From NCBI GenBank assembly GCA_905620495.1, contig CAJQTK010000032.1, positions 1-64,000 of the forward strand: a DNA stretch of 64,000 nucleotides. Direction: 5' to 3'. Made by a program: the position numbers and the translations under genes. The notes under the pieces were generated by a model, which saw only the letters and a list, made by a program, of their open reading frames with translations, did not search any database and was not told where the DNA came from. This document shows, piece by piece, positions 1-64,000 of this stretch. This DNA is from an uncultured Candidatus Pelagibacter sp. (GTDB lineage Bacteria; Pseudomonadota; Alphaproteobacteria; Pelagibacterales; Pelagibacteraceae). The first letter of the stretch is position 1. Every line of letters starts with the position of its first letter.

Positions 1-195
1 AAAAAAACTTTTCGAAATACTAAGAATCTCCTTTTTAAAAAATTGTAAATTATTTTTAGATATTCCTATCGTTCTACTTGATGATAAATTTTCAATTTTA
101 TTTTTATGATAAAAGTGAACATTAATTTTTTTTTTTATAAGATTTTTGGCTAAAGATAGGCCAGTAAGACCATCTCCTATAATACAGATATTCAT
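1..195 (-). CDS. FAD-dependent ubiquinone-biosynthesis hydroxylase (UbiH/UbiF-like), partial, runs off left edge
   Basis: Reverse translation from the ATG at 195 gives MNICIIGDGLTGLSLAKNLIKKKINVHFYHKNKIENLSSSRTIGISKNNLQFF: Rossmann GxGxxG plus UbiH-like N-terminus. Confidence 0.6.
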   Translation of the reverse strand, partial: MNICIIGDGLTGLSLAKNLIKKKINVHFYHKNKIENLSSSRTIGISKNNLQFFKKEILSISKSFF

Positions 196-260
196 AATAA
201 TTTTTAATTTTAACAATAAAAATTAGATGATACAAAGTGATTAATTAGATTCATTAATTT

Positions 261-2351
261 ATGAAATTAAAAATATTAGCCAACAACGTATTGAATTTTG
301 GCGTAAATAGAGTTATTGAAATTTTTGGTGTGGCTATTTTGATCACTGGCGTCTTATTACTAACTTCATTAATTACTTTTTCGCCTGACGATCCAAATTT
401 TATATTTCCAAATGACACTAAAATTAAAAATATTCTTGGATTTCGCGGAAGTTTTACTGCGGATATTTTTTTTCAATCTTTTGGAGTAATAGCTCTATTA
501 ATCCCTTTTAGTATTATAGTGTCTGGTATAAATATTATTATAAATAAGAAGGTGCTCTTAACAATAGAGAGTATTTTTTATACTATTTTATATTCATTGT
601 TTGGTTCTTTATTTTTTTCCTTTTTTTATCCAACGGCTTTTAAACTCTATATTAACGGCAACGGTGGTTTTATTGGAAAATATCTAGAAACAACTTTTTT
701 AAATTCTATAATCAGCATCAATTCCCAAATTTCTTATTATATTCTTGCTTTATCAATTTTGATTTTATTTTTAATTAGCATTCAATTTAAAATTAATTCT
801 TTTTACAATTTTATAAAACAAATATTTAAATTTTTATTTTCTAAAAAAGAAAAAAATTATACTAATGAAAATGAAGTAATCAGTGAGTTTATACCACAAG
901 AAGAAATTCAAAGTCTAATTCAAGAAGATTTACCCTTTATAAAAAATGAAAACAAAACTGATAATAAAAAGATAAGATTTAAACTGCCTTCTATTGATTT
1001 GTTAAAAATTCCAATCCAAAAGGATAGGGGGAAATTAAAAGATGATGATTATATTGATAGCGAATTTTTAGAAAAAATTCTTTTAGATTTTGGTGTTAGT
1101 GGTGACATTAAAAAAGTTAGTCATGGACCTGTGGTAACTTTAAACGAATTTGAACCAGCCGCTGGTGTTAAGGTATCAAAAATTATTAATCTTTCTGACG
1201 ATATTGCCAGAAATACAAGCTCTGAATCAGCTAGAATAGCTACAATCCCTGGAAGAAGCACAATCGGTATTGAATTACCTAACTCAACTCGTGAAAATGT
1301 TTACCTTAGTGAAATTCTTTCAAATACTGATTTTGCAAAAAATGATATTCGACTGCCGATAGCTCTCGGTAAAAATATTTCTGGAGTTCCTGTTGTTGGA
1401 GATTTGGCCTCTATGCCTCATTTATTAATTGCTGGAACTACTGGATCAGGAAAGTCCGTTTGTATCAATACTATTATTCTTTCTCTTCTTTATCGGCATA
1501 CACCAGATAGATGTAAGTTTATTTTAATCGATCCTAAAATGTTAGAACTATCAACTTATGAAGGCATACCTCATTTACTTTGCCCCGTTATTACTGAGGC
1601 TAAAAAAGCTGCCTCTGTATTAGGTTGGGTCGTTAAAGAAATGGAAAATAGATACAGACTTATGACTAAAGAAGGTGTTCGTAACATAGGTGGCTATAAT
1701 GCAAAACATACTTTAGCTATGCCCTATATAGTTGTTGTAGTTGATGAAATGTCTGACTTGATGTTAGTCGCTGGAAAAGAAATAGAAAACTATATTCAAA
1801 AACTTTCTCAGATGGCAAGAGCTGCTGGTATTCATATTATAATGGCCACCCAAAGACCTAGTGTTGATGTTATTACAGGAACTATCAAGGCTAACTTTCC
1901 GACAAGGATATCCTTTCAGGTAACCTCCAAGATAGATAGTAGAACAATTTTAGGGGAGCAAGGTGCAGAACAATTATTAGGCAAAGGTGATATGCTTTAC
2001 ATGTCCTCTGCTAATCGTATAGTTAGAATTCATGCCCCTTTTGTTTCTGACAACGAAATTGAAAAAGTTAACAACTATTTAAGAAGTCAAGCAGAGCCAA
2101 ACTATATAGATGAGATATTAAGTTTTGCGGATGAAAAAGAAATTGGTGAAAACTCATCAGGTTCTAGTGACAAAGATGAGCTATATCAAGCCGCATTAGA
2201 TATAATTAGATCTGAGGGGAAAGCCTCGACTTCCTTTTTACAAAGAAAATTACAGATAGGCTATAATAGGGCCGCAAGAATTATTGATATGATGGAGGCT
2301 GATGGAATTGTAAGCAAAGCAAATCATGTTGGCAAAAGAGATGTTCTATAA
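261..2351 (+). CDS. ftsK: DNA translocase FtsK
   Basis: N-terminal TM segments, Walker A (GTTGSGKSV), C-terminal gamma wHTH (RKLQIGYNRAARIIDMME). Confidence 0.97.
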   Translation: MKLKILANNVLNFGVNRVIEIFGVAILITGVLLLTSLITFSPDDPNFIFPNDTKIKNILGFRGSFTADIFFQSFGVIALLIPFSIIVSGINIIINKKVLLTIESIFYTILYSLFGSLFFSFFYPTAFKLYINGNGGFIGKYLETTFLNSIISINSQISYYILALSILILFLISIQFKINSFYNFIKQIFKFLFSKKEKNYTNENEVISEFIPQEEIQSLIQEDLPFIKNENKTDNKKIRFKLPSIDLLKIPIQKDRGKLKDDDYIDSEFLEKILLDFGVSGDIKKVSHGPVVTLNEFEPAAGVKVSKIINLSDDIARNTSSESARIATIPGRSTIGIELPNSTRENVYLSEILSNTDFAKNDIRLPIALGKNISGVPVVGDLASMPHLLIAGTTGSGKSVCINTIILSLLYRHTPDRCKFILIDPKMLELSTYEGIPHLLCPVITEAKKAASVLGWVVKEMENRYRLMTKEGVRNIGGYNAKHTLAMPYIVVVVDEMSDLMLVAGKEIENYIQKLSQMARAAGIHIIMATQRPSVDVITGTIKANFPTRISFQVTSKIDSRTILGEQGAEQLLGKGDMLYMSSANRIVRIHAPFVSDNEIEKVNNYLRSQAEPNYIDEILSFADEKEIGENSSGSSDKDELYQAALDIIRSEGKASTSFLQRKLQIGYNRAARIIDMMEADGIVSKANHVGKRDVL

Positions 2352-2905
2352 TGTTTAGAGTTTTAATAATATTTTTTATATTAAATTTTTATAATCCTGT
2401 TTTTTCTTCCATCAAAGAAAAGATAATTTCTCAAATGCAGCTTACCAATAACTTAAGTTTTAATTTTATTCAAACTATTGATAATAAAAATGAAAATGGA
2501 AAATGTATTATAGAATATCCTAAAAAAATTTGGTGCGAATACGACAATTCTAATAAAAAGATTATTGTCTCTAATGGAAAATCTTTAGTAATAAAAACTA
2601 GAAACAAAGGTAGCTACTATCGTTATCCACTTAACAAAACTCCTCTGGTGTTCTTGTTAGATAAAGAATATTTAATATCACAAATGAATATTTTAGAATC
2701 TAGGGAAATAGATAATAAATATTTAAATTTTACATTTTTTGAAAATAATAATCAAATTAATGTTTTTTTTAATAAGAAAAGTTTAAACTTAATAGGGTGG
2801 CAAACTGAAGATATATATCAAAACTTAGCCATTACATTCATTTCATCTGTTAAAATAAATCAAAAAATAGATAATAAAATTTTTATTTTACCAACAATTG
2901 ATTAA
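2351..2905 (+). CDS. lolA: LolA-like outer-membrane lipoprotein carrier
   Basis: Signal peptide, LolA-type fold motifs, position directly after ftsK. Confidence 0.75.
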   Translation: MFRVLIIFFILNFYNPVFSSIKEKIISQMQLTNNLSFNFIQTIDNKNENGKCIIEYPKKIWCEYDNSNKKIIVSNGKSLVIKTRNKGSYYRYPLNKTPLVFLLDKEYLISQMNILESREIDNKYLNFTFFENNNQINVFFNKKSLNLIGWQTEDIYQNLAITFISSVKINQKIDNKIFILPTID

Positions 2906-2909
2906 ATAT

Positions 2910-3413
2910 TTATCTAATTAAAGTTTCAGATTTGAAAATTTTCATGCCTCTTGATTGATAATTAAGTAAGGCATTCTTATGGTCCAAAGAACAAGTATGA
3001 ACCCACACTCTTGCGCTACCTAAATTAAATGAAAATTTAATTGCTTCACTTAGTGTATACCCACCTAGTTTTCTTCCAAAATACTCTTCTAAAATGCCAA
3101 AAAAAGCAATTTCTGCTTCTTTTGTATCTTTGTTAAATAATAGTTCAAAATAGCCTGCTATTTCATCTTTATTTTTAAGTATGTAGGTAAAAAGTTTTTC
3201 ATCAGAAACATACTTAGTCCAATCTAAGTCTGTCCAAACAAGTCTATCAACCCATTGACAATTTTTACCTATATTCTTATAAAAAAATTTATTTAACTGA
3301 AAATCTTTTGGATCATTTAATTCTATAGAATAGTCTTCTGATGGTTTTTTAACTTCTTTAAAATCTTTAAAAGATTTTATTTCTAAATAATTTCTAAAGA
3401 TTTTTTCTTTCAC
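2910..3413 (-). CDS. GNAT family N-acetyltransferase
   Basis: GNAT-like pattern (EIAFFGILEEYFGRKLGGYTLSEAI ... VHTCSLDHKNALLNYQSRGM). Confidence 0.75.
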   Translation of the reverse strand: MKEKIFRNYLEIKSFKDFKEVKKPSEDYSIELNDPKDFQLNKFFYKNIGKNCQWVDRLVWTDLDWTKYVSDEKLFTYILKNKDEIAGYFELLFNKDTKEAEIAFFGILEEYFGRKLGGYTLSEAIKFSFNLGSARVWVHTCSLDHKNALLNYQSRGMKIFKSETLIR

Positions 3414-3775
3414 TCAACCATTTTTCCAATTTTTTCACCTCCAAATAAATGAAAGTGTAAATGTGCAACCTCTTGACCTCCGTGATCATCCAGATTAGTA
3501 AGGGCCCTATAACCCTTTCCTGTATCCGTTGATATGCCTAGAATTTTTGAAACTTCTGTAATTGCTTTGCTTAATGCAACTATCTCTTGATCTGAAGCTC
3601 TATTATTAAAATCATCTAAGTTAATATAATCACCTTTTGGTATCACCAATGCATGAATTTTTTTTTGAGGATTAATATCATAAAAAGAAAGAACATGATT
3701 ATTTTCAAATATTTTTTTGCATGGAATTTCTTTTCTTAGAATTTTTGCAAAAATATTATTTTTATCGTAACTCAT
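3410..3775 (-). CDS. HIT family (HinT-like) protein
   Basis: HxHxH motif (HLHFHLFGG), IFAKILRKEIPCKKIFEN. Confidence 0.93.
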   Translation of the reverse strand: MSYDKNNIFAKILRKEIPCKKIFENNHVLSFYDINPQKKIHALVIPKGDYINLDDFNNRASDQEIVALSKAITEVSKILGISTDTGKGYRALTNLDDHGGQEVAHLHFHLFGGEKIGKMVE

Positions 3776-4080
3776 TATCTATTATTTTTTTCTTCTATGC
3801 CTGACTGTTTTTTTCTGTTTTCTAATTCTTTTAAAACATCTTCAAATTTAATGCCTGCTACCTCTAGCGTAACTAGTATATGATAAATTGTGTCTGCAGT
3901 CTCGTGTACTACGTTGGATTTTTCATTTAAAGCTTCTTTAAGTTCACCAAATTCCTCTTCCATTTTATCTATACATTTAGACAACCCCCCAGACAGTAAT
4001 GAAGAGGTATAAGATTTATCCTCATCTTTATTTTTTCTATCTCTGATTATTTTTACTAAATCTATTAGATTTTCTGACAT
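3775..4080 (-). CDS. hisE: Phosphoribosyl-ATP pyrophosphatase
   Basis: MazG-like HisE motifs, his cluster context. Confidence 0.9.
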   Translation of the reverse strand: MSENLIDLVKIIRDRKNKDEDKSYTSSLLSGGLSKCIDKMEEEFGELKEALNEKSNVVHETADTIYHILVTLEVAGIKFEDVLKELENRKKQSGIEEKNNR

Positions 4081-4082
4081 AT

Positions 4083-4838
4083 CTAAATTCTAACAGGAAT
4101 TCCTTTTGAATCCAAATATTGCTTAGCTTCTTGAATTGAATATGTTCCGTAATGAAAAATCGAGGCCGCTAGCACTGCACTTGCTTTTCCATATTTTACA
4201 CCCTCAAATAAGTGTTCTAAAGTTCCAACTCCTCCAGATGCTATAATGGGAATATTTACTTTTTTTTCAATTTCTGAAATTAATTTAATATCATATCCTT
4301 TTTGAGTGCCGTCTCGATCCATAGAGGTGATTAATAATTCTCCTGCCCCACTATCTTCCATTTTTTTTGCAAAATCTAAAACATCAATCCCTGTTTCAGT
4401 TCTTCCACCGTGTGTATAAATTTCCCATTTATCATTTTTTTGTTTGGCATCAATTGCAACAACAATACATTGTGATCCAAATTTTTTGCTACTTTCTTTA
4501 ATTAAATTTTTATTATTAACTGCTGCAGTATTGATTGAAACCTTGTCTGCACCCGAAACTAATAATTTGTTTATATCTTCTAAACTTCTAACTCCACCTC
4601 CAACTGTAAGGGGTACAAAGCAATTTTCTGAAGTTCTTTTAATTACATCAAATATAGTTTCTCTATTTTCATTAGAGGCTGTAATATCTAAAAAACAAAT
4701 TTCATCAGCTCCACTCTCACTATAAATTTTAGCTTGTTCCACGGGATCACCTGCATCTTTTAAATCTACAAAATTAATTCCCTTAACAACTCTCCCATTT
4801 TTAACATCTAAACAGGGAATAATTCTATTTTTAAGCAT
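4083..4838 (-). CDS. hisF: Imidazole glycerol phosphate synthase cyclase subunit
   Basis: [23 protein letters not shown]-barrel signature. Confidence 0.98.
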
Positions 4839-5556
4839 TTTCTAATTCCTTGAGCTCATTAAGATTTATATCTCCATCATAAATTGCTTTTCCAACAATC
4901 ACACCTTCAATATTAAATTGATTTAATTTTTTAATTTTTTTAATATCCTCTATTGAAGAAATTCCTCCAGAGACTACAACGGGAGCAGAAGAAATTTTTG
5001 CTATATTTATAGTTTCTTCAATATTGGGCTCTGTTTTTGTTCCATCTCTATCAATGTCTGTGTAAATAACCCTTGAAAAACCATGCTGGTTTACATTTTT
5101 CAAATAATCCTCTGCAGTTTGATTTGTAGTTTCTTTCCAGCCTGCAACTGAAAGTTTTCCCTTCTTTGCATCTAATCCTAGGGCTATTTTCCCTTCAAAT
5201 GTTTCACATGCCAGTCTAAGAAAATCTGGATCTTTTATTGCAGCACTACCAAGTATAACTTTATCAACTCCTATATCGATATAAGCTTTAATTTTATCAA
5301 TAGATCTTATTCCACCACCAACCTCTATTGCGATATCTAATTTTTTTATAATATTTTCTATTATTTCTAAATTAACAAGCTCCCCTGAAAGTGCTCCATC
5401 TAAATCAACCATATGTAAGTTTAAAAGGCCAGCCTCTTTATATTTTAAAGCTTGATCATATGGTGATTGATCATAAGTAGTTTGGCTATCAAAGTTTCCT
5501 TTTAATAGTCTTACACATTTTTTATCTTTAATATCTATGGCTGGGAATATTTTCAT
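4831..5556 (-). CDS. hisA: ProFAR isomerase
   Basis: [17 protein letters not shown]; internal ATG at 5556 preferred over the ORF-track start at 5580. Confidence 0.96.
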
Positions 5557-5557
5557 C

Positions 5558-6193
5558 TTACAAATTAATAAAGTTTTCAATTATCTTTAGACCAACACTA
5601 TCACTTTTTTCTGGGTGGAACTGTGTTCCAAATAAATTATCCTTTTCAACTGATGCAACAATTGCTTCGGAGTAATTAGTTTTACTTGATACATAAGTCT
5701 CATTATCAGGAACAAATTTATAACTATGCACAAAATAAACATGTGATTTTTCTTTAATATCTCTAAATAACTTGCTGTTTGAAGTAAAAGAAAGCTCATT
5801 CCAACCAATGTGAGGAAGTTTAAATTGATTTTCTTTATTATCAATTTTTTTCACATTTCCTCCAATCCATCCCAATCCTTTAGTTTCTGTCTCTTCATAC
5901 CCAACGTCTGCAAACATTTGCATTCCTACGCATATACCAAACAAAGGTTTTTTCTTAATAATGGCAAATTCATTTAAAGTATCTTTTAGGCCTTTAATTT
6001 TTTCTAAAGATTTTGTACAATTTTTAAAAGATCCTTGTCCAGGCAATATTATTTTATCAGAACTTAATATAGTTTTTAAGTCAGACGTGACTTCTATTTT
6101 AATTTCGATATTTTGATTGGTGCAAACTTTTTTGAAGGAATTAATTACTGAGCTTATATTGCCAGATTCATAATCAATGATAGCAATGTTCAT
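5558..6193 (-). CDS. hisH: Imidazole glycerol phosphate synthase glutaminase subunit
   Basis: GICVGMQ nucleophile elbow, QFHPEKS. Confidence 0.97.
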   Translation of the reverse strand: MNIAIIDYESGNISSVINSFKKVCTNQNIEIKIEVTSDLKTILSSDKIILPGQGSFKNCTKSLEKIKGLKDTLNEFAIIKKKPLFGICVGMQMFADVGYEETETKGLGWIGGNVKKIDNKENQFKLPHIGWNELSFTSNSKLFRDIKEKSHVYFVHSYKFVPDNETYVSSKTNYSEAIVASVEKDNLFGTQFHPEKSDSVGLKIIENFINL

Positions 6194-6201
6194 TGCTTTT
6201 T

Positions 6202-6792
6202 TTATAGCGATCCCTTTGTAGAAGGAACTACACCCTTATTTCTTGGATCTATTTCTAAAGCTGTTCTCAATGACCTTGCTAGGGCTTTAAAGCAAGACTC
6301 AATTATGTGATGACTATTGTCTCCATAAATATTTTCCATATGCAGCGTTATTCCTGCTGATTGAGAAAATGCTTGAAACCATTCTTTAAAAAGTTCTGTA
6401 TCCATCTCTCCAAGTCTTTCTACTTTTAATTTAACTTTCCATATTAAGTAAGGTCTATTTGAAACATCAATTGCAACCCTTGTTAATGTTTCATCCATTG
6501 GAATCATTGCGTGAGCATACCTTCTAATTCCTGCAAAATTTTTTAAAGCTTTCTTTAAAGCCTCACCTATTGCTATTCCAGTATCTTCTGTTGTGTGGTG
6601 AAGATCTATATGAGTGTCACCTTTTGCTTTAACTTTTAAATCAATAAGTGAATGTTTTGATAGTTGCTCAAGCATGTGATCTAAGAAACCTATTCCAGTA
6701 TCAATTTTATAATGACCTTTACCGTCAATATTAACTTCAACACTGATACTGGTTTCTTTAGTTTTTCTGGAAACTTTACCTATTCTGCTCAT
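6202..6792 (-). CDS. hisB: Imidazoleglycerol-phosphate dehydratase
   Basis: [22 protein letters not shown] motifs. Confidence 0.98.
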
Positions 6793-6848
6793 AATATTAA
6801 ATACCTATATATTGATTAATAAACTTTATCAATATCTGCAATCCACTA

Positions 6849-6876
6849 CTTGAAGAATAAAAATTAATATCCATCT
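6849..6876 (+). promoter_or_regulatory. Candidate heat-shock (sigma32-like) promoter for hslVU
   Basis: CTTGAA (6849-6854), 14-nt spacer, ATCCATCT (6869-6876) against CTTGAA-N14-CCCCATnT. Confidence 0.55.
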
Positions 6877-6883
6877 ATAATCC

Positions 6884-7399
6884 ATGACTACAATAGTGCT
6901 TATTAGAAAAAATAATGAAGTAGTAGTAGCTGGGGATGGCCAAGTTAGTATGGGCAATACAGTTATAAAAAGTACTGCTGCAAAAGTTAGAAAAATTGAA
7001 AAAAGAAATGTGATTGCTGGATTTGCTGGATCTACTGCAGATGCTTTAACTCTATTTGAAAGGCTTGAGGCAAAACTTGAAAAACACGCTGGGAATCTTC
7101 CTAGAGCAGCTGTTGAGTTAGCAAAGGATTGGCGGACTGATAAATATTTAAGAAGATTAGAAGCTTTAATGGCTGTTGGTGATAAAGAAAATAGTTTTAT
7201 AATTTCCGGTACAGGTGATGTTTTAGAACCTGAAGGTGATGCCATAGGTATAGGCTCTGGTGGAAATTATGCCTTAGCTGCTGCTAAAGTTTTATTAGAT
7301 ACAGATTTAAGTGCAGAAGAGGTGGCAAGAAAAGCTATTAAAGTTGCATCTGAAATTTGTGTATTCACTAATGATAATATTAAAATTGAAAAAATTTAA
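6884..7399 (+). CDS. hslV: HslV peptidase subunit
   Basis: [29 protein letters not shown]. Confidence 0.97.
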
Positions 7400-8766
7400 T
7401 GAAAGATTCAAACGTTACACCTTTTCCAAAAGAAAAAAATGAAAACAAGGATAGCTCTTTGGTTAGTTCCTTGTCACCTAGAGAAATAGTTTCCGAACTA
7501 GATAGATATGTGGTTGGGCAAAATAAAGCTAAAAAGGCAGTTGCTATTGCTTTAAGAAATAGATGGAGAAGACAGGCTTTAAAAGGTGAAATGAAAGATG
7601 AAGTTTTACCTAAAAATATCTTAATGATCGGACCAACAGGAGTTGGTAAAACAGAAATTTCTAGAAGACTATCCAAATTAGCAGAAGCACCTTTCGTAAA
7701 AGTAGAGGCAACAAGATTTACAGAGGTTGGATATGTTGGGAGAGATGTTGAACAAATTATAAGAGATCTACTTGAAATTGCAATTGCAATGGAAAAGGTA
7801 AAGAAAAGAAAAGAAGTTCATGCAAAGGCCCAAAAATTAGCAGAAGAAAAAGTTTTGGATGCCGTGGTTGGAAATAAAGCAAGTCTTGCTACAAGAGAAA
7901 GTTTTAGAAAAAGATTAAGAGATGGTGATTTAGACGATAATGAAATTGAAATCGTAGTAAATTACAGTGGTTCTCAAGCTTCCTTTGAAATTCCTGGAAT
8001 GCCTGGTGCTAACATTGGGATGATAAATATTGGTGAGATGATTGGAAAATCTGTTGGAAATAAACAGAAGAAGAAAAAAATGACCGTCAAAGAATCTCAT
8101 GAAATTTTAATTAATGATGAAGCTGATAAATTAATAGAAGAAGATAAAATTATAAAATCAGCAAAAGACTCTACAGAAAATAATGGAATAGTTTTTTTGG
8201 ATGAAATAGATAAAATTTCAGGAAGAACTGACAGATCTGGAGGAGATGTTTCTAGAGAAGGAGTACAAAGAGATCTACTTCCTCTAATTGAAGGAACAAC
8301 TGTGAGCACAAAGTACGGTACAATTAAAACCGATCATATTTTATTTATTGCATCTGGCGCATTCCAACTAGCAAAACCTTCGGACCTACTACCAGAATTA
8401 CAAGGTAGATTACCAATAAGAGTTGAGCTTGAGGCATTGACTAGTGATGATTTTAAAAGAATTCTTAAGGAGCCAGATTATAGTTTAATCAAACAGTATG
8501 TAGCTCTCTTAAAAACTGAAAATGTAGAATTAGAATTTTCAGAAGATGGAATAGATGCTATCGCAACTATGGCTTCAGAAGTTAACAATACTGTAGAAAA
8601 TATTGGCGCCAGAAGATTGCACACTATTATCGAAAGAATATTAGATGATATTAGTTTTACTGCAACAGATAGGGCTGGTGAAAAAATTATAATAGATTCT
8701 AAATATGTAAAACAAAATCTAGATGAACTTGTTAAAGATACAGATTTATCTAAATTTATTCTTTAA
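7399..8766 (+). CDS. hslU: HslU ATPase subunit
   Basis: [34 protein letters not shown] Walker A. Confidence 0.98.
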
Positions 8767-8796
8767 AATTACAAATATTTCAATTCTTTCATTTCT
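8763..8796. repeat. Copy 1 of a 34-nt near-identical direct repeat at the 3' ends of the tandem sulfotransferase genes
   Basis: ttaaaattacaaatatttcaattctttcatttct; 33/34 match to 9629-9662. Confidence 0.85.
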
Positions 8797-9629
8797 CTTT
8801 TGAGAGAAACTTCTAATTTTACTTTTATCTTATGTGGCAGAGACTCTGGAGTATTAACTTTAGGACCATATTTAAAAAAAGTGATTTTTTTATTATTTTG
8901 AATATTTACTGACTCTTCAAAGCCTTTGTTTTTTTCTAAATTTTGCATATATTCAAAAGTTGTTGTATCTAAAATATTTTTTAATTTTTTGTCATCAATT
9001 GAAAATTTTGATTTTGATAATTTCTGTACAAATTTAAGAATAGACAAAAAGACTTTTTCTTTATCATTTATTATGTCTTCATATTTTATAAGAAGGTAGC
9101 GATCAAATTTCTTAAATTCTTTCCAAGATTCATAATTTAATGCCCAAGAATTCATATGAGTTATTATTTTATCTACTTCATTAGTTGAATTTTTAATCCC
9201 CCCCAATGTTGCTCCATATTCTAACATTCTATTTGATGCCCTCTCTAACGTCATTTGATTATGATTAGCATATGATTTCACAACACTTCTTGGGTCACGA
9301 ACCATATATATTACACCTAAAGAATTCTTTAAATTAGTAAATTGATGACCATTAATATCTGAAAGACCACTATGAGTTTTAATAAATCTTACTGAATTTT
9401 TATCAATTTTGTTAATTTTGTTTTGTACATTGATATAATTTTTAACAATTTCTGTCTGATCAGAAGTATTAACCCCATAATTTTCAAAAAGTTTTAAATC
9501 TGGAAATTGATTTATTTTTTTAATAATATCAAAATTGAATTTTCCATCCACAGTAAAAAAATATGCTGAAAGCATTGATCTTACCAGCGTATTTCCACTT
9601 TTAGGATAGGATGCTAACCAAATAATCAT
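8769..9629 (-). CDS. PAPS-type sulfotransferase
   Basis: 5'-PSB loop YPKSGNTLVRS, 3'-PB motif VRDPRSVVKSY. Confidence 0.85.
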   Translation of the reverse strand: MIIWLASYPKSGNTLVRSMLSAYFFTVDGKFNFDIIKKINQFPDLKLFENYGVNTSDQTEIVKNYINVQNKINKIDKNSVRFIKTHSGLSDINGHQFTNLKNSLGVIYMVRDPRSVVKSYANHNQMTLERASNRMLEYGATLGGIKNSTNEVDKIITHMNSWALNYESWKEFKKFDRYLLIKYEDIINDKEKVFLSILKFVQKLSKSKFSIDDKKLKNILDTTTFEYMQNLEKNKGFEESVNIQNNKKITFFKYGPKVNTPESLPHKIKVKLEVSLKREMKELKYL

Positions 9630-9662
9630 TAAAATTACAAATATTCCAATTCTTTCATTTCT
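9629..9662. repeat. Copy 2 of the 34-nt direct repeat
   Basis: ttaaaattacaaatattccaattctttcatttct. Confidence 0.85.
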
Positions 9663-10489
9663 TTTTTAAAAGCTTTTTCTATTTTTTTTATTACCTCTAA
9701 GTCTAATAATTTTTTCCAATCATTTTTTGGTCCTAAATTAAAAAATGGTATTTTTTCTTTTGTTTCTATATTAATTCGCGCCTCTTCAAATCCCTTTTCT
9801 TTTTCTAAATTCTTCATATTTTCAAAACTAGTGGATTGAATAACATTTTTCACTTTGGTCTCATCAATTTCAAAATTAATATTTTTAAGTTTATAAATAA
9901 ATTTCAAAATTTTTTTTAAACTTTCCTCTTTATTAAAAATTAAATCTTCGTATTTAATTAGTAAATATTTTCCCTGCGACTTAAAAGATTTCCAGCTATT
10001 AAAGTTGCCATTCCAAGTACCAGAATAAACTATACTTTTATCAGGTAAATTACTGCCGAGTGGGTTCCCACCGAGTTGTGTTGTGTGGATTAAATGATCT
10101 GCAGCATCCATTGGTGATATATTTAAGAAATTTGCTGCTGAAGTGACAACATTTCTAGGATCTCTTACAACATAAATTGCTCCAAGAGAGTTATCTAGAT
10201 TGGTAAAATTATTACCCTCAATATTAAAAAGATAGCTATGTGTTTTTAAAAATTGAACCTCATTTTTTTTATTAATAGATTCCTGGACTTTAATATAATT
10301 TTTAATTACTTCTTTTTCATTTTTTATATTTACACCAAGCCGTTCAAACAAAGATGCATGGGGAAACTGTTTTATATTTTTTATTAAATCAAAATTAAAA
10401 ATTCCATCTTTAGAAAAAAAGTATGAAGCTAACAGCGATCTAACTAGGGTGTTTCCACTTTTTGGATATGAGGCTAACCAAACAAACAT
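9635..10489 (-). CDS. PAPS-type sulfotransferase, tandem paralogue
   Basis: YPKSGNTLVRSLLASYFFSKDG, VRDPRNVVTSAANF; strong similarity to the adjacent gene. Confidence 0.85.
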   Translation of the reverse strand: MFVWLASYPKSGNTLVRSLLASYFFSKDGIFNFDLIKNIKQFPHASLFERLGVNIKNEKEVIKNYIKVQESINKKNEVQFLKTHSYLFNIEGNNFTNLDNSLGAIYVVRDPRNVVTSAANFLNISPMDAADHLIHTTQLGGNPLGSNLPDKSIVYSGTWNGNFNSWKSFKSQGKYLLIKYEDLIFNKEESLKKILKFIYKLKNINFEIDETKVKNVIQSTSFENMKNLEKEKGFEEARINIETKEKIPFFNLGPKNDWKKLLDLEVIKKIEKAFKKEMKELEYL

Positions 10490-10534
10490 AAAAAAAATAT
10501 TATTTATCTAGATATATAGTTTTTTTTTTTTAAA

Positions 10535-11053
10535 TCACTTTATTTTAAGCTTATTTTTAAGAAAAATATAAAAAGCTCCACTTCCACCATCTTCTATTTT
10601 AGCATCGTTAGTTTCAATAATAAGCTGTGTAAGGCTTTTATTGTTTTCAATAAACTCAGGAACTGAATATTTTAGTATACTCAAATCTTTTGAAAGGTAG
10701 GGATTTTCAATATTACTGGATCTTAGTCCTTTGCCTGTAATCACAATTATTTTAGTAACACTTTCCTCAAAACATTTTTGAATAAATTGTTCTACAGCCT
10801 TATTTGCTTCTTCAATAGTGTAACCATGAAGATCTATTTTCTTTATCTTCTCATATCTTATATTTTTTTTATGAACGAAATCTTTATTGGGAATTTTCTG
10901 TTTATTATTTAAAAAGTTTTCCCAGTCCTGCTTATCTTTGTCTAGATTTTTTATATCTTTTTTTTTTATAGAATTTTTATTAAGATTTTTTTTTTTGTTA
11001 TTTAGAAAGTTTTCCCAATCTTCTTTATCTTTTTCTGTTATCTTCTTAATCAA
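10535..11053 (-). CDS. Smr-domain protein with duplicated N-terminal motif
   Basis: KIDLHGYTIEEA ... IIVITGKGLRSS (Smr); DK(E/Q)DWENFLNNK occurs twice. Confidence 0.88.
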   Translation of the reverse strand: MIKKITEKDKEDWENFLNNKKKNLNKNSIKKKDIKNLDKDKQDWENFLNNKQKIPNKDFVHKKNIRYEKIKKIDLHGYTIEEANKAVEQFIQKCFEESVTKIIVITGKGLRSSNIENPYLSKDLSILKYSVPEFIENNKSLTQLIIETNDAKIEDGGSGAFYIFLKNKLKIK

Positions 11054-11647
11054 TTAAGTAATAGTATCAATTAATAGCCAATTTGGATTTGATGATTTAA
11101 TATCTTTTGAAAAAACCCAAGTATCATAAACTGTTTTTATTTTCTCACCATCACCAGACACAATCTTTTTATCTTTATCCTTTATGCAGGTTATGATTTC
11201 ACTAACAAAATCTACTGTAACTTCTAAACTGTCTTCAATTTTTTTATGAGTTTTAATTATAGCTGACTTAATCCCTATAAAAGTTATTTCAGCAAAATGA
11301 CCTTTATTGGCTCTATCTTCAAGAGCTTCTTTGAACTGATCATAAATTTTTTTACCTAAAAGCGGTTTGCTTGCTATCAGCTTGTTATCACTATCACTAA
11401 AATCTGTAATAATTGTTTCATAAGCAATTTTTGCACCTTTTAAAAATTCTTTTTGTGACACTTCATCAAAATTTTCACTAACTGGTTTTGGCTCTATATT
11501 TGTTTTTTGAAATGCCTTTTCAAATTGTGGTGGAATTTTTCCTTCGAAACCAGTTTTTTTACCAAGTATTCCTCTTAAACGAAGGAAAATAAAACCAGCA
11601 ATCATTGCTAAAAGAATAATATCTATGTATTCAAAACTATAACTCAT
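11054..11647 (-). CDS. Tim44/TimA-like domain membrane protein
   Basis: N-terminal TM segment and Tim44-like C-terminal domain; sits next to fxsA-secB as in alphaproteobacteria. Confidence 0.82.
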   Translation of the reverse strand: MSYSFEYIDIILLAMIAGFIFLRLRGILGKKTGFEGKIPPQFEKAFQKTNIEPKPVSENFDEVSQKEFLKGAKIAYETIITDFSDSDNKLIASKPLLGKKIYDQFKEALEDRANKGHFAEITFIGIKSAIIKTHKKIEDSLEVTVDFVSEIITCIKDKDKKIVSGDGEKIKTVYDTWVFSKDIKSSNPNWLLIDTIT

Positions 11648-11705
11648 GATTTAATAATATTAACTATGTTGATTAATTACAACTAGCAATTTAGACTAAG
11701 GACAA

Positions 11706-12128
11706 ATGAACACATTTTTATTATTGCTAGTTGGTATTCCTATTATTGAGATTTATTTTTTTATCAAGCTAGGTTCTCAAATTGGCGCCTTTAATACGAT
11801 TTTACTTATCTTTATTACCGCTTTTTTTGGTATTATTTATGCCAGATATGAAGGTTTTAACACTCTAAAGTCAGGAATGTCTCAAATGGTAAAAAATGAG
11901 CTTCCAGTTTATGAGATTATTTCAGGTGCAGCTTTAGCATTTGCAGCATTACTTTTGATTTTACCAGGTTTTGCTACAGACTTCTTGGGTTTATTAATAA
12001 TATTTCCACCAACAAGAAAATTGATATTTAAAAAAGTATCAATTAAAAAAAAACCTATAAATAAAAAACAAGATTTTATTAATGGTGAATTTGAAGATAT
12101 AGAGGATGAAAATGACAGAAAATTATAA
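11706..12128 (+). CDS. fxsA: FxsA family membrane protein
   Basis: IPIIEIYFFIKLGSQIGAFNTILLI, LLILPGFATDFLGLL. Confidence 0.9.
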   Translation: MNTFLLLLVGIPIIEIYFFIKLGSQIGAFNTILLIFITAFFGIIYARYEGFNTLKSGMSQMVKNELPVYEIISGAALAFAALLLILPGFATDFLGLLIIFPPTRKLIFKKVSIKKKPINKKQDFINGEFEDIEDENDRKL

Positions 12129-12534
12129 AATTATTGGAAGTTTTATTAAAGATATGTCTAGTGAAACACCTGACTCTCAAACATACATATTTGTAAGAGA
12201 TAAAATTTCTAAATACAAATTAAATATTGATATTAATTCAAAGGCAGTGAAAAAAGGAATTATTGAAGTCAACACAATCATAAGATTTTCGGACCAACCT
12301 GAAATTTTAAAAAAAGCACATTTTGAAATAACTTACACATCTATAGTTAAGGTGAATGAAAAAGTTTCTGATAAAAAAGAAATGGAAAAAATTATTTTAT
12401 GTGATGTGCCTAATAAAATTTATCCTGACTTAGAGAAAATATTTTTAAATTTATTAACCGACTCTGGTTATCCTGGAATAAAATTTGAAAAAAAAATTGA
12501 TTTTACTGAATTGTACAAACAAAGAGCTAATTAA
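12106..12534 (+). CDS. secB: Protein-export chaperone SecB
   Basis: SFIKDMSSETPDS, C-terminal DSGYPGIKFEKKIDFTELY. Confidence 0.88.
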   Translation: MKMTENYKIIGSFIKDMSSETPDSQTYIFVRDKISKYKLNIDINSKAVKKGIIEVNTIIRFSDQPEILKKAHFEITYTSIVKVNEKVSDKKEMEKIILCDVPNKIYPDLEKIFLNLLTDSGYPGIKFEKKIDFTELYKQRAN

Positions 12535-13199
12535 AAAAAATTTTTCTTTAAATTATTTTTTAAATATTCTTTATGAAGTTTAAGTTCTACTTCTGATGGT
12601 TTAACTATTTTTTTATAATACTGATTTGTATCATTTGAGTTTATTATTATTTTTTCATTATCTTCATTTTTGAAATTTAAAGTTGGTTCCTTTTGATCAA
12701 GAAGATTAATATAAACTTTAGCTAACAGCTCACAGTCAATAAGAGCAGTATGTTGTGTTCTTTTTGAGTTATCTACTCTGTATCTTTTACACAATGCATC
12801 AAGACTTATTGGAGAGCCTGGAAATTTATCCCTGGCTAAAGCAAGTGTGTCTACAACATTTTCACTGTTTAATTTTTTCTTACCTAATAATGCTAATTCG
12901 TTGTTTAAGTGGGATAAATCAAATTCAGCGTTGTGTATTACAAGTCTCTTATTTTCTATGAAGCCCAAAAACTCATCCACTATTTCTCCAAACTTTTTGT
13001 GGGTAGATAAAAATTCATCTGTATAACCATGAACTTCTAGGGCTTTTTCAGAAACTTTTCTTTCAGGATTAAGATAGCAGTGAAATCTATTTTTGGTTGG
13101 TATCAAATTTTCTAACTCGATACATCCAATTTCTACAATTCTATGTCCATCTCTAACGGATAGTCCTGTTGTTTCAGTATCTAGTATTACTTCTTTCAT
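12531..13199 (-). CDS. dnaQ: DNA polymerase III epsilon subunit
   Basis: VILDTETTGLSVRDGHRIVEIGCIEL, HNAEFDLSHLN. Confidence 0.97.
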   Translation of the reverse strand: MKEVILDTETTGLSVRDGHRIVEIGCIELENLIPTKNRFHCYLNPERKVSEKALEVHGYTDEFLSTHKKFGEIVDEFLGFIENKRLVIHNAEFDLSHLNNELALLGKKKLNSENVVDTLALARDKFPGSPISLDALCKRYRVDNSKRTQHTALIDCELLAKVYINLLDQKEPTLNFKNEDNEKIIINSNDTNQYYKKIVKPSEVELKLHKEYLKNNLKKNFF

Positions 13200-13771
13200 T
13201 TTATATAATTTTTTTTTAGAATCTTTTTTACACTTATCTTAACAAATTTATTAGTAAAATTATTTTTAATAATATAATTAGATTTTTTCTTTTTATAACT
13301 AAGCGGTAACTGTATTTTTTTAAATTGATTATATAAATTTAAATTAAAATTATCTCTTTTTTTTAGTCTTTTTATAATCTCACTTTTTTTTGATTGAACA
13401 AAAACTATTATATCGCTTTTCTGGTTTAGTTTATTTTCTAATAAAAGAGGGATGTCTAAAATTATGGCTTTTCTTTTTTTGTTTTTTTTTAAAAAAGTAG
13501 ATAATTTTTTTCTGACTTCTGGATGAATAATTTTAGTAATTTTTTTTAAATTTTTTTCACTATCCTCTATTGCTTTTATAATTTGTATTTTATTTGCTGG
13601 AAATACTGAAAAATATTTAGGTAAATTTTTTTTTATTTTTTTAAAACAATTTTTATTTTTTTTATATATGCTTGCCACCTCTTGATCAGCATTAAAAACT
13701 GGGTAACCAAAGAGTTTAGCGATATAACTTTTTCCAGAACCAATATCTCCTACCACTGCAATTTTAATCAT
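13196..13771 (-). CDS. coaE: Dephospho-CoA kinase
   Basis: GDIGSGKSYIAKLF P-loop, VFNADQEVASIY. Confidence 0.93.
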   Translation of the reverse strand: MIKIAVVGDIGSGKSYIAKLFGYPVFNADQEVASIYKKNKNCFKKIKKNLPKYFSVFPANKIQIIKAIEDSEKNLKKITKIIHPEVRKKLSTFLKKNKKRKAIILDIPLLLENKLNQKSDIIVFVQSKKSEIIKRLKKRDNFNLNLYNQFKKIQLPLSYKKKKSNYIIKNNFTNKFVKISVKKILKKNYIK

Positions 13772-14565
13772 ACATCTAAAAGATTAATTGTTTCATTGTC
13801 CACTTCTGGAACAACTTTATGCCAGATAAAAAAAGCTTTTTGAGCCTGATAAATAAACATCATTTTACCATTTTCTGTTATTCCACCATACTTTTTTGCA
13901 TTTTTTAAAAAGTTTGTTTCTGGTGGATTATAAATTACATCATAAAAAAATTTATCTTTGCTTATTTGTTGATAATTAATATTAATTTCATCTTCTTCTT
14001 TTAATCCAATGCTTGTTGCGTTTATGATTATATCAAAATCTAAAGTTTTTCCCCATTTAATTATTTCAATTTCTGGAAAGTTTTTCTTTAGTTCTATTGC
14101 TTTTAATTCTGTTCGATTGCTTAAATAAATTTTTTCAATTTGCATTTTTTTAAGCGCAATAATAATTGAAGGAACAACCCCACCTGCCCCAAGTATTAGA
14201 GCTTTTTTATTTTTAGTTTCTTGTTCTGTTTTTTCTAAACTAAGTTTAAAACCTTCAATATCAGTGTTATCGCCTATAATTTTATTATCCTTTTTATAGA
14301 TTGTGTTCACTGATTGAGAAATTTTTGCTTCTCCACTTAATTCATCTAAAAAAGGTATAACCGTTTTTTTAAATGGTACCGTTACATTTATTCCATGAAG
14401 TTTTTCTTCTCTAATATTAAAAATTAGATCTTTTATCTCATTATTATTTAAAAGCTTTTTTTCATAAACTGCATCAATTTTATATTTTTTGATCCAATAA
14501 TTATGTAGCTTTGGGGATAGAGAGTGTTCTATTGGATTTCCTATAACTAAAAATTTTTTATTCAT
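13768..14565 (-). CDS. aroE: Shikimate dehydrogenase
   Basis: VIGNPIEHSLSPKLHN, GINVTVPFK, GAGGVVPSI. Confidence 0.97.
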   Translation of the reverse strand: MNKKFLVIGNPIEHSLSPKLHNYWIKKYKIDAVYEKKLLNNNEIKDLIFNIREEKLHGINVTVPFKKTVIPFLDELSGEAKISQSVNTIYKKDNKIIGDNTDIEGFKLSLEKTEQETKNKKALILGAGGVVPSIIIALKKMQIEKIYLSNRTELKAIELKKNFPEIEIIKWGKTLDFDIIINATSIGLKEEDEININYQQISKDKFFYDVIYNPPETNFLKNAKKYGGITENGKMMFIYQAQKAFFIWHKVVPEVDNETINLLDV

Positions 14566-15149
14566 TCTAATCTATTTAAATATTCTTTTATTTGTTTAAC
14601 TGGGAGCCCCATAATAGTGTCTTCGTCTCCTTCAATTTTAGAGAACAAATTTCTCCCCTCTCCTTCAATTTGATAAACATTATAGGCGTAAAGTGCTCCA
14701 TCTGAGATTTTTCTTAAATAAACTTCAAGCTCTAAAAAGCTCATATTTTTCATGGTTAATGATGCTTTATCTGTATAATTCCATATCATCGATCCTCCTC
14801 TAGAAATACAAACAGAACTAACCAGTTGATGGGTTTTTCCATTTAATTTTTTGAGTATTTTAAGAGCTTCAATTCTATTGTTTGGTTTTGATATTATCTC
14901 TCCCCCTAGGTCTATCGCGCTATCTGCACCTATAACTACCTCGTTAATAAATTTTTGACTTATTTTATTTGCTTTTAACTCAGCTAAATTTTTAGATATA
15001 ATTGTTGGTGTTGCCCTTTCTTTTAATAAACTTTCTTTGATACTATCTTCATCCACATTTGATGGTTCAACTCTACACGTGATTTTATTATCTTCTAAAA
15101 TTTTTTTTCTTACACCACTTTTTGAGGCAAGTATTATTTCACTAACCAT
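14562..15149 (-). CDS. Maf-like nucleotide pyrophosphatase
   Basis: ILASKSGVRKKILE, VIGADSAIDLGGEIISKP. Confidence 0.95.
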   Translation of the reverse strand: MVSEIILASKSGVRKKILEDNKITCRVEPSNVDEDSIKESLLKERATPTIISKNLAELKANKISQKFINEVVIGADSAIDLGGEIISKPNNRIEALKILKKLNGKTHQLVSSVCISRGGSMIWNYTDKASLTMKNMSFLELEVYLRKISDGALYAYNVYQIEGEGRNLFSKIEGDEDTIMGLPVKQIKEYLNRLE

Positions 15150-15966
15150 TATTTTTATATATTTCGTGTATTTTAATTATTGATGCAGCTGTTTCTTCAA
15201 CTGATTTTCTTGTAACATCAATTGTTGGCCATTTATATTTGGCGAAGGTTCTTTTTGCATCCTTAACTTCTTTTTTAATATTTTGAATATCAGTATAACT
15301 AGTATTTTTTTGTTCTTTGAGGGTCATCATTCTATTTTTTCTTATATCAACCAATCTCTCTGCCTCCGCTGTTAGTCCAACAACGCATGCCATTTTAGGA
15401 TTTTTTTTTAAGCTTTCGGGTATTGAGCGCTCATTAACCAGTGGAATGTTTGATGTTTTAAAACCTTTGTTTGCTAAATAAATTGAGGTTGGTGTTTTAC
15501 TTGTTCTGCTAACACCCAGCAATATTAAATCTGACTTGTCTAATTCTTCAACTAAATTTCCATCGTCGTGATTCATTGTAAATTGAATAGCCTCGATTCT
15601 TTCATAATATTCCTCGTTAAGTGCATGTTGTCCACTTGGAACGTGTGATGCTTTTTGGTTTAAGAGCTTAGAAAAATTAAGTATTAAGTTTCCCAAAACA
15701 CTAAAGCAAGGAATTTTTTTTTCGTCACTTTTATTAGCTAAAAATTTTGCAAGATTATTATCAACTATCGTATATAAAATTATTACATTTTCTTTTTGTT
15801 TCGCTTCAGCTAATATTTTAACAACTTGATTTTCGGTTCGCGTAAAAAAATATGATTTAACATCGTATTCAATATTTTTAAACTGAGCTTTAATTGCTAA
15901 AAAAACTCTATCTAAAGTTTCACCCGTAGAGTCAGAAATAAGGTATATTTGATATGTACTACTCAT
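15142..15966 (-). CDS. Pyruvate phosphate dikinase regulatory protein (DUF299 kinase/pyrophosphorylase)
   Basis: IYLISDSTGETL, LGVSRTSKTPTSIYLA. Confidence 0.96.
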   Translation of the reverse strand: MSSTYQIYLISDSTGETLDRVFLAIKAQFKNIEYDVKSYFFTRTENQVVKILAEAKQKENVIILYTIVDNNLAKFLANKSDEKKIPCFSVLGNLILNFSKLLNQKASHVPSGQHALNEEYYERIEAIQFTMNHDDGNLVEELDKSDLILLGVSRTSKTPTSIYLANKGFKTSNIPLVNERSIPESLKKNPKMACVVGLTAEAERLVDIRKNRMMTLKEQKNTSYTDIQNIKKEVKDAKRTFAKYKWPTIDVTRKSVEETAASIIKIHEIYKNNG

Positions 15967-16250
15967 GAATAAAATGTTGATAATTCAGTATTATTTTTAC
16001 CATTTTTTAAAATAATCATGTTTTTTATTTTTCACTGTAAAACCTAGCTTTTATAAACATTAATAAACATGTTGGGTATTAATATACATTTTATCTAATA
16101 ATATTGAATAAAGACCTAGTTTAAATAACATGGTTCACTTCTATAAATTATTAATTGTTAATAAATCATGTATAAAATGTGTAAAACAATTAATTACCAT
16201 TATTCACATACTATATAACTAATACTATAATTAAATATTTACTTATTATT
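15967..16250. other. Probable chromosomal replication origin (oriC)
   Basis: Gap between the DUF299 gene and hemE, the position of the alphaproteobacterial origin; strand switch at the gap; DnaA-box-like TTATTCACA at 16200-16208 and TGTGTAAAA at 16178-16186; AT-rich flank before hemE. Confidence 0.65.
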
Positions 16251-17252
16251 ATGACGCCCATCCAAGAAACCATAATAAACAAAAAGACGACTAATTCTCC
16301 AATATGGTTAATGAGACAGGCGGGAAGGTATCTTCCAGAATTTAGAGAGATTAGAAAACTAAATCCAAATTTTATTAATTTATGTTTAAATGAAAACTTA
16401 TCATCTAAGATTACTTTACAACCTTTAAAAAGATTTGAATTAGACGCTGCAATAATCTTTTCAGATATTTTAATGTTACCTTATGGGTTAAATCAGAAAG
16501 TAGAATTTAAAAAAGATTATGGTCCACAATTAGGGCCACTGGATTTAAATCAAATATCTAAAATTGATGAAATTGACTTTATAGAAAAACTATATCCAGT
16601 TTATAAATCAATTAAAAAGGTGAGTGAAGATAGATTAATTAAAAATAAAAACTTAATCGGATTTGTTGGGGCACCATGGACACTATTAGTTTACATGATT
16701 AATAAACATTCACCAAAAAAAGAATTAATAAAAGACTTTTTTAAAGATGAACTTTTAATAAATAGGATTTTAGTAATATTAGAAAAATTTTTAAAATTAC
16801 ACATTGAACAACAAATAAAAAATGGTGCAACCATAATTCAAATTTTCGATAGCTGGGCCGGACTACTAGAAGAAAAAGATTTGCCAAACTATGTTTATGT
16901 CCCAACTTTAAATTTGGTGGATTACGTAAAATCATTGAACATACCGGTTATTTGTTTCCCAAGAGGTGTAAAAAATTATAAAAATTATTGTGATATTGTT
17001 AAACCTGATGCTGTTAATATTGATTATGATGTAAACCCCATTTCTATAAGCAAAGAAATTAATATACCCGTTCAAGGCGGACTTGACCCAAAGATTTTAT
17101 TAACAGACACTGAAAATTTAAAAAAACAGGCTTTAAAATATTTAGATATTTTCAAAGACCACCCATATATTTTTAATTTAGGTCATGGAGTTTTGCCAGA
17201 AACAAAACCCAATATGGTTGATTATTTAGTTAAGATGGTAAAAGATTATTAA
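16251..17252 (+). CDS. hemE: Uroporphyrinogen decarboxylase
   Basis: PIWLMRQAGRYLPEFREIR. Confidence 0.98.
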   Translation: MTPIQETIINKKTTNSPIWLMRQAGRYLPEFREIRKLNPNFINLCLNENLSSKITLQPLKRFELDAAIIFSDILMLPYGLNQKVEFKKDYGPQLGPLDLNQISKIDEIDFIEKLYPVYKSIKKVSEDRLIKNKNLIGFVGAPWTLLVYMINKHSPKKELIKDFFKDELLINRILVILEKFLKLHIEQQIKNGATIIQIFDSWAGLLEEKDLPNYVYVPTLNLVDYVKSLNIPVICFPRGVKNYKNYCDIVKPDAVNIDYDVNPISISKEINIPVQGGLDPKILLTDTENLKKQALKYLDIFKDHPYIFNLGHGVLPETKPNMVDYLVKMVKDY

Positions 17253-18287
17253 ATGAAAAAAGCAGTTATCTTATTCAACCTCGGTGGACCCGACAAGATA
17301 GAAAATGTTGAGCCTTTTTTATTTAATTTATTTAATGACCCAGCGATTTTAAATTTACCTACCTTTTTGAGATATCCTCTAGCAAAACTAATCTCTAATA
17401 GAAGGGCCCCTGTTGCTAAAAAAATTTATGCAGAGCTTGGTGGGTCATCACCCATATTGAAGCTGACCAAAGAGCAATCTAGCGTCCTAGAAATAAAATT
17501 AAATCAATCACAAACAGAAGACGAATATAAATGCTTCATCATAATGAGATGCTGGAATCCAAGAGCCAAAGATGTGATTAAAGATGTTCAGCTATATAGC
17601 CCTGACGAAGTTATTTTAATGCCTCTTTATCCTCAATACTCTGCCGCAACATCAGGATCTTCAATTAAAGAATGGAAAGACGTTTGTAAAAAAAATAACT
17701 ATCATGTAAAAACGAGTACAATCTGCTGTTACCCAACAGACCAAAATTTTATTAACGCTCATACAAAAGAGATAATAGAAAAAATTAACGATCTTAAAAA
17801 TTTTAAATTAATATTTTCTGCACACGGCTTACCAGAAAAAAATATTAAAAAAGGAGATCCCTATCAATGGCAGGTGGAACAATCAGTTAAAAAAATTGTT
17901 GAGAATTTAAATGATGAAAACTTAGATTGGATATTAAGTTATCAAAGTCGAGTTGGCCCATTGAAGTGGATAGGACCATCAACAGAAAATATAATTATTG
18001 AAAATTCCAAGATAGGGAAACATATTGTTTTGGTCCCTATAGCGTTTGTTTCTGAACACTCAGAAACTCTTGTTGAACTTGATATAGAATATAAAGAAAT
18101 AGCAGATGCTAATGGATGTAAAAATTATACAAGAGTCCCAGCACTTGGTATTAATGAGAATTTTATTAGAGCAATGTCAGAATTAATAATTAAAAAAAAT
18201 GAATATAAAATTAATGAGAATCTTTATCCACCCAAGATACAGTGTCCTTCTAATTTTAAAAAGTGCCCATGTTTAAATTATGAATAG
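17253..18287 (+). CDS. hemH: Ferrochelatase
   Basis: VILFNLGGPDKIENVEPFL, FSAHGLPEKNI. Confidence 0.98.
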   Translation: MKKAVILFNLGGPDKIENVEPFLFNLFNDPAILNLPTFLRYPLAKLISNRRAPVAKKIYAELGGSSPILKLTKEQSSVLEIKLNQSQTEDEYKCFIIMRCWNPRAKDVIKDVQLYSPDEVILMPLYPQYSAATSGSSIKEWKDVCKKNNYHVKTSTICCYPTDQNFINAHTKEIIEKINDLKNFKLIFSAHGLPEKNIKKGDPYQWQVEQSVKKIVENLNDENLDWILSYQSRVGPLKWIGPSTENIIIENSKIGKHIVLVPIAFVSEHSETLVELDIEYKEIADANGCKNYTRVPALGINENFIRAMSELIIKKNEYKINENLYPPKIQCPSNFKKCPCLNYE

Positions 18288-18714
18288 TTATTTATTGTTT
18301 AAGAGCCTACATTTAATTTCAGTAATTTCCTGGATGGCAGGACTTTTATACTTACCTAGAATTTTTGTTTATCATGTTGAAAATTTAAAAGATAAAAACA
18401 TTTCTTCAATATTTAAAACGATGGAAAAAAAATTATATTTTTATATTATGACACCGGCCATGATCTTAACTTGGATATTTGGTTTAATTTTAATTGTCTC
18501 CTTGGGTCCTGAAGTTTTTTCTATAACTTGGATCAAGCTAAAATTACTGTTAGTTATTCTACTGACTTCATATCATTTTTATTTGTCCAAACTTCTCAGT
18601 GATTTTAAGGTGGATCGAAATAATAAATCTTCCAAGTTTTTTAGAATAATTAACGAAGTGCCAACAATATTGCTTATTTTGATTGTTTTTATTGTTGTTT
18701 TTAAGCCCATCTAA
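18280..18714 (+). CDS. hemJ: Protoporphyrinogen oxidase HemJ (UPF0093)
   Basis: LHLISVISWMAGLLYLPRIFVYH; hemE-hemH neighbour. Confidence 0.93.
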   Translation: MNSYLLFKSLHLISVISWMAGLLYLPRIFVYHVENLKDKNISSIFKTMEKKLYFYIMTPAMILTWIFGLILIVSLGPEVFSITWIKLKLLLVILLTSYHFYLSKLLSDFKVDRNNKSSKFFRIINEVPTILLILIVFIVVFKPI

Positions 18715-18781
18715 GCTTGTAATACTTTAAAGAGTATATATATTTATCTAATCTAATAAATCTTAAACAAAACTCCCACAC

Positions 18782-20050
18782 ATGAATATTCAAGAACTTA
18801 AGTTAAAATCGTCTGAACAATTAATTACACAAGCAGAAGAGCTTGGTATTGAAAATGCTAGCACACTCAGAAAGCAAGAAATTTTATTTGCTATATTAAA
18901 AAAAGTTGCAGAAAAAGAAGCGATAACTGGAGCAGGAGTTTTACAATTATTACAAGATGGATTTGGTTTTTTAAGAGCAATGGAATCAAACTACTTAGCT
19001 GGACCAGATGATATTTATGTTAGTCCAAGTCAAATAAGAAAATTTGGTTTGAGAACAGGAGACACAGTTGAAGGTCCTGTAAGAGCTCCGAAAGAAGGAG
19101 AAAGATATTTTGCATTATTACAAGTAGAAAAAATAAATTTTGAAGAGCCAGAAAAAGCCCGTCACAAAATTGCATTTGATAATTTAACTCCACTCTACCC
19201 AGATAAACAAATGGTGATGGAAATTGAGACTACTAAGATTGAAAAAAAACCGGATCTAACACCAAGACTAATCGACCTTGTAAGCCCAATCGGGAAAGGT
19301 CAAAGATCAATAATCATATCACCCCCTAAAGCGGGTAAGACAATGATTTTACAAAGCATTGCAAACTCAATTGCTAAAAATTATCCAGAAAGTTATTTAA
19401 TGGTTTTGTTGATCGATGAGAGACCAGAAGAAGTAACTGACATGAAAAGAACAGTTAAAGGAGAGGTTATCAGCTCTACATTTGATGAGCCTGCTTCAAG
19501 ACACGTCGCTGTTGCTGAAATGGTAATTGAAAAAGCAAAAAGGTTAACTGAGCATAAAAAAGATGTAGTGATTTTATTGGACTCGATAACAAGGTTGGGA
19601 AGAGCTTACAATGCCGTGATACCAAGTTCTGGAAAAGTTTTAACAGGTGGTGTGGATGCAAATGCACTGCAAAGACCAAAAAGATTTTTTGGTGCTGCAA
19701 GAAATATTGAAGAAGGTGGATCTTTAACAATTATTTCAACTGCTTTGATTGATACAGGATCTAGAATGGACGAAGTTATTTTTGAAGAATTTAAAGGAAC
19801 CGGAAACAGTGAAACAGTGCTTGATAGAAAGATTGCAGAGAAAAGAATTTACCCTGCAATCGATATAACAAAATCTGGAACAAGAAGAGAAGAATTACTT
19901 TTTGACAAAGACGATCTTTCAAAAATGAATGTGTTAAGAAGAATTATCAGCCCCATGGGAACTATGGATGCAATTGAGTTTATTAATTCAAAACTTAAAG
20001 AAACCAAAAGTAATGCAGATTTCTTTAGCTCAATGAATAAACCAGCTTAA
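18782..20050 (+). CDS. rho: Transcription termination factor Rho
   Basis: Rho RNA-binding and ATPase motifs ([12 protein letters not shown]). Confidence 0.99.
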
Positions 20051-20081
20051 CACTGACCTCCCTCACCCACTAATTTAAAGT

Positions 20082-20111
20082 TTTACAGAACCCTAAAAGA
20101 AAAGTTATAAT
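20082..20111 (+). promoter_or_regulatory. Promoter upstream of mnmE
   Basis: TTTACA (20082-20087), 18-nt spacer, TATAAT (20106-20111); ATG at 20118. Confidence 0.6.
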
Positions 20112-20117
20112 ATCGAT

Positions 20118-21449
20118 ATGACAATTTATGCTCTATCGACAGGTCCCGGTATATCTGGGATAGCAATTATTAGAGTTTCTGGAGATGATACTAAAAAGAT
20201 AATAGAACTATTAACCAATACAACAGTTCCAGAGCCAAGAGTTGCAACAGTAAGAAAAATCAATAAAATCAACACTTCTGAGCTTATTGATGAGGGAATA
20301 ATATTATGGTTTCCTGGCCCTGAGAGCTACACAGGTGAAGATATGGTCGAATTCCACATACATGGTAGTAAAGCGGTGATCGATGCTTTGCACCACTCTA
20401 TTTCTGAAGTTGAGAATTGTCGTCTAGCTGAGCCGGGAGAGTTTACAAAGCTTGCATTTCAAAACGGAAAAATAAATTTACTCAAGGCAGAAAGCATTGC
20501 GGATTTAATTTCGGCTGAAACTGAAATTCAAAGACAACAAGCAATAAAAATTATGAATGGAAAGTCCGCTGATAAATTTAATGAGTTAAGAGAAAAACTT
20601 TTAAAGATTTTATCACACGTGGAAGCGAAAATAGATTTTCCTGACGAAGACTTACCCAAAGATATTTTTGAAAATATTAAAAAAATTTCTAGCGAAGTAA
20701 TTTTAAATATAAAAAAAATTTTAGATGACCAGAAAGTTGGTGAAAGAATTAGAGAAGGTTTTAAAATTGCAATCATAGGACCAACCAATGCTGGGAAATC
20801 TAGTTTGCTAAACCACCTTTCAAATCGAGATGCAGCAATTGTCTCAGAAATCGCTGGCACAACTAGAGACGTAATAGAGACACATTTAAATATTGACGGC
20901 TACCCAGTTATTGTTTCTGACACAGCTGGCATTAGAGAATCTAAAAATGAAATTGAAAAAAAAGGAATAAAATTAGCACTTAAAAAAGCAGAAGATGCTG
21001 ACTTAAAACTTATAGTTATAGATGCTAAAAGTCCTGATTTTAAAGGAGTTTTGAAGAAATTAATGGATGATAACACAATTCTCGTAATCAATAAATCTGA
21101 TCTTTTAAATGAAGAGTTAAATTTAGAAATAAAAAATTTTGAACACGTGTTAATTTCAGTAAAAAACAATCTCAACTTAGAAGATTTAATTTTTAAAATA
21201 AAAAATAAATTAAAAAATAAATTTATCTCAAGTGAGGATATCTTGATTACTCGTGAAAGACACAGACAACATCTTGAGCAAAGTTTAAATTACCTAAAAA
21301 ACTTTGAAGAGAAAAATGAAGCTGAAGATTTTGATAAAGCTGCTGAAGATCTTCGCTTAGCAACACGTCATTTAGGAATGATAGTAGGAAAAGTAGATGT
21401 TGAAGAGGTATTAGGTAGCATTTTCAACGATTTTTGTATTGGCAAATAA
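20118..21449 (+). CDS. mnmE: tRNA modification GTPase MnmE
   Basis: TIYALSTGPGISGIAIIRVSG, GPTNAGKSSLLN, C-terminal CIGK. Confidence 0.99.
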   Translation: MTIYALSTGPGISGIAIIRVSGDDTKKIIELLTNTTVPEPRVATVRKINKINTSELIDEGIILWFPGPESYTGEDMVEFHIHGSKAVIDALHHSISEVENCRLAEPGEFTKLAFQNGKINLLKAESIADLISAETEIQRQQAIKIMNGKSADKFNELREKLLKILSHVEAKIDFPDEDLPKDIFENIKKISSEVILNIKKILDDQKVGERIREGFKIAIIGPTNAGKSSLLNHLSNRDAAIVSEIAGTTRDVIETHLNIDGYPVIVSDTAGIRESKNEIEKKGIKLALKKAEDADLKLIVIDAKSPDFKGVLKKLMDDNTILVINKSDLLNEELNLEIKNFEHVLISVKNNLNLEDLIFKIKNKLKNKFISSEDILITRERHRQHLEQSLNYLKNFEEKNEAEDFDKAAEDLRLATRHLGMIVGKVDVEEVLGSIFNDFCIGK

Positions 21450-21452
21450 TCA

Positions 21453-21593
21453 TCATTTTAAAGGGTTTTTATACCATATTTTATCATTATCGTTGGTATG
21501 CATAGCTAATTCACTAGTTTTACTCAAGAAATATAGCTCTAAATAGTTGAACGCAGATTTTTTAAAAAATACTGTCTTCTTGTAAATATTCAT
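21453..21593 (-). CDS. Candidate small protein, 46 aa, uncharacterised
   Basis: MNIYKKTVFFKKSAFNYLELYFLSKTSELAMHTNDNDKIWYKNPLK*; nearly fills the mnmE-mnmG gap; below the ORF-track size cutoff. Confidence 0.3.
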   Translation of the reverse strand: MNIYKKTVFFKKSAFNYLELYFLSKTSELAMHTNDNDKIWYKNPLK

Positions 21594-21613
21594 ATCAGTT
21601 ATAAATTTAAGTT

Positions 21614-23485
21614 ATGAAAAATGATTTATCATTTGAAGTAGTCGTTATTGGAGGAGGCCATGCAGGCTGTGAAGCTGCAGCAGCGTCTGCGCGTCTTGGA
21701 GTTAGCACTGCCCTATTCACTCACAAAATTAAGACCATAGGTGAGATGTCTTGTAACCCAGCGATAGGTGGTCTTGGTAAAGGTCATCTTGTTAGAGAGA
21801 TAGATGCCTTGGATGGTGTGATGGGAGAGGTTGCAGATAAATCTGGTATACAATTTAGATTACTAAACAGAAGTAGAGGGCCTGCAGTTCAAGGACCAAG
21901 AACACAATCAGACAGATCACTATATCGTAAATATATGCAAGAAAAGTTGTTAAACTACTGTAATTTAAGCATTTTGGCGGATCCAGTGATAAAATTTATT
22001 TTTGATAAAAACACTATAAGTGGTTTTGAAACAAAGTCAGGCAAAAAAATTTTGTGCGGTAAGCTAATCGTAACTACAGGCACATTTTTGAATGGTTTGA
22101 TTCATATTGGTGATGAGAGAACACCAGCAGGAAGGTTTGATGAGAAGCCTTCAACAGGGTTAAGTGAACAACTCAAAAAATATGATTTTAAAATAGGAAG
22201 ACTTAAGACAGGAACACCACCAAGGTTGGACTCAAGAACAATTAAGTTTGATAATTTAGAAGAACAGTTTGCAGATGACGATCCTTACTTTTTTTCCTTC
22301 CTAACTAAAAAAAATTTAAACAAACAAGTTTCATGTCGGATGACTTATACGAATGAAAAGGTTCATAAGATAATTCAGAAAAATTTAAAAAAAAGTGCCG
22401 TGTATTCAGGAAGCATACAGGGGGTTGGTCCAAGATACTGTCCTTCAATAGAGGATAAAATAGTAAAGTTTGCAGATAAGGACCAACACCAGATATATTT
22501 AGAGCCTGAGGGACTAAATGACCATACAATATACCCAAATGGAATATCTACCTCACTACCTGAGGATGTACAGCAAGAAATATGTAACAATATCAGTGGC
22601 TTAGAAAATGTTAAGATAATTCGACCAGGTTATGCAATAGAATATGACTATATAGATCCTAGAGAACTATTTTTAACTCTTGAGACTAAAAAAATTCAAA
22701 ATTTATACCTTGCAGGACAAATAAATGGGACAACTGGTTATGAAGAAGCAGCTGCTCAAGGATTGATAGCTGGAATTAATGCTGCATTATCTTTTAAGAA
22801 AAGGGAGCCTTTTATTTTAGATAGATCAGATGCTTATATTGGAGTTATGATTGATGATTTAGTTACCAAGGGTGTCGCTGAACCTTATAGAATGTTTACC
22901 TCAAGAGCAGAATATAGATTAAGCTTAAGAGCGGATAATGCTGACCAAAGATTAACAAATAAGGGTATTGATATTGGGTTAATATCAAAAGAAAGAGAAG
23001 AGATTTTTAAAGATAAAGAGTATAAAATAGGCATAGTATCAAAAATAATGTCTGAATCATCAATATCACCAAGTAAAATAGTGAACTTTGATATAAAAAT
23101 TGCAAAAGATGGAGTTTTAAGAAGATCTAATGAAATTTTAACTCAAAAAGGTGTTGATATGAAAAAAATAAGAGAAATTTGGCCTGAAATCCCTTTCTTT
23201 GATGAAAAGATAGATGAACAAATCAAAATAAATGCTCATTATAGAGGTTATCTTAAAAAACAAAAAGCTGATATATTAGCCTTTAAAAGAGATGAAAATT
23301 TAATAATACCTGAAAAAGTTAATTATGATGATCTTTCAGGACTTTCAAATGAGGTAAAAGCCAAGTTTAAGCAAATAAAACCGAAAACTATGGGACAGGC
23401 ACTGCGCATTGATGGAATAACTCCAGCTGCTGCATATATTTTGTTGTCACATGTAAAAAGAAAGTCTATTAAGCTTATAGCTTAA
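21614..23485 (+). CDS. mnmG: tRNA uridine 5-carboxymethylaminomethyl modification enzyme MnmG
   Basis: [38 protein letters not shown]. Confidence 0.99.
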
Positions 23486-24126
23486 TGGAAGAAATTTTAA
23501 ATAAATATCCACTACTAAAAAATGAAAATGTTTCACGTGAAACATTCATAGAGTTTGAGAGCTTCATTTCTATGCTTCAGAAAGAAAATGAAGAAATCAA
23601 CATTATAAGTAAAGAAACAGCAAAAAATGGAGTAATTAGAGAGCGTCATATAGTAGATTCAGCGCAAATAATTGAATTTGTGAATTTAAATAGTGGCACA
23701 ATATTTGATATAGGTTCAGGTGGGGGCATGCCAGGAATAATTGTATCAATTATGATCAAAAATTTGAAAAACTCTACAAAAGTACACTTATATGAAAAAA
23801 GTCACCATAAAAGTGCTTTTTTAAGAAAAGTATCAAGAGATTTAAAATTAAATACAGAAGTCATACAAGAAAATATTTTTGAGGCACAAAATTTAGAGTC
23901 AGGTACAATAATGGCAAGAGCTTTTAAGCCATTACCTGTAGTTTTGGATTTAGTTTATAAAAATTTTAGCAGTTATAAAAATTTAATTTTATTCATGGGA
24001 AAAAATGGAGAAATAATTTTAGAAGAAACTTTAAAAAATTGGGATTTTGATTTTGAAAAGAAAAAAAGTATTACAAGCGAAGATTCGTTTTTATTAAATA
24101 TAAAAAATATTAAAAAAAAAAAATAA
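23485..24126 (+). CDS. rsmG: 16S rRNA m7G527 methyltransferase RsmG
   Basis: VSRETFIEFESF, FDIGSGGGMPGI. Confidence 0.97.
   Translation: MEEILNKYPLLKNENVSRETFIEFESFISMLQKENEEINIISKETAKNGVIRERHIVDSAQIIEFVNLNSGTIFDIGSGGGMPGIIVSIMIKNLKNSTKVHLYEKSHHKSAFLRKVSRDLKLNTEVIQENIFEAQNLESGTIMARAFKPLPVVLDLVYKNFSSYKNLILFMGKNGEIILEETLKNWDFDFEKKKSITSEDSFLLNIKNIKKKK
23529..23544. promoter_or_regulatory. parS centromere site, perfect palindrome
   Basis: TGTTTCACGTGAAACA, identical to the canonical 16-bp parS consensus. Confidence 0.95.
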
Positions 24127-24134
24127 AAAATTAG

Positions 24135-24929
24135 ATGCAAATTATTTCTGTAATAAATCAAAAGGGTGGAGTTGGAAAAACAACAACAGTCATCAACCTT
24201 GCGGCTGGTTTAGCTCAACAAGGGAAAAAAGTTTTAATAATTGATTTAGATCCACAAGGAAATGCAACAACAGGACTTGGTTTATCTAACTTAGAAAATT
24301 CTACTAACACAATTTATGGTGTATTGAACGGAACAAAGTCAATTACGGAAGTTATAAAAAAAACACAACTTGAAAATTTAGATATTATCACCTCTAATGT
24401 TGATTTGTCCGGACTAGAAGTGGAAACAGCTAGTGATAATGAAAGAGCCTTTATATTAAAGGTTAAATTAGCCGCTTCCTTAAATGATTTTAGAGGATAC
24501 TATGATTATATACTTATAGACTGTCCACCATCATTAAGCTTGCTCACAGTCATGGCTTTGGTTTCATCTCACTCTCTAGTGGTCCCACTGCAAACAGAAT
24601 TTTTTGCTTTAGAGGGTCTTACACAACTAATGAAGACCATAGAACGGATAAAAGTTAATTTAAATCCTGAATTAAAGATCAGGGGAATTCTTTTGACCAT
24701 GTATGACAAGAGAAACAAACTTTCATCTCAAGTTGAAAAAGAAGCAAGAGACTATTTTAAAGAAAAAGTTTATCTTACTATCATTCCAAGAAACGTCAGG
24801 CTGTCCGAAGCGCCATCTCATGGCATGCCAGTTTTAATTTATGACAAGTCATGCCTTGGAAGTAAGTCATATTTTAGTTTCACAGATGAATTTATCAATC
24901 AAGAACAAAAAATAGGGAGCATAGCATAA
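24135..24929 (+). CDS. parA: Chromosome partitioning ATPase ParA
   Basis: QKGGVGKTTTVINLA. Confidence 0.98.
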   Translation: MQIISVINQKGGVGKTTTVINLAAGLAQQGKKVLIIDLDPQGNATTGLGLSNLENSTNTIYGVLNGTKSITEVIKKTQLENLDIITSNVDLSGLEVETASDNERAFILKVKLAASLNDFRGYYDYILIDCPPSLSLLTVMALVSSHSLVVPLQTEFFALEGLTQLMKTIERIKVNLNPELKIRGILLTMYDKRNKLSSQVEKEARDYFKEKVYLTIIPRNVRLSEAPSHGMPVLIYDKSCLGSKSYFSFTDEFINQEQKIGSIA

Positions 24930-25777
24930 TGGATACAAACAAAATAAAAAAAGGTTTGGGCAGAGGATTGTCATCTTTAATAGGTGAAACAAAAGCTGAA
25001 ATAAATATTAATAAAGTTTCCATAAGTGACTTGGTAAGTAATAAATTCCAACCAAGAAAATTATTTGATGAAGATAGTTTACAAGATTTAACAAACTCAG
25101 TAAAAGAGAGAGGCATTATCCAGCCAGTTATTGTTAGAAAATCGAATGATGATATTTCAAAATATGAAATAATTGCTGGAGAGAGAAGGTGGTTAGCCGC
25201 ACAAAGGGCAGGACTACATGAGGTTCCCGTTGTTATTACCAATGTAGATGATCTAAAATCTTTAGAATTTGCTATTGTTGAAAATGTTCAAAGAAAGGAT
25301 CTAAATGCAATTGAAGAAGCGCGTGGTTATCAACGTCTTATTGAAGAATTTTCTTATGATCAAGAAAAAGTGGCTCAATTTATTGGTAAAAGTCGTAGTC
25401 ATATAGCTAATTTTTTAAGATTATTAAGCTTACCAGAGACAGTATTAAAATTAATTCAAACAAAAAAATTAACCCCTGGTCATGCAAAAATTTTAGTTGG
25501 ATTAGATAATGCAGAATTCGTTGCAAATAAAATAGTTGAAAAAAACCTTTCTGTTAGACAATCAGAAAATTATGTAAAGATTTTTAAGATAAAAAAACAT
25601 TCACTTAAAACATCAAAAGATGCAAACTTACAAGCTTTAGAATCTTCAATTATAGAAAAAATTGGAATAAATGTTTTAATTAAAAAAAAAAGAAATAATA
25701 CAGGGACCATAGTGGTAGAGTACAAAGACTTAGATCAACTGAATAAAATAATTGAAATTATAAAATCTAATTATTAG
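24929..25777 (+). CDS. parB: Chromosome partitioning protein ParB
   Basis: GERRWLAAQRAG, VENVQRKDLNAIEEA, HTH. Confidence 0.98.
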   Translation: MDTNKIKKGLGRGLSSLIGETKAEININKVSISDLVSNKFQPRKLFDEDSLQDLTNSVKERGIIQPVIVRKSNDDISKYEIIAGERRWLAAQRAGLHEVPVVITNVDDLKSLEFAIVENVQRKDLNAIEEARGYQRLIEEFSYDQEKVAQFIGKSRSHIANFLRLLSLPETVLKLIQTKKLTPGHAKILVGLDNAEFVANKIVEKNLSVRQSENYVKIFKIKKHSLKTSKDANLQALESSIIEKIGINVLIKKKRNNTGTIVVEYKDLDQLNKIIEIIKSNY

Positions 25778-26763
25778 TTTTTTTTAGAATTATTAATTAT
25801 GAAATCTGACAATATATTTTCTCCTACACTTGCATTTTTTTTAATTAACAATTCAATCTCATTGCTTTTATAAATTAAAATCTTTAATTTGTCTTTCTCC
25901 CAAGACCTTATTTGTTGTTTTACTAATGGTTTATCTTTCCAGAAAATTGGTGGTTTAAAAGAAGAAACTGCTTGATCTATATTATTTTTTTCATCAACTA
26001 ATTCATAAATTTTTATTAATCGTTTCAACTTAGCCAGTAATGTTCTTATGATTATTATACTGTCCTCATCTGAGAAGTTATTTTCATTTAAAATAGTGAC
26101 AGTTTTCCTGGTGTTTTTAGCAAGAGAGTGGTCAATTAGCTCTGAGGCACTATAGTTATCTGCTAGGTTTGTTAGCTTAATAATTTCTTGAAGGTTTATA
26201 TTTTTTTTATTTAACGAAAAACTTTCAATCTTTGCTAACTCATTATTTAAATTTTTTCTATCACCCCTGCTTCTTTCTATCAAAATATTTATTAATTGTT
26301 GTGATATTGAAATTTTTTTATTTCGAAAAAACTGACTAATTATAGAGTTTAATGTTTGATTATTATCTTCGTAGAACGCAGCGCATATAACCTCTTTTTC
26401 TTTTTCAAAAAATTTTCTCAATATAGATTTTTTTTCAAGATTTTTTGAATTTAAAATAATTTGAATATCTTGTGGATTTTTTTCTATTAGGCTTTCTATT
26501 GTCTCTTTAATTTTGTCTGTAGTTCTATTAATTATTATGAGTTTTTCGTCATCAAAGAACGATTTTGTAAGTACACCGTTAAAAAAATCATTTTTATTAT
26601 CTAATATTTCTTTCTCTTCGTATCTATGTATTTTACCTAGATAATTTTTTTCAAATAAATTTTTTATAGTTTCTTCTTTTAAGCCCTCATTATCACCATA
26701 GAAAAGGAAAAAGTTATGTTGGTTTAATTTTAATTTACTTATCTCAAATGACTTTAATATCAT
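25774..26763 (-). CDS. holA: DNA polymerase III delta subunit
   Basis: HolA-like N-terminus (FFLFYGDNEGLKEE); upstream of lptE/leuS on the minus strand. Confidence 0.88.
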   Translation of the reverse strand: MILKSFEISKLKLNQHNFFLFYGDNEGLKEETIKNLFEKNYLGKIHRYEEKEILDNKNDFFNGVLTKSFFDDEKLIIINRTTDKIKETIESLIEKNPQDIQIILNSKNLEKKSILRKFFEKEKEVICAAFYEDNNQTLNSIISQFFRNKKISISQQLINILIERSRGDRKNLNNELAKIESFSLNKKNINLQEIIKLTNLADNYSASELIDHSLAKNTRKTVTILNENNFSDEDSIIIIRTLLAKLKRLIKIYELVDEKNNIDQAVSSFKPPIFWKDKPLVKQQIRSWEKDKLKILIYKSNEIELLIKKNASVGENILSDFIINNSKKN

Positions 26764-27224
26764 TGAATATTAGATAATTTGAAAATCAATTCATCCATCA
26801 TTGTATTGGTTAAACTGGTTTTTAATTTTCTTTCATATTTATTGAGATCAAATTTGTTTGATTTATTATCGTATTTAAGCGTTTTTTCTAATCGTAGTGT
26901 ATTTTTGACCTTTTCTTTCTGCATTACTTCTACTTTAATTATTATTGTGTTTTTAAAACTTGTGGGATCGCCCTTGATATCTTTTGCTAAAATTGCTCTA
27001 TTTGATGTGCTATTGATTTTAACATCAAACACTTTATTTTTTTGGTTCAAAATATAGCCACTAAGCTTTTGTTTAATTTTTAAATTTATATATGTGTCAC
27101 CTGTTAAAGTAATATCTTTTATCGAGAAATCGTAATTAATTATTTTTTTTTTTGAATACATAATTTCATATCCACAGGATGTGGTCAGAAAAAAAATAAA
27201 TATTATAACAACTCTTTTTAACAT
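26760..27224 (-). CDS. lptE: LptE-like LPS-assembly lipoprotein
   Basis: Lipobox TTSCGYEIMY; between leuS and holA. Confidence 0.75.
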   Translation of the reverse strand: MLKRVVIIFIFFLTTSCGYEIMYSKKKIINYDFSIKDITLTGDTYINLKIKQKLSGYILNQKNKVFDVKINSTSNRAILAKDIKGDPTSFKNTIIIKVEVMQKEKVKNTLRLEKTLKYDNKSNKFDLNKYERKLKTSLTNTMMDELIFKLSNIQ

Positions 27225-27226
27225 TA

Positions 27227-29761
27227 TTATATTATAATATTTATTAGTCTATTTGATACAAAAATTGTCTTCACTATTTTTTGTTTTTTTATTAATTCTT
27301 CAGTATCTTTGTTTTCTTGAATTTCTTTTAACAAGTCTTCTTCACTAATATTGTTTTTTACTTTTAATAAAGCTCTTTTTTTTCCATTGATTTGAATAAC
27401 AAAATTAATACTTTCTTCAATTAGCTCACCCTTCAAAATCACTGGCCATTGTATTGGATTTTTATTAATTTTGGTTAAGCATTCGTTCGCAAAGTGAGGA
27501 ATAAAAGGGATCATTGCTATAAGAATTTTTTTGTAATTTTCTACCAGGATCTCAGTTTTCATTGGTTTTTCAATCTCTTTAATCAAAAAATTATACATTT
27601 CATGCAAGTTTGCAATGATCACATTGTAATGAAACTTTTCCAAGTTTTGAGTAATTTTATAAATTAATTGATTTGTGAATTTTGATAATGTTTCATTTGT
27701 AAAGCTTGATTTATCAGTTTCAATTTTTTCTAAAATTTTAGAATTAAGCAACCATAATTTTTGTAAAAATTTATATGAAGCGACCATGCCCTGATCAGAC
27801 CACTGAACGTCTTTTTCTGGAGGACTGTCTGATAAAATAAAAAGTCTTACTGAATCTGCACCATAATTATTTATAATATTTTCAGGGTCGACTGCATTTT
27901 TTTTTGACTTAGACATAGATTCTATTGGTCCAACTGTAATTTTCTCTGTGGTGTCAATCTTTTTAAAATAATTTTCCCCATCATTCGTTGAAATTTCTTC
28001 GGGACTTAACCACTTGTTATCTTTATCTTTATATGTTTCGTGACAAACCATGCCTTGAGTAAACAGCCCATCAAAAGGTTCTTTCAATTTAAATTTTTCA
28101 TTTTGGAATGATAGAGCTTGCATGAAAAACCTTGAATACAATAGGTGTAAAATTGCATGCTCAACACCACCTATGTACTGATCAACAGGCATCCAATAAT
28201 CAATTTCTTCTTGCGTAAATCCACGATCTAAATTATGAGGTGAACAAAACCTTAAAAAATACCAAGAAGAATCAACAAAAGTATCCAATGTATCAGTTTC
28301 TCTTCTATATTTTTTGCCATCCAAGTTAAAGAATTTCCAGCTATCTTCCGAGTCTAATGGGTTTCCTGTGTTGCTTAATTTTTCAATTTCTGGAAGCTTA
28401 ACAGGCAACATATCTCTTGGAATTTTAATAGGCTGATCATTTTCATCATAGGCCATTGGAATGGGACAACCCCAATATCTTTGTCTTGATATCCCCCAAT
28501 CTTTTAATCGATAATTAGTTTTTTTTGTCCCTAAATTATTCTTTTCAAGTAATTCTATTGTTTTAATAATAGATTCGCTTGGAACTTTTAAACCATCAAG
28601 AAAATTTGAATTATAAAGATATCCTTCACCCGTATAAGCCTCATTATTTATTTCAAAATCTTTATCTTTTTCAGGCTTAACAACAGGTGTAATTTTTAAA
28701 TTATATTTTTTTGCAAAATCTAAATCTCTTTGATCATGTGCAGGACAACCAAAAACAGCACCTAAACCATAATCCATTAATACAAAGTTTGCAAAATAAA
28801 CTGGAACCTTCATATTTTTATCTAATGGATTGATCGCAACTAGATCTGTTTTAAAACCAAGTTTTTCTGCAGAAGCAATGGATTCTTCAGTAGTACCTGT
28901 TTTAGAACATTCTTCTGTAAATTTTTGAAATTCTTTATCTTCCTCATAATATTTTGCTAAAGGGTGATCAACTGAGAGAGCAAGAAAGGAAAAACCAAAT
29001 AAAGTGTCAGGTCTTGTTGTATAACACTTAATACTTTCAATAGGTTTTTCACTTTCAATTTTAAACTCAACTTCACAACCAAACGATTTACCTATCCAGT
29101 TCTTTTGCATTATCTTTACTTTGTTGGGCCAATTTTCTAATGCATCTAATCCCTGCAGTAAGTCTTCTGAGAATTTTGAGATGTTAAAAAACCATTGATT
29201 TAACTTCTTTCTTTCAACTGTGGCTCCTGACCTCCAACCTTTACCATCTACTACCTGTTCATTAGCAAGAACAGTTTCGTCAACAGGATCCCAATTAACA
29301 TAATTCTCTTTTCTGTAAACTAATCCTTTGTCATATAGGTCTAAAAAAAAATTTTGTTGGTGTTTATAATAATCCTCAGAACAAGTTGAAATTTCTTTGT
29401 CCCAATCAATTGATAACCCAAGTTTTTTGAGTTGAGATCTCATGGTTTTAATATTAGATTCAGTCCAAGTTTTAGGATCTAAATTATTTTGTCTTGCCGC
29501 ATTTTCTGCTGGCATACCAAACGAGTCCCAGCCCATTGGATGAAGAACATTGTAGCCTTGCAATGTTTTATAACGTGCTAGCACATCTCCGATTGTATAA
29601 TTTCTTACATGACCCATATGAATTTTCCCAGATGGGTATGGAAACATTTCAAGGCAATAAAATTTTTTCTTATTTTTATCAACTTTAGTTGAAAATACTT
29701 TTTTTTCTTCCCAAAGTTTTTGCCACTTTTCTTCTGTTATTTTAAAATTATATCTATCCAC
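27227..29761 (-). CDS. leuS: Leucyl-tRNA synthetase
   Basis: [23 protein letters not shown]. Confidence 0.99.
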
Positions 29762-29820
29762 AAAAAGTAAATTTTATTAATTATGATTTTGTTTTTGAAT
29801 TATTTAAGGAACCTAAAATT

Positions 29821-30366
29821 TTATTTTTTCTTTTTATCTTTCTTTTCTTTTTCATAAATTGCGGCTGTTTTTAAAATTTTTTGTTTTAATTCAATTGTTA
29901 TATTCCCACTTTTCTCAGATATTACACAATTTGTTTCTGTTAAACATTTTTTGTTAAAAACTTTAATATCCAGTGCATCAGACCTTATTTCATTGCTTAA
30001 AAATCTTATTGAAATTTTAATACTTTCATTTGAAGATTGGTCAGTTGAATACCAGTCGGTTATTATAATTCCCCCGCTGTAATTTACAGATGTGAGGGGC
30101 ATAAAGTCTATAATATCAAGAGAAGCTCTCCATAATTCATTGGAACTTGCAAATTCAAAAACACCTCCACTACGGTTTTTAAGCGCATTTTTTACTCTAA
30201 ATCCACGACCTTCTTCCAGATTTTTTTTAATCCTTAATTTTGGATCGTCAGGAAATTTTCTTGCATCTGCTCCAGGGATTCCATTACACCCACTAAGCAA
30301 AAGGCCTGATAATATGAGAATAAATAATACTTTTAGATAATGTGTTGCGTATAATTTAATTTTCAT
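29821..30366 (-). CDS. DUF3576-type outer-membrane lipoprotein
   Basis: Start moved to ATG at 30366 (MKIKLYATHYLKVLFILILSGLLLSGC lipobox). Confidence 0.8.
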   Translation of the reverse strand: MKIKLYATHYLKVLFILILSGLLLSGCNGIPGADARKFPDDPKLRIKKNLEEGRGFRVKNALKNRSGGVFEFASSNELWRASLDIIDFMPLTSVNYSGGIIITDWYSTDQSSNESIKISIRFLSNEIRSDALDIKVFNKKCLTETNCVISEKSGNITIELKQKILKTAAIYEKEKKDKKKK

Positions 30367-30570
30367 ATTCTCGCTTATACAACATAATTTTTTTAAATTT
30401 ACCATTTTTATTGAAATATAAGAAAAAAAGTGATGTAAAAATACAACACTAATAAAAATAGTTAGTAAAAAGTTGTTTTTTTCACAAAAAATAGAGCCCA
30501 AATTGATATATATTCGGTGTTTATTATTAATAATAAAAAACAATAACAATAAAAATAACAAAGGAAAAAT

Positions 30571-31530
30571 ATGAACATTAAAAAAATAGGTTTGACTGCT
30601 TTAGCAGCTTCTCTTGTTTCTGTATCAGCTCACGCTGGTGAAATGACTGTTGCGGGTTCAGCATCAGCTACACTTAAAAACAACTCAGGTACTGTTGGTG
30701 GAAAATCAATCACTATGGGTAACCAGTTAACTTTCACAGGTGGTGGAGAATTAGATAATGGTCTAAACGTAGCTTTATCTTTCGTAATTGATCAAGGTGA
30801 TGGTGTAACAGCTGCAACAGCTCCGTTTGACACTCACTCACTTACTATAAGTTCAGATGCTATGGGATCTTTAGTTATTGCTGGTGAAGGTACAGGAAAT
30901 GCTCAATCAGCTTTAGATACTACTGCTGCTGGCGACATTTGGAATAACGGCTTTTCAAATGCAGGCACTTCATATACTTCAATGAATGGATCAGATGCAG
31001 CTAACAACAAATCAATAAACTACACTTTTCCAACTATAATGGATGATCTTGCTTTATCAGCATCATACAGTGGACAAACTACTGCTGTAACATCTACTAC
31101 GGCTATTGGAGCTACGTATACTGGTATTGAAGGTTTATCAGTAAGTTTCGGTGCTGGTCAAGATGGTTCAACATCAAGTACTGCATCAGGTGATATAACA
31201 ACTATGAAAGGTTCTTACGCATTAGGATCATTCACAGTTGCTGCCTCACAAACTGAGTCTGATTTAGATTCAACTGGTATAGATGAAGAAATGACTTCTT
31301 GGAATGTATCTTACACAGTAACTGATGATTTATCAATTAAGTACGGTGAAGAAAGTCACGAAACTGCTGCTCAAGCAACGGACGAAGAGTTTGAAGGAGT
31401 TACTATAACTTACACAACTGGTGGTATGACAATTACAGCAGCTCAATACGAGGCTTCTGGACTTAACAATACTGCAGGTGCTACAGGTGATGCTGAAAGA
31501 TGGAAATTAGGTCTTGCATTTGCATTCTAA
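30571..31530 (+). CDS. Porin-like outer-membrane beta-barrel protein
   Basis: Signal peptide ending SAHA, Gly/Ser/Thr-rich alternating strands, C-terminal aromatic GLAFAF. Confidence 0.88.
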   Translation: MNIKKIGLTALAASLVSVSAHAGEMTVAGSASATLKNNSGTVGGKSITMGNQLTFTGGGELDNGLNVALSFVIDQGDGVTAATAPFDTHSLTISSDAMGSLVIAGEGTGNAQSALDTTAAGDIWNNGFSNAGTSYTSMNGSDAANNKSINYTFPTIMDDLALSASYSGQTTAVTSTTAIGATYTGIEGLSVSFGAGQDGSTSSTASGDITTMKGSYALGSFTVAASQTESDLDSTGIDEEMTSWNVSYTVTDDLSIKYGEESHETAAQATDEEFEGVTITYTTGGMTITAAQYEASGLNNTAGATGDAERWKLGLAFAF

Positions 31531-31555
31531 TTAAATCTAATTAAAAATATTAAAG

Positions 31556-31581
31556 GGCCCCTTTTTAGGGGCCTTTTTTTT
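31556..31581 (+). terminator. Intrinsic terminator of the porin gene
   Basis: GGCCCC-TTTTTA-GGGGCC followed by T8. Confidence 0.93.
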
Positions 31582-31627
31582 AAGTAAGTCAGTTAAAATT
31601 ATTAGCAATTATCCTTCAATTAATAAA

Positions 31628-33256
31628 ATGAATAAAATAATTTTAAATGCAAATTATCTAGTTATTAATGCTTTAACAGCAATTAAAAACAAAAATTATA
31701 TAGAAGCTAAAAATTTATTAGAAAAAGCCATATCAATACAACCTGAAATGTTTGCGGCTAATCATAATTTAGCAATACTTAATTTTCAATTAGGAAATTT
31801 AGATAGTTCCATTTTATATTTTGAAAAATCAAAAAAAATAAAACCCAAATTCTCTCAAGTTTATTTTAATTTAGGTTTAGCTTATGATAGAAAAAAAAAT
31901 ATAAATTTAGCAATTATTAATTTTAAAAAAGTAATAAAGCTGGACCCAAATAACCCAAATAATTCAATAGCACTCTATAATATTGGTCATCTTTATAAAA
32001 AAAAATTTGAAACAATTAAAGCTGAGGAATATCTTAGTAAATCCCTAGATTTAAATCCAAATCTTATAATATCATATGATGAGTTATTCAGTTTATATGA
32101 TCGATCTAACCAAATAGAAAAATTTAGTAATCTTCTAGATAAAGCAAAAAAAATATTGAGTGAAAAAGATTTAGTAAGCTTTTATGAAGCAGTTTTCACA
32201 TATAATCAAAAAAATTTTAAACAAACAATTCAAATTTTAGAAAATATAGATTTAAAAGAAAATTATGTTGGTCAAAACATAACTAAGCATTCACTTTTAG
32301 CAAAAAGTTATGATCAAACAAATAATTTTGAAAAAGCTTACAATCATTTTAAAATTAATAATCAATTAATTAATGAATCTTATGGTAAAGGTGTTAATGA
32401 GAAAAGCTTTATAGAACTAGTAACACAAAGAATAAAATTTTTTAAAAATTTTAATTTCAATAGATGGAAGCAGCATCAGCTAAAAGATGAATTTTTTCAG
32501 CCCATTTTTCTGATTGGTTTTCCAAGATCGGGCACAACTCTTTTAGATACAATTTTAAGAACAAACAAATCAATTGAGGTCATAGAAGAAAAACCTGTTT
32601 TGAGAAATTTTTTAAGAAATTTAGATATAAAGATAAAAAATAATTTTAATCATCTTGATAACTTAGACAAAAAATTTATCCAAAATATGCAAAATTTTTA
32701 TTTTGAAGAAAGAGAGCAATATCTTGAAAATAAAAAAACTAAAATTGTAATTGATAAAATGCCACTAAATATAATTTATATTGCAGAAATTTTACGATTT
32801 TTTCCTAATGCAAAATTTATTTTTGCATTACGTAATCCTTATGACTCAGTTCTGAGCTGTTTTATGCAGCAGTTTGAATTAAATCCTGCAATGAAAAACT
32901 TCACATCTTTGGAAAGTTCTGTAATTTTATATGATTTAGTTATGAAATTATGGACAATTTACAGAGATGTATTTTCAATAAATTGTCATTTCATTAAGTA
33001 CGAAGATCTCGTTACAGATTTTGAAAAAACGACCAAAGAAATTTTTAAATTTTTGGAAATAGATTGGTCTGATAACACAAAGAATTTTTATATGACTGCA
33101 AAAAAAAGACTAAATATTTCAACACCAAGCTATAATCAGATAACTTCTCCATTATACTCAAGATCTATTGGTCGGTGGAAAAATTATGAAAAAGAATTTA
33201 AAGGTTTAAAAAATATTTTAGATCCATGGTTAGATGAATTTAATTATAAGATCTAG
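31628..33256 (+). CDS. TPR-repeat protein with C-terminal sulfotransferase domain
   Basis: Multiple TPRs, then GFPRSGTTLLDTIL and LRNPYDSVLSCFMQQF. Confidence 0.92.
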   Translation: MNKIILNANYLVINALTAIKNKNYIEAKNLLEKAISIQPEMFAANHNLAILNFQLGNLDSSILYFEKSKKIKPKFSQVYFNLGLAYDRKKNINLAIINFKKVIKLDPNNPNNSIALYNIGHLYKKKFETIKAEEYLSKSLDLNPNLIISYDELFSLYDRSNQIEKFSNLLDKAKKILSEKDLVSFYEAVFTYNQKNFKQTIQILENIDLKENYVGQNITKHSLLAKSYDQTNNFEKAYNHFKINNQLINESYGKGVNEKSFIELVTQRIKFFKNFNFNRWKQHQLKDEFFQPIFLIGFPRSGTTLLDTILRTNKSIEVIEEKPVLRNFLRNLDIKIKNNFNHLDNLDKKFIQNMQNFYFEEREQYLENKKTKIVIDKMPLNIIYIAEILRFFPNAKFIFALRNPYDSVLSCFMQQFELNPAMKNFTSLESSVILYDLVMKLWTIYRDVFSINCHFIKYEDLVTDFEKTTKEIFKFLEIDWSDNTKNFYMTAKKRLNISTPSYNQITSPLYSRSIGRWKNYEKEFKGLKNILDPWLDEFNYKI

Positions 33257-33282
33257 TTTTAAATAATTTTAAGACTTATCGC

Positions 33283-33310
33283 TTGCTTTAATAAACTTGC
33301 TAACTATAAT
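33283..33310 (+). promoter_or_regulatory. Promoter of the tRNA-Gly-like gene
   Basis: TTGCTT (33283-33288), 16-nt spacer, TATAAT (33305-33310). Confidence 0.7.
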
Positions 33311-33325
33311 ATCCACACAACATAA

Positions 33326-33399
33326 GCGGGCATAGCTCAGTGGTAGAGCGTCTCGTTGCCAACGAGAAGGTCGAGGGTTCGACCCCCTTTTTAGGGGTC
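33326..33399 (+). tRNA. tRNA-Gly(GCC)-like gene whose 3' acceptor strand is replaced by a terminator hairpin
   Basis: 5' acceptor GCGGGCA, D arm GCTC/GAGC, anticodon arm TCTCG-TTGCCAA-CGAGA, T arm GAGGG-TTCGACC-CCCTT; next 7 nt are TTTAGGG instead of TGCCCGC. Confidence 0.85.
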
Positions 33400-33407
33400 T
33401 TTTTTTT
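33381..33407 (+). terminator. Intrinsic terminator overlapping the T arm of the tRNA-like gene and the 3' end of the thiE-like CDS
   Basis: GACCCC-CTTTTTA-GGGGTC followed by T8. Confidence 0.9.
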
Positions 33408-33933
33408 GTTCAAAAAAAGAAATACCAGCAAAACCATGGCAGTTAGTAAGAGCTAGTTTTTTTAAATTGTTAACTGATATTCCGCCAAGAGCTATGAAAG
33501 GCTTACCACTTAAAAGAGAAAGAGATTTAAATTTATTGATACCTAAATAATTTTTATTTCTTTTAAAGATTGAAGATAAAAAAATAGCATTAACACTCTG
33601 CAATTCTTTGGTCCTCATTTCATAAACATTATGAGCTGAACCCAATATAATAAATTTTTTTTTAACTGAATAAGCAAGGTGTTTTTTATTTTTATTAAAT
33701 GAAGGAATATAAGCACCGTCTAAATTAAGTTTTATAGCTAATTTTATATTATTAGAAATTAAAAACTTATTACCTTTTTTCTTACAATAGTTTTTTATTG
33801 TTAAAATTAATTTTTCATCAATGTCTTGAGCATAATTTCTAAATATTATGATTGTTTTTTTATCCTGTTTATCTATGTGACTTTGGTCAAATTTTTTTAT
33901 AAAGTAATATCTATTCAAAGTTTTATTATGCAT
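33391..33933 (-). CDS. Thiamine phosphate synthase/TenI-like protein
   Basis: LNLDGAYIPS, ILGSAHNVYEM, KPFIALGGISVNNL. Confidence 0.78.
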   Translation of the reverse strand: MHNKTLNRYYFIKKFDQSHIDKQDKKTIIIFRNYAQDIDEKLILTIKNYCKKKGNKFLISNNIKLAIKLNLDGAYIPSFNKNKKHLAYSVKKKFIILGSAHNVYEMRTKELQSVNAIFLSSIFKRNKNYLGINKFKSLSLLSGKPFIALGGISVNNLKKLALTNCHGFAGISFFEQKKDP

Positions 33934-34578
33934 AACACTATTAAAAATTTAATTTATATAGAAGAGCTTATCAAATCAAAAGCAAATCATGATGAATTAG
34001 CTAAAATTATAGCGGTATCGAAAACTTTTCCTATTGAAAACGTTTTACCCCTAATAGAGCATGGACACTTGCATTATGGAGAAAATAAGGTTCAGGAGGC
34101 TTTAGAAAAGTGGACTGATATAAAAAATGAAAATCATAGTATTCAACTTCACTTAATTGGAAGACTTCAAACTAATAAAGTAAAAGTAGCTTTAAGAGTA
34201 TTTGATTATATTCATTCATTGGATAGTGAAAATTTAGCCAATAAAATTGCTGATGAACAACAAAAACAAGGAAAAAAACCCAAGATATTTATTCAAGTTA
34301 ATATCGGTAATGAAGATCAAAAATCTGGAATAAATAAAGAAAGATTAGGCGATTTTTATAAATTTTGTAAAAATTTGAATTTAGATATCATTGGCACGAT
34401 GTGCATTCCACCAAATGACAACAATACTGAAAAATATTTTTTTGAGATGAGTGAAATAAATCAAAAATTAAATTTTAAAGAATTAAGCATGGGTATGTCA
34501 GGAGATTATCTAGAGGCAATTGAAAATAATGCAACATACATCAGAGTAGGTTCAAAAATATTTGGTAGCAGAACCTAA
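33928..34578 (+). CDS. YggS-family PLP homeostasis protein
   Basis: IIAVSKTFPIENV, HYGENKVQEAL, LSMGMSGDYLEAIENNATYIRVGSKIFG; start moved to ATG 33928. Confidence 0.95.
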   Translation: MHNTIKNLIYIEELIKSKANHDELAKIIAVSKTFPIENVLPLIEHGHLHYGENKVQEALEKWTDIKNENHSIQLHLIGRLQTNKVKVALRVFDYIHSLDSENLANKIADEQQKQGKKPKIFIQVNIGNEDQKSGINKERLGDFYKFCKNLNLDIIGTMCIPPNDNNTEKYFFEMSEINQKLNFKELSMGMSGDYLEAIENNATYIRVGSKIFGSRT

Positions 34579-35063
34579 CCAATTTTGATTTTAGTTTTTT
34601 TATCTATTAATTTTAATAATATTTCAAAATCTTTCTTTTTTAAAGCAACACATCCTGCGGTTGGTTTATAATTATCTGTTAAATGAATAAATACTGCGCT
34701 CCCTTTGCCTGGAGTTTTTTTTTCATTGTGACTAATTGAAATTATATAATCATACTTATGATCTTTTCTGTGTAGATTTTCTTTAAGATTTTTATTACTC
34801 GTTTTAATTTCTTCATTATATTTTTTATGCTTTGGATCATCACACCAGGCCATATCTTGTTTAATGATCTTTTTATTGATTTTGCAGTTTGGAATACCAA
34901 CACGATCTTTTCTAAAATATAATTTTCTTAAACTAAATAACCCTTTGGGAGTTGAATAATCACCCTCCTTTTTATTAGAATTTATGCCACCTTTTGCAAT
35001 ACAACATCTCAATTTAAAGTCGTCAATTATAAGAGTGTTTTTATTTGGTACATGAATTATCAT
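34575..35063 (-). CDS. L,D-transpeptidase (YkuD) family protein
   Basis: YDYIISISHNEK, SAVFIHLTDNYKPTAGCVALKK active-site Cys motif. Confidence 0.9.
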   Translation of the reverse strand: MIIHVPNKNTLIIDDFKLRCCIAKGGINSNKKEGDYSTPKGLFSLRKLYFRKDRVGIPNCKINKKIIKQDMAWCDDPKHKKYNEEIKTSNKNLKENLHRKDHKYDYIISISHNEKKTPGKGSAVFIHLTDNYKPTAGCVALKKKDFEILLKLIDKKTKIKIG

Positions 35064-35083
35064 AAGTAATATTAAATATAATT

Positions 35084-35665
35084 ATGCAAAATGTTTTTAT
35101 TATAAATTTTAATTCACTATATGAAATTTTAGATGAGATAAAAGAAAATTTATCTTTTAAAATTATAAAAATTGAGAATGAAGAAGATTTAAAAAAGAAA
35201 CTTGATCTAGATAGATTAGATTATTTGGTAATTTCAAAAACTGATCATAAATTATTACTAAATAACAATATAACTGATAAAAATTTTTTAGATTTTAATG
35301 ATTTGCCCTTATCTTTTAAAAAATTATTAGAACTAATCAATATTAAATTAATCAAATTAAAATTTAACCAACAGTCTAAGATTATTATTAAAGGTTATGA
35401 ATTAAACTTAAATTCTAAATTTTTTTCTAAAGGTAATTTAAAGTTAAAGTTAACAGAAAAAGAAATTGAAATTATTTTGTATTTAAATGATAAAAAAATT
35501 AAACACGATGTTGCAGATTTACAAAAAAATATATGGAATTACTCAACAGACATGGAGACCCATACTGTAGAAACACATATTTATAGATTACGAAAAAAAA
35601 TAAGTAATTTATTTAAAGATGAAAAATTTATATTAAGCCATAAAAATGGCTATTTTATTGACTAA
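35084..35665 (+). CDS. OmpR-type winged-helix regulator with degenerate receiver domain
   Basis: C-terminal LTEKEIEIILYL ... HTVETHIYRLRKKI; N-terminus lacks recognisable phospho-acceptor pattern. Confidence 0.82.
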   Translation: MQNVFIINFNSLYEILDEIKENLSFKIIKIENEEDLKKKLDLDRLDYLVISKTDHKLLLNNNITDKNFLDFNDLPLSFKKLLELINIKLIKLKFNQQSKIIIKGYELNLNSKFFSKGNLKLKLTEKEIEIILYLNDKKIKHDVADLQKNIWNYSTDMETHTVETHIYRLRKKISNLFKDEKFILSHKNGYFID

Positions 35666-35671
35666 AATAGC

Positions 35672-36601
35672 TTAATCTAGTCTAGCACCAACTTTTTGGA
35701 TTATCTTTGAAGACATTTCGGTTCCTTTTTCGAGACATTCTTTTGTTGAAATATTATTAATTAACCCATGAAGAAAACCGGCTGCAAAGAGGTCTCCAGC
35801 ACCTGTTAAGTCTACAATTTTTAAATTGGGTTTACTTTGACATTCTACAATTTCTTGATTTTTAATAGCAATGCTTCCTTTTTCCCCACGTGTGATAATT
35901 AAAAGTTTTCCTAATCGTTTTCCAAATTCAATAACATCTTCAAAGCTTTTAGCATCAATTAATGATCTAATTTCTTGTTCGTTAGCAAAAGTAATATCAA
36001 GTTTATTTTTAATTAAATCTAAAAAATCATTTTTATGTCTCTCCACACAAAATTGATCTGATAAGGACATTGCTTTAGTAGTAGAGAAAGACATTGCTTT
36101 ATTAAAGGCAGATTGTGGTTCTCCCTCATCCCATAAATATCCTTCTAAGAATATCATTTCACTTTCTTTTACAGCTTTTTCGTTAATATCTTTTTCACTA
36201 ATTCTTCCTGCAATCCCTAAAAACGTTACCATTGTTCTTTCTGCATCAGGGGTAATCAAAATTAAACAAGTTCCTGTTGGTGAAACCTCTTGTTTTTTTT
36301 TATAAAAGTACTGTACTTTTTCTTTAATTAGTCCGTCTTCATATTTTTTTCCTAAATCATCAGCATTAACTTTACCAATAAACCCAACATTATTTCCCAA
36401 TTGAGATAGGCCAACAATCGAATTTGCAACAGATCCACCAGATACAGTTTCTTCAATTTTTAGAGTGGATAAGAGTTTTTTGAATTCATCTTCATCTACT
36501 AGCTTCATGGTACTTTTGGTTAACCTATTTTCCACTAAATACTGATCATTTACTTTACATATAACATCAACAATTGCATTCCCAATTCCTAGAATTTTCA
36601 T
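35672..36601 (-). CDS. PfkB-family sugar/adenosine kinase
   Basis: VSGGSVANSIVGLSQLG, VDLTGAGDLFAAGFLHG. Confidence 0.93.
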   Translation of the reverse strand: MKILGIGNAIVDVICKVNDQYLVENRLTKSTMKLVDEDEFKKLLSTLKIEETVSGGSVANSIVGLSQLGNNVGFIGKVNADDLGKKYEDGLIKEKVQYFYKKKQEVSPTGTCLILITPDAERTMVTFLGIAGRISEKDINEKAVKESEMIFLEGYLWDEGEPQSAFNKAMSFSTTKAMSLSDQFCVERHKNDFLDLIKNKLDITFANEQEIRSLIDAKSFEDVIEFGKRLGKLLIITRGEKGSIAIKNQEIVECQSKPNLKIVDLTGAGDLFAAGFLHGLINNISTKECLEKGTEMSSKIIQKVGARLD

Positions 36602-36602
36602 A

Positions 36603-37256
36603 TTACGATTTTTTTATTTTAACTGGATTTTTTCTATTAGGATAACAAGTCGTACAAATTTTACAAGTCAAACCATAACATTCTCTGGCTTTACAAAACT
36701 CTCTTCCATAATAAATTATTTGCAAATGTAATTTACTCCATGTTTTTTCAGGAAATAATCTTTTTAGATCTTTCTCTGTTTGAATAACATTCTTGCCATT
36801 TGTTAAGCCCCATCTTTGAGCTAATCTATGAATGTGAGTGTCCACTGCAAACGCAGGTATACCAAAACCTTGAGACATGACCACACTTGCTGTTTTATGG
36901 CCTACACCAGGTAGATTCTCAAGGTCATCGAAGCTTTTAGGTACTTTGCCACCATGCTTTTCCAAAAGCAGTTTAGACATTAAATAAATGCTTTTTGCTT
37001 TAACTCGAAAGATACCGATACTTTTGATTAATTTTTCAATTTTTTTTCTACCCAATTTTATAAAATGCTCAGGTTTATAATATTTTGGATATATATCCCT
37101 AGTTACATTGTTAACATTTAAATCAGTACACTGCGCTGATAAAAGAACTGATGTTAAAAGAGTGAATTTGTTTCTATGATCTAGAGGAATAGGGGCTGTT
37201 GGATAAATTTTATTTAAAATTTTAAGTATTTTTTTTGCTTTTTTTTTTTCATTCAT
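36603..37256 (-). CDS. nth: Endonuclease III
   Basis: LPGVGHKTASVV HhH, C-terminal 4Fe-4S cysteines CKARECYGLTCKICTTC. Confidence 0.98.
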   Translation of the reverse strand: MNEKKKAKKILKILNKIYPTAPIPLDHRNKFTLLTSVLLSAQCTDLNVNNVTRDIYPKYYKPEHFIKLGRKKIEKLIKSIGIFRVKAKSIYLMSKLLLEKHGGKVPKSFDDLENLPGVGHKTASVVMSQGFGIPAFAVDTHIHRLAQRWGLTNGKNVIQTEKDLKRLFPEKTWSKLHLQIIYYGREFCKARECYGLTCKICTTCYPNRKNPVKIKKS

Positions 37257-38032
37257 TATTCAAAATTCAATAAATCTCTCATTGAATAAAGTCCAGGTTT
37301 TTTATTCATAAGCCATTTTGCAGCAGTTAAAGCACCATCTGAATATAGAGCTCTATCAAATGCTTCATGATTTAATCTTATTATTTCCTTACCACTAGAA
37401 AATGCTACCTCATGCTCCCCAATTATTTCACCACTTCTAATTGAGTTAAAATTAATTTTTTTTGCATAGGGAAAAGATTTTTTATTTAAAAATTTTTTAC
37501 CAATTAAATTGTAAAGATTTTTATTTTTCCCATTGGCAATACCTTTTCCAAGCATTAAGGCGGTCCCCGAGGGATAATCTTTTTTATGTTTATGATGAAC
37601 TTCAAATACTTTGCTTAAATATTCCTCATTTAGTGATTTTGAAGCTATTTCAGTTAAATACATTAACAAATTAACACCCAAGCTCATATTGCCTGCTTTT
37701 AATATGGGAATTTTTTTTGAAAAATTTTTAATTAAAGCCTCTTCTTTTTGGGTAAAGCCAGTTGTTCCAATTACTACTCTTTTTTTTAATTTAGAGGCAA
37801 TTTTAAGGATATCGAGAGTACAATTAGGAACAGTAAAATCTATTATTATATCTGTTTTTTTAAAAGCCTGATCTGTATTTAAATTAAGTTTAATTCCGGC
37901 TATTTTTTTATTAATAATTTTATTTTCTGTAAGAGTTACTAATTTAAAGTTTTTATTAGATCTAGAAGATTTAATAATTTGCTGACCCATTCTACCTAGA
38001 CAGCCTGATATTGCTAAATTAATTTTTTTCAT
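37256..38032 (-). CDS. dapB: 4-hydroxy-tetrahydrodipicolinate reductase
   Basis: ISGCLGRMGQQI, EVHHKHKKDYPSGTA. Confidence 0.98.
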   Translation of the reverse strand: MKKINLAISGCLGRMGQQIIKSSRSNKNFKLVTLTENKIINKKIAGIKLNLNTDQAFKKTDIIIDFTVPNCTLDILKIASKLKKRVVIGTTGFTQKEEALIKNFSKKIPILKAGNMSLGVNLLMYLTEIASKSLNEEYLSKVFEVHHKHKKDYPSGTALMLGKGIANGKNKNLYNLIGKKFLNKKSFPYAKKINFNSIRSGEIIGEHEVAFSSGKEIIRLNHEAFDRALYSDGALTAAKWLMNKKPGLYSMRDLLNFE

Positions 38033-38069
38033 CTAGGAAAATATTAACCTTTTTTAACTAATTAGTCTT

Positions 38070-39191
38070 TTAGTTTTTCCAAAAACTTTTAGCTTTTTGA
38101 AAGAATTTTTTAATACTTGGATTTGATTTCTCGTTTTCTATTTCTCTAAATTTTTTAAGTAACTCTTTTTGTTCTTTATTTAGTGAGATAGGAACTTCAG
38201 TATTTATTTGAACATAAAGATCACCATTCCCACTGCCACGCATATAAGGCATTCCTTTTCCCTTTAATCTAAACTGTTTTCCATTTTGTGTACCATCTGG
38301 TATTTTAATTTTTGCTCTTCCGCCGTCAATTGTGGGTATTTCAATTGTAGTACCTAATGCAGCATCAGCTATAGAAATAGGAAATTCAAAAAATAAATTT
38401 TCATCTGATCTTTTGAATAGATCGTGAGAGTGGACATTAATAAATAGATACAAGTCTCCACTAGCCCCACCTTTGGAGCCAGCTTCACCTTTACCCGCTA
38501 ATCTTATTCTTGTTCCATCATCAACACCTTTTGGTATGGTTACTGATATTTTTTTTGAAGCTTGTTTGTTACCTTGACCATTACATTCAGTACATGGATT
38601 GGTAATTTCCTCACCAGTTCCAGCACACCGAGAACAGGTTTGTTGAACAGTAAAAAAACCTTGATTAGATCTTACTTTACCATTCCCCCCACAAACTGTG
38701 CATCTATCAGGAGAGTGTCCAGGCTTTGAGCCATTTCCTTTGCAAGTAGTGCATTTTTCTGTTGTTGAAAATTTTATATCTTGTTTTTTCCCCCCATATG
38801 CTTCTTCAAGGGTAATTGATAAATCATATCTTAAGTCAGAACCTCTGTTATTTGTGCTTCTTCCTCTTGATCTTCCACCTCCACCAAAATCACCAAAAAA
38901 GTCTTCAAAAATATCTGAAAAATCAGCACCACCAAAGCCACCGCTTTGTCTTCCGCCTCCACCGCCCTCAAAAGCAGCATGACCAAAATTATCGTAGTTT
39001 TGCTTCTTTTTTTGATCTGAAAGAATACCGTATGCTTCACCTGCTTCTTTGAACTTATCTTCAGACGCTTTATTACCAGGGTTTTTATCAGGGTGATGTT
39101 TTACTGCTAGTTTTCTGTACGCAGATTTTAATTCTTCAGGGCTTGCATTTTTGCTAACACCTAAGACGTCATAAAAATCTCTTTTAGCCAT
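38070..39191 (-). CDS. dnaJ: Chaperone DnaJ
   Basis: J domain with HPD, G/F region, four CxxCxGxG-type zinc motifs. Confidence 0.99.
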
Positions 39192-39223
39192 AAGTTACTC
39201 TAAGATGATAGTTGTTTTAAGTC

Positions 39224-41188
39224 TTAAGCGCTTTTTTCTTTATCTTCTTCTTTTGTATCTTCTTTTACTTCTTCTTCTTTTGTATCTTCTTTTACCTCTT
39301 CAAAGTCTGCATCAACTACATTATCGTCTTTTTTTCCCTCGTTATTTTTATCACCTTCTTTAGAGGAATCTTCTTTTTTCTCTTGAGACTTATAAATCGC
39401 TTCGCCTAATTTCATAGAAGCTTGAACCAAGGTTTCTGTTTTTTTCTTAATATCTTCAATATCAGTCCCTTTAATTGCTTCTTTCAAGGCAGATGAAGAG
39501 TCTTCTATTGCTTTCTTGTCTGCATCTGAAACTTTAGCGCCATGTTCTTTTAGATTTTTTTCTGTTGAATGAATTAAAGTATCAGCTTGATTTCTTACAT
39601 CTACTGACTCTCTTTTCTTTTTATCTTCATCCTTGTTTGCTTCTGCATCTTTAACCATTTTTTCAATTTCTTCGTTACTTAAACCACCAGAAGCTTGGAT
39701 TTGAATTTTTTGCTCTTTTCCAGTTCCTTTATCTTTTGCAGAAACACTAACAATTCCATTTGCATCAATATCAAAGGTTACTTCAATTTGAGGTATTCCT
39801 CTTGCGGCTGGTGCAATACCAACTAATTCAAAATTTCCTAACATTTTATTGTCAGAGGCCATTTCCCGTTCACCTTGAAGAACTCTTATTGATACAGCAG
39901 GCTGATTATCATCAGCTGTAGAAAAAACTTGGCTTTTTTTTGTAGGAATTGTTGTATTTTTTTCAATTAATTTTGTTGAAACTCCACCTAGTGTTTCAAT
40001 TCCAAGTGATAAAGGTGTTACGTCTAAAAGTAACACATCTTTAACATCTCCTTGAAGTACACCAGCTTGAATTGCAGCACCCATTGCAACAACTTCATCC
40101 GGGTTTACACTTTTATTAGGCTCTTTTCCAAAAAAGTTTTTAACTTCAGCTAAAACTCTTGGCATTCTTGTCATACCACCAACCATTATAACTTCATCAA
40201 TTTCATTTGCAGTAAGACCCGCATCTTTAAGCGCTGTTTTACAAGGTGGTAATGTTCTTGAAATTAAGTCTTCAACCAAAGCTTCTAATTTTGCTCTAGT
40301 CATTTTTAAGTTAATGTGCTTTGGACCTGTTTTATCTGCAGTTATAAATGGTAAATTAACATCTGTTTGTTCAGCAGAAGAAAGTTCAATTTTTGCTTTT
40401 TCAGCAGCTTCTTTCAATCTTTGAAGAGCTAACTTGTCAGTTCTTAAATCTATACCATTGTCTTTTTTAAATTCTCCAATTAAATAATCAACAATTGTGT
40501 TATCAAAATCTTCTCCACCTAAAAATGTATCACCATTAGTAGACTTAACTTCAAATACACCATCACCCAATTCAAGAATAGATACATCGAAAGTTCCACC
40601 ACCTAAATCGTATACAGCAATTTTTTTATTTTCTTTTTTCTTATCCAAACCATATGCTAGAGAGGCAGCGGTAGGTTCGTTTATAATTCTTAAAACTTCT
40701 AATCCTGCAATTTTACCAGCATCTTTTGTAGCTTGTCTTTGAGCATCATTAAAGTAGGCAGGAACAGTTATTACCGCTTTAGTTACTGCTTGTCCTAAAT
40801 ACTTTTCAGCTGTTTCCTTCATTTTTATCAGAATAAATGCTGATATTTGTGAAGGAGAATATTTTTCACTTCTTGCTTCAATCCAAGCGTCACCTTTTTC
40901 TGAATTAACTATTTTAAAAGGAGCTGCTACAATATCTTTTTTTACAGTAGGGTCTTCAAAATTTCTTCCAATTAATCTTTTTACAGCAAATATAGTATTT
41001 TCAGGATTGGTTACCGCTTGTCTCTTAGCAGGTTGTCCAACAAGTTTTTCTCCATCATCAGTAAAAGCAACAACTGAAGGAGTTGTTCTTGCACCTTCTG
41101 CATTTTCTAAAACTTTGGGTTGACTACCTTCCATGATAGACACACATGAATTTGTTGTTCCTAAATCTATTCCTATAATTTTGCTCAT
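39224..41188 (-). CDS. dnaK: Chaperone DnaK
   Basis: [13 protein letters not shown], full Hsp70. Confidence 0.99.
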
Positions 41189-41207
41189 AATTTAAATCCT
41201 ATCCTTC

Positions 41208-41235
41208 ATATAAGTGTTAATTTTTAATCTACAAG
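41208..41235 (-). promoter_or_regulatory. Candidate sigma32-like promoter of dnaK
   Basis: Minus strand CTTGTA, 14-nt spacer, ACTTATAT. Confidence 0.35.
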
Positions 41236-41247
41236 TTCTGACAAATA

Positions 41248-41883
41248 TTATAAATTGTCTGAATTCTCTTTATTTTCCTCACTTTTTTCTTCTTTATTTT
41301 CAGTTTTCTTTGAAACTCCTACTAGAGAGGGTCTAAGTAATCTGTCTTTCATCATAAAGCCTTTTTGAATTTCATGAATAATTGTTCCAGGTTCCTTTTG
41401 ATCATCGTCAATCTCCATCATTGCTTGATGAAAATTTGGATCAAGTTTTTTACCAATTGAATCTATAGGGTTAATTCCATTTTTGGATAAAATAGAAACC
41501 ATATCCTTATTTATAATATCAAAATGTTCTAAAGTTTTTTTTAATGTCTCAGAGTTTTTTAATGCCTCATCATTTTCCAATATCTGTTTTGATCTTTCCA
41601 AATTATCAATTAAGTTTAATGTTTCTTTTGCAAAAGAAAAACCACCATAATTAAAAGCGTCTTCTCTTTCTTTTTCAAACCTTCTTCTTTGGTTTTCCAT
41701 TTCAGCAAAAGCTCTAGCCAATTTGTCTTCTAGTTCTAAAATTTTTTCCTCAGGAGTAATTTCTTTTGGTGGTTCGTTACTTTCCGAAGTATCAAGTTGA
41801 GCATCACTATTTAATTCCTCTGCTTTAACCTTTTCAGCTTCGTTTTTTTGAGTCTCAGAATTAGTGTTTTGATCTTTTTCCAT
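41248..41883 (-). CDS. grpE: Nucleotide exchange factor GrpE
   Basis: FAEMENQRRRFEKEREDAFNYGGFSFAKETLNLIDNLERS. Confidence 0.97.
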   Translation of the reverse strand: MEKDQNTNSETQKNEAEKVKAEELNSDAQLDTSESNEPPKEITPEEKILELEDKLARAFAEMENQRRRFEKEREDAFNYGGFSFAKETLNLIDNLERSKQILENDEALKNSETLKKTLEHFDIINKDMVSILSKNGINPIDSIGKKLDPNFHQAMMEIDDDQKEPGTIIHEIQKGFMMKDRLLRPSLVGVSKKTENKEEKSEENKENSDNL

Positions 41884-41891
41884 TGAGACTT

Positions 41892-41919
41892 ATATGGTAT
41901 GAAATTTTATAATTGCTAG
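41892..41919 (-). promoter_or_regulatory. Candidate sigma32-like promoter of grpE
   Basis: Minus strand CTAGCA, 14-nt spacer, TACCATAT. Confidence 0.4.
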
Positions 41920-42522
41920 ATGTTAATGAAAAAAATTACAAAAATATTAGTAGGAACAAATAATAGTGGAAAATTAAAGGAAATTAAGGGTTTATTGCCT
42001 AAAAACCTTGAAATTTACTCCACATCTGATTTTAAAATTAAAAGTCCAGCTGAAAATGGCAAAACTTTTAAAGAAAATTCCTTAATCAAAGCTAGATATT
42101 TTTCTAAAAAATCGAAAATGATTTGCTTGTCAGATGACTCAGGCTTGGAGATTGATGTTTTAGAGGGAGATCCAGGAATCTATTCAGCTAAATGGGGTGG
42201 AAAAAAAGGAAATTTTATTAAGGCAATGAATAGAGTTTTTAAAGAATTGGATAAAAAAAATAAAAATTGGAAAATCAAAAAAATTAAAGCTAGATTTATT
42301 TGTGCCTTAACTATTTATGGACCCAATCAAAAAACAATATGTTCTATAGGAAAGGTTGATGGACATATTTCACCTTCCATGAAAGGAGAAAATGGATTCG
42401 GTTATGATCCTATCTTTATACCAAACAAAAAAAAAATTACTTTTGGTGAAATGAAGCCTTTGCAAAAATATAAAATGGATCACCGGTTTAAAGCTTTTAA
42501 AAAAATTAAAAAATTTTTTTAA
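41920..42522 (+). CDS. rdgB: XTP/dITP diphosphatase RdgB
   Basis: ILVGTNNSGKLKEI, CLSDDSGLEIDVLEGDPGIYSAKWGG, NGFGYDPIFIP. Confidence 0.97.
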   Translation: MLMKKITKILVGTNNSGKLKEIKGLLPKNLEIYSTSDFKIKSPAENGKTFKENSLIKARYFSKKSKMICLSDDSGLEIDVLEGDPGIYSAKWGGKKGNFIKAMNRVFKELDKKNKNWKIKKIKARFICALTIYGPNQKTICSIGKVDGHISPSMKGENGFGYDPIFIPNKKKITFGEMKPLQKYKMDHRFKAFKKIKKFF

Positions 42523-43657
42523 ACTCACCATTTTCAACTTTATAAAAATTAAGAATATGATTAATTTTATTGTTCTTTATTTCAAAAATTCCTACCTTTC
42601 CTTTGAATAAAGTTTTTTTAGTGAATATCTCTTTATCTACAATAGAATTATTTTGAAGTATTAAGTAATAAACTAGCCCTACTAAATCAAAACTCAGGAA
42701 TGATAATTGATTTGGATATTGATTAAATTTTTCAAAATATTCTACTGAAAAAGCCTCATAGTTTTTTTTATTTATAGAAGGAAAATAAAGTGGTTGTGCG
42801 CTAGCTTCTTCAAGCAGAGATTTATCAAACCATTGATTGAGGGTTATGAAATATTTTTTTTTAGGTGATATATCCGTATATAATAAAGAAGTTGTAATAC
42901 TTTTTAAACTTTCATCAAAATCTGCAATTATTATAGAATCAAATTTTACACTACCAAGAGTATCTCTTTTCTTTAATCTCTCAATTAATAGTTCTTTATT
43001 ACTTTGATTTGATTTTTCTAGTCTGACTATTTCGTCCTCAAGATTTTGTTTTCTTATATCGTAACGTGTAATCTTCTCAATTTGTTGAGTAAGCTTAGTA
43101 GGGTCAGTATTATAAGTATAATTTTTTATTATTTTTATTTTGGAAGCAGAAATAGCTTTCTTAATTTCATTTTGGTCATTTACGTCTGGTGTTAAAAAAA
43201 TAGTTTTTTTTATTTCATTTAACTCTAGAAATTTCTTAATTGTGTTTAATTGTGAGGTAGCATTGATGCCTGCATTAATAATATTTTTTGAGAAATTATT
43301 ATTTTTGTTTGTTATTGATAAAAAGGTTACGTCTGTTAATTCATCTAGATAGATTAAATTTTCATTAAATACTGGCCCAATAATTATTTTTATACCAAGT
43401 TCAGCTAATTCTTTTGCTGCCCTTAAGGTGTCTTTTTGATTTGATTGAGTATCCCTAGGAATAATTTCAATTAATGGGTTGTTTATTTTATTAATAGCTA
43501 GCCTTGTAGACTTGATTATTGATTGACCAATTTCAGAATTTTTTCCTGTTAATGGAACAAGTAATCCAATCTTAATTTTTACAACAGCAAAGACCTGTCC
43601 TATTGAAATTGAAAAAGTGAAAGCTAAAAGCAATATAATTTTAATAATTTTCTTCAT
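42506..43657 (-). CDS. Periplasmic ligand-binding/LpoA-like (penicillin-binding protein activator) protein
   Basis: Signal peptide, IGLLVPLTGKNSEIGQSI; divergent to rsmI. Confidence 0.85.
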   Translation of the reverse strand: MKKIIKIILLLAFTFSISIGQVFAVVKIKIGLLVPLTGKNSEIGQSIIKSTRLAINKINNPLIEIIPRDTQSNQKDTLRAAKELAELGIKIIIGPVFNENLIYLDELTDVTFLSITNKNNNFSKNIINAGINATSQLNTIKKFLELNEIKKTIFLTPDVNDQNEIKKAISASKIKIIKNYTYNTDPTKLTQQIEKITRYDIRKQNLEDEIVRLEKSNQSNKELLIERLKKRDTLGSVKFDSIIIADFDESLKSITTSLLYTDISPKKKYFITLNQWFDKSLLEEASAQPLYFPSINKKNYEAFSVEYFEKFNQYPNQLSFLSFDLVGLVYYLILQNNSIVDKEIFTKKTLFKGKVGIFEIKNNKINHILNFYKVENGEFKKIF

Positions 43658-43689
43658 TTTAATGTTATTATTATAACTATTATATTGTG

Positions 43690-44553
43690 ATGATTCTACA
43701 CACTGAAAATAAAAATAATAAAGTGAAAAGTGGTCTATATATTGTTGCTACTCCAATTGGAAATCTAAGCGATATTACCTTAAGAGCCTTAGATATCTTA
43801 AAAAAATCTGATTATATACTATGTGAAGATACCCGTACTTCAAAAAACTTATTGGATAGGTATGAAATTAAGTCAAAGCTAATTTCAAATCATAAATTTA
43901 ATGAAAAAAAAAATCTATCAAAAATAATAGATATTTTAAAATCTGAATGTGTTGTGTCGTTAATTTCTGATGCGGGAACCCCATCAGTTTCTGATCCTGG
44001 AGCAATATTAATTAATGAGTGTGTGGCAAATAATATTAATATTTTTCCAATATCTGGCGCATCAGCTGTTTCAACTGCTGTCTCCATTAGTGGTTTTAAT
44101 GAAAAATATTTTTTCTATGGATTTTTTCCTGAAAAAAGTAATAAATTAAAAGAGGATTTTGAAAAACTGGCAAATCTAAATAGCTGTATTGTTTTTTTCA
44201 TTTCCCCACGAAAATTCAATAAATCTATAAAAAATATTAAGCATTATTTTTCAGGAAGAAAAATTTTAATATGTAGAGAAATGACAAAATTTTATGAGGA
44301 ATATATTAGATCAGATATAGACGACTTGGAGCCCTTTAGATCTGATCCAAAAGGAGAGCTAACTATTGTTATTTCTGAAAAACCTAAGGAAAAAAACTCT
44401 TCGATAATTTTAAAAGAATCTGATAAAAAAAATATTCAAAAAATGATTAAAAAATTAAGCATTAAAGATATTACTGATTTAATAAGTCAAAATACCAATG
44501 TGTCTAAAAAAGAAATTTACAATTATTGTTTAAAGTTAAAAAATGAAAAATAG
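43690..44553 (+). CDS. rsmI: 16S rRNA 2'-O-methyltransferase RsmI
   Basis: LYIVATPIGNLSDITLRAL, LCEDTRTSKNLL. Confidence 0.97.
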   Translation: MILHTENKNNKVKSGLYIVATPIGNLSDITLRALDILKKSDYILCEDTRTSKNLLDRYEIKSKLISNHKFNEKKNLSKIIDILKSECVVSLISDAGTPSVSDPGAILINECVANNINIFPISGASAVSTAVSISGFNEKYFFYGFFPEKSNKLKEDFEKLANLNSCIVFFISPRKFNKSIKNIKHYFSGRKILICREMTKFYEEYIRSDIDDLEPFRSDPKGELTIVISEKPKEKNSSIILKESDKKNIQKMIKKLSIKDITDLISQNTNVSKKEIYNYCLKLKNEK

Positions 44554-45136
44554 AATTATATTAATAGGCTTAATTTTTTTAATTTTTACAGGATGTGTTG
44601 GAATAAGTTCAAAGGGTGTTTTTGGAACGGGTGTTAGTATTGCCTTTGATCCAAGATCTTTAGGAACTCAAATTGATGACTCTGTAATGCAGAAAAACTT
44701 AACAGCAAGATTAGTATTAAGAGATAAGAGCTACTTATTATCTGTAAGTACAAAAGTTTTAGATGGTAGGATTTTTTTAACAGGAAAAGTTGATAATCCA
44801 GAGGAAAAACTTCAAATTACAAAATTAGCATGGGAAACTAAAGGGGTTAGATCAGTTAAAAATGATATTAAGTTAAAAGAAGATTTCAATTTTCAACAAT
44901 CAGCCAAAGATTTATTGATAACCTCTCAATTGCGTACGACTCTAATATTTAATAAAAAAGTTAAGGCAACAAATTATCAAATAGATACTTATAAGAAAAA
45001 AATATTTATTTATGGAATCTCTTTAACAGGAGACGAGAGAAAAGAAGTAATAAGTGAAGCAAAAGAAATACTTGATGTTGAGGAGGTTATAGCAAGCATT
45101 ATTTTAGTTGAAGACTTGAGAATTCAAAAGAATTAA
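44543..45136 (+). CDS. BON-domain lipoprotein
   Basis: Lipobox FTGCVG, BON repeats (VLDGRIFLTGKVDNPEEK). Confidence 0.87.
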   Translation: MKNRIILIGLIFLIFTGCVGISSKGVFGTGVSIAFDPRSLGTQIDDSVMQKNLTARLVLRDKSYLLSVSTKVLDGRIFLTGKVDNPEEKLQITKLAWETKGVRSVKNDIKLKEDFNFQQSAKDLLITSQLRTTLIFNKKVKATNYQIDTYKKKIFIYGISLTGDERKEVISEAKEILDVEEVIASIILVEDLRIQKN

Positions 45137-47421
45137 TTCTTTTTATATTCAATTACATCAGCAGAGTAGGCAGCAACAGAAGCTAAGTTTATGATCTCTG
45201 ATGTAGAAGATCTTAAAGGTGCTATTTCAATCGGCTGACCTAAACCAATTAGCAGGGGTCCAATCACCTTTGTATTACCTAAACTTTTCATCAATTTGTA
45301 TGAAATGGCCGCACTGTGCTGTCCAGGCATTATTAAAATATTTGCATTTCCAACAATACTTGAAAAAGGATAAAGCTCTTTATATTCAACATTAAGAGCA
45401 ACATCAGGTTGCATATCTCCATCAAAATCAAAATCTACATTTTTATCTTTTAAGATTTCAACTGCTTTTTTTATATGTTTTGTTCTACTTGTTAGAGGTT
45501 GACCAAAAGTTGAATGAGAAACAAAAGCAACTTTTGGAATAAAACCAAATAGCTTAACCACTCTTGCAGCTGATATGGCGATTTCAACAAGCTCTTCTGA
45601 GCTTGGATATTCGTTAACACTAGTGTCTCCTACAAAAATAGTTTTTCCTTTTGCAACAACCATATTTAAACCAAACATTATTTCACCAGGTCTTGGATCA
45701 ATTACTTGTGTAACTTTATCTAAAGATGCACCAAATCTTCTAGTGTTTCCAGTAACTGCACCATCTGCATCCCCACATGCAACCATACAAGATGCCCATA
45801 TTACTCTGTCATTTCTTACAAGCCTATCGCAGTCTCTTTCTAAAAGACCTTGTTCTCTTTGCATTTTTTTAAACAAATAACTTACGTATTTTTCTCTTTT
45901 TTTAGAGTCTTGAGAGTTTACTATTTCAATATCAAAATTTTCATTGTAGCCAATTTCTTTTATTCTTTCTTTAATCTTTTCTTTTTTACCAACTAAGATT
46001 GGAATACCTAGCTTAGAGTTTTTAAATGCAATTGCAGCTTTAAGGGTATTTTCATCTTCTCCATCTGCAAAAACAATTTTCTTTAGGTTTTTTTTAATAT
46101 GAGAATTGATACCTTGCATGATAGTTACTGAAGGATCTAGTCTTTGTTTAAGCTGATCTTTATAAACTTCAAAATCTTCTATATCTTTTTTTGCAACACC
46201 ACTATCCATCGCAGCTTTTGCAACAGCTACGGGAATTACACTAATTAATCTTGGGTCAAAAGTGGATGGAATTATATAGTCTTTACCATATTTGGGACGA
46301 TCACCACCCATTGCTGCAACAACTTCATCAGGAACATCTTCTCGTGCTAATTTTGCAATTGCGTTTGCAGCGGCCACTTTCATTTCTTCATTAATTGTAG
46401 TAGCCCTTACATCCAAGGCTCCTCTGAAGATGTATGGAAAACCAATTAAGTTATTTACTTGATTAGGATAATCAGATCTTCCAGTTGCTATAATAGCATC
46501 ATCTCTAACTTCCATTATTTCTTCAGGAGTTAGTTCTGGGTCTGGATTAGCACAAGCAAAAATTATTGGGTTTTTTGCCATAGTTTTTACTAGTTCTTTT
46601 TTTAAAGCTCCCTTTGCAGATAATCCTAAGAATACATCTGCACCGTTGATAGCTTCTTCCAAAGTTCTATTTTTTGTATCAATTGCATGAGCAGACTTCC
46701 ATTGGTCCATACCCTCTGTTCTTCCCCTATAAATCACTCCCTTTCGATCGAGCATGGTTACATTTTCATTGGGAACACCACTATTTTTAAATAAGTTTGT
46801 ACAAGCAATTGCAGAAGCGCCAGCACCATTAACAACAACCTTAATATCTTTTATTGATTTTCCACTGATATCTAAAGCATTGAGTAATGCTGCGGTGGTT
46901 ATTATGGCTGTACCATGTTGATCATCATGAAAAACTGGAATATCTAAAAGTTCTTTTAATTTTTCTTCAATAATAAAACAATCAGGGGCAGCTATATCTT
47001 CTAAATTAATTCCACCAAAGCTACATGCAAAATTTTTAACACTATTAATAATTTCATCAGCATCTTGCGAATCAATTTCCAAATCTATAGAATCTATATC
47101 TGCAAATCTTTTGAACAAGACTGCTTTTCCTTCCATCACAGGTTTTGAAGCTAATGCACCTAAATTACCCATACCTAGAATTGCAGAGCCATTACTTATC
47201 ACTGCAACTAGATTTCCTTTAGAAGTGTAATCGTAGGCGGTTTCTGGATTATCATAAATAGCCTGAACCGGAACGGCTACACCTGGAGAATAAGCTAATG
47301 CTAAATCTCTTTTAGTTGTCATTGGCTTTGAAGAATTTATCTCAATTTTTCCAGGTTTATTCTTGGTATGGAATTCCAAAGCTTCTTTATCAGTATAATG
47401 GTCTATTTTAGTTTTTTTCAT
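45133..47421 (-). CDS. maeB: NADP-malic enzyme with phosphotransacetylase-like domain (MaeB type)
   Basis: YSPGVAVPVQAI, HDDQHGTAI, C-terminal PTA-like domain. Confidence 0.97.
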   Translation of the reverse strand: MKKTKIDHYTDKEALEFHTKNKPGKIEINSSKPMTTKRDLALAYSPGVAVPVQAIYDNPETAYDYTSKGNLVAVISNGSAILGMGNLGALASKPVMEGKAVLFKRFADIDSIDLEIDSQDADEIINSVKNFACSFGGINLEDIAAPDCFIIEEKLKELLDIPVFHDDQHGTAIITTAALLNALDISGKSIKDIKVVVNGAGASAIACTNLFKNSGVPNENVTMLDRKGVIYRGRTEGMDQWKSAHAIDTKNRTLEEAINGADVFLGLSAKGALKKELVKTMAKNPIIFACANPDPELTPEEIMEVRDDAIIATGRSDYPNQVNNLIGFPYIFRGALDVRATTINEEMKVAAANAIAKLAREDVPDEVVAAMGGDRPKYGKDYIIPSTFDPRLISVIPVAVAKAAMDSGVAKKDIEDFEVYKDQLKQRLDPSVTIMQGINSHIKKNLKKIVFADGEDENTLKAAIAFKNSKLGIPILVGKKEKIKERIKEIGYNENFDIEIVNSQDSKKREKYVSYLFKKMQREQGLLERDCDRLVRNDRVIWASCMVACGDADGAVTGNTRRFGASLDKVTQVIDPRPGEIMFGLNMVVAKGKTIFVGDTSVNEYPSSEELVEIAISAARVVKLFGFIPKVAFVSHSTFGQPLTSRTKHIKKAVEILKDKNVDFDFDGDMQPDVALNVEYKELYPFSSIVGNANILIMPGQHSAAISYKLMKSLGNTKVIGPLLIGLGQPIEIAPLRSSTSEIINLASVAAYSADVIEYKKN

Positions 47422-47471
47422 TTATGGTAATTAGATATACAAATGGAGCTAATTTATGACTAATATGATTT

Positions 47472-48998
47472 ATGAATCTTATTAAGTCAACAGGCACATT
47501 TAGCTTTTTTACAATAATAAGTAGATTGTTAGGCTATGTAAGAGACATATTGATAGCAGTGTTTCTTGGTGCAGGACCTTTAGCTGATGCTTTCTTCGTT
47601 GCATTTAGAATACCCAATACATTTAGAAGATTATTCTCAGAAGGAACTTTTAATGCTGCATTTGTGCCAAGCTATTCGTCTCTATTAAACAAGAAAAAAC
47701 AGTCAGATAATTTTGCTAACAATATTTTTAATTTACTTATTTTAGGATTATTATTTCTAGTTATCGTAATTGAAATACTAATGCCATTATTTGTATTTTT
47801 GATTGCACCAGGGTTTGAAGAGGATTTACAAAAAATGGAATTAGCTATAACTCTGACAAGAATTACTTTCCCTTTTTTATTGTTTATAAGTTTAGCATCT
47901 TTTTTTTCTGCTATTTTAAATACACACAATAAATTTGCTATAGCATCAGCAACGCCTATTATCTTAAACATTCTTTTAATTGGAGTTTTATTATTTGGAA
48001 AAATTTTAAATGATGAATTGGTATATTACCTATCTTATGCAGTAACCGCCTCAGGTGTCTTACAGTTTGTTTTTTTATATTTTTTCGTAAAAAAGTACTT
48101 TTCTCCTAAAATAAAGTTTTCATTTAAAATTGATGATAAAATAAAAATATTTTTTAGAAAATTACTTCCTAGTATTTTTTCTTCTGGTGTTACTCAAATA
48201 AATATTTTAATAGGTACAATTATTGCATCGTTTCAAGCTAGTGCAGTTTCCTATCTTTATTATGCAGACAGAGTTTATCAAATAAATTTAGCCATAGCTG
48301 GAATTGCAATTGGGACAGTTATTTTACCTCAACTGTCTAAATATGTTAAAAGTCAAAAGAAAAAAAAAATAAATTTGATTCAAAATAAAGCTTTAGAGCT
48401 AAGCTTGTTTTTAAGTATACCAGCAGCAACAGCATTACTCATCGCATCTGAAGAAATTATCTCTTCATTATTTGGATATGGTTCATTTGACGAATTAAGC
48501 GTTAAAAATTCGGCAAAGGCTTTATTTTATTTTGCAATCGGATTACCAGCATTTTCTCTTATTAAAGTTTTTTCTGCTTTTTTTTTCGCACGCCATAATA
48601 CAAAAATACCTTTTTATATTTCTTTAATGTCTGTTTTGTTGAATGTTTTTATCAGTATTATTTTTTTTAAAGAAATTGGGTTTTTAATTATACCAATAGC
48701 AACGACAACATCATCTTGGTTTAATGCTATTTTGCTATTTGTTTTTTTAAAAAAAAAAAACCTATTCAGCTTTAATTTGGTTTTTATAGATAGGTTTATT
48801 AAAATTTTAATAACCTCAGTATTAATGGGATTATTTTTTAATTATATAATTTATTTTTTTAAGGACAATTTTCTATATCAAGCAAACTTCAAAGCTATCT
48901 ATCTAGTTGGTGCAGTTATATTGGGATTAATATTTTATCTTTTGGTTGCAATTTTAATCAAGGCTTTTAAAAGAAGTGATATTAATTTAAACTACTAG
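47472..48998 (+). CDS. murJ: Lipid II flippase MurJ (MviN)
   Basis: [48 protein letters not shown]. Confidence 0.98.
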
Positions 48999-48999
48999 C

Positions 49000-50001
49000 A
49001 TGAGTAAAAAAATTTTTTCAGGAGTTCAACCAACAGGAAACCTTCATCTAGGAAATTATCTTGGTGCAATTAAGAATTTTGTAAATCTTCAAAATGAAAA
49101 AGAAAATCAATGCATTTTTTGTGTCGTAGATCTTCATGCAATAACGGTTAAACAAGACCCTAAAGAATTAAAAAAAAATATAAGAGAAACGGCAGCTACA
49201 TTTATTGCATGTGGAATTGATCCAGCTCAAAGTATAATCTTTAATCAATCAATGGTTTCAGCACATTCCGAAGCTGCATGGATTTTAAGCTGTGTTTCAA
49301 AAATAGGTTGGCTTAATAGGATGACACAATTTAAAGAAAAAGCTGGGAAAGATAAGGAAAAAGCCAGCATTGGTCTTTATTCCTATCCAGTTTTAATGGC
49401 AGCAGATATTTTACTCTATGATGCCACTCATGTTCCAGTTGGGGATGATCAAAAACAACATTTAGAACTCTGTAGAGATATTGCACAAAAATTTAATAAT
49501 GATTTTAATGCACCAGATTTTTTGAAAGTGCCAGAACCCTTAATACAAAAACAATTTTCTAGAATAATGAGTCTTAAAGACGGAATAAAAAAAATGAGTA
49601 AATCAGACCCATCAGATTTAAGTAGAATTAATCTTACAGATAATAAAGATGAAATATTTAATAAAATAAAAAAAGCAAAAACTGACCCATTACCATTACC
49701 TGAACAAGCTAAAGATTTAGCTAAAAGGCCAGAAGCAGAAAATTTATTGGGGATTTATTCAAGCTTAAAAAATCAAAACTTAGAAATCTCTGTAAGCGAA
49801 TTTAGTGGAAAAAATTTTTCTGAATTCAAAGAAAAATTATCAGAAGCATTAACTGAAATAATTGAGCCAATTTCAAAGGAAATTAAAAAATTACTAAATG
49901 ATGAAAAATACTTAGATACAATTTTATTAGAAGGATCTGATAAAGCAGACAAAATTGCCTCAAAAAAAATTAAAGAAATGAAAGAATTAGTGGGTTTTTA
50001 A
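49000..50001 (+). CDS. trpS: Tryptophanyl-tRNA synthetase
   Basis: [33 protein letters not shown]. Confidence 0.99.
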
Positions 50002-50053
50002 TAAAATATATTAATTAGTTTAAATTTCGACATTTACTACTATATATAAAAAT

Positions 50054-50596
50054 ATGTTCATTCAAACTGAAGAAACACCTAATCCAAATTCACTTAAGTT
50101 TTTACCGGGAAAAAATGTATCTAATAGCGGTTCTTTCGAAATAACAAAAAAAGACGACACAGACAGCGAGTTAGTAAGAAATCTTTTATCTATCAATGGA
50201 GTAACAGGAGTATTTCTGGGTGCAGATTTTTTATCTATCAATAAAAAAGAAGATGTAATTTGGGATGATATTAAGCACATAGTCATTTCGCTAATTAATG
50301 ACTTTTACGCAACTGGAAAAGAATTTGTTATTGCAAATGAATTATTTGAAGAGAAAAAAGAAGAACATAATGAAATTGAAAAAAAAATTATAAGTATTCT
50401 AGAGACAAAAATTAGACCTGCTGTTGCTAAAGATGGTGGTGATATAAAATTTAAAGAGTTTAAAGATGGAGTTGTCAAAGTAGAATTACAAGGAAGTTGT
50501 TCTGGATGCCCAAGTTCAACTATGACACTTAAACAGGGAGTTCAAAACCTTTTGTGTCATTATTTGCCTGAGGTAAAAGAGGTTGTTGCAATATAA
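50054..50596 (+). CDS. NfuA/NifU-like Fe-S scaffold protein
   Basis: TPNPNSLKFLPG, GSCSGCPSSTMTLKQGV. Confidence 0.96.
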   Translation: MFIQTEETPNPNSLKFLPGKNVSNSGSFEITKKDDTDSELVRNLLSINGVTGVFLGADFLSINKKEDVIWDDIKHIVISLINDFYATGKEFVIANELFEEKKEEHNEIEKKIISILETKIRPAVAKDGGDIKFKEFKDGVVKVELQGSCSGCPSSTMTLKQGVQNLLCHYLPEVKEVVAI

Positions 50597-50598
50597 TT

Positions 50599-51714
50599 AT
50601 GCGAAAAAAAGCATTCTCAATTGATCGAATAAGAAAATATTTAGATAAAAAAGGTTTTATAATAAGCTATAAAAAAATTGCAAAAGAAGAAAATAATGTT
50701 GGAAACATATCTAGAACTTTTTTGTCTAGCTTGATAATAATATCCCTTTTTTTTATTGGTCCAATAATTATTGATTTTACAAAAAATACATCACTTATTT
50801 CTGAAGACTTTGAAAACAATTCAAAAAATAACTTAAATAAATTATTAGAAAAAAAAAATATTAAAACAGACAAGGTAATGAATGGAAAATCTTTGTTTGA
50901 AGATATTTTGATATTTGATGAGAAACCTGCTGACTCAGTCAGGTTAAGTGCAGGAACAATTGAAGAATTGTTTAAATCAACGAATTATACTTTGGAAGAT
51001 GTAAGAAAAAATAAACTAGTTAAACCAATTTCACTAACACTATTACCAGCTGAGATTAAAAAAATAGAAAATACAAAAAAAAGAAAAGATTTTTTTATTC
51101 AAATTATTTTGCCATTAGTAATTAAAGAAAATAATAATATTAGACTAGATAGAAAAAGACTTTTCAGCATTTTAAATAAAAGCAAGAATACAATAGTTGA
51201 AAACACTTGGTTAAATTCAAAATTTAAACAATATGGAGTATTAAATAAAGATTTATCAACATTAAAGATTAGAATGGATGAAGTTCCAGTCTCGATGGCA
51301 ATTGCACAAGCAGCAAAAGAAACGGGTTGGGGTACATCAAGGTTTGCACAAGAAGGTAACGCGCTATTTGGTCAATGGACCTGGTCTGGTGAGGGAATAA
51401 AACCTTTGGAAGCTGATGATGAAAGCACACATAAAGTAATGAAATTTAATGTGCTACAAGCCTCAGTAAAAGCTTATCAAAGAAATTTGAATACACACAC
51501 ATCTTATAAAGAATTTAGAGGTGCGAGGGCTGAATTAAGAGATAAAGGAAAAAAACTAGACAGCATAATTCTTATTGAATATTTAGATAAATATGCAGAA
51601 ACTGGGAAAGAGTATGTCAAAATTTTACAGCAAATAATAAAACAAAATAACTTAAGAGATTTTGATGACGCAAAGTTATTGCCTTCAAGTATTAATTTAG
51701 AGAGTTTAATTTAA
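50599..51714 (+). CDS. Bax-like glucosaminidase-domain protein
   Basis: PVSMAIAQAAKETGWGTSRFAQEGNALFGQWTW. Confidence 0.9.
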   Translation: MRKKAFSIDRIRKYLDKKGFIISYKKIAKEENNVGNISRTFLSSLIIISLFFIGPIIIDFTKNTSLISEDFENNSKNNLNKLLEKKNIKTDKVMNGKSLFEDILIFDEKPADSVRLSAGTIEELFKSTNYTLEDVRKNKLVKPISLTLLPAEIKKIENTKKRKDFFIQIILPLVIKENNNIRLDRKRLFSILNKSKNTIVENTWLNSKFKQYGVLNKDLSTLKIRMDEVPVSMAIAQAAKETGWGTSRFAQEGNALFGQWTWSGEGIKPLEADDESTHKVMKFNVLQASVKAYQRNLNTHTSYKEFRGARAELRDKGKKLDSIILIEYLDKYAETGKEYVKILQQIIKQNNLRDFDDAKLLPSSINLESLI

Positions 51715-52772
51715 TTTTGTTCGATGGAGAATTGTACTCCAAACCATCTCCACACCCCATTATCATTAAGGGAACAATTTACTCTTCCTCTTCTAAATTT
51801 AAATTTCTCCCTAAAATTTAAATTTAATGTGTCTTGATTAAAATAGGTATTAGACTTTTCCCACTTGTTTCCCTCATCAGAAAAACAATTAATATTATTT
51901 ATGTTTTTCTGATCATCAAAAAATTCTACTAGAAATTTTGGAGGATTATTATTATTTGTTAAGTATTTTTCACTTGGATATAAAACTTTATATTGCAAAG
52001 GATAAAGATTAATTAAAAATTCAAATCTTTTTAGATCTCCATATTTTTCATTAATTGGAAACCTTGGTAGTTCATAAGGATCTTTATTAACATCAATTAC
52101 CCCAGAATGCTGACCAAAAGAAAACTTAAAATTTTTGGAAATATATTCTCTTATAAATGAACTATATTCTCCAAAAGGATAAGAAAAAAAAATAGGATTA
52201 TATCCTAACTTATTTCTAAAGATTGAAGATGAGGTGTCAATGTCACTTATAAAGTCTTCATTTTTTAAACTCACTAAATAGCTATGAGTGTGAGAATGAT
52301 TACCTATATGAACAGTATTCTCTTTTTCTAATTCTTTAATTTGATTCCAAGTCATATATCCATTTTTTCCAACAGATTCAGTTGAAACAAAAAGAATAAA
52401 TGGAATCTTTTCTTTTTTTAAATAGGGCCAAGCAACCTCATAAAATGAAGAGAACGCATCATCTATAGTGATAAGTATTTTCTTCTCTATTTTTAGCGTA
52501 TGAAAATTTTTTTCCAGGTCCGTAGGATCATAAAAATTGTATTTTAAATTTTTAATTATTTTGATTTGTTTTTTGAAAACATCCATTTTAATATTGGTTG
52601 AGGGGTATTTATTTTCATCAAATCTATGGTACATTAATGAGAGAATACCCTTATCATCAAAATAATATTTGATATTCTTTTCTTCTGCTTTAGAGTTAGA
52701 GCTAAATAATAATATTATAATGAATAACTTAATAGTAGATGCTGCTAGAAATAAAATTTTTTTAACATTCAT
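51711..52772 (-). CDS. Polysaccharide deacetylase family protein
   Basis: Signal peptide, LMYHRFDE, LITIDDAFSSFYEVAWP, IGNHSHTHSYL. Confidence 0.92.
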   Translation of the reverse strand: MNVKKILFLAASTIKLFIIILLFSSNSKAEEKNIKYYFDDKGILSLMYHRFDENKYPSTNIKMDVFKKQIKIIKNLKYNFYDPTDLEKNFHTLKIEKKILITIDDAFSSFYEVAWPYLKKEKIPFILFVSTESVGKNGYMTWNQIKELEKENTVHIGNHSHTHSYLVSLKNEDFISDIDTSSSIFRNKLGYNPIFFSYPFGEYSSFIREYISKNFKFSFGQHSGVIDVNKDPYELPRFPINEKYGDLKRFEFLINLYPLQYKVLYPSEKYLTNNNNPPKFLVEFFDDQKNINNINCFSDEGNKWEKSNTYFNQDTLNLNFREKFKFRRGRVNCSLNDNGVWRWFGVQFSIEQN

Positions 52773-53106
52773 TATGAGTGAAAATATTTATACTTGTAGT
52801 CATGAAAATAGTAAAATGAATTTTGAAAAATTGATGATCTTAATTAATGAATTTTTAAAAAATAATCAAAGTTCTTTAGATGATATAAGTGCTATTTACG
52901 TTAATAGAGGACCAGGTAGTTTTGCGGGTATTAGAAACTCCTTATCAACAATTAAAGCTTTGTTTTTAACTAAAAAAATTGACTATTATTGCTTCAGTTT
53001 TGAAGATTTTAAAGAATCTGAGACCAGCAATTATGTGGATGTACCTCAATTGTGTGAAAAATATAAAATTAAAAAGAATTTGATTAATCCTATTTATTTA
53101 AGTTAA
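52720..53106 (+). CDS. tsaB: Short TsaB-like protein (t6A biosynthesis)
   Basis: NLIVDAARNKIFLTFI, YVNRGPGSFAGIRNSLSTIKAL, C-terminal NPIYL; start moved to ATG 52720; upstream of fur-miaB. Confidence 0.75.
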   Translation: MNNLIVDAARNKIFLTFIMSENIYTCSHENSKMNFEKLMILINEFLKNNQSSLDDISAIYVNRGPGSFAGIRNSLSTIKALFLTKKIDYYCFSFEDFKESETSNYVDVPQLCEKYKIKKNLINPIYLS

Positions 53107-53114
53107 AATTAACT

Positions 53115-53525
53115 ATGTCAGAAAATATTGAACAAAAGTGTTTAGCCAAAGGAGTTAAGCTTACAGATCAAAGAAAGATTATTGCTAAAATTATGTCAGA
53201 GTCAAACGATCATCCAGATGTAGATGAGCTTTATAATAGGGTATCGAAAATTGACTCAAAAATTAGTATTGCAACAGTTTATAGAACAGTAAAACTATTT
53301 GAAGAATCTGGAATTTTAGCAAAGCATGAGTTTAAGGGAGGAAAAGCACGTTACGAAGAATTAAATGAAGGCCATCATGACCATTTAATAGATGTTAAGT
53401 CAGGGGAGATTATAGAGTTTGTTGATGAGAAAATTGAAAAGTTACAAGAAAAAATTGCAGACAAGTATGGCTATCGTTTAGTGGATCATAAATTAGAATT
53501 ATATGGGGTTAAAAAAAAACCCTAA
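53115..53525 (+). CDS. fur: Fur-family metalloregulator
   Basis: KLTDQRKIIAKIM, ATVYRTVKLFEESGIL, GHHDHLI. Confidence 0.95.
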   Translation: MSENIEQKCLAKGVKLTDQRKIIAKIMSESNDHPDVDELYNRVSKIDSKISIATVYRTVKLFEESGILAKHEFKGGKARYEELNEGHHDHLIDVKSGEIIEFVDEKIEKLQEKIADKYGYRLVDHKLELYGVKKKP

Positions 53526-53529
53526 CTTA

Positions 53530-54870
53530 ATGTTAAAAAAAATATTTATCAAAACCTTTGGCTGTCAGATGAATGAGTACGATTCTAATCGTATATTTGA
53601 CACGGTAAAGAAAATAGGTTTTGAAAAAACAGATAACTATGAAGATGCAAATTGTTATCTTTTAAATACCTGCCACATCAGAGATAAGGCAAAAGAAAAA
53701 GTTTATCATGAAATTGGCAGAGTAAAAAAAATTTTTAGATCTAAAAAAAAGCCTATTGTGATTGTGGCAGGATGTGTGGCTCAAGCAGAAAATCAAGAGA
53801 TGTTAAAGAGGGAACCATATATTGATATAGTTATTGGTCCGCAGTCATACCATAAAATTAATGACACTATACAAAAACATATAGATAATAAGAAAAAGGA
53901 AGAAGAGACAGAGTTTGATACGATTTCAAAATTTAATTATTTAAGTAAAATCAGAAACAAAGATAGCAAGGTATCTTCTTTTTTAACAATCCAAGAAGGA
54001 TGTGATAAGTTTTGTCACTTTTGTGTTGTTCCATATACGCGAGGGCCTGAATACTCTCGACCATTTGATCAGATTATAAATGAGGCTAAAGAGATAGTTC
54101 AAAGTGGAGCTAAAGAAATTATTCTTTTAGGACAAAATGTTAACGCATATAGTTATAAAAATATAGATAGAGAGTTTAGACTATCTGATTTATTATTAGA
54201 GCTAGAAAGCTTTAAAGAACTGGAGAGAATTAGATATACCACATCTCACCCCAAAGATATGACTGACGATTTAATAAATGTTTATAAAAAATCAACCAAA
54301 TTAATGCCCTTAGTACATCTGCCAGTACAGAGTGGATCAAACAAAATTTTAAAACTAATGAATAGAAAACATACTATTGAAGAATATTTAATAATTTGTG
54401 AAAAGTTAAAAAAGATTAATTACAATATAGAGTTTTCAAGTGATTTTATTATTGGCTACCCAGAGGAAAGTGATGATGATTTTCAATACACAATAGAGTT
54501 AATTGAAAAAATAAGATTTACCAACTCTTATTCTTTTATATTCAGTCCAAGACCAGGCACAGTTGCTGCCGACCTTAAGATAGTCGATAAAAAAAAATCA
54601 AAAGAAAGATTAGAAATAATCCAAAAAAAACTATTTGAAAATCAGATAAACAAAAATAAATCTTTAGAAGGTAAAACTCTTAATGTTTTAGTTGAAAATA
54701 AAATGAAAGACGGAATTAAATTATTTGGCAGAACAGAACATATGACATCTGTAATTTTTGATGGCAAAACTGACTGTATAGGAAAAGTTGTGCAGATAGA
54801 AATAATTAATAGCAATCAAAATAGCTTATTTGGTGTGCTAAAAGAAAACTATAAACAGAAGGTAGCTTAA
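53530..54870 (+). CDS. miaB: tRNA methylthiotransferase MiaB
   Basis: FIKTFGCQMNEYDSNRI, CDKFCHFCVVPYTRG radical SAM; start moved to ATG 53530. Confidence 0.98.
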   Translation: MLKKIFIKTFGCQMNEYDSNRIFDTVKKIGFEKTDNYEDANCYLLNTCHIRDKAKEKVYHEIGRVKKIFRSKKKPIVIVAGCVAQAENQEMLKREPYIDIVIGPQSYHKINDTIQKHIDNKKKEEETEFDTISKFNYLSKIRNKDSKVSSFLTIQEGCDKFCHFCVVPYTRGPEYSRPFDQIINEAKEIVQSGAKEIILLGQNVNAYSYKNIDREFRLSDLLLELESFKELERIRYTTSHPKDMTDDLINVYKKSTKLMPLVHLPVQSGSNKILKLMNRKHTIEEYLIICEKLKKINYNIEFSSDFIIGYPEESDDDFQYTIELIEKIRFTNSYSFIFSPRPGTVAADLKIVDKKKSKERLEIIQKKLFENQINKNKSLEGKTLNVLVENKMKDGIKLFGRTEHMTSVIFDGKTDCIGKVVQIEIINSNQNSLFGVLKENYKQKVA

Positions 54871-54873
54871 AAT

Positions 54874-55875
54874 TTGAACAACGTAGCTTCTAAAAAAATT
54901 AATTCTAATTTAAAATTTGTCTATTCTGATAATAATTCTTTGAGTGTGATATTTCAAGATAATGATTTGTTAATGGGTGTAGTTGGAGAATTTAATGAAA
55001 ATCTAAAAGAACTAGAAAAAATTACTAATACAAATCTATATTCTAGAGGTAATTCTATTTTAATAAAATCAACACCAAAACAAAATGAAATCACAAAAAA
55101 TGCTATTCAGTTTTTAGCCAACCAGTTTATAAATAATGGCAGTATAGAAAAAAAAGATATAATATCCTCAATAGATAAATTTATGATCGAAGAAAAAGTA
55201 AAAAATAAAAATGTTTCAGACATAATTAAAACTCCTAAAAAATCTGTTATTCCAAGATCGGAAAACCAAAAAGAATATGTTAGAGCTTTAAGACAAAGTG
55301 ATATCGTTATATCAGCAGGTCCCGCAGGAACAGGTAAAACATTTTTGGCTGTTGCGGTGGGTCTAACGTTATTGCTTGATAAGAAGATAGAAAGAATTAT
55401 TTTGTCAAGGCCAGCAGTAGAAGCTGGTGAAAGATTGGGCTTTTTACCGGGAGATATGAAAGAAAAAGTAGATCCTTATCTAAGACCTTTATACGATTCT
55501 CTCTATGATCTTTTTGACTTTGAAAAAATTCAAAAAATGATTGAGATTGGTGATATTGAAATAGCGCCTCTGGCATTTATGAGAGGCAGGACTTTAAAAA
55601 ACTCTTTTGCAATTTTAGATGAGGCACAAAATGCAACGGATACACAGATTAAAATGTTCCTAACACGTATTGGTGAAAATTCAAAAATTGTTATAAATGG
55701 TGATCCATCTCAAATCGATTTACCACACAAGAACATGTCTGGATTAAATAGCTCTAAAAAGTTGCTAGGACACTTAAATGAAATTTCTGTAGTAGACTTT
55801 GATCATTCCGACGTAGTTAGACATCCCCTAGTCTCCAAGATTGTAAAAGCGTATTCAGATCAAGAAAATGATTAG
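54874..55875 (+). CDS. PhoH-like ATPase (TTG start)
   Basis: AGPAGTGKTFLAVAVG, LSRPAVEAGERLGFLPGD. Confidence 0.96.
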   Translation: MNNVASKKINSNLKFVYSDNNSLSVIFQDNDLLMGVVGEFNENLKELEKITNTNLYSRGNSILIKSTPKQNEITKNAIQFLANQFINNGSIEKKDIISSIDKFMIEEKVKNKNVSDIIKTPKKSVIPRSENQKEYVRALRQSDIVISAGPAGTGKTFLAVAVGLTLLLDKKIERIILSRPAVEAGERLGFLPGDMKEKVDPYLRPLYDSLYDLFDFEKIQKMIEIGDIEIAPLAFMRGRTLKNSFAILDEAQNATDTQIKMFLTRIGENSKIVINGDPSQIDLPHKNMSGLNSSKKLLGHLNEISVVDFDHSDVVRHPLVSKIVKAYSDQEND

Positions 55876-56338
55876 CATCGATGTAGTTTCTGAGAGCAAT
55901 CTTTGGAGTAAAAAAATTAAGAAACCTGATATTTTTTTTAATTCTTTGGTGCAAGCTTTTCCTAAAAAATATAGCTTTATTAAAAATAAAGTAAGCTTAA
56001 CAATTTTACTCTCAAACAATAAAAATATTAAAAAATTAAATAAAAAATTTAGAAATAAAAATAAATCAACAGATGTTTTATCTTTTCCTTCTGAAAAAAA
56101 ACTTAATATAAAAAAATCACCTTATATTGGAGACATTGTTATTAGTTACGAGTTTATGAACAAACCAAAAGCTTTAAGTGCTCTAGAGTTTAAGGACAAA
56201 GTAACAAAGATTTTTATTCACGGTTTTTTACATTTATTAGGTTATGACCATATTAAATTAAAAGATTTTAAAAAGATGTTAATTGTAGAAGAAAAAATTT
56301 ATCAAGCCATTGAAACAAAGATTGTCAAACTTGTTTAA
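55868..56338 (+). CDS. ybeY: Endoribonuclease YbeY
   Basis: STDVLSFPSE, FIHGFLHLLGYDH. Confidence 0.97.
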   Translation: MISIDVVSESNLWSKKIKKPDIFFNSLVQAFPKKYSFIKNKVSLTILLSNNKNIKKLNKKFRNKNKSTDVLSFPSEKKLNIKKSPYIGDIVISYEFMNKPKALSALEFKDKVTKIFIHGFLHLLGYDHIKLKDFKKMLIVEEKIYQAIETKIVKLV

Positions 56339-57872
56339 AAAAAACTTTTTAAATTCTCTTTATATTATTTTTTTAGGAGCAATAAGCTCTTACAGCCTGC
56401 CACCATATAATTATTTTATAATTAATTTTATCACTTTTTCCTTATTTTTTATTTTTATTTTTAATAAAAAAAAAACATCTAACAATAAACACTTCTTCCA
56501 ATATGGGTGGTATTTTGGATTTGGATATTTTTTATTTAGTCTATATTGGGTATCAATTTCATTGACTTTTGATCAGAGTTTTAAGTTTTTAATTCCAGTT
56601 GCTGTAATTTTATTACCAGCTTTTCTAGCCATATTTTATGGCTTAATGACATACTTGTTTTCAATTTTTTACTCAAAAAATGTAGTTATATCTTTTTTTA
56701 TTTTTTCAATTTTATTTGGCACAATTGAATTTGCCAGGGGCTCTATACTTACGGGCTTTCCTTGGAATTTAATTTCATTTAGCTTTTCAAGTAGTATTTA
56801 TTTTATTCAAATTCTTTCTATAATTGGGACTTATTCTTTTAATTTAATTTGTATCTCTTTATTCACTGTCCCTGCCTTATTTATTTTAAAAAACTCCAGA
56901 ACAGAAATTGTAGTTTGTTTTTTCTTTATCTTAATATCTACAGCATTTTTAATATTTGGTAAGATAAGAGATAATAATTTCAATTCATTAGAAAGTGTAA
57001 AAAACTCCTATACAATCAAGGTAATATCACCAAATATTAATCTAGATAGATTTTATTCAAAAAAAGATGAGATAAAAATAATTAATGAACTTATAGAATT
57101 AAGCTCTCCATCAAAAATAGAACCTACGATTTTTTTGTGGCCAGAAGGGATTATTCCAGACAGCTATCTAAGAGAGATCAGTTCTTATAAAAAGTTATTT
57201 TTAAATAAATTTGGAGAGAATGACTTAATTATTATGGGCTTAAATAGTGTTAAGAGGAATAATGATAAAAATATTTTTTTCAACTCAATGGCTATATTTA
57301 ATAACAAGCTAGATATCATCGCAAGTTATAATAAAGTTAATTTGGTCCCATTTGGAGAGTTTATCCCTTTTGAGAGCATTCTTGGATTAATAGGCCTTAA
57401 AACGGTAACTAATAACTATCAATCCTTCTCAAGTGGAGAAACCAGAACTCCACTTCATGTAAAAAATAGTAAAATTGATTTAACTTTACTTCCTTTAATT
57501 TGTTATGAAATAATTTATTCAGGTAAATTATCTAGGGATAATAATTTTGATTATATAATTAATATTTCAGAAGATGGTTGGTTTGGAAATTCTATAGGTC
57601 CTAAGCAACACTTTGCACACAGTATATTCAGATCTATTGAAAGTGGTAAATATATTATTAGATCTGCAAACAATGGAATTTCAGCCATTATTAATCCTAT
57701 AGGAATTATAGAAAAAAAAGTAGAATTTGGGTCTACAGGATATGTAAAACTAACTGAGAGTAAATTGGTTAAATCCACACCATTTATGGTATACGGGAAT
57801 AAAATCTTTTTAATGTTAATTTTAATATATATTTTTTTAATTTTTTCATTTAATAGATTTAAATATGAGTAA
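56310..57872 (+). CDS. lnt: Apolipoprotein N-acyltransferase
   Basis: Multi-TM N-terminus and nitrilase domain ([25 protein letters not shown]). Confidence 0.96.
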
Positions 57873-59034
57873 TTTAAAAAATTTTTTATTCACTAGCGAG
57901 TCAGTTTCAGAAGGACATCCTGACAAAGTATCAGATCGTATTTCAGATATGGTAGTAGACAGCTATCTTGCTGGGGATCCCTTTTCTAGAGTTGCATGTG
58001 AGACACTAACCACAACAAATAAAGTTATTCTTGCTGGAGAGGTAAGAGGTCCAGAGATTAAAGAAGAAGACCTTATTCAAAAAGTTAGAGACTGTATCAA
58101 AGACATTGGTTATGACCAAGAGGGCTTTACATGGAGAGAAGCGACAAAAATAGAAAGTCACCTTCATTCACAATCTGCAGATATAGCGATGGGCGTAGAT
58201 TCTAAAGACAATAAAGATGAAGGAGCTGGAGATCAAGGAATAATGTTTGGATATGCGTGCAACGAAACAGAAGAATTAATGCCAGCACCTATTCATTATT
58301 CTCATAAAATTTTAAGATTAATGGCAGAAGATAGAAAGTCTGGAATATTGAAAAATATAGAACCAGATTCAAAGAGCCAAGTTACTTTTGAATATATTGA
58401 TGGAAAACCAACCAAAGTTAAATCGGTTGTTATATCTTCTCAGCACTCTGCTGATATAGATCAGGCAAAAGTAAGAGAATTATTAACACCCTACATGTTA
58501 AAATCAATTCCAGAAAATTTTTTAAAAGATTTTGATGAAAAAGAATTTTATGTAAACCCAACTGGAAACTTTGTAATAGGTGGACCAGATGGAGATTGTG
58601 GTTTAACAGGTAGAAAAATTATTGTTGATACTTATGGTGGAGCAGCTCCTCATGGTGGTGGAGCGTTTTCTGGTAAGGATCCAACTAAAGTAGATAGATC
58701 AGCAGCTTATGCTGCAAGATATATTGCAAAAAATATTGTGGCATCTAATATTGCTGACAAGTGTTTAATTCAATTGGCTTATGCAATAGGAGTTTCAAAA
58801 CCCTTATCTATTTATGTAGATTTATTTGATAATGACATGGAAAAAAATAAATTTGTTTTAGAAAAAATTTCAGAAAACTTTGATTTAAGTCCAAGAGGAA
58901 TAAGAGAAATGCTGAGTTTAAATAAACCAATTTATGAAAAAACAGCAGCTTATGGTCACTTTGGAAGGATGTCTGAAGCCGATGGATCATTTTCTTGGGA
59001 AAAGACCGATAAAAAGGGTGTTTTTTCTAAATAG
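57865..59034 (+). CDS. metK: S-adenosylmethionine synthetase
   Basis: [32 protein letters not shown]. Confidence 0.99.
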
Positions 59035-59040
59035 TTCTTA

Positions 59041-59068
59041 TTGAATTAAAAAAAAATCTTTATATATT
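59041..59068 (+). promoter_or_regulatory. Candidate promoter of the nusA leader
   Basis: TTGAAT (59041-59046), 16-nt spacer, TATATT (59063-59068). Confidence 0.45.
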
Positions 59069-59093
59069 GCCCTTACATTATTGAAATTACAGA

Positions 59094-59117
59094 ATGGGCT
59101 TCAGCCCATTTTTTTTT
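59094..59117 (+). terminator. Intrinsic terminator/attenuator upstream of nusA
   Basis: ATGGGC-TTCA-GCCCAT followed by a T9 run. Confidence 0.88.
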
Positions 59118-59132
59118 GGAGTTAATAAAAAT

Positions 59133-60686
59133 ATGTTAAATAGAAGGTCTGATAAATTAGAATTATTAAGAATAGCTGAGGCTGTGGCCTTTGAAAAATC
59201 TATAGATAAAGAATTAATTATTGATTCTATGGAAACAGGAATTGCAAAAGCAGCTAAATCTAAATTTGGACAGGACAATGAAATTAAAGTTTTGATAAAT
59301 AGAGAAAATGGAGACATTGGAATTTTTAGAAAATTAATAGTTGTAGAAAAACCTGAAAATATAAATACAGAAATTAATCTTCAAGATGCAATTATTTTAA
59401 ATGAAGAAAATAAAGAAAAGAAAATTGGTGATGAAATTTTACAACCATTGCCCTCTTTCGATTTTGGTCGAATAGCAGCACAAACTGCCAAACAAGTTAT
59501 TAGTTTTAATGTAAGAGAAGCAGAGCGAGAAAGACAATACAATGATTTTATAGATAAAAAAGATTCAATTTTAAGTGGTATTGTTAAACGTTTAGAATTT
59601 GGAAACATAATCGTTGATTTAGGAAGAGCTGAAGCAATTATTCAAAAAACTGAAATGATCCCTAGAGAAAATATTAAAGCTGGTGATAGAATTAAAGCTT
59701 ACTGTTATGATGTAAAGAGAGAACCTAGAGGTCAACAAATATTTTTATCAAGAGCTCATCCAAAATTTATGGAACAATTATTTATTCAAGAAGTTCCAGA
59801 AATTTATGACGGTTTAATTGAAATTAAATCATCAGCAAGAGACCCGGGAAGCAGAGCAAAAATTTGTGTTAAAGCAGTTGATACTTCATTAGATCCAGTA
59901 GGAGCTTGTGTTGGGATGAGAGGATCAAGAGTTCAAGCAGTAGTTAACGAACTACAAGGAGAAAAAATTGATATTGTTAACTGGTCAGAAGATCCAGCAA
60001 TAGTAGTTTCAAATGCATTATCACCAGCAGAAGTTCAAAGAGTAAATGTTGATAGTGTTGCAAAAAAATTAGATGTAATTTTAACTGAAGAAAACCTAAG
60101 TAAGGCGATTGGTCGTAGAGGTCAAAATGTTAGATTAGCTACAAAATTATTAAATTATGAAATTAATATAATGACTGATGCAGAAGATTCAGAAAGAAGA
60201 CAATTAGAGTTTAAAGAAAAAACTGAAAATTTTGTTAAAAATCTAGAATTAGATGAAACCTTAGGGCAATTACTTGTGGCGGAAGGCTTTTCTTCAATTT
60301 CAGATATTAAAGATAGTTCACCAGAAAGTTTAATGAAAATTGAAGGTATAGAAGAAGACACTGCTAAAGCTTTAATAGAAAGAGCAAAAGATTTTTATCT
60401 AAAAGATCAAGAAGATATTACAAAAAGAATTAAAGATTTGGGGCTACAAGATGATCTTATAAATCACAAAGGACTAACACCAGGCATGCTAGTTACTCTT
60501 GGAGAGCAAAAAATTTTAAAACTAGAAGATTTTGCAGACCTTGCATCTGACGAATTAACGGGTGGTTATGATATTGTAAAAGGTGAAAGAATTAAAATTC
60601 AAGGATATCTTGAAGATTTCGCTTTATCAAAAACTGAAGCAGATGAACTAATTATGTCTGCGAGAAATATAATTTATAAAGATTGA
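59133..60686 (+). CDS. nusA: Transcription elongation factor NusA
   Basis: LELLRIAEAVAFEKSIDKELIIDSME, S1/KH domains; start moved to ATG 59133. Confidence 0.98.
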   Translation: MLNRRSDKLELLRIAEAVAFEKSIDKELIIDSMETGIAKAAKSKFGQDNEIKVLINRENGDIGIFRKLIVVEKPENINTEINLQDAIILNEENKEKKIGDEILQPLPSFDFGRIAAQTAKQVISFNVREAERERQYNDFIDKKDSILSGIVKRLEFGNIIVDLGRAEAIIQKTEMIPRENIKAGDRIKAYCYDVKREPRGQQIFLSRAHPKFMEQLFIQEVPEIYDGLIEIKSSARDPGSRAKICVKAVDTSLDPVGACVGMRGSRVQAVVNELQGEKIDIVNWSEDPAIVVSNALSPAEVQRVNVDSVAKKLDVILTEENLSKAIGRRGQNVRLATKLLNYEINIMTDAEDSERRQLEFKEKTENFVKNLELDETLGQLLVAEGFSSISDIKDSSPESLMKIEGIEEDTAKALIERAKDFYLKDQEDITKRIKDLGLQDDLINHKGLTPGMLVTLGEQKILKLEDFADLASDELTGGYDIVKGERIKIQGYLEDFALSKTEADELIMSARNIIYKD

Positions 60687-60696
60687 GTAATGAAAT

Positions 60697-62910
60697 ATGG
60701 ACAACAAAAAAACAAAACTAACACTTTCTGGCATAGCCAAGAAATCGATAGAGAATATAGAGTTAGCAAAAACTCAAAGTAAAAACTCAGTTGTAATTGA
60801 AAAAAAATCAAGCAAATTTGCTCCTCGAGGTAACTTTAGTAGACCTGCTAACGTAAGATCAAAACCATTAGTAAACCCTGCGGGAAGTTTTACCCCAAGA
60901 AGTACTACAGCGTCTAAACCATCTTCACCAATTACGAACGACTATGAAAAACGTAAATTGGCTGAACAAAGAGCAACTAGAAGATTGAAAGGTGATGCTG
61001 GAGATAAAGGAAAGCCTGATACAAAAAAAAGAGAATTAAAGTTAACAGTTTCAAGAGCCTTAAGTGACGAGATTGAAGCAAGATCAAGAAGTATGGCTTC
61101 ACTTAAAAGAGCAAAGTTAAAAGAAAATAGAGAGCTTACTAAAGAAGAAATTCAAGAAAGTTTAAAGCCAATAAAAAGAGATGTAAATATTCCAGAGGCA
61201 ATTACTGTTAGAGAACTATCTAATAGAATGGCCGAACAATCCAACAATGTTATAAAACATTTATTTGGAATGGGAGTAACAGTTACTATCAATCAAACAC
61301 TAGCAGCAGATACTGCAGAATATTTAGTAAAAGAATTTGGACACAATCCTATAAGAGAAACAAAAGCTGAAGAAATTATTCAAAAAATTAAAGAATCTAG
61401 ATCTGAAAATTTAAAGAATAGACCTCCAATAGTAACTGTAATGGGTCACGTTGATCATGGGAAAACTTCAGTATTAGATGTTTTAAGAAGTGCAAATGTT
61501 GTGCTTGGAGAATTTGGTGGAATTACACAACATATTGGTGCTTATCAAATAGAACATGAATCAACAAAAATTACATTTATAGATACGCCAGGTCACGCAG
61601 CATTTACCGAGATGAGGGCTAGAGGATCAAAATTAACAGATGTTGTAGTATTAGTTGTTGCAGCAGATGATGGTGTTAAACCCCAAACAATCGAATCTAT
61701 AAAGCATGCCAAAGCTGCAAATGTTCCAATAGTTGTTGCTATAAATAAATGTGATTTACCAGAAGCAGATCCACAAAAAATTAAAAACCAACTTTTAGAA
61801 TATGAACTTATTGCTGAAGATTTATCAGGAGATACTTTGATGGTTGAAATCTCCGCAAAAACAAAAAAGAATTTAGATAAACTGGTAGAAGCAGTTGTTC
61901 TCCAAGCTGAAATTTTAGACCTAAAAACTGATTTTGATTCTAAAGCAACAGGGATTGTTTTGGAATCAAAAATTGATGTAGGTAGAGGAGCAGTGGCAAC
62001 TGTTGTAGTAACATCAGGAACAATTAAAAGAGGCAATTTTTTTGTTAGTGGATTGAAATGGGGAAAAGTAAGAGCTTTAATTAATGATAAAGGAAAAACT
62101 ATTGACGAAGCTCCTCCATCAACACCTGTAGAAATTTTAGGAATTAATGGAGCAGCTAAATCTGGAGATGATTTTATTGTTTTAGATTCTGAGAAAGAAG
62201 CAAAAACATTAAGTGAAACTAGAGCTGATGAAACTAAAACTGGAGGAAGTCCTTTAACTCTTGCAACACAAGATTCTGCTTTTGCAGATAAAGCTGCTTC
62301 AGAATTAAACATTATTATAAAATCAGATGTACATGGATCTGCTGAAGCAATTAAAAGTGCTATCAATCAAATTACACATGATGAAGTTAAACCTAAGATT
62401 ATTTTATCAGATATTGGAATGGTAACTGAAACCGATGTAACTTTAGCAAAAGCATCTAATGCGACCCTAATTGCATTTAATGTTAAACCGAGTAAAGAAG
62501 CAAAAAAATTAGCAGAAAATGAAAAAATTAAAATTTCTTCATATAATATTATTTATGAAGTTTTAGATTATATTAAATTAAGAATGTCAGGACTTCTTGC
62601 TCCAGACGTTCAAGAAACAATTAATGGAACAGCTCAAATTTTAGAAATCTTTAAAGTTTCAGGAACAGGAAAAGTTGCGGGTTCTAAAGTAACTGAAGGA
62701 GAGATAGTTAGTGGTACGAATGCTAGGTTAATTAGAGATGGAGCAATCATATATACGGGAAAGATTAGCACAATTTTCAGAGAAAAAGATCAGGCTAAAC
62801 AGGTTAGTAATGGCCAAGAATGTGGAATAACTCTTAAAGACTTTGTTGATTTTCAAAAAAACGATACAATAGAGGCTTATAGTACGATTTCTACAGAGAG
62901 AACGGTATAA
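60697..62910 (+). CDS. infB: Translation initiation factor IF-2
   Basis: RPPIVTVMGHVDHGKTSVLD. Confidence 0.99.
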   Translation: MDNKKTKLTLSGIAKKSIENIELAKTQSKNSVVIEKKSSKFAPRGNFSRPANVRSKPLVNPAGSFTPRSTTASKPSSPITNDYEKRKLAEQRATRRLKGDAGDKGKPDTKKRELKLTVSRALSDEIEARSRSMASLKRAKLKENRELTKEEIQESLKPIKRDVNIPEAITVRELSNRMAEQSNNVIKHLFGMGVTVTINQTLAADTAEYLVKEFGHNPIRETKAEEIIQKIKESRSENLKNRPPIVTVMGHVDHGKTSVLDVLRSANVVLGEFGGITQHIGAYQIEHESTKITFIDTPGHAAFTEMRARGSKLTDVVVLVVAADDGVKPQTIESIKHAKAANVPIVVAINKCDLPEADPQKIKNQLLEYELIAEDLSGDTLMVEISAKTKKNLDKLVEAVVLQAEILDLKTDFDSKATGIVLESKIDVGRGAVATVVVTSGTIKRGNFFVSGLKWGKVRALINDKGKTIDEAPPSTPVEILGINGAAKSGDDFIVLDSEKEAKTLSETRADETKTGGSPLTLATQDSAFADKAASELNIIIKSDVHGSAEAIKSAINQITHDEVKPKIILSDIGMVTETDVTLAKASNATLIAFNVKPSKEAKKLAENEKIKISSYNIIYEVLDYIKLRMSGLLAPDVQETINGTAQILEIFKVSGTGKVAGSKVTEGEIVSGTNARLIRDGAIIYTGKISTIFREKDQAKQVSNGQECGITLKDFVDFQKNDTIEAYSTISTERTV

Positions 62911-63278
62911 TGGTTGATAAAACAGGAAAACCCGTATCACAAAGGCAATTGCGTGTTGGAGAGATGATTAAGCAATCTTTAGGTATGATTTTTGCTCGAA
63001 ATGAAGCTAAGGTGCCGAATTTAGAAACTAACACTGTTACGGTTACAGAAGTAAAAATGAGTCAAGACCTTAAAATTGCAAAAGCGTATGTATTGCCTCT
63101 AGGGGGAAAAGATACAGAGAAAGTCATTAAAAAATTAAGAGAATATTCTTTTTTAATTAGAAAAGTTTTATCTAAAAAAGTATTTATGAAATATATACCA
63201 AAGATACTTTTTGCTAAAGACGACTCTTTTGAATACGCAGAAAAAATAGAAAATTTAATAAAACAAACAAATAAATAG
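62910..63278 (+). CDS. rbfA: Ribosome-binding factor A
   Basis: SQRQLRVGEMIKQSL, VTVTEVKMSQDLKIAKAYV. Confidence 0.95.
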   Translation: MVDKTGKPVSQRQLRVGEMIKQSLGMIFARNEAKVPNLETNTVTVTEVKMSQDLKIAKAYVLPLGGKDTEKVIKKLREYSFLIRKVLSKKVFMKYIPKILFAKDDSFEYAEKIENLIKQTNK

Positions 63279-63291
63279 GAAAATAAATAAT

Positions 63292-63540
63292 ATGACGAAT
63301 AAAGCAGAAGAATTAAAAATGCATGAGAAGGACACTGGTTCTTCAGAGGTACAAATTGCATTATTAACAGGAAAAATTGAAACTCTTTCAGCACATATTA
63401 AGCAATTCAAAAAAGATAAACACTCTTCGGTTGGATTGTTAAGAGCAGTAAATAGAAGAAAAAAATTGTTAGAATATTTAAAGAAAACTAAATTCGATTC
63501 TTACAAAAATGTATTAACACAATTAAATTTAAGAAAATAG
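63292..63540 (+). CDS. rpsO: Ribosomal protein S15
   Basis: DTGSSEVQIALLTGKIETLSAHIKQFKKDKHS. Confidence 0.98.
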   Translation: MTNKAEELKMHEKDTGSSEVQIALLTGKIETLSAHIKQFKKDKHSSVGLLRAVNRRKKLLEYLKKTKFDSYKNVLTQLNLRK

Positions 63541-63557
63541 AAGGAAACGGGAATTAG

Positions 63558-64000
63558 ATGTTCAAAGTATATAAGAAGGAAATTGAAGTAGCAGGCAAGA
63601 AAATAAGTTTAGAAACAGGTAAAGTAGCAAGACAAGCAGATGGAGCAATCATTGCTTCATGTGGTGAAACGGTTATTTTAGCAACAGTAGTAGGAGCAAA
63701 AAAAGTAAATCCAGACATGGATTATTTTCCACTATCTGTAAATTACCAAGAAAAATATTATGCAGGTGGTAAAATTCCTGGGGGATATTTTAAAAGAGAA
63801 GCAAGACCAACTGAAAGCGAACAATTGATCTCAAGATTAATTGATAGACCGATCAGACCTTTGTTTCCAAGTGAATTTAAAAATGAAGTTCAGTTGTTAC
63901 CAACAGTAATTTCATATGATAAAGACAATCAACCAGATATTTTAGCAATTACAGCTTCTTCAGCAGCACTAGCTATTTCAGGAATGCCGTTTATGGGTCC
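63558..64000 (+). CDS. pnp: Polynucleotide phosphorylase, partial, runs off right edge
   Basis: [30 protein letters not shown] ... [30 protein letters not shown]; not in the ORF track because it lacks a stop. Confidence 0.97.

What the first reader, a model, noticed from the sequence alone, without database searches (positions are those of the whole stretch)
33283..33407. tRNA-Gly(GCC) gene whose 3' acceptor strand is replaced by an intrinsic terminator
Seen: promoter TTGCTT-N16-TATAAT, then a clean tRNA-Gly body (5' acceptor GCGGGCA, D arm, anticodon loop TTGCCAA, T arm GAGGG/CCCTT). Where TGCCCGC plus discriminator is expected, the sequence reads TTTAGGGGTC-T8. At most 3 of 7 acceptor pairs form, and GACCCC-CTTTTTA-GGGGTC makes a terminator that competes with the T stem. 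Knowledge: aminoacylation needs an acceptor stem and CCA. Inference: either a recent break in a tRNA, or a retained, transcribed tRNA-like sRNA (for example a GlyRS, EF-Tu or RNase P decoy, or a codon-responsive RNA). The undecayed arms argue for recency or selection.
Basis: partly seen in the sequence, partly recalled or inferred. Interest (0 to 1): 0.78.

Follow-up and report, generated by a model that had tools for sequence, protein, structure and literature searches.

The report
Broken tRNA-Gly at a recombination junction
In a SAR11 ocean bacterium, a copied piece of DNA carrying most of a glycine tRNA gene was joined to a pre-existing transcription stop signal, leaving a probably transcribed but dead tRNA that is decaying in a sister genome; the cell keeps an intact version elsewhere, so this is an informative but largely ordinary pseudogene.

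Summary
At 33326-33390 there is a tRNA-Gly(GCC) body, identical over 65 nt to the normal gene of many Pelagibacter genomes. It has its usual promoter, but the 3' acceptor strand, discriminator and CCA are replaced by TTAGGGGTC-T8. Relatives explain it. In them, porin and the convergent thiE-like gene are adjacent and share one terminator. Here a 1.8-kb segment, TPR-sulfotransferase plus truncated tRNA-Gly, sits between the two genes. Its closest sulfotransferase relatives (72% and 62%) lie just upstream of the intact tRNA-Gly(GCC) at the standard locus, which is about 32 kb away in relatives. The breakpoint is in CCCCTTT, shared by the tRNA T-arm/acceptor and the porin/thiE terminator. A second genome, RIS_SAG_13, has the same locus, so it is not a misassembly. 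Its tRNA body has 8 changes and a broken anticodon stem, while a terminator stem persists. The window's genome has a different, intact tRNA-Gly(GCC) elsewhere, so nothing essential is lost. Best reading: a probably transcribed tRNA pseudogene fused to a terminator by recombination, spread by a short homologous-recombination tract. A retained regulatory RNA is not excluded, but only the terminator arm shows any sign of constraint. Expression could not be tested.

The parts
33283..33310 (+). sigma-70-type promoter (TTGCTT-N16-TATAAT) of the tRNA-Gly gene, carried along from the standard locus
   Evidence: the same kind of promoter sits upstream of intact tRNA-Gly(GCC) in relatives
33326..33390 (+). 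tRNA-Gly(GCC) body, 5' acceptor strand through T-stem 3' strand plus one T; lacks acceptor 3' strand, discriminator and CCA
   Evidence: Rfam RF00005 50.3 bits, model 7-64; 65/65 identical to intact relatives such as L141
33381..33407 (+). intrinsic terminator GACCCC-CTTTTTA-GGGGTC-T8; 5' arm is the tRNA T-loop/T-stem 3' strand, 3' arm and T-run are the old porin/thiE terminator
33384..33390 (+). breakpoint: 7-nt microhomology CCCCTTT common to the tRNA 3' end and the porin/thiE terminator
   Evidence: three-way comparison
31628..33256 (+). TPR-sulfotransferase (542 aa), arrived with the tRNA; stop codon 69 nt before the tRNA
   Evidence: Pfam Sulfotransfer_3 2.1e-34 plus TPR; closest relatives sit just upstream of intact tRNA-Gly(GCC)
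31556..31581 (+). porin terminator GGCCCC-TTTTTA-GGGGCC-T8, left-hand copy of the duplicated terminator
33391..33933 (-). thiE-like (TMP-TENI) gene, convergent; its stop codon lies inside the terminator hairpin
   Evidence: Pfam PF02581 3.5e-18
30571..31530 (+). Porin_4 gene; left neighbour, directly adjacent to thiE in relatives
31500..35700 (.). tract of high identity to RIS_SAG_13 (mostly 92-98%, one 250-nt bin at 84%) inside diverged flanks; shared by recent homologous recombination; ends approximate

Best explanation
This is a tRNA pseudogene made by a recombination junction. A segment from the standard tRNA-Gly(GCC) locus of a Pelagibacter (TPR-sulfotransferase, 69-nt spacer with the tRNA promoter, tRNA-Gly body) was placed between the porin and thiE-like genes. 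The right-hand join fell in CCCCTTT, shared by the tRNA 3' end and the bidirectional porin/thiE terminator. The tRNA therefore lost its acceptor 3' strand and CCA and gained the terminator's right half. The promoter is intact, so an RNA of about 90 nt ending in the U-run is probably made. It cannot be a charged tRNA and is probably degraded. The tRNA T-arm now doubles as the left arm of a terminator that stops this promoter from reading antisense into thiE. Shown: origin, junction, presence in two genomes, decay in one, an intact GCC tRNA elsewhere. Inferred: microhomology-mediated joining, transcription, RNA decay, and selection on the terminator. The module later spread between lineages within a tract of about 4 kb.
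For: Six relatives have porin and thiE adjacent with one shared terminator and no insert. The closest sulfotransferases (72% AG-914-B14, 62% G278) lie upstream of intact tRNA-Gly(GCC)-pcd, and in others the sulfotransferase ends about 68-100 nt before the intact tRNA, as here. The three-way comparison puts the breakpoint in CCCCTTT. RIS_SAG_13 has the same sulfotransferase-tRNA fragment-thiE order. Its tRNA body has 8 of 65 changes, 6 of them GC to AT, with anticodon-stem pairs broken; total divergence does not differ from fourfold sites in four genes of the tract (16/218, Fisher p=0.22). An intact, different tRNA-Gly(GCC) and a tRNA-Gly(TCC) are present. Both genomes carry different right-arm changes that give the terminator -10.7 kcal/mol, whereas the inferred ancestral junction gives -8.0.
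Against: The window copy has 0 changes while the sister has 8, although the rest of the tract is balanced (52 vs 37; binomial p 0.0009). The loss may therefore not have been equally neutral in both lineages, although P(0) for the window alone is 0.12-0.30. One T-stem pair is compensatory (G-C to A-U), but the same base lies in the terminator arm. The left junction is not resolved, and no expression data exist.
Confidence: 0.82

Rival explanations
1. A retained tRNA-like small RNA: promoter, tRNA-like fold and terminator give a stable RNA that works as a decoy or base-pairing regulator, like the pseudo-tRNA tRNA-Other of Bacillus cereus.
For: Promoter and terminator intact in both genomes; window body identical to the functional consensus; 67/70 nt of the promoter spacer conserved between the genomes. 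Precedent: PMC3399842.
Against: In RIS_SAG_13 the anticodon stem and loop and the acceptor strand changed freely and the Rfam score fell from 50.3 to 31.8 bits. The predicted fold is no longer a cloverleaf. Found in 2 of 399 genomes of the genus.
Confidence: 0.1
2. An artefact: amplification chimera or misassembly joining a tRNA end to a terminator.
For: The genome is fragmentary (47 contigs, 66% complete) and short-homology joins are typical of whole-genome amplification.
Against: The same insertion and junction are in a separately held genome assembly with about 5% divergence. Gene order on both sides matches relatives, so two coincident chimeric joins would be needed.
Confidence: 0.01
3. 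A site-specific integration scar: an integrase-borne element used tRNA-Gly as its attachment site and left a 5' half here.
For: tRNA-Gly(GCC) is an integration target in this genus: intact tRNA plus integrase plus 3' remnant at G000:C1, and a 41-nt 5' fragment in G010.
Against: The window segment holds no integrase. The order sulfotransferase-promoter-tRNA is the host's upstream flank of the standard locus, not an element. The breakpoint lies in the T-stem/acceptor and is explained by 7 nt shared with the terminator.
Confidence: 0.06

Closest known systems
Intact tRNA-Gly(GCC) of Pelagibacter at the sulfotransferase / pcd / purH locus
   Same: 65/65 nt identity of the body, same promoter type, same upstream sulfotransferase family and spacing
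   Different: No acceptor 3' strand or CCA, no pcd downstream, different chromosomal place
Porin/thiE bidirectional terminator of relatives (GGCCCC-TTTTTA-GGGGCC-T8)
   Same: Right half, T-run and thiE side are homologous
   Different: Left arm replaced by the tRNA T-arm; stem weaker (-10.7 vs -15.2 kcal/mol); thiE side has lost its own U-rich tail
Pseudo-tRNA tRNA-Other of Bacillus cereus (PMC3399842)
   Same: A non-translating tRNA-like gene associated with acquired DNA
   Different: That one has demonstrated transcripts and deletion effects; nothing of the kind is known here, and the sister copy here decays
tRNA 3'- or 5'-fragments left by integrated elements at tRNA genes
   Same: Partial tRNA beside acquired DNA
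   Different: No integrase or att pair at this place; junction is microhomology with a terminator

Membership tests
Functional tRNA (Rfam RF00005) | D, anticodon and T arms with GCC anticodon | tested here: met
   50.3 bits over model 7-64
Functional tRNA (Rfam RF00005) | 7-bp acceptor stem, discriminator and templated or added CCA | tested here: not met
   3' strand reads TTTAGGGGTC; ARAGORN finds no tRNA
tRNA pseudogene | clear homology to an intact tRNA elsewhere, with a disabling lesion | tested here: met
tRNA pseudogene | relaxed constraint over time | tested here: met
   8/65 changes in RIS_SAG_13, not below the fourfold rate; window copy unchanged. Only two carriers, so limited
Intrinsic terminator | G+C-rich hairpin followed by a U-run | tested here: met
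   -10.7 kcal/mol, T8; termination itself not assayed
Regulatory tRNA-like sRNA (tRNA-Other type) | stable transcript and phenotype | not testable with these tools
   no RNA data available
Regulatory tRNA-like sRNA (tRNA-Other type) | conservation of the tRNA-like fold among carriers | tested here: not met
   anticodon stem broken and fold changed in RIS_SAG_13
Integrase-mediated tRNA insertion | integrase gene and paired att repeats at the site | tested here: not met
   only a sulfotransferase in the insert; the repeated element is a terminator

The most novel reading that the evidence does not exclude
The fusion has made a new small RNA gene, a tRNA-Gly body with a tRNA promoter and an intrinsic terminator, that is kept in the window's lineage for a regulatory effect (for example on GlyRS, RNase P or thiE antisense transcription), and the sister genome is losing it.
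Probability: 0.1. Interest if true: 0.6.

Novelty: new member of a known kind. Interest (0 to 1): 0.3.

Why it matters
It gives a traceable case of how a streamlined marine bacterium acquires a gene through short shared sequences at a terminator. A tRNA T-arm became one arm of a terminator, with the hairpin re-forming differently in two lineages. It also shows that a clean-looking tRNA body with its own promoter and terminator can be a passenger. That is a caution for annotating tRNA-like small RNAs from sequence alone. If the RNA proves stable and useful, it would be a very young tRNA-derived regulator whose parent is known.

Tried and rejected
First idea, an inversion or a 32-kb deletion joining tRNA-Gly to thiE: rejected because gene order across the window matches relatives and only a 1.8-kb insert is extra. 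Phage carriage of the sulfotransferase: no relative in the viral contigs. A second genus scan listed the same genome handles, so it gave more standard-locus sulfotransferases but no further carriers. Codon-responsive or sole-GCC-tRNA scenario: rejected, an intact GCC tRNA exists. Gene conversion from the genome's own tRNA-Gly to explain the undecayed window copy: rejected, the intact gene has a different sequence (GCGGGTC...). One fold began one base late (33327); conclusions do not depend on it. A paper search for a bacterial tRNA/terminator chimera found nothing comparable.

Full report
OBSERVATION. The described sequence is present. TTGCTT (33283-33288), a 16-nt spacer and TATAAT (33305-33310) lie 15 nt before GCGGGCA at 33326. 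A complete D arm, anticodon arm (loop TTGCCAA) and T arm follow to 33389. Rfam places 33332-33390 in RF00005 with 50.3 bits, model positions 7-64 of 71. ARAGORN calls no tRNA in the window. The acceptor 3' strand is absent: relatives read CCCCCTTT|GCCCGCTCCA, the window CCCCCTTT|TTAGGGGTCTTTTTTTT. GACCCC-CTTTTTA-GGGGTC folds at -10.7 kcal/mol.

IS IT THE ONLY GCC tRNA? No. The same genome has an intact but different tRNA-Gly(GCC) at G000:C1:6322-6396 and a tRNA-Gly(TCC). In gene-order terms C1 carries the standard tRNA-Gly locus. There the intact tRNA is followed by a phage integrase gene, a primase-like gene and other small genes, then a 3' tRNA remnant at about C1:15475-15525 and the pcd gene. 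The standard locus is thus occupied by an integrated element that left a full tRNA.

WHERE THE FRAGMENT CAME FROM. Window gene order matches relatives on both sides. In relatives the porin and the convergent thiE-like gene are neighbours, about 14-51 nt apart in six genomes, sharing one terminator GGCCCC-TTTTTA-GGGGCC-T8 or a variant in most. In the window a 1.8-kb segment lies between them: a TPR-sulfotransferase (31628-33256) and the tRNA fragment. In relatives the intact tRNA-Gly(GCC) is about 32-40 kb away. The nearest sulfotransferase relatives outside this locus (72% in AG-914-B14, 62% in G278) lie upstream of the intact tRNA-Gly(GCC), followed by pcd. In several other genomes a relative of 40-47% ends some 70-100 nt before the intact tRNA, close to the spacing here (69 nt). 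So the segment is the left flank plus body of a standard tRNA-Gly locus.

THE JUNCTION. Aligning the intact tRNA, the window and the porin/thiE terminators of G014 and G024 puts the switch within CCCCTTT (33384-33390), common to both parents. To the right, the T-run and the end of thiE follow the porin/thiE parent. The porin keeps its own terminator at 31556-31581, so the terminator sequence is duplicated on the two sides of the insert. G024 has tandem porins each with such a terminator, so local terminator repeats occur there without this insert. The left junction, between 31582 and 31628, could not be traced to a parent.

A SECOND CARRIER. A scan of 399 genomes of the genus for the junction found one more, G374, which is RIS_SAG_13 (CAJQRP010000046.1). 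It has the same sulfotransferase, tRNA fragment and thiE order, so misassembly is excluded. Across about 31.5-35.7 kb the two genomes are mostly 92-98% identical (one 250-nt bin 84%), while the adjoining bins are 55-80% on the left and 82-90% on the right. Fourfold divergence is 6-9% in four genes of the tract against 30-67% outside. yggS, inside the tract, is an exception at 29%. The insert therefore probably spread by a short homologous-recombination tract.

SELECTION OR DECAY. In the tRNA body RIS_SAG_13 has 8 differences in 65 nt, 6 of them GC to AT. They include the acceptor strand, two broken anticodon-stem pairs and the anticodon loop. All lie on the RIS_SAG_13 branch, because the window copy equals the genus consensus. 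The rest of the tract is balanced between branches (52 window, 37 RIS_SAG_13, 78 ambiguous). Zero changes in the window is unremarkable on its own (P 0.12-0.30), while eight in RIS_SAG_13 is more than half the fourfold rate predicts (P 0.003). A GC-rich (60%) dead tRNA in a 29% GC genome is expected to lose GC quickly, which may account for that excess (inference). The imbalance itself (0 vs 8) is not fully explained. The only part that behaves as if kept is the terminator. The inferred first junction, with the relatives' right arm, folds at -8.0 kcal/mol. The window (GGGGTC) and RIS_SAG_13 (GGGGGT) carry different changes, each giving -10.7 kcal/mol. This fits selection to stop the tRNA promoter from reading into thiE, but two sequences cannot prove it.

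MECHANISM. Most likely, promoter-driven transcription gives a short RNA ending at 33400-33407 that cannot be charged for lack of an acceptor stem and CCA (established tRNA biology), and that is degraded. Transcription, degradation and the value of the terminator are inferred. On the thiE strand the hairpin is no longer followed by a U-rich tail, so thiE transcripts may now read on, antisense to the sulfotransferase.

KNOWN CONTEXT. SAR11 hypervariable regions have been linked to flanking tRNA genes and to homologous recombination spreading variants (PMC2217521). A pseudo-tRNA with regulatory effects exists in Bacillus cereus (PMC3399842), so recruitment of such a remnant has precedent. A T4-like phage contig carries an intact tRNA-Gly(GCC) matching the consensus body (L186), so this tRNA also travels on phages.

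VERDICT. Observation confirmed; the broken-tRNA reading supported and explained; the functional sRNA reading unsupported but not excluded. Interest 0.3.

Noticed in passing
L125 (G000:C1) 6322-15530: Standard tRNA-Gly(GCC) locus of this genome holds a 9-kb integrated element: intact tRNA, tyrosine integrase, primase-like DUF5906 protein, trypsin-like protein, and a 3' tRNA remnant before pcd. It looks like a phage satellite or small island.
   Followed up: partly
L161 3105-3147 (G010:C4:64105): A 41-nt 5' fragment of tRNA-Gly(GCC) about 1.7 kb upstream of the intact gene, after a sulfotransferase: another insertion at the same tRNA.
   Followed up: partly
L186 603-677: T4-like phage contig IMGVR_UViG_3300004369_000559 carries an intact tRNA-Gly(GCC) whose body matches the Pelagibacter consensus.
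   Followed up: partly
window 33381-33399, minus strand: After the fusion the thiE-like gene's hairpin is no longer followed by a U-rich tail on its own strand, so thiE may read through antisense to the sulfotransferase.
   Followed up: no
window 30571-31530: Porin is only 51% identical between the two carriers while the genes downstream are 89-95%, so the recombination tract starts at the porin 3' end; G024 has tandem porins here.
   Followed up: partly
window 28200-29700: Part of leuS is 91-95% identical to RIS_SAG_13 between bins of 64-80%, a second mosaic block.
   Followed up: no
L134-L140 and L142 (about 6001-7587; L139 3511-5097), L133 993-2579: In another Pelagibacteraceae clade a 42-44% identical TPR-sulfotransferase sits between yggS and the L,D-transpeptidase-like gene, about 1 kb from the position equivalent to the window's insertion point.
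   Followed up: no
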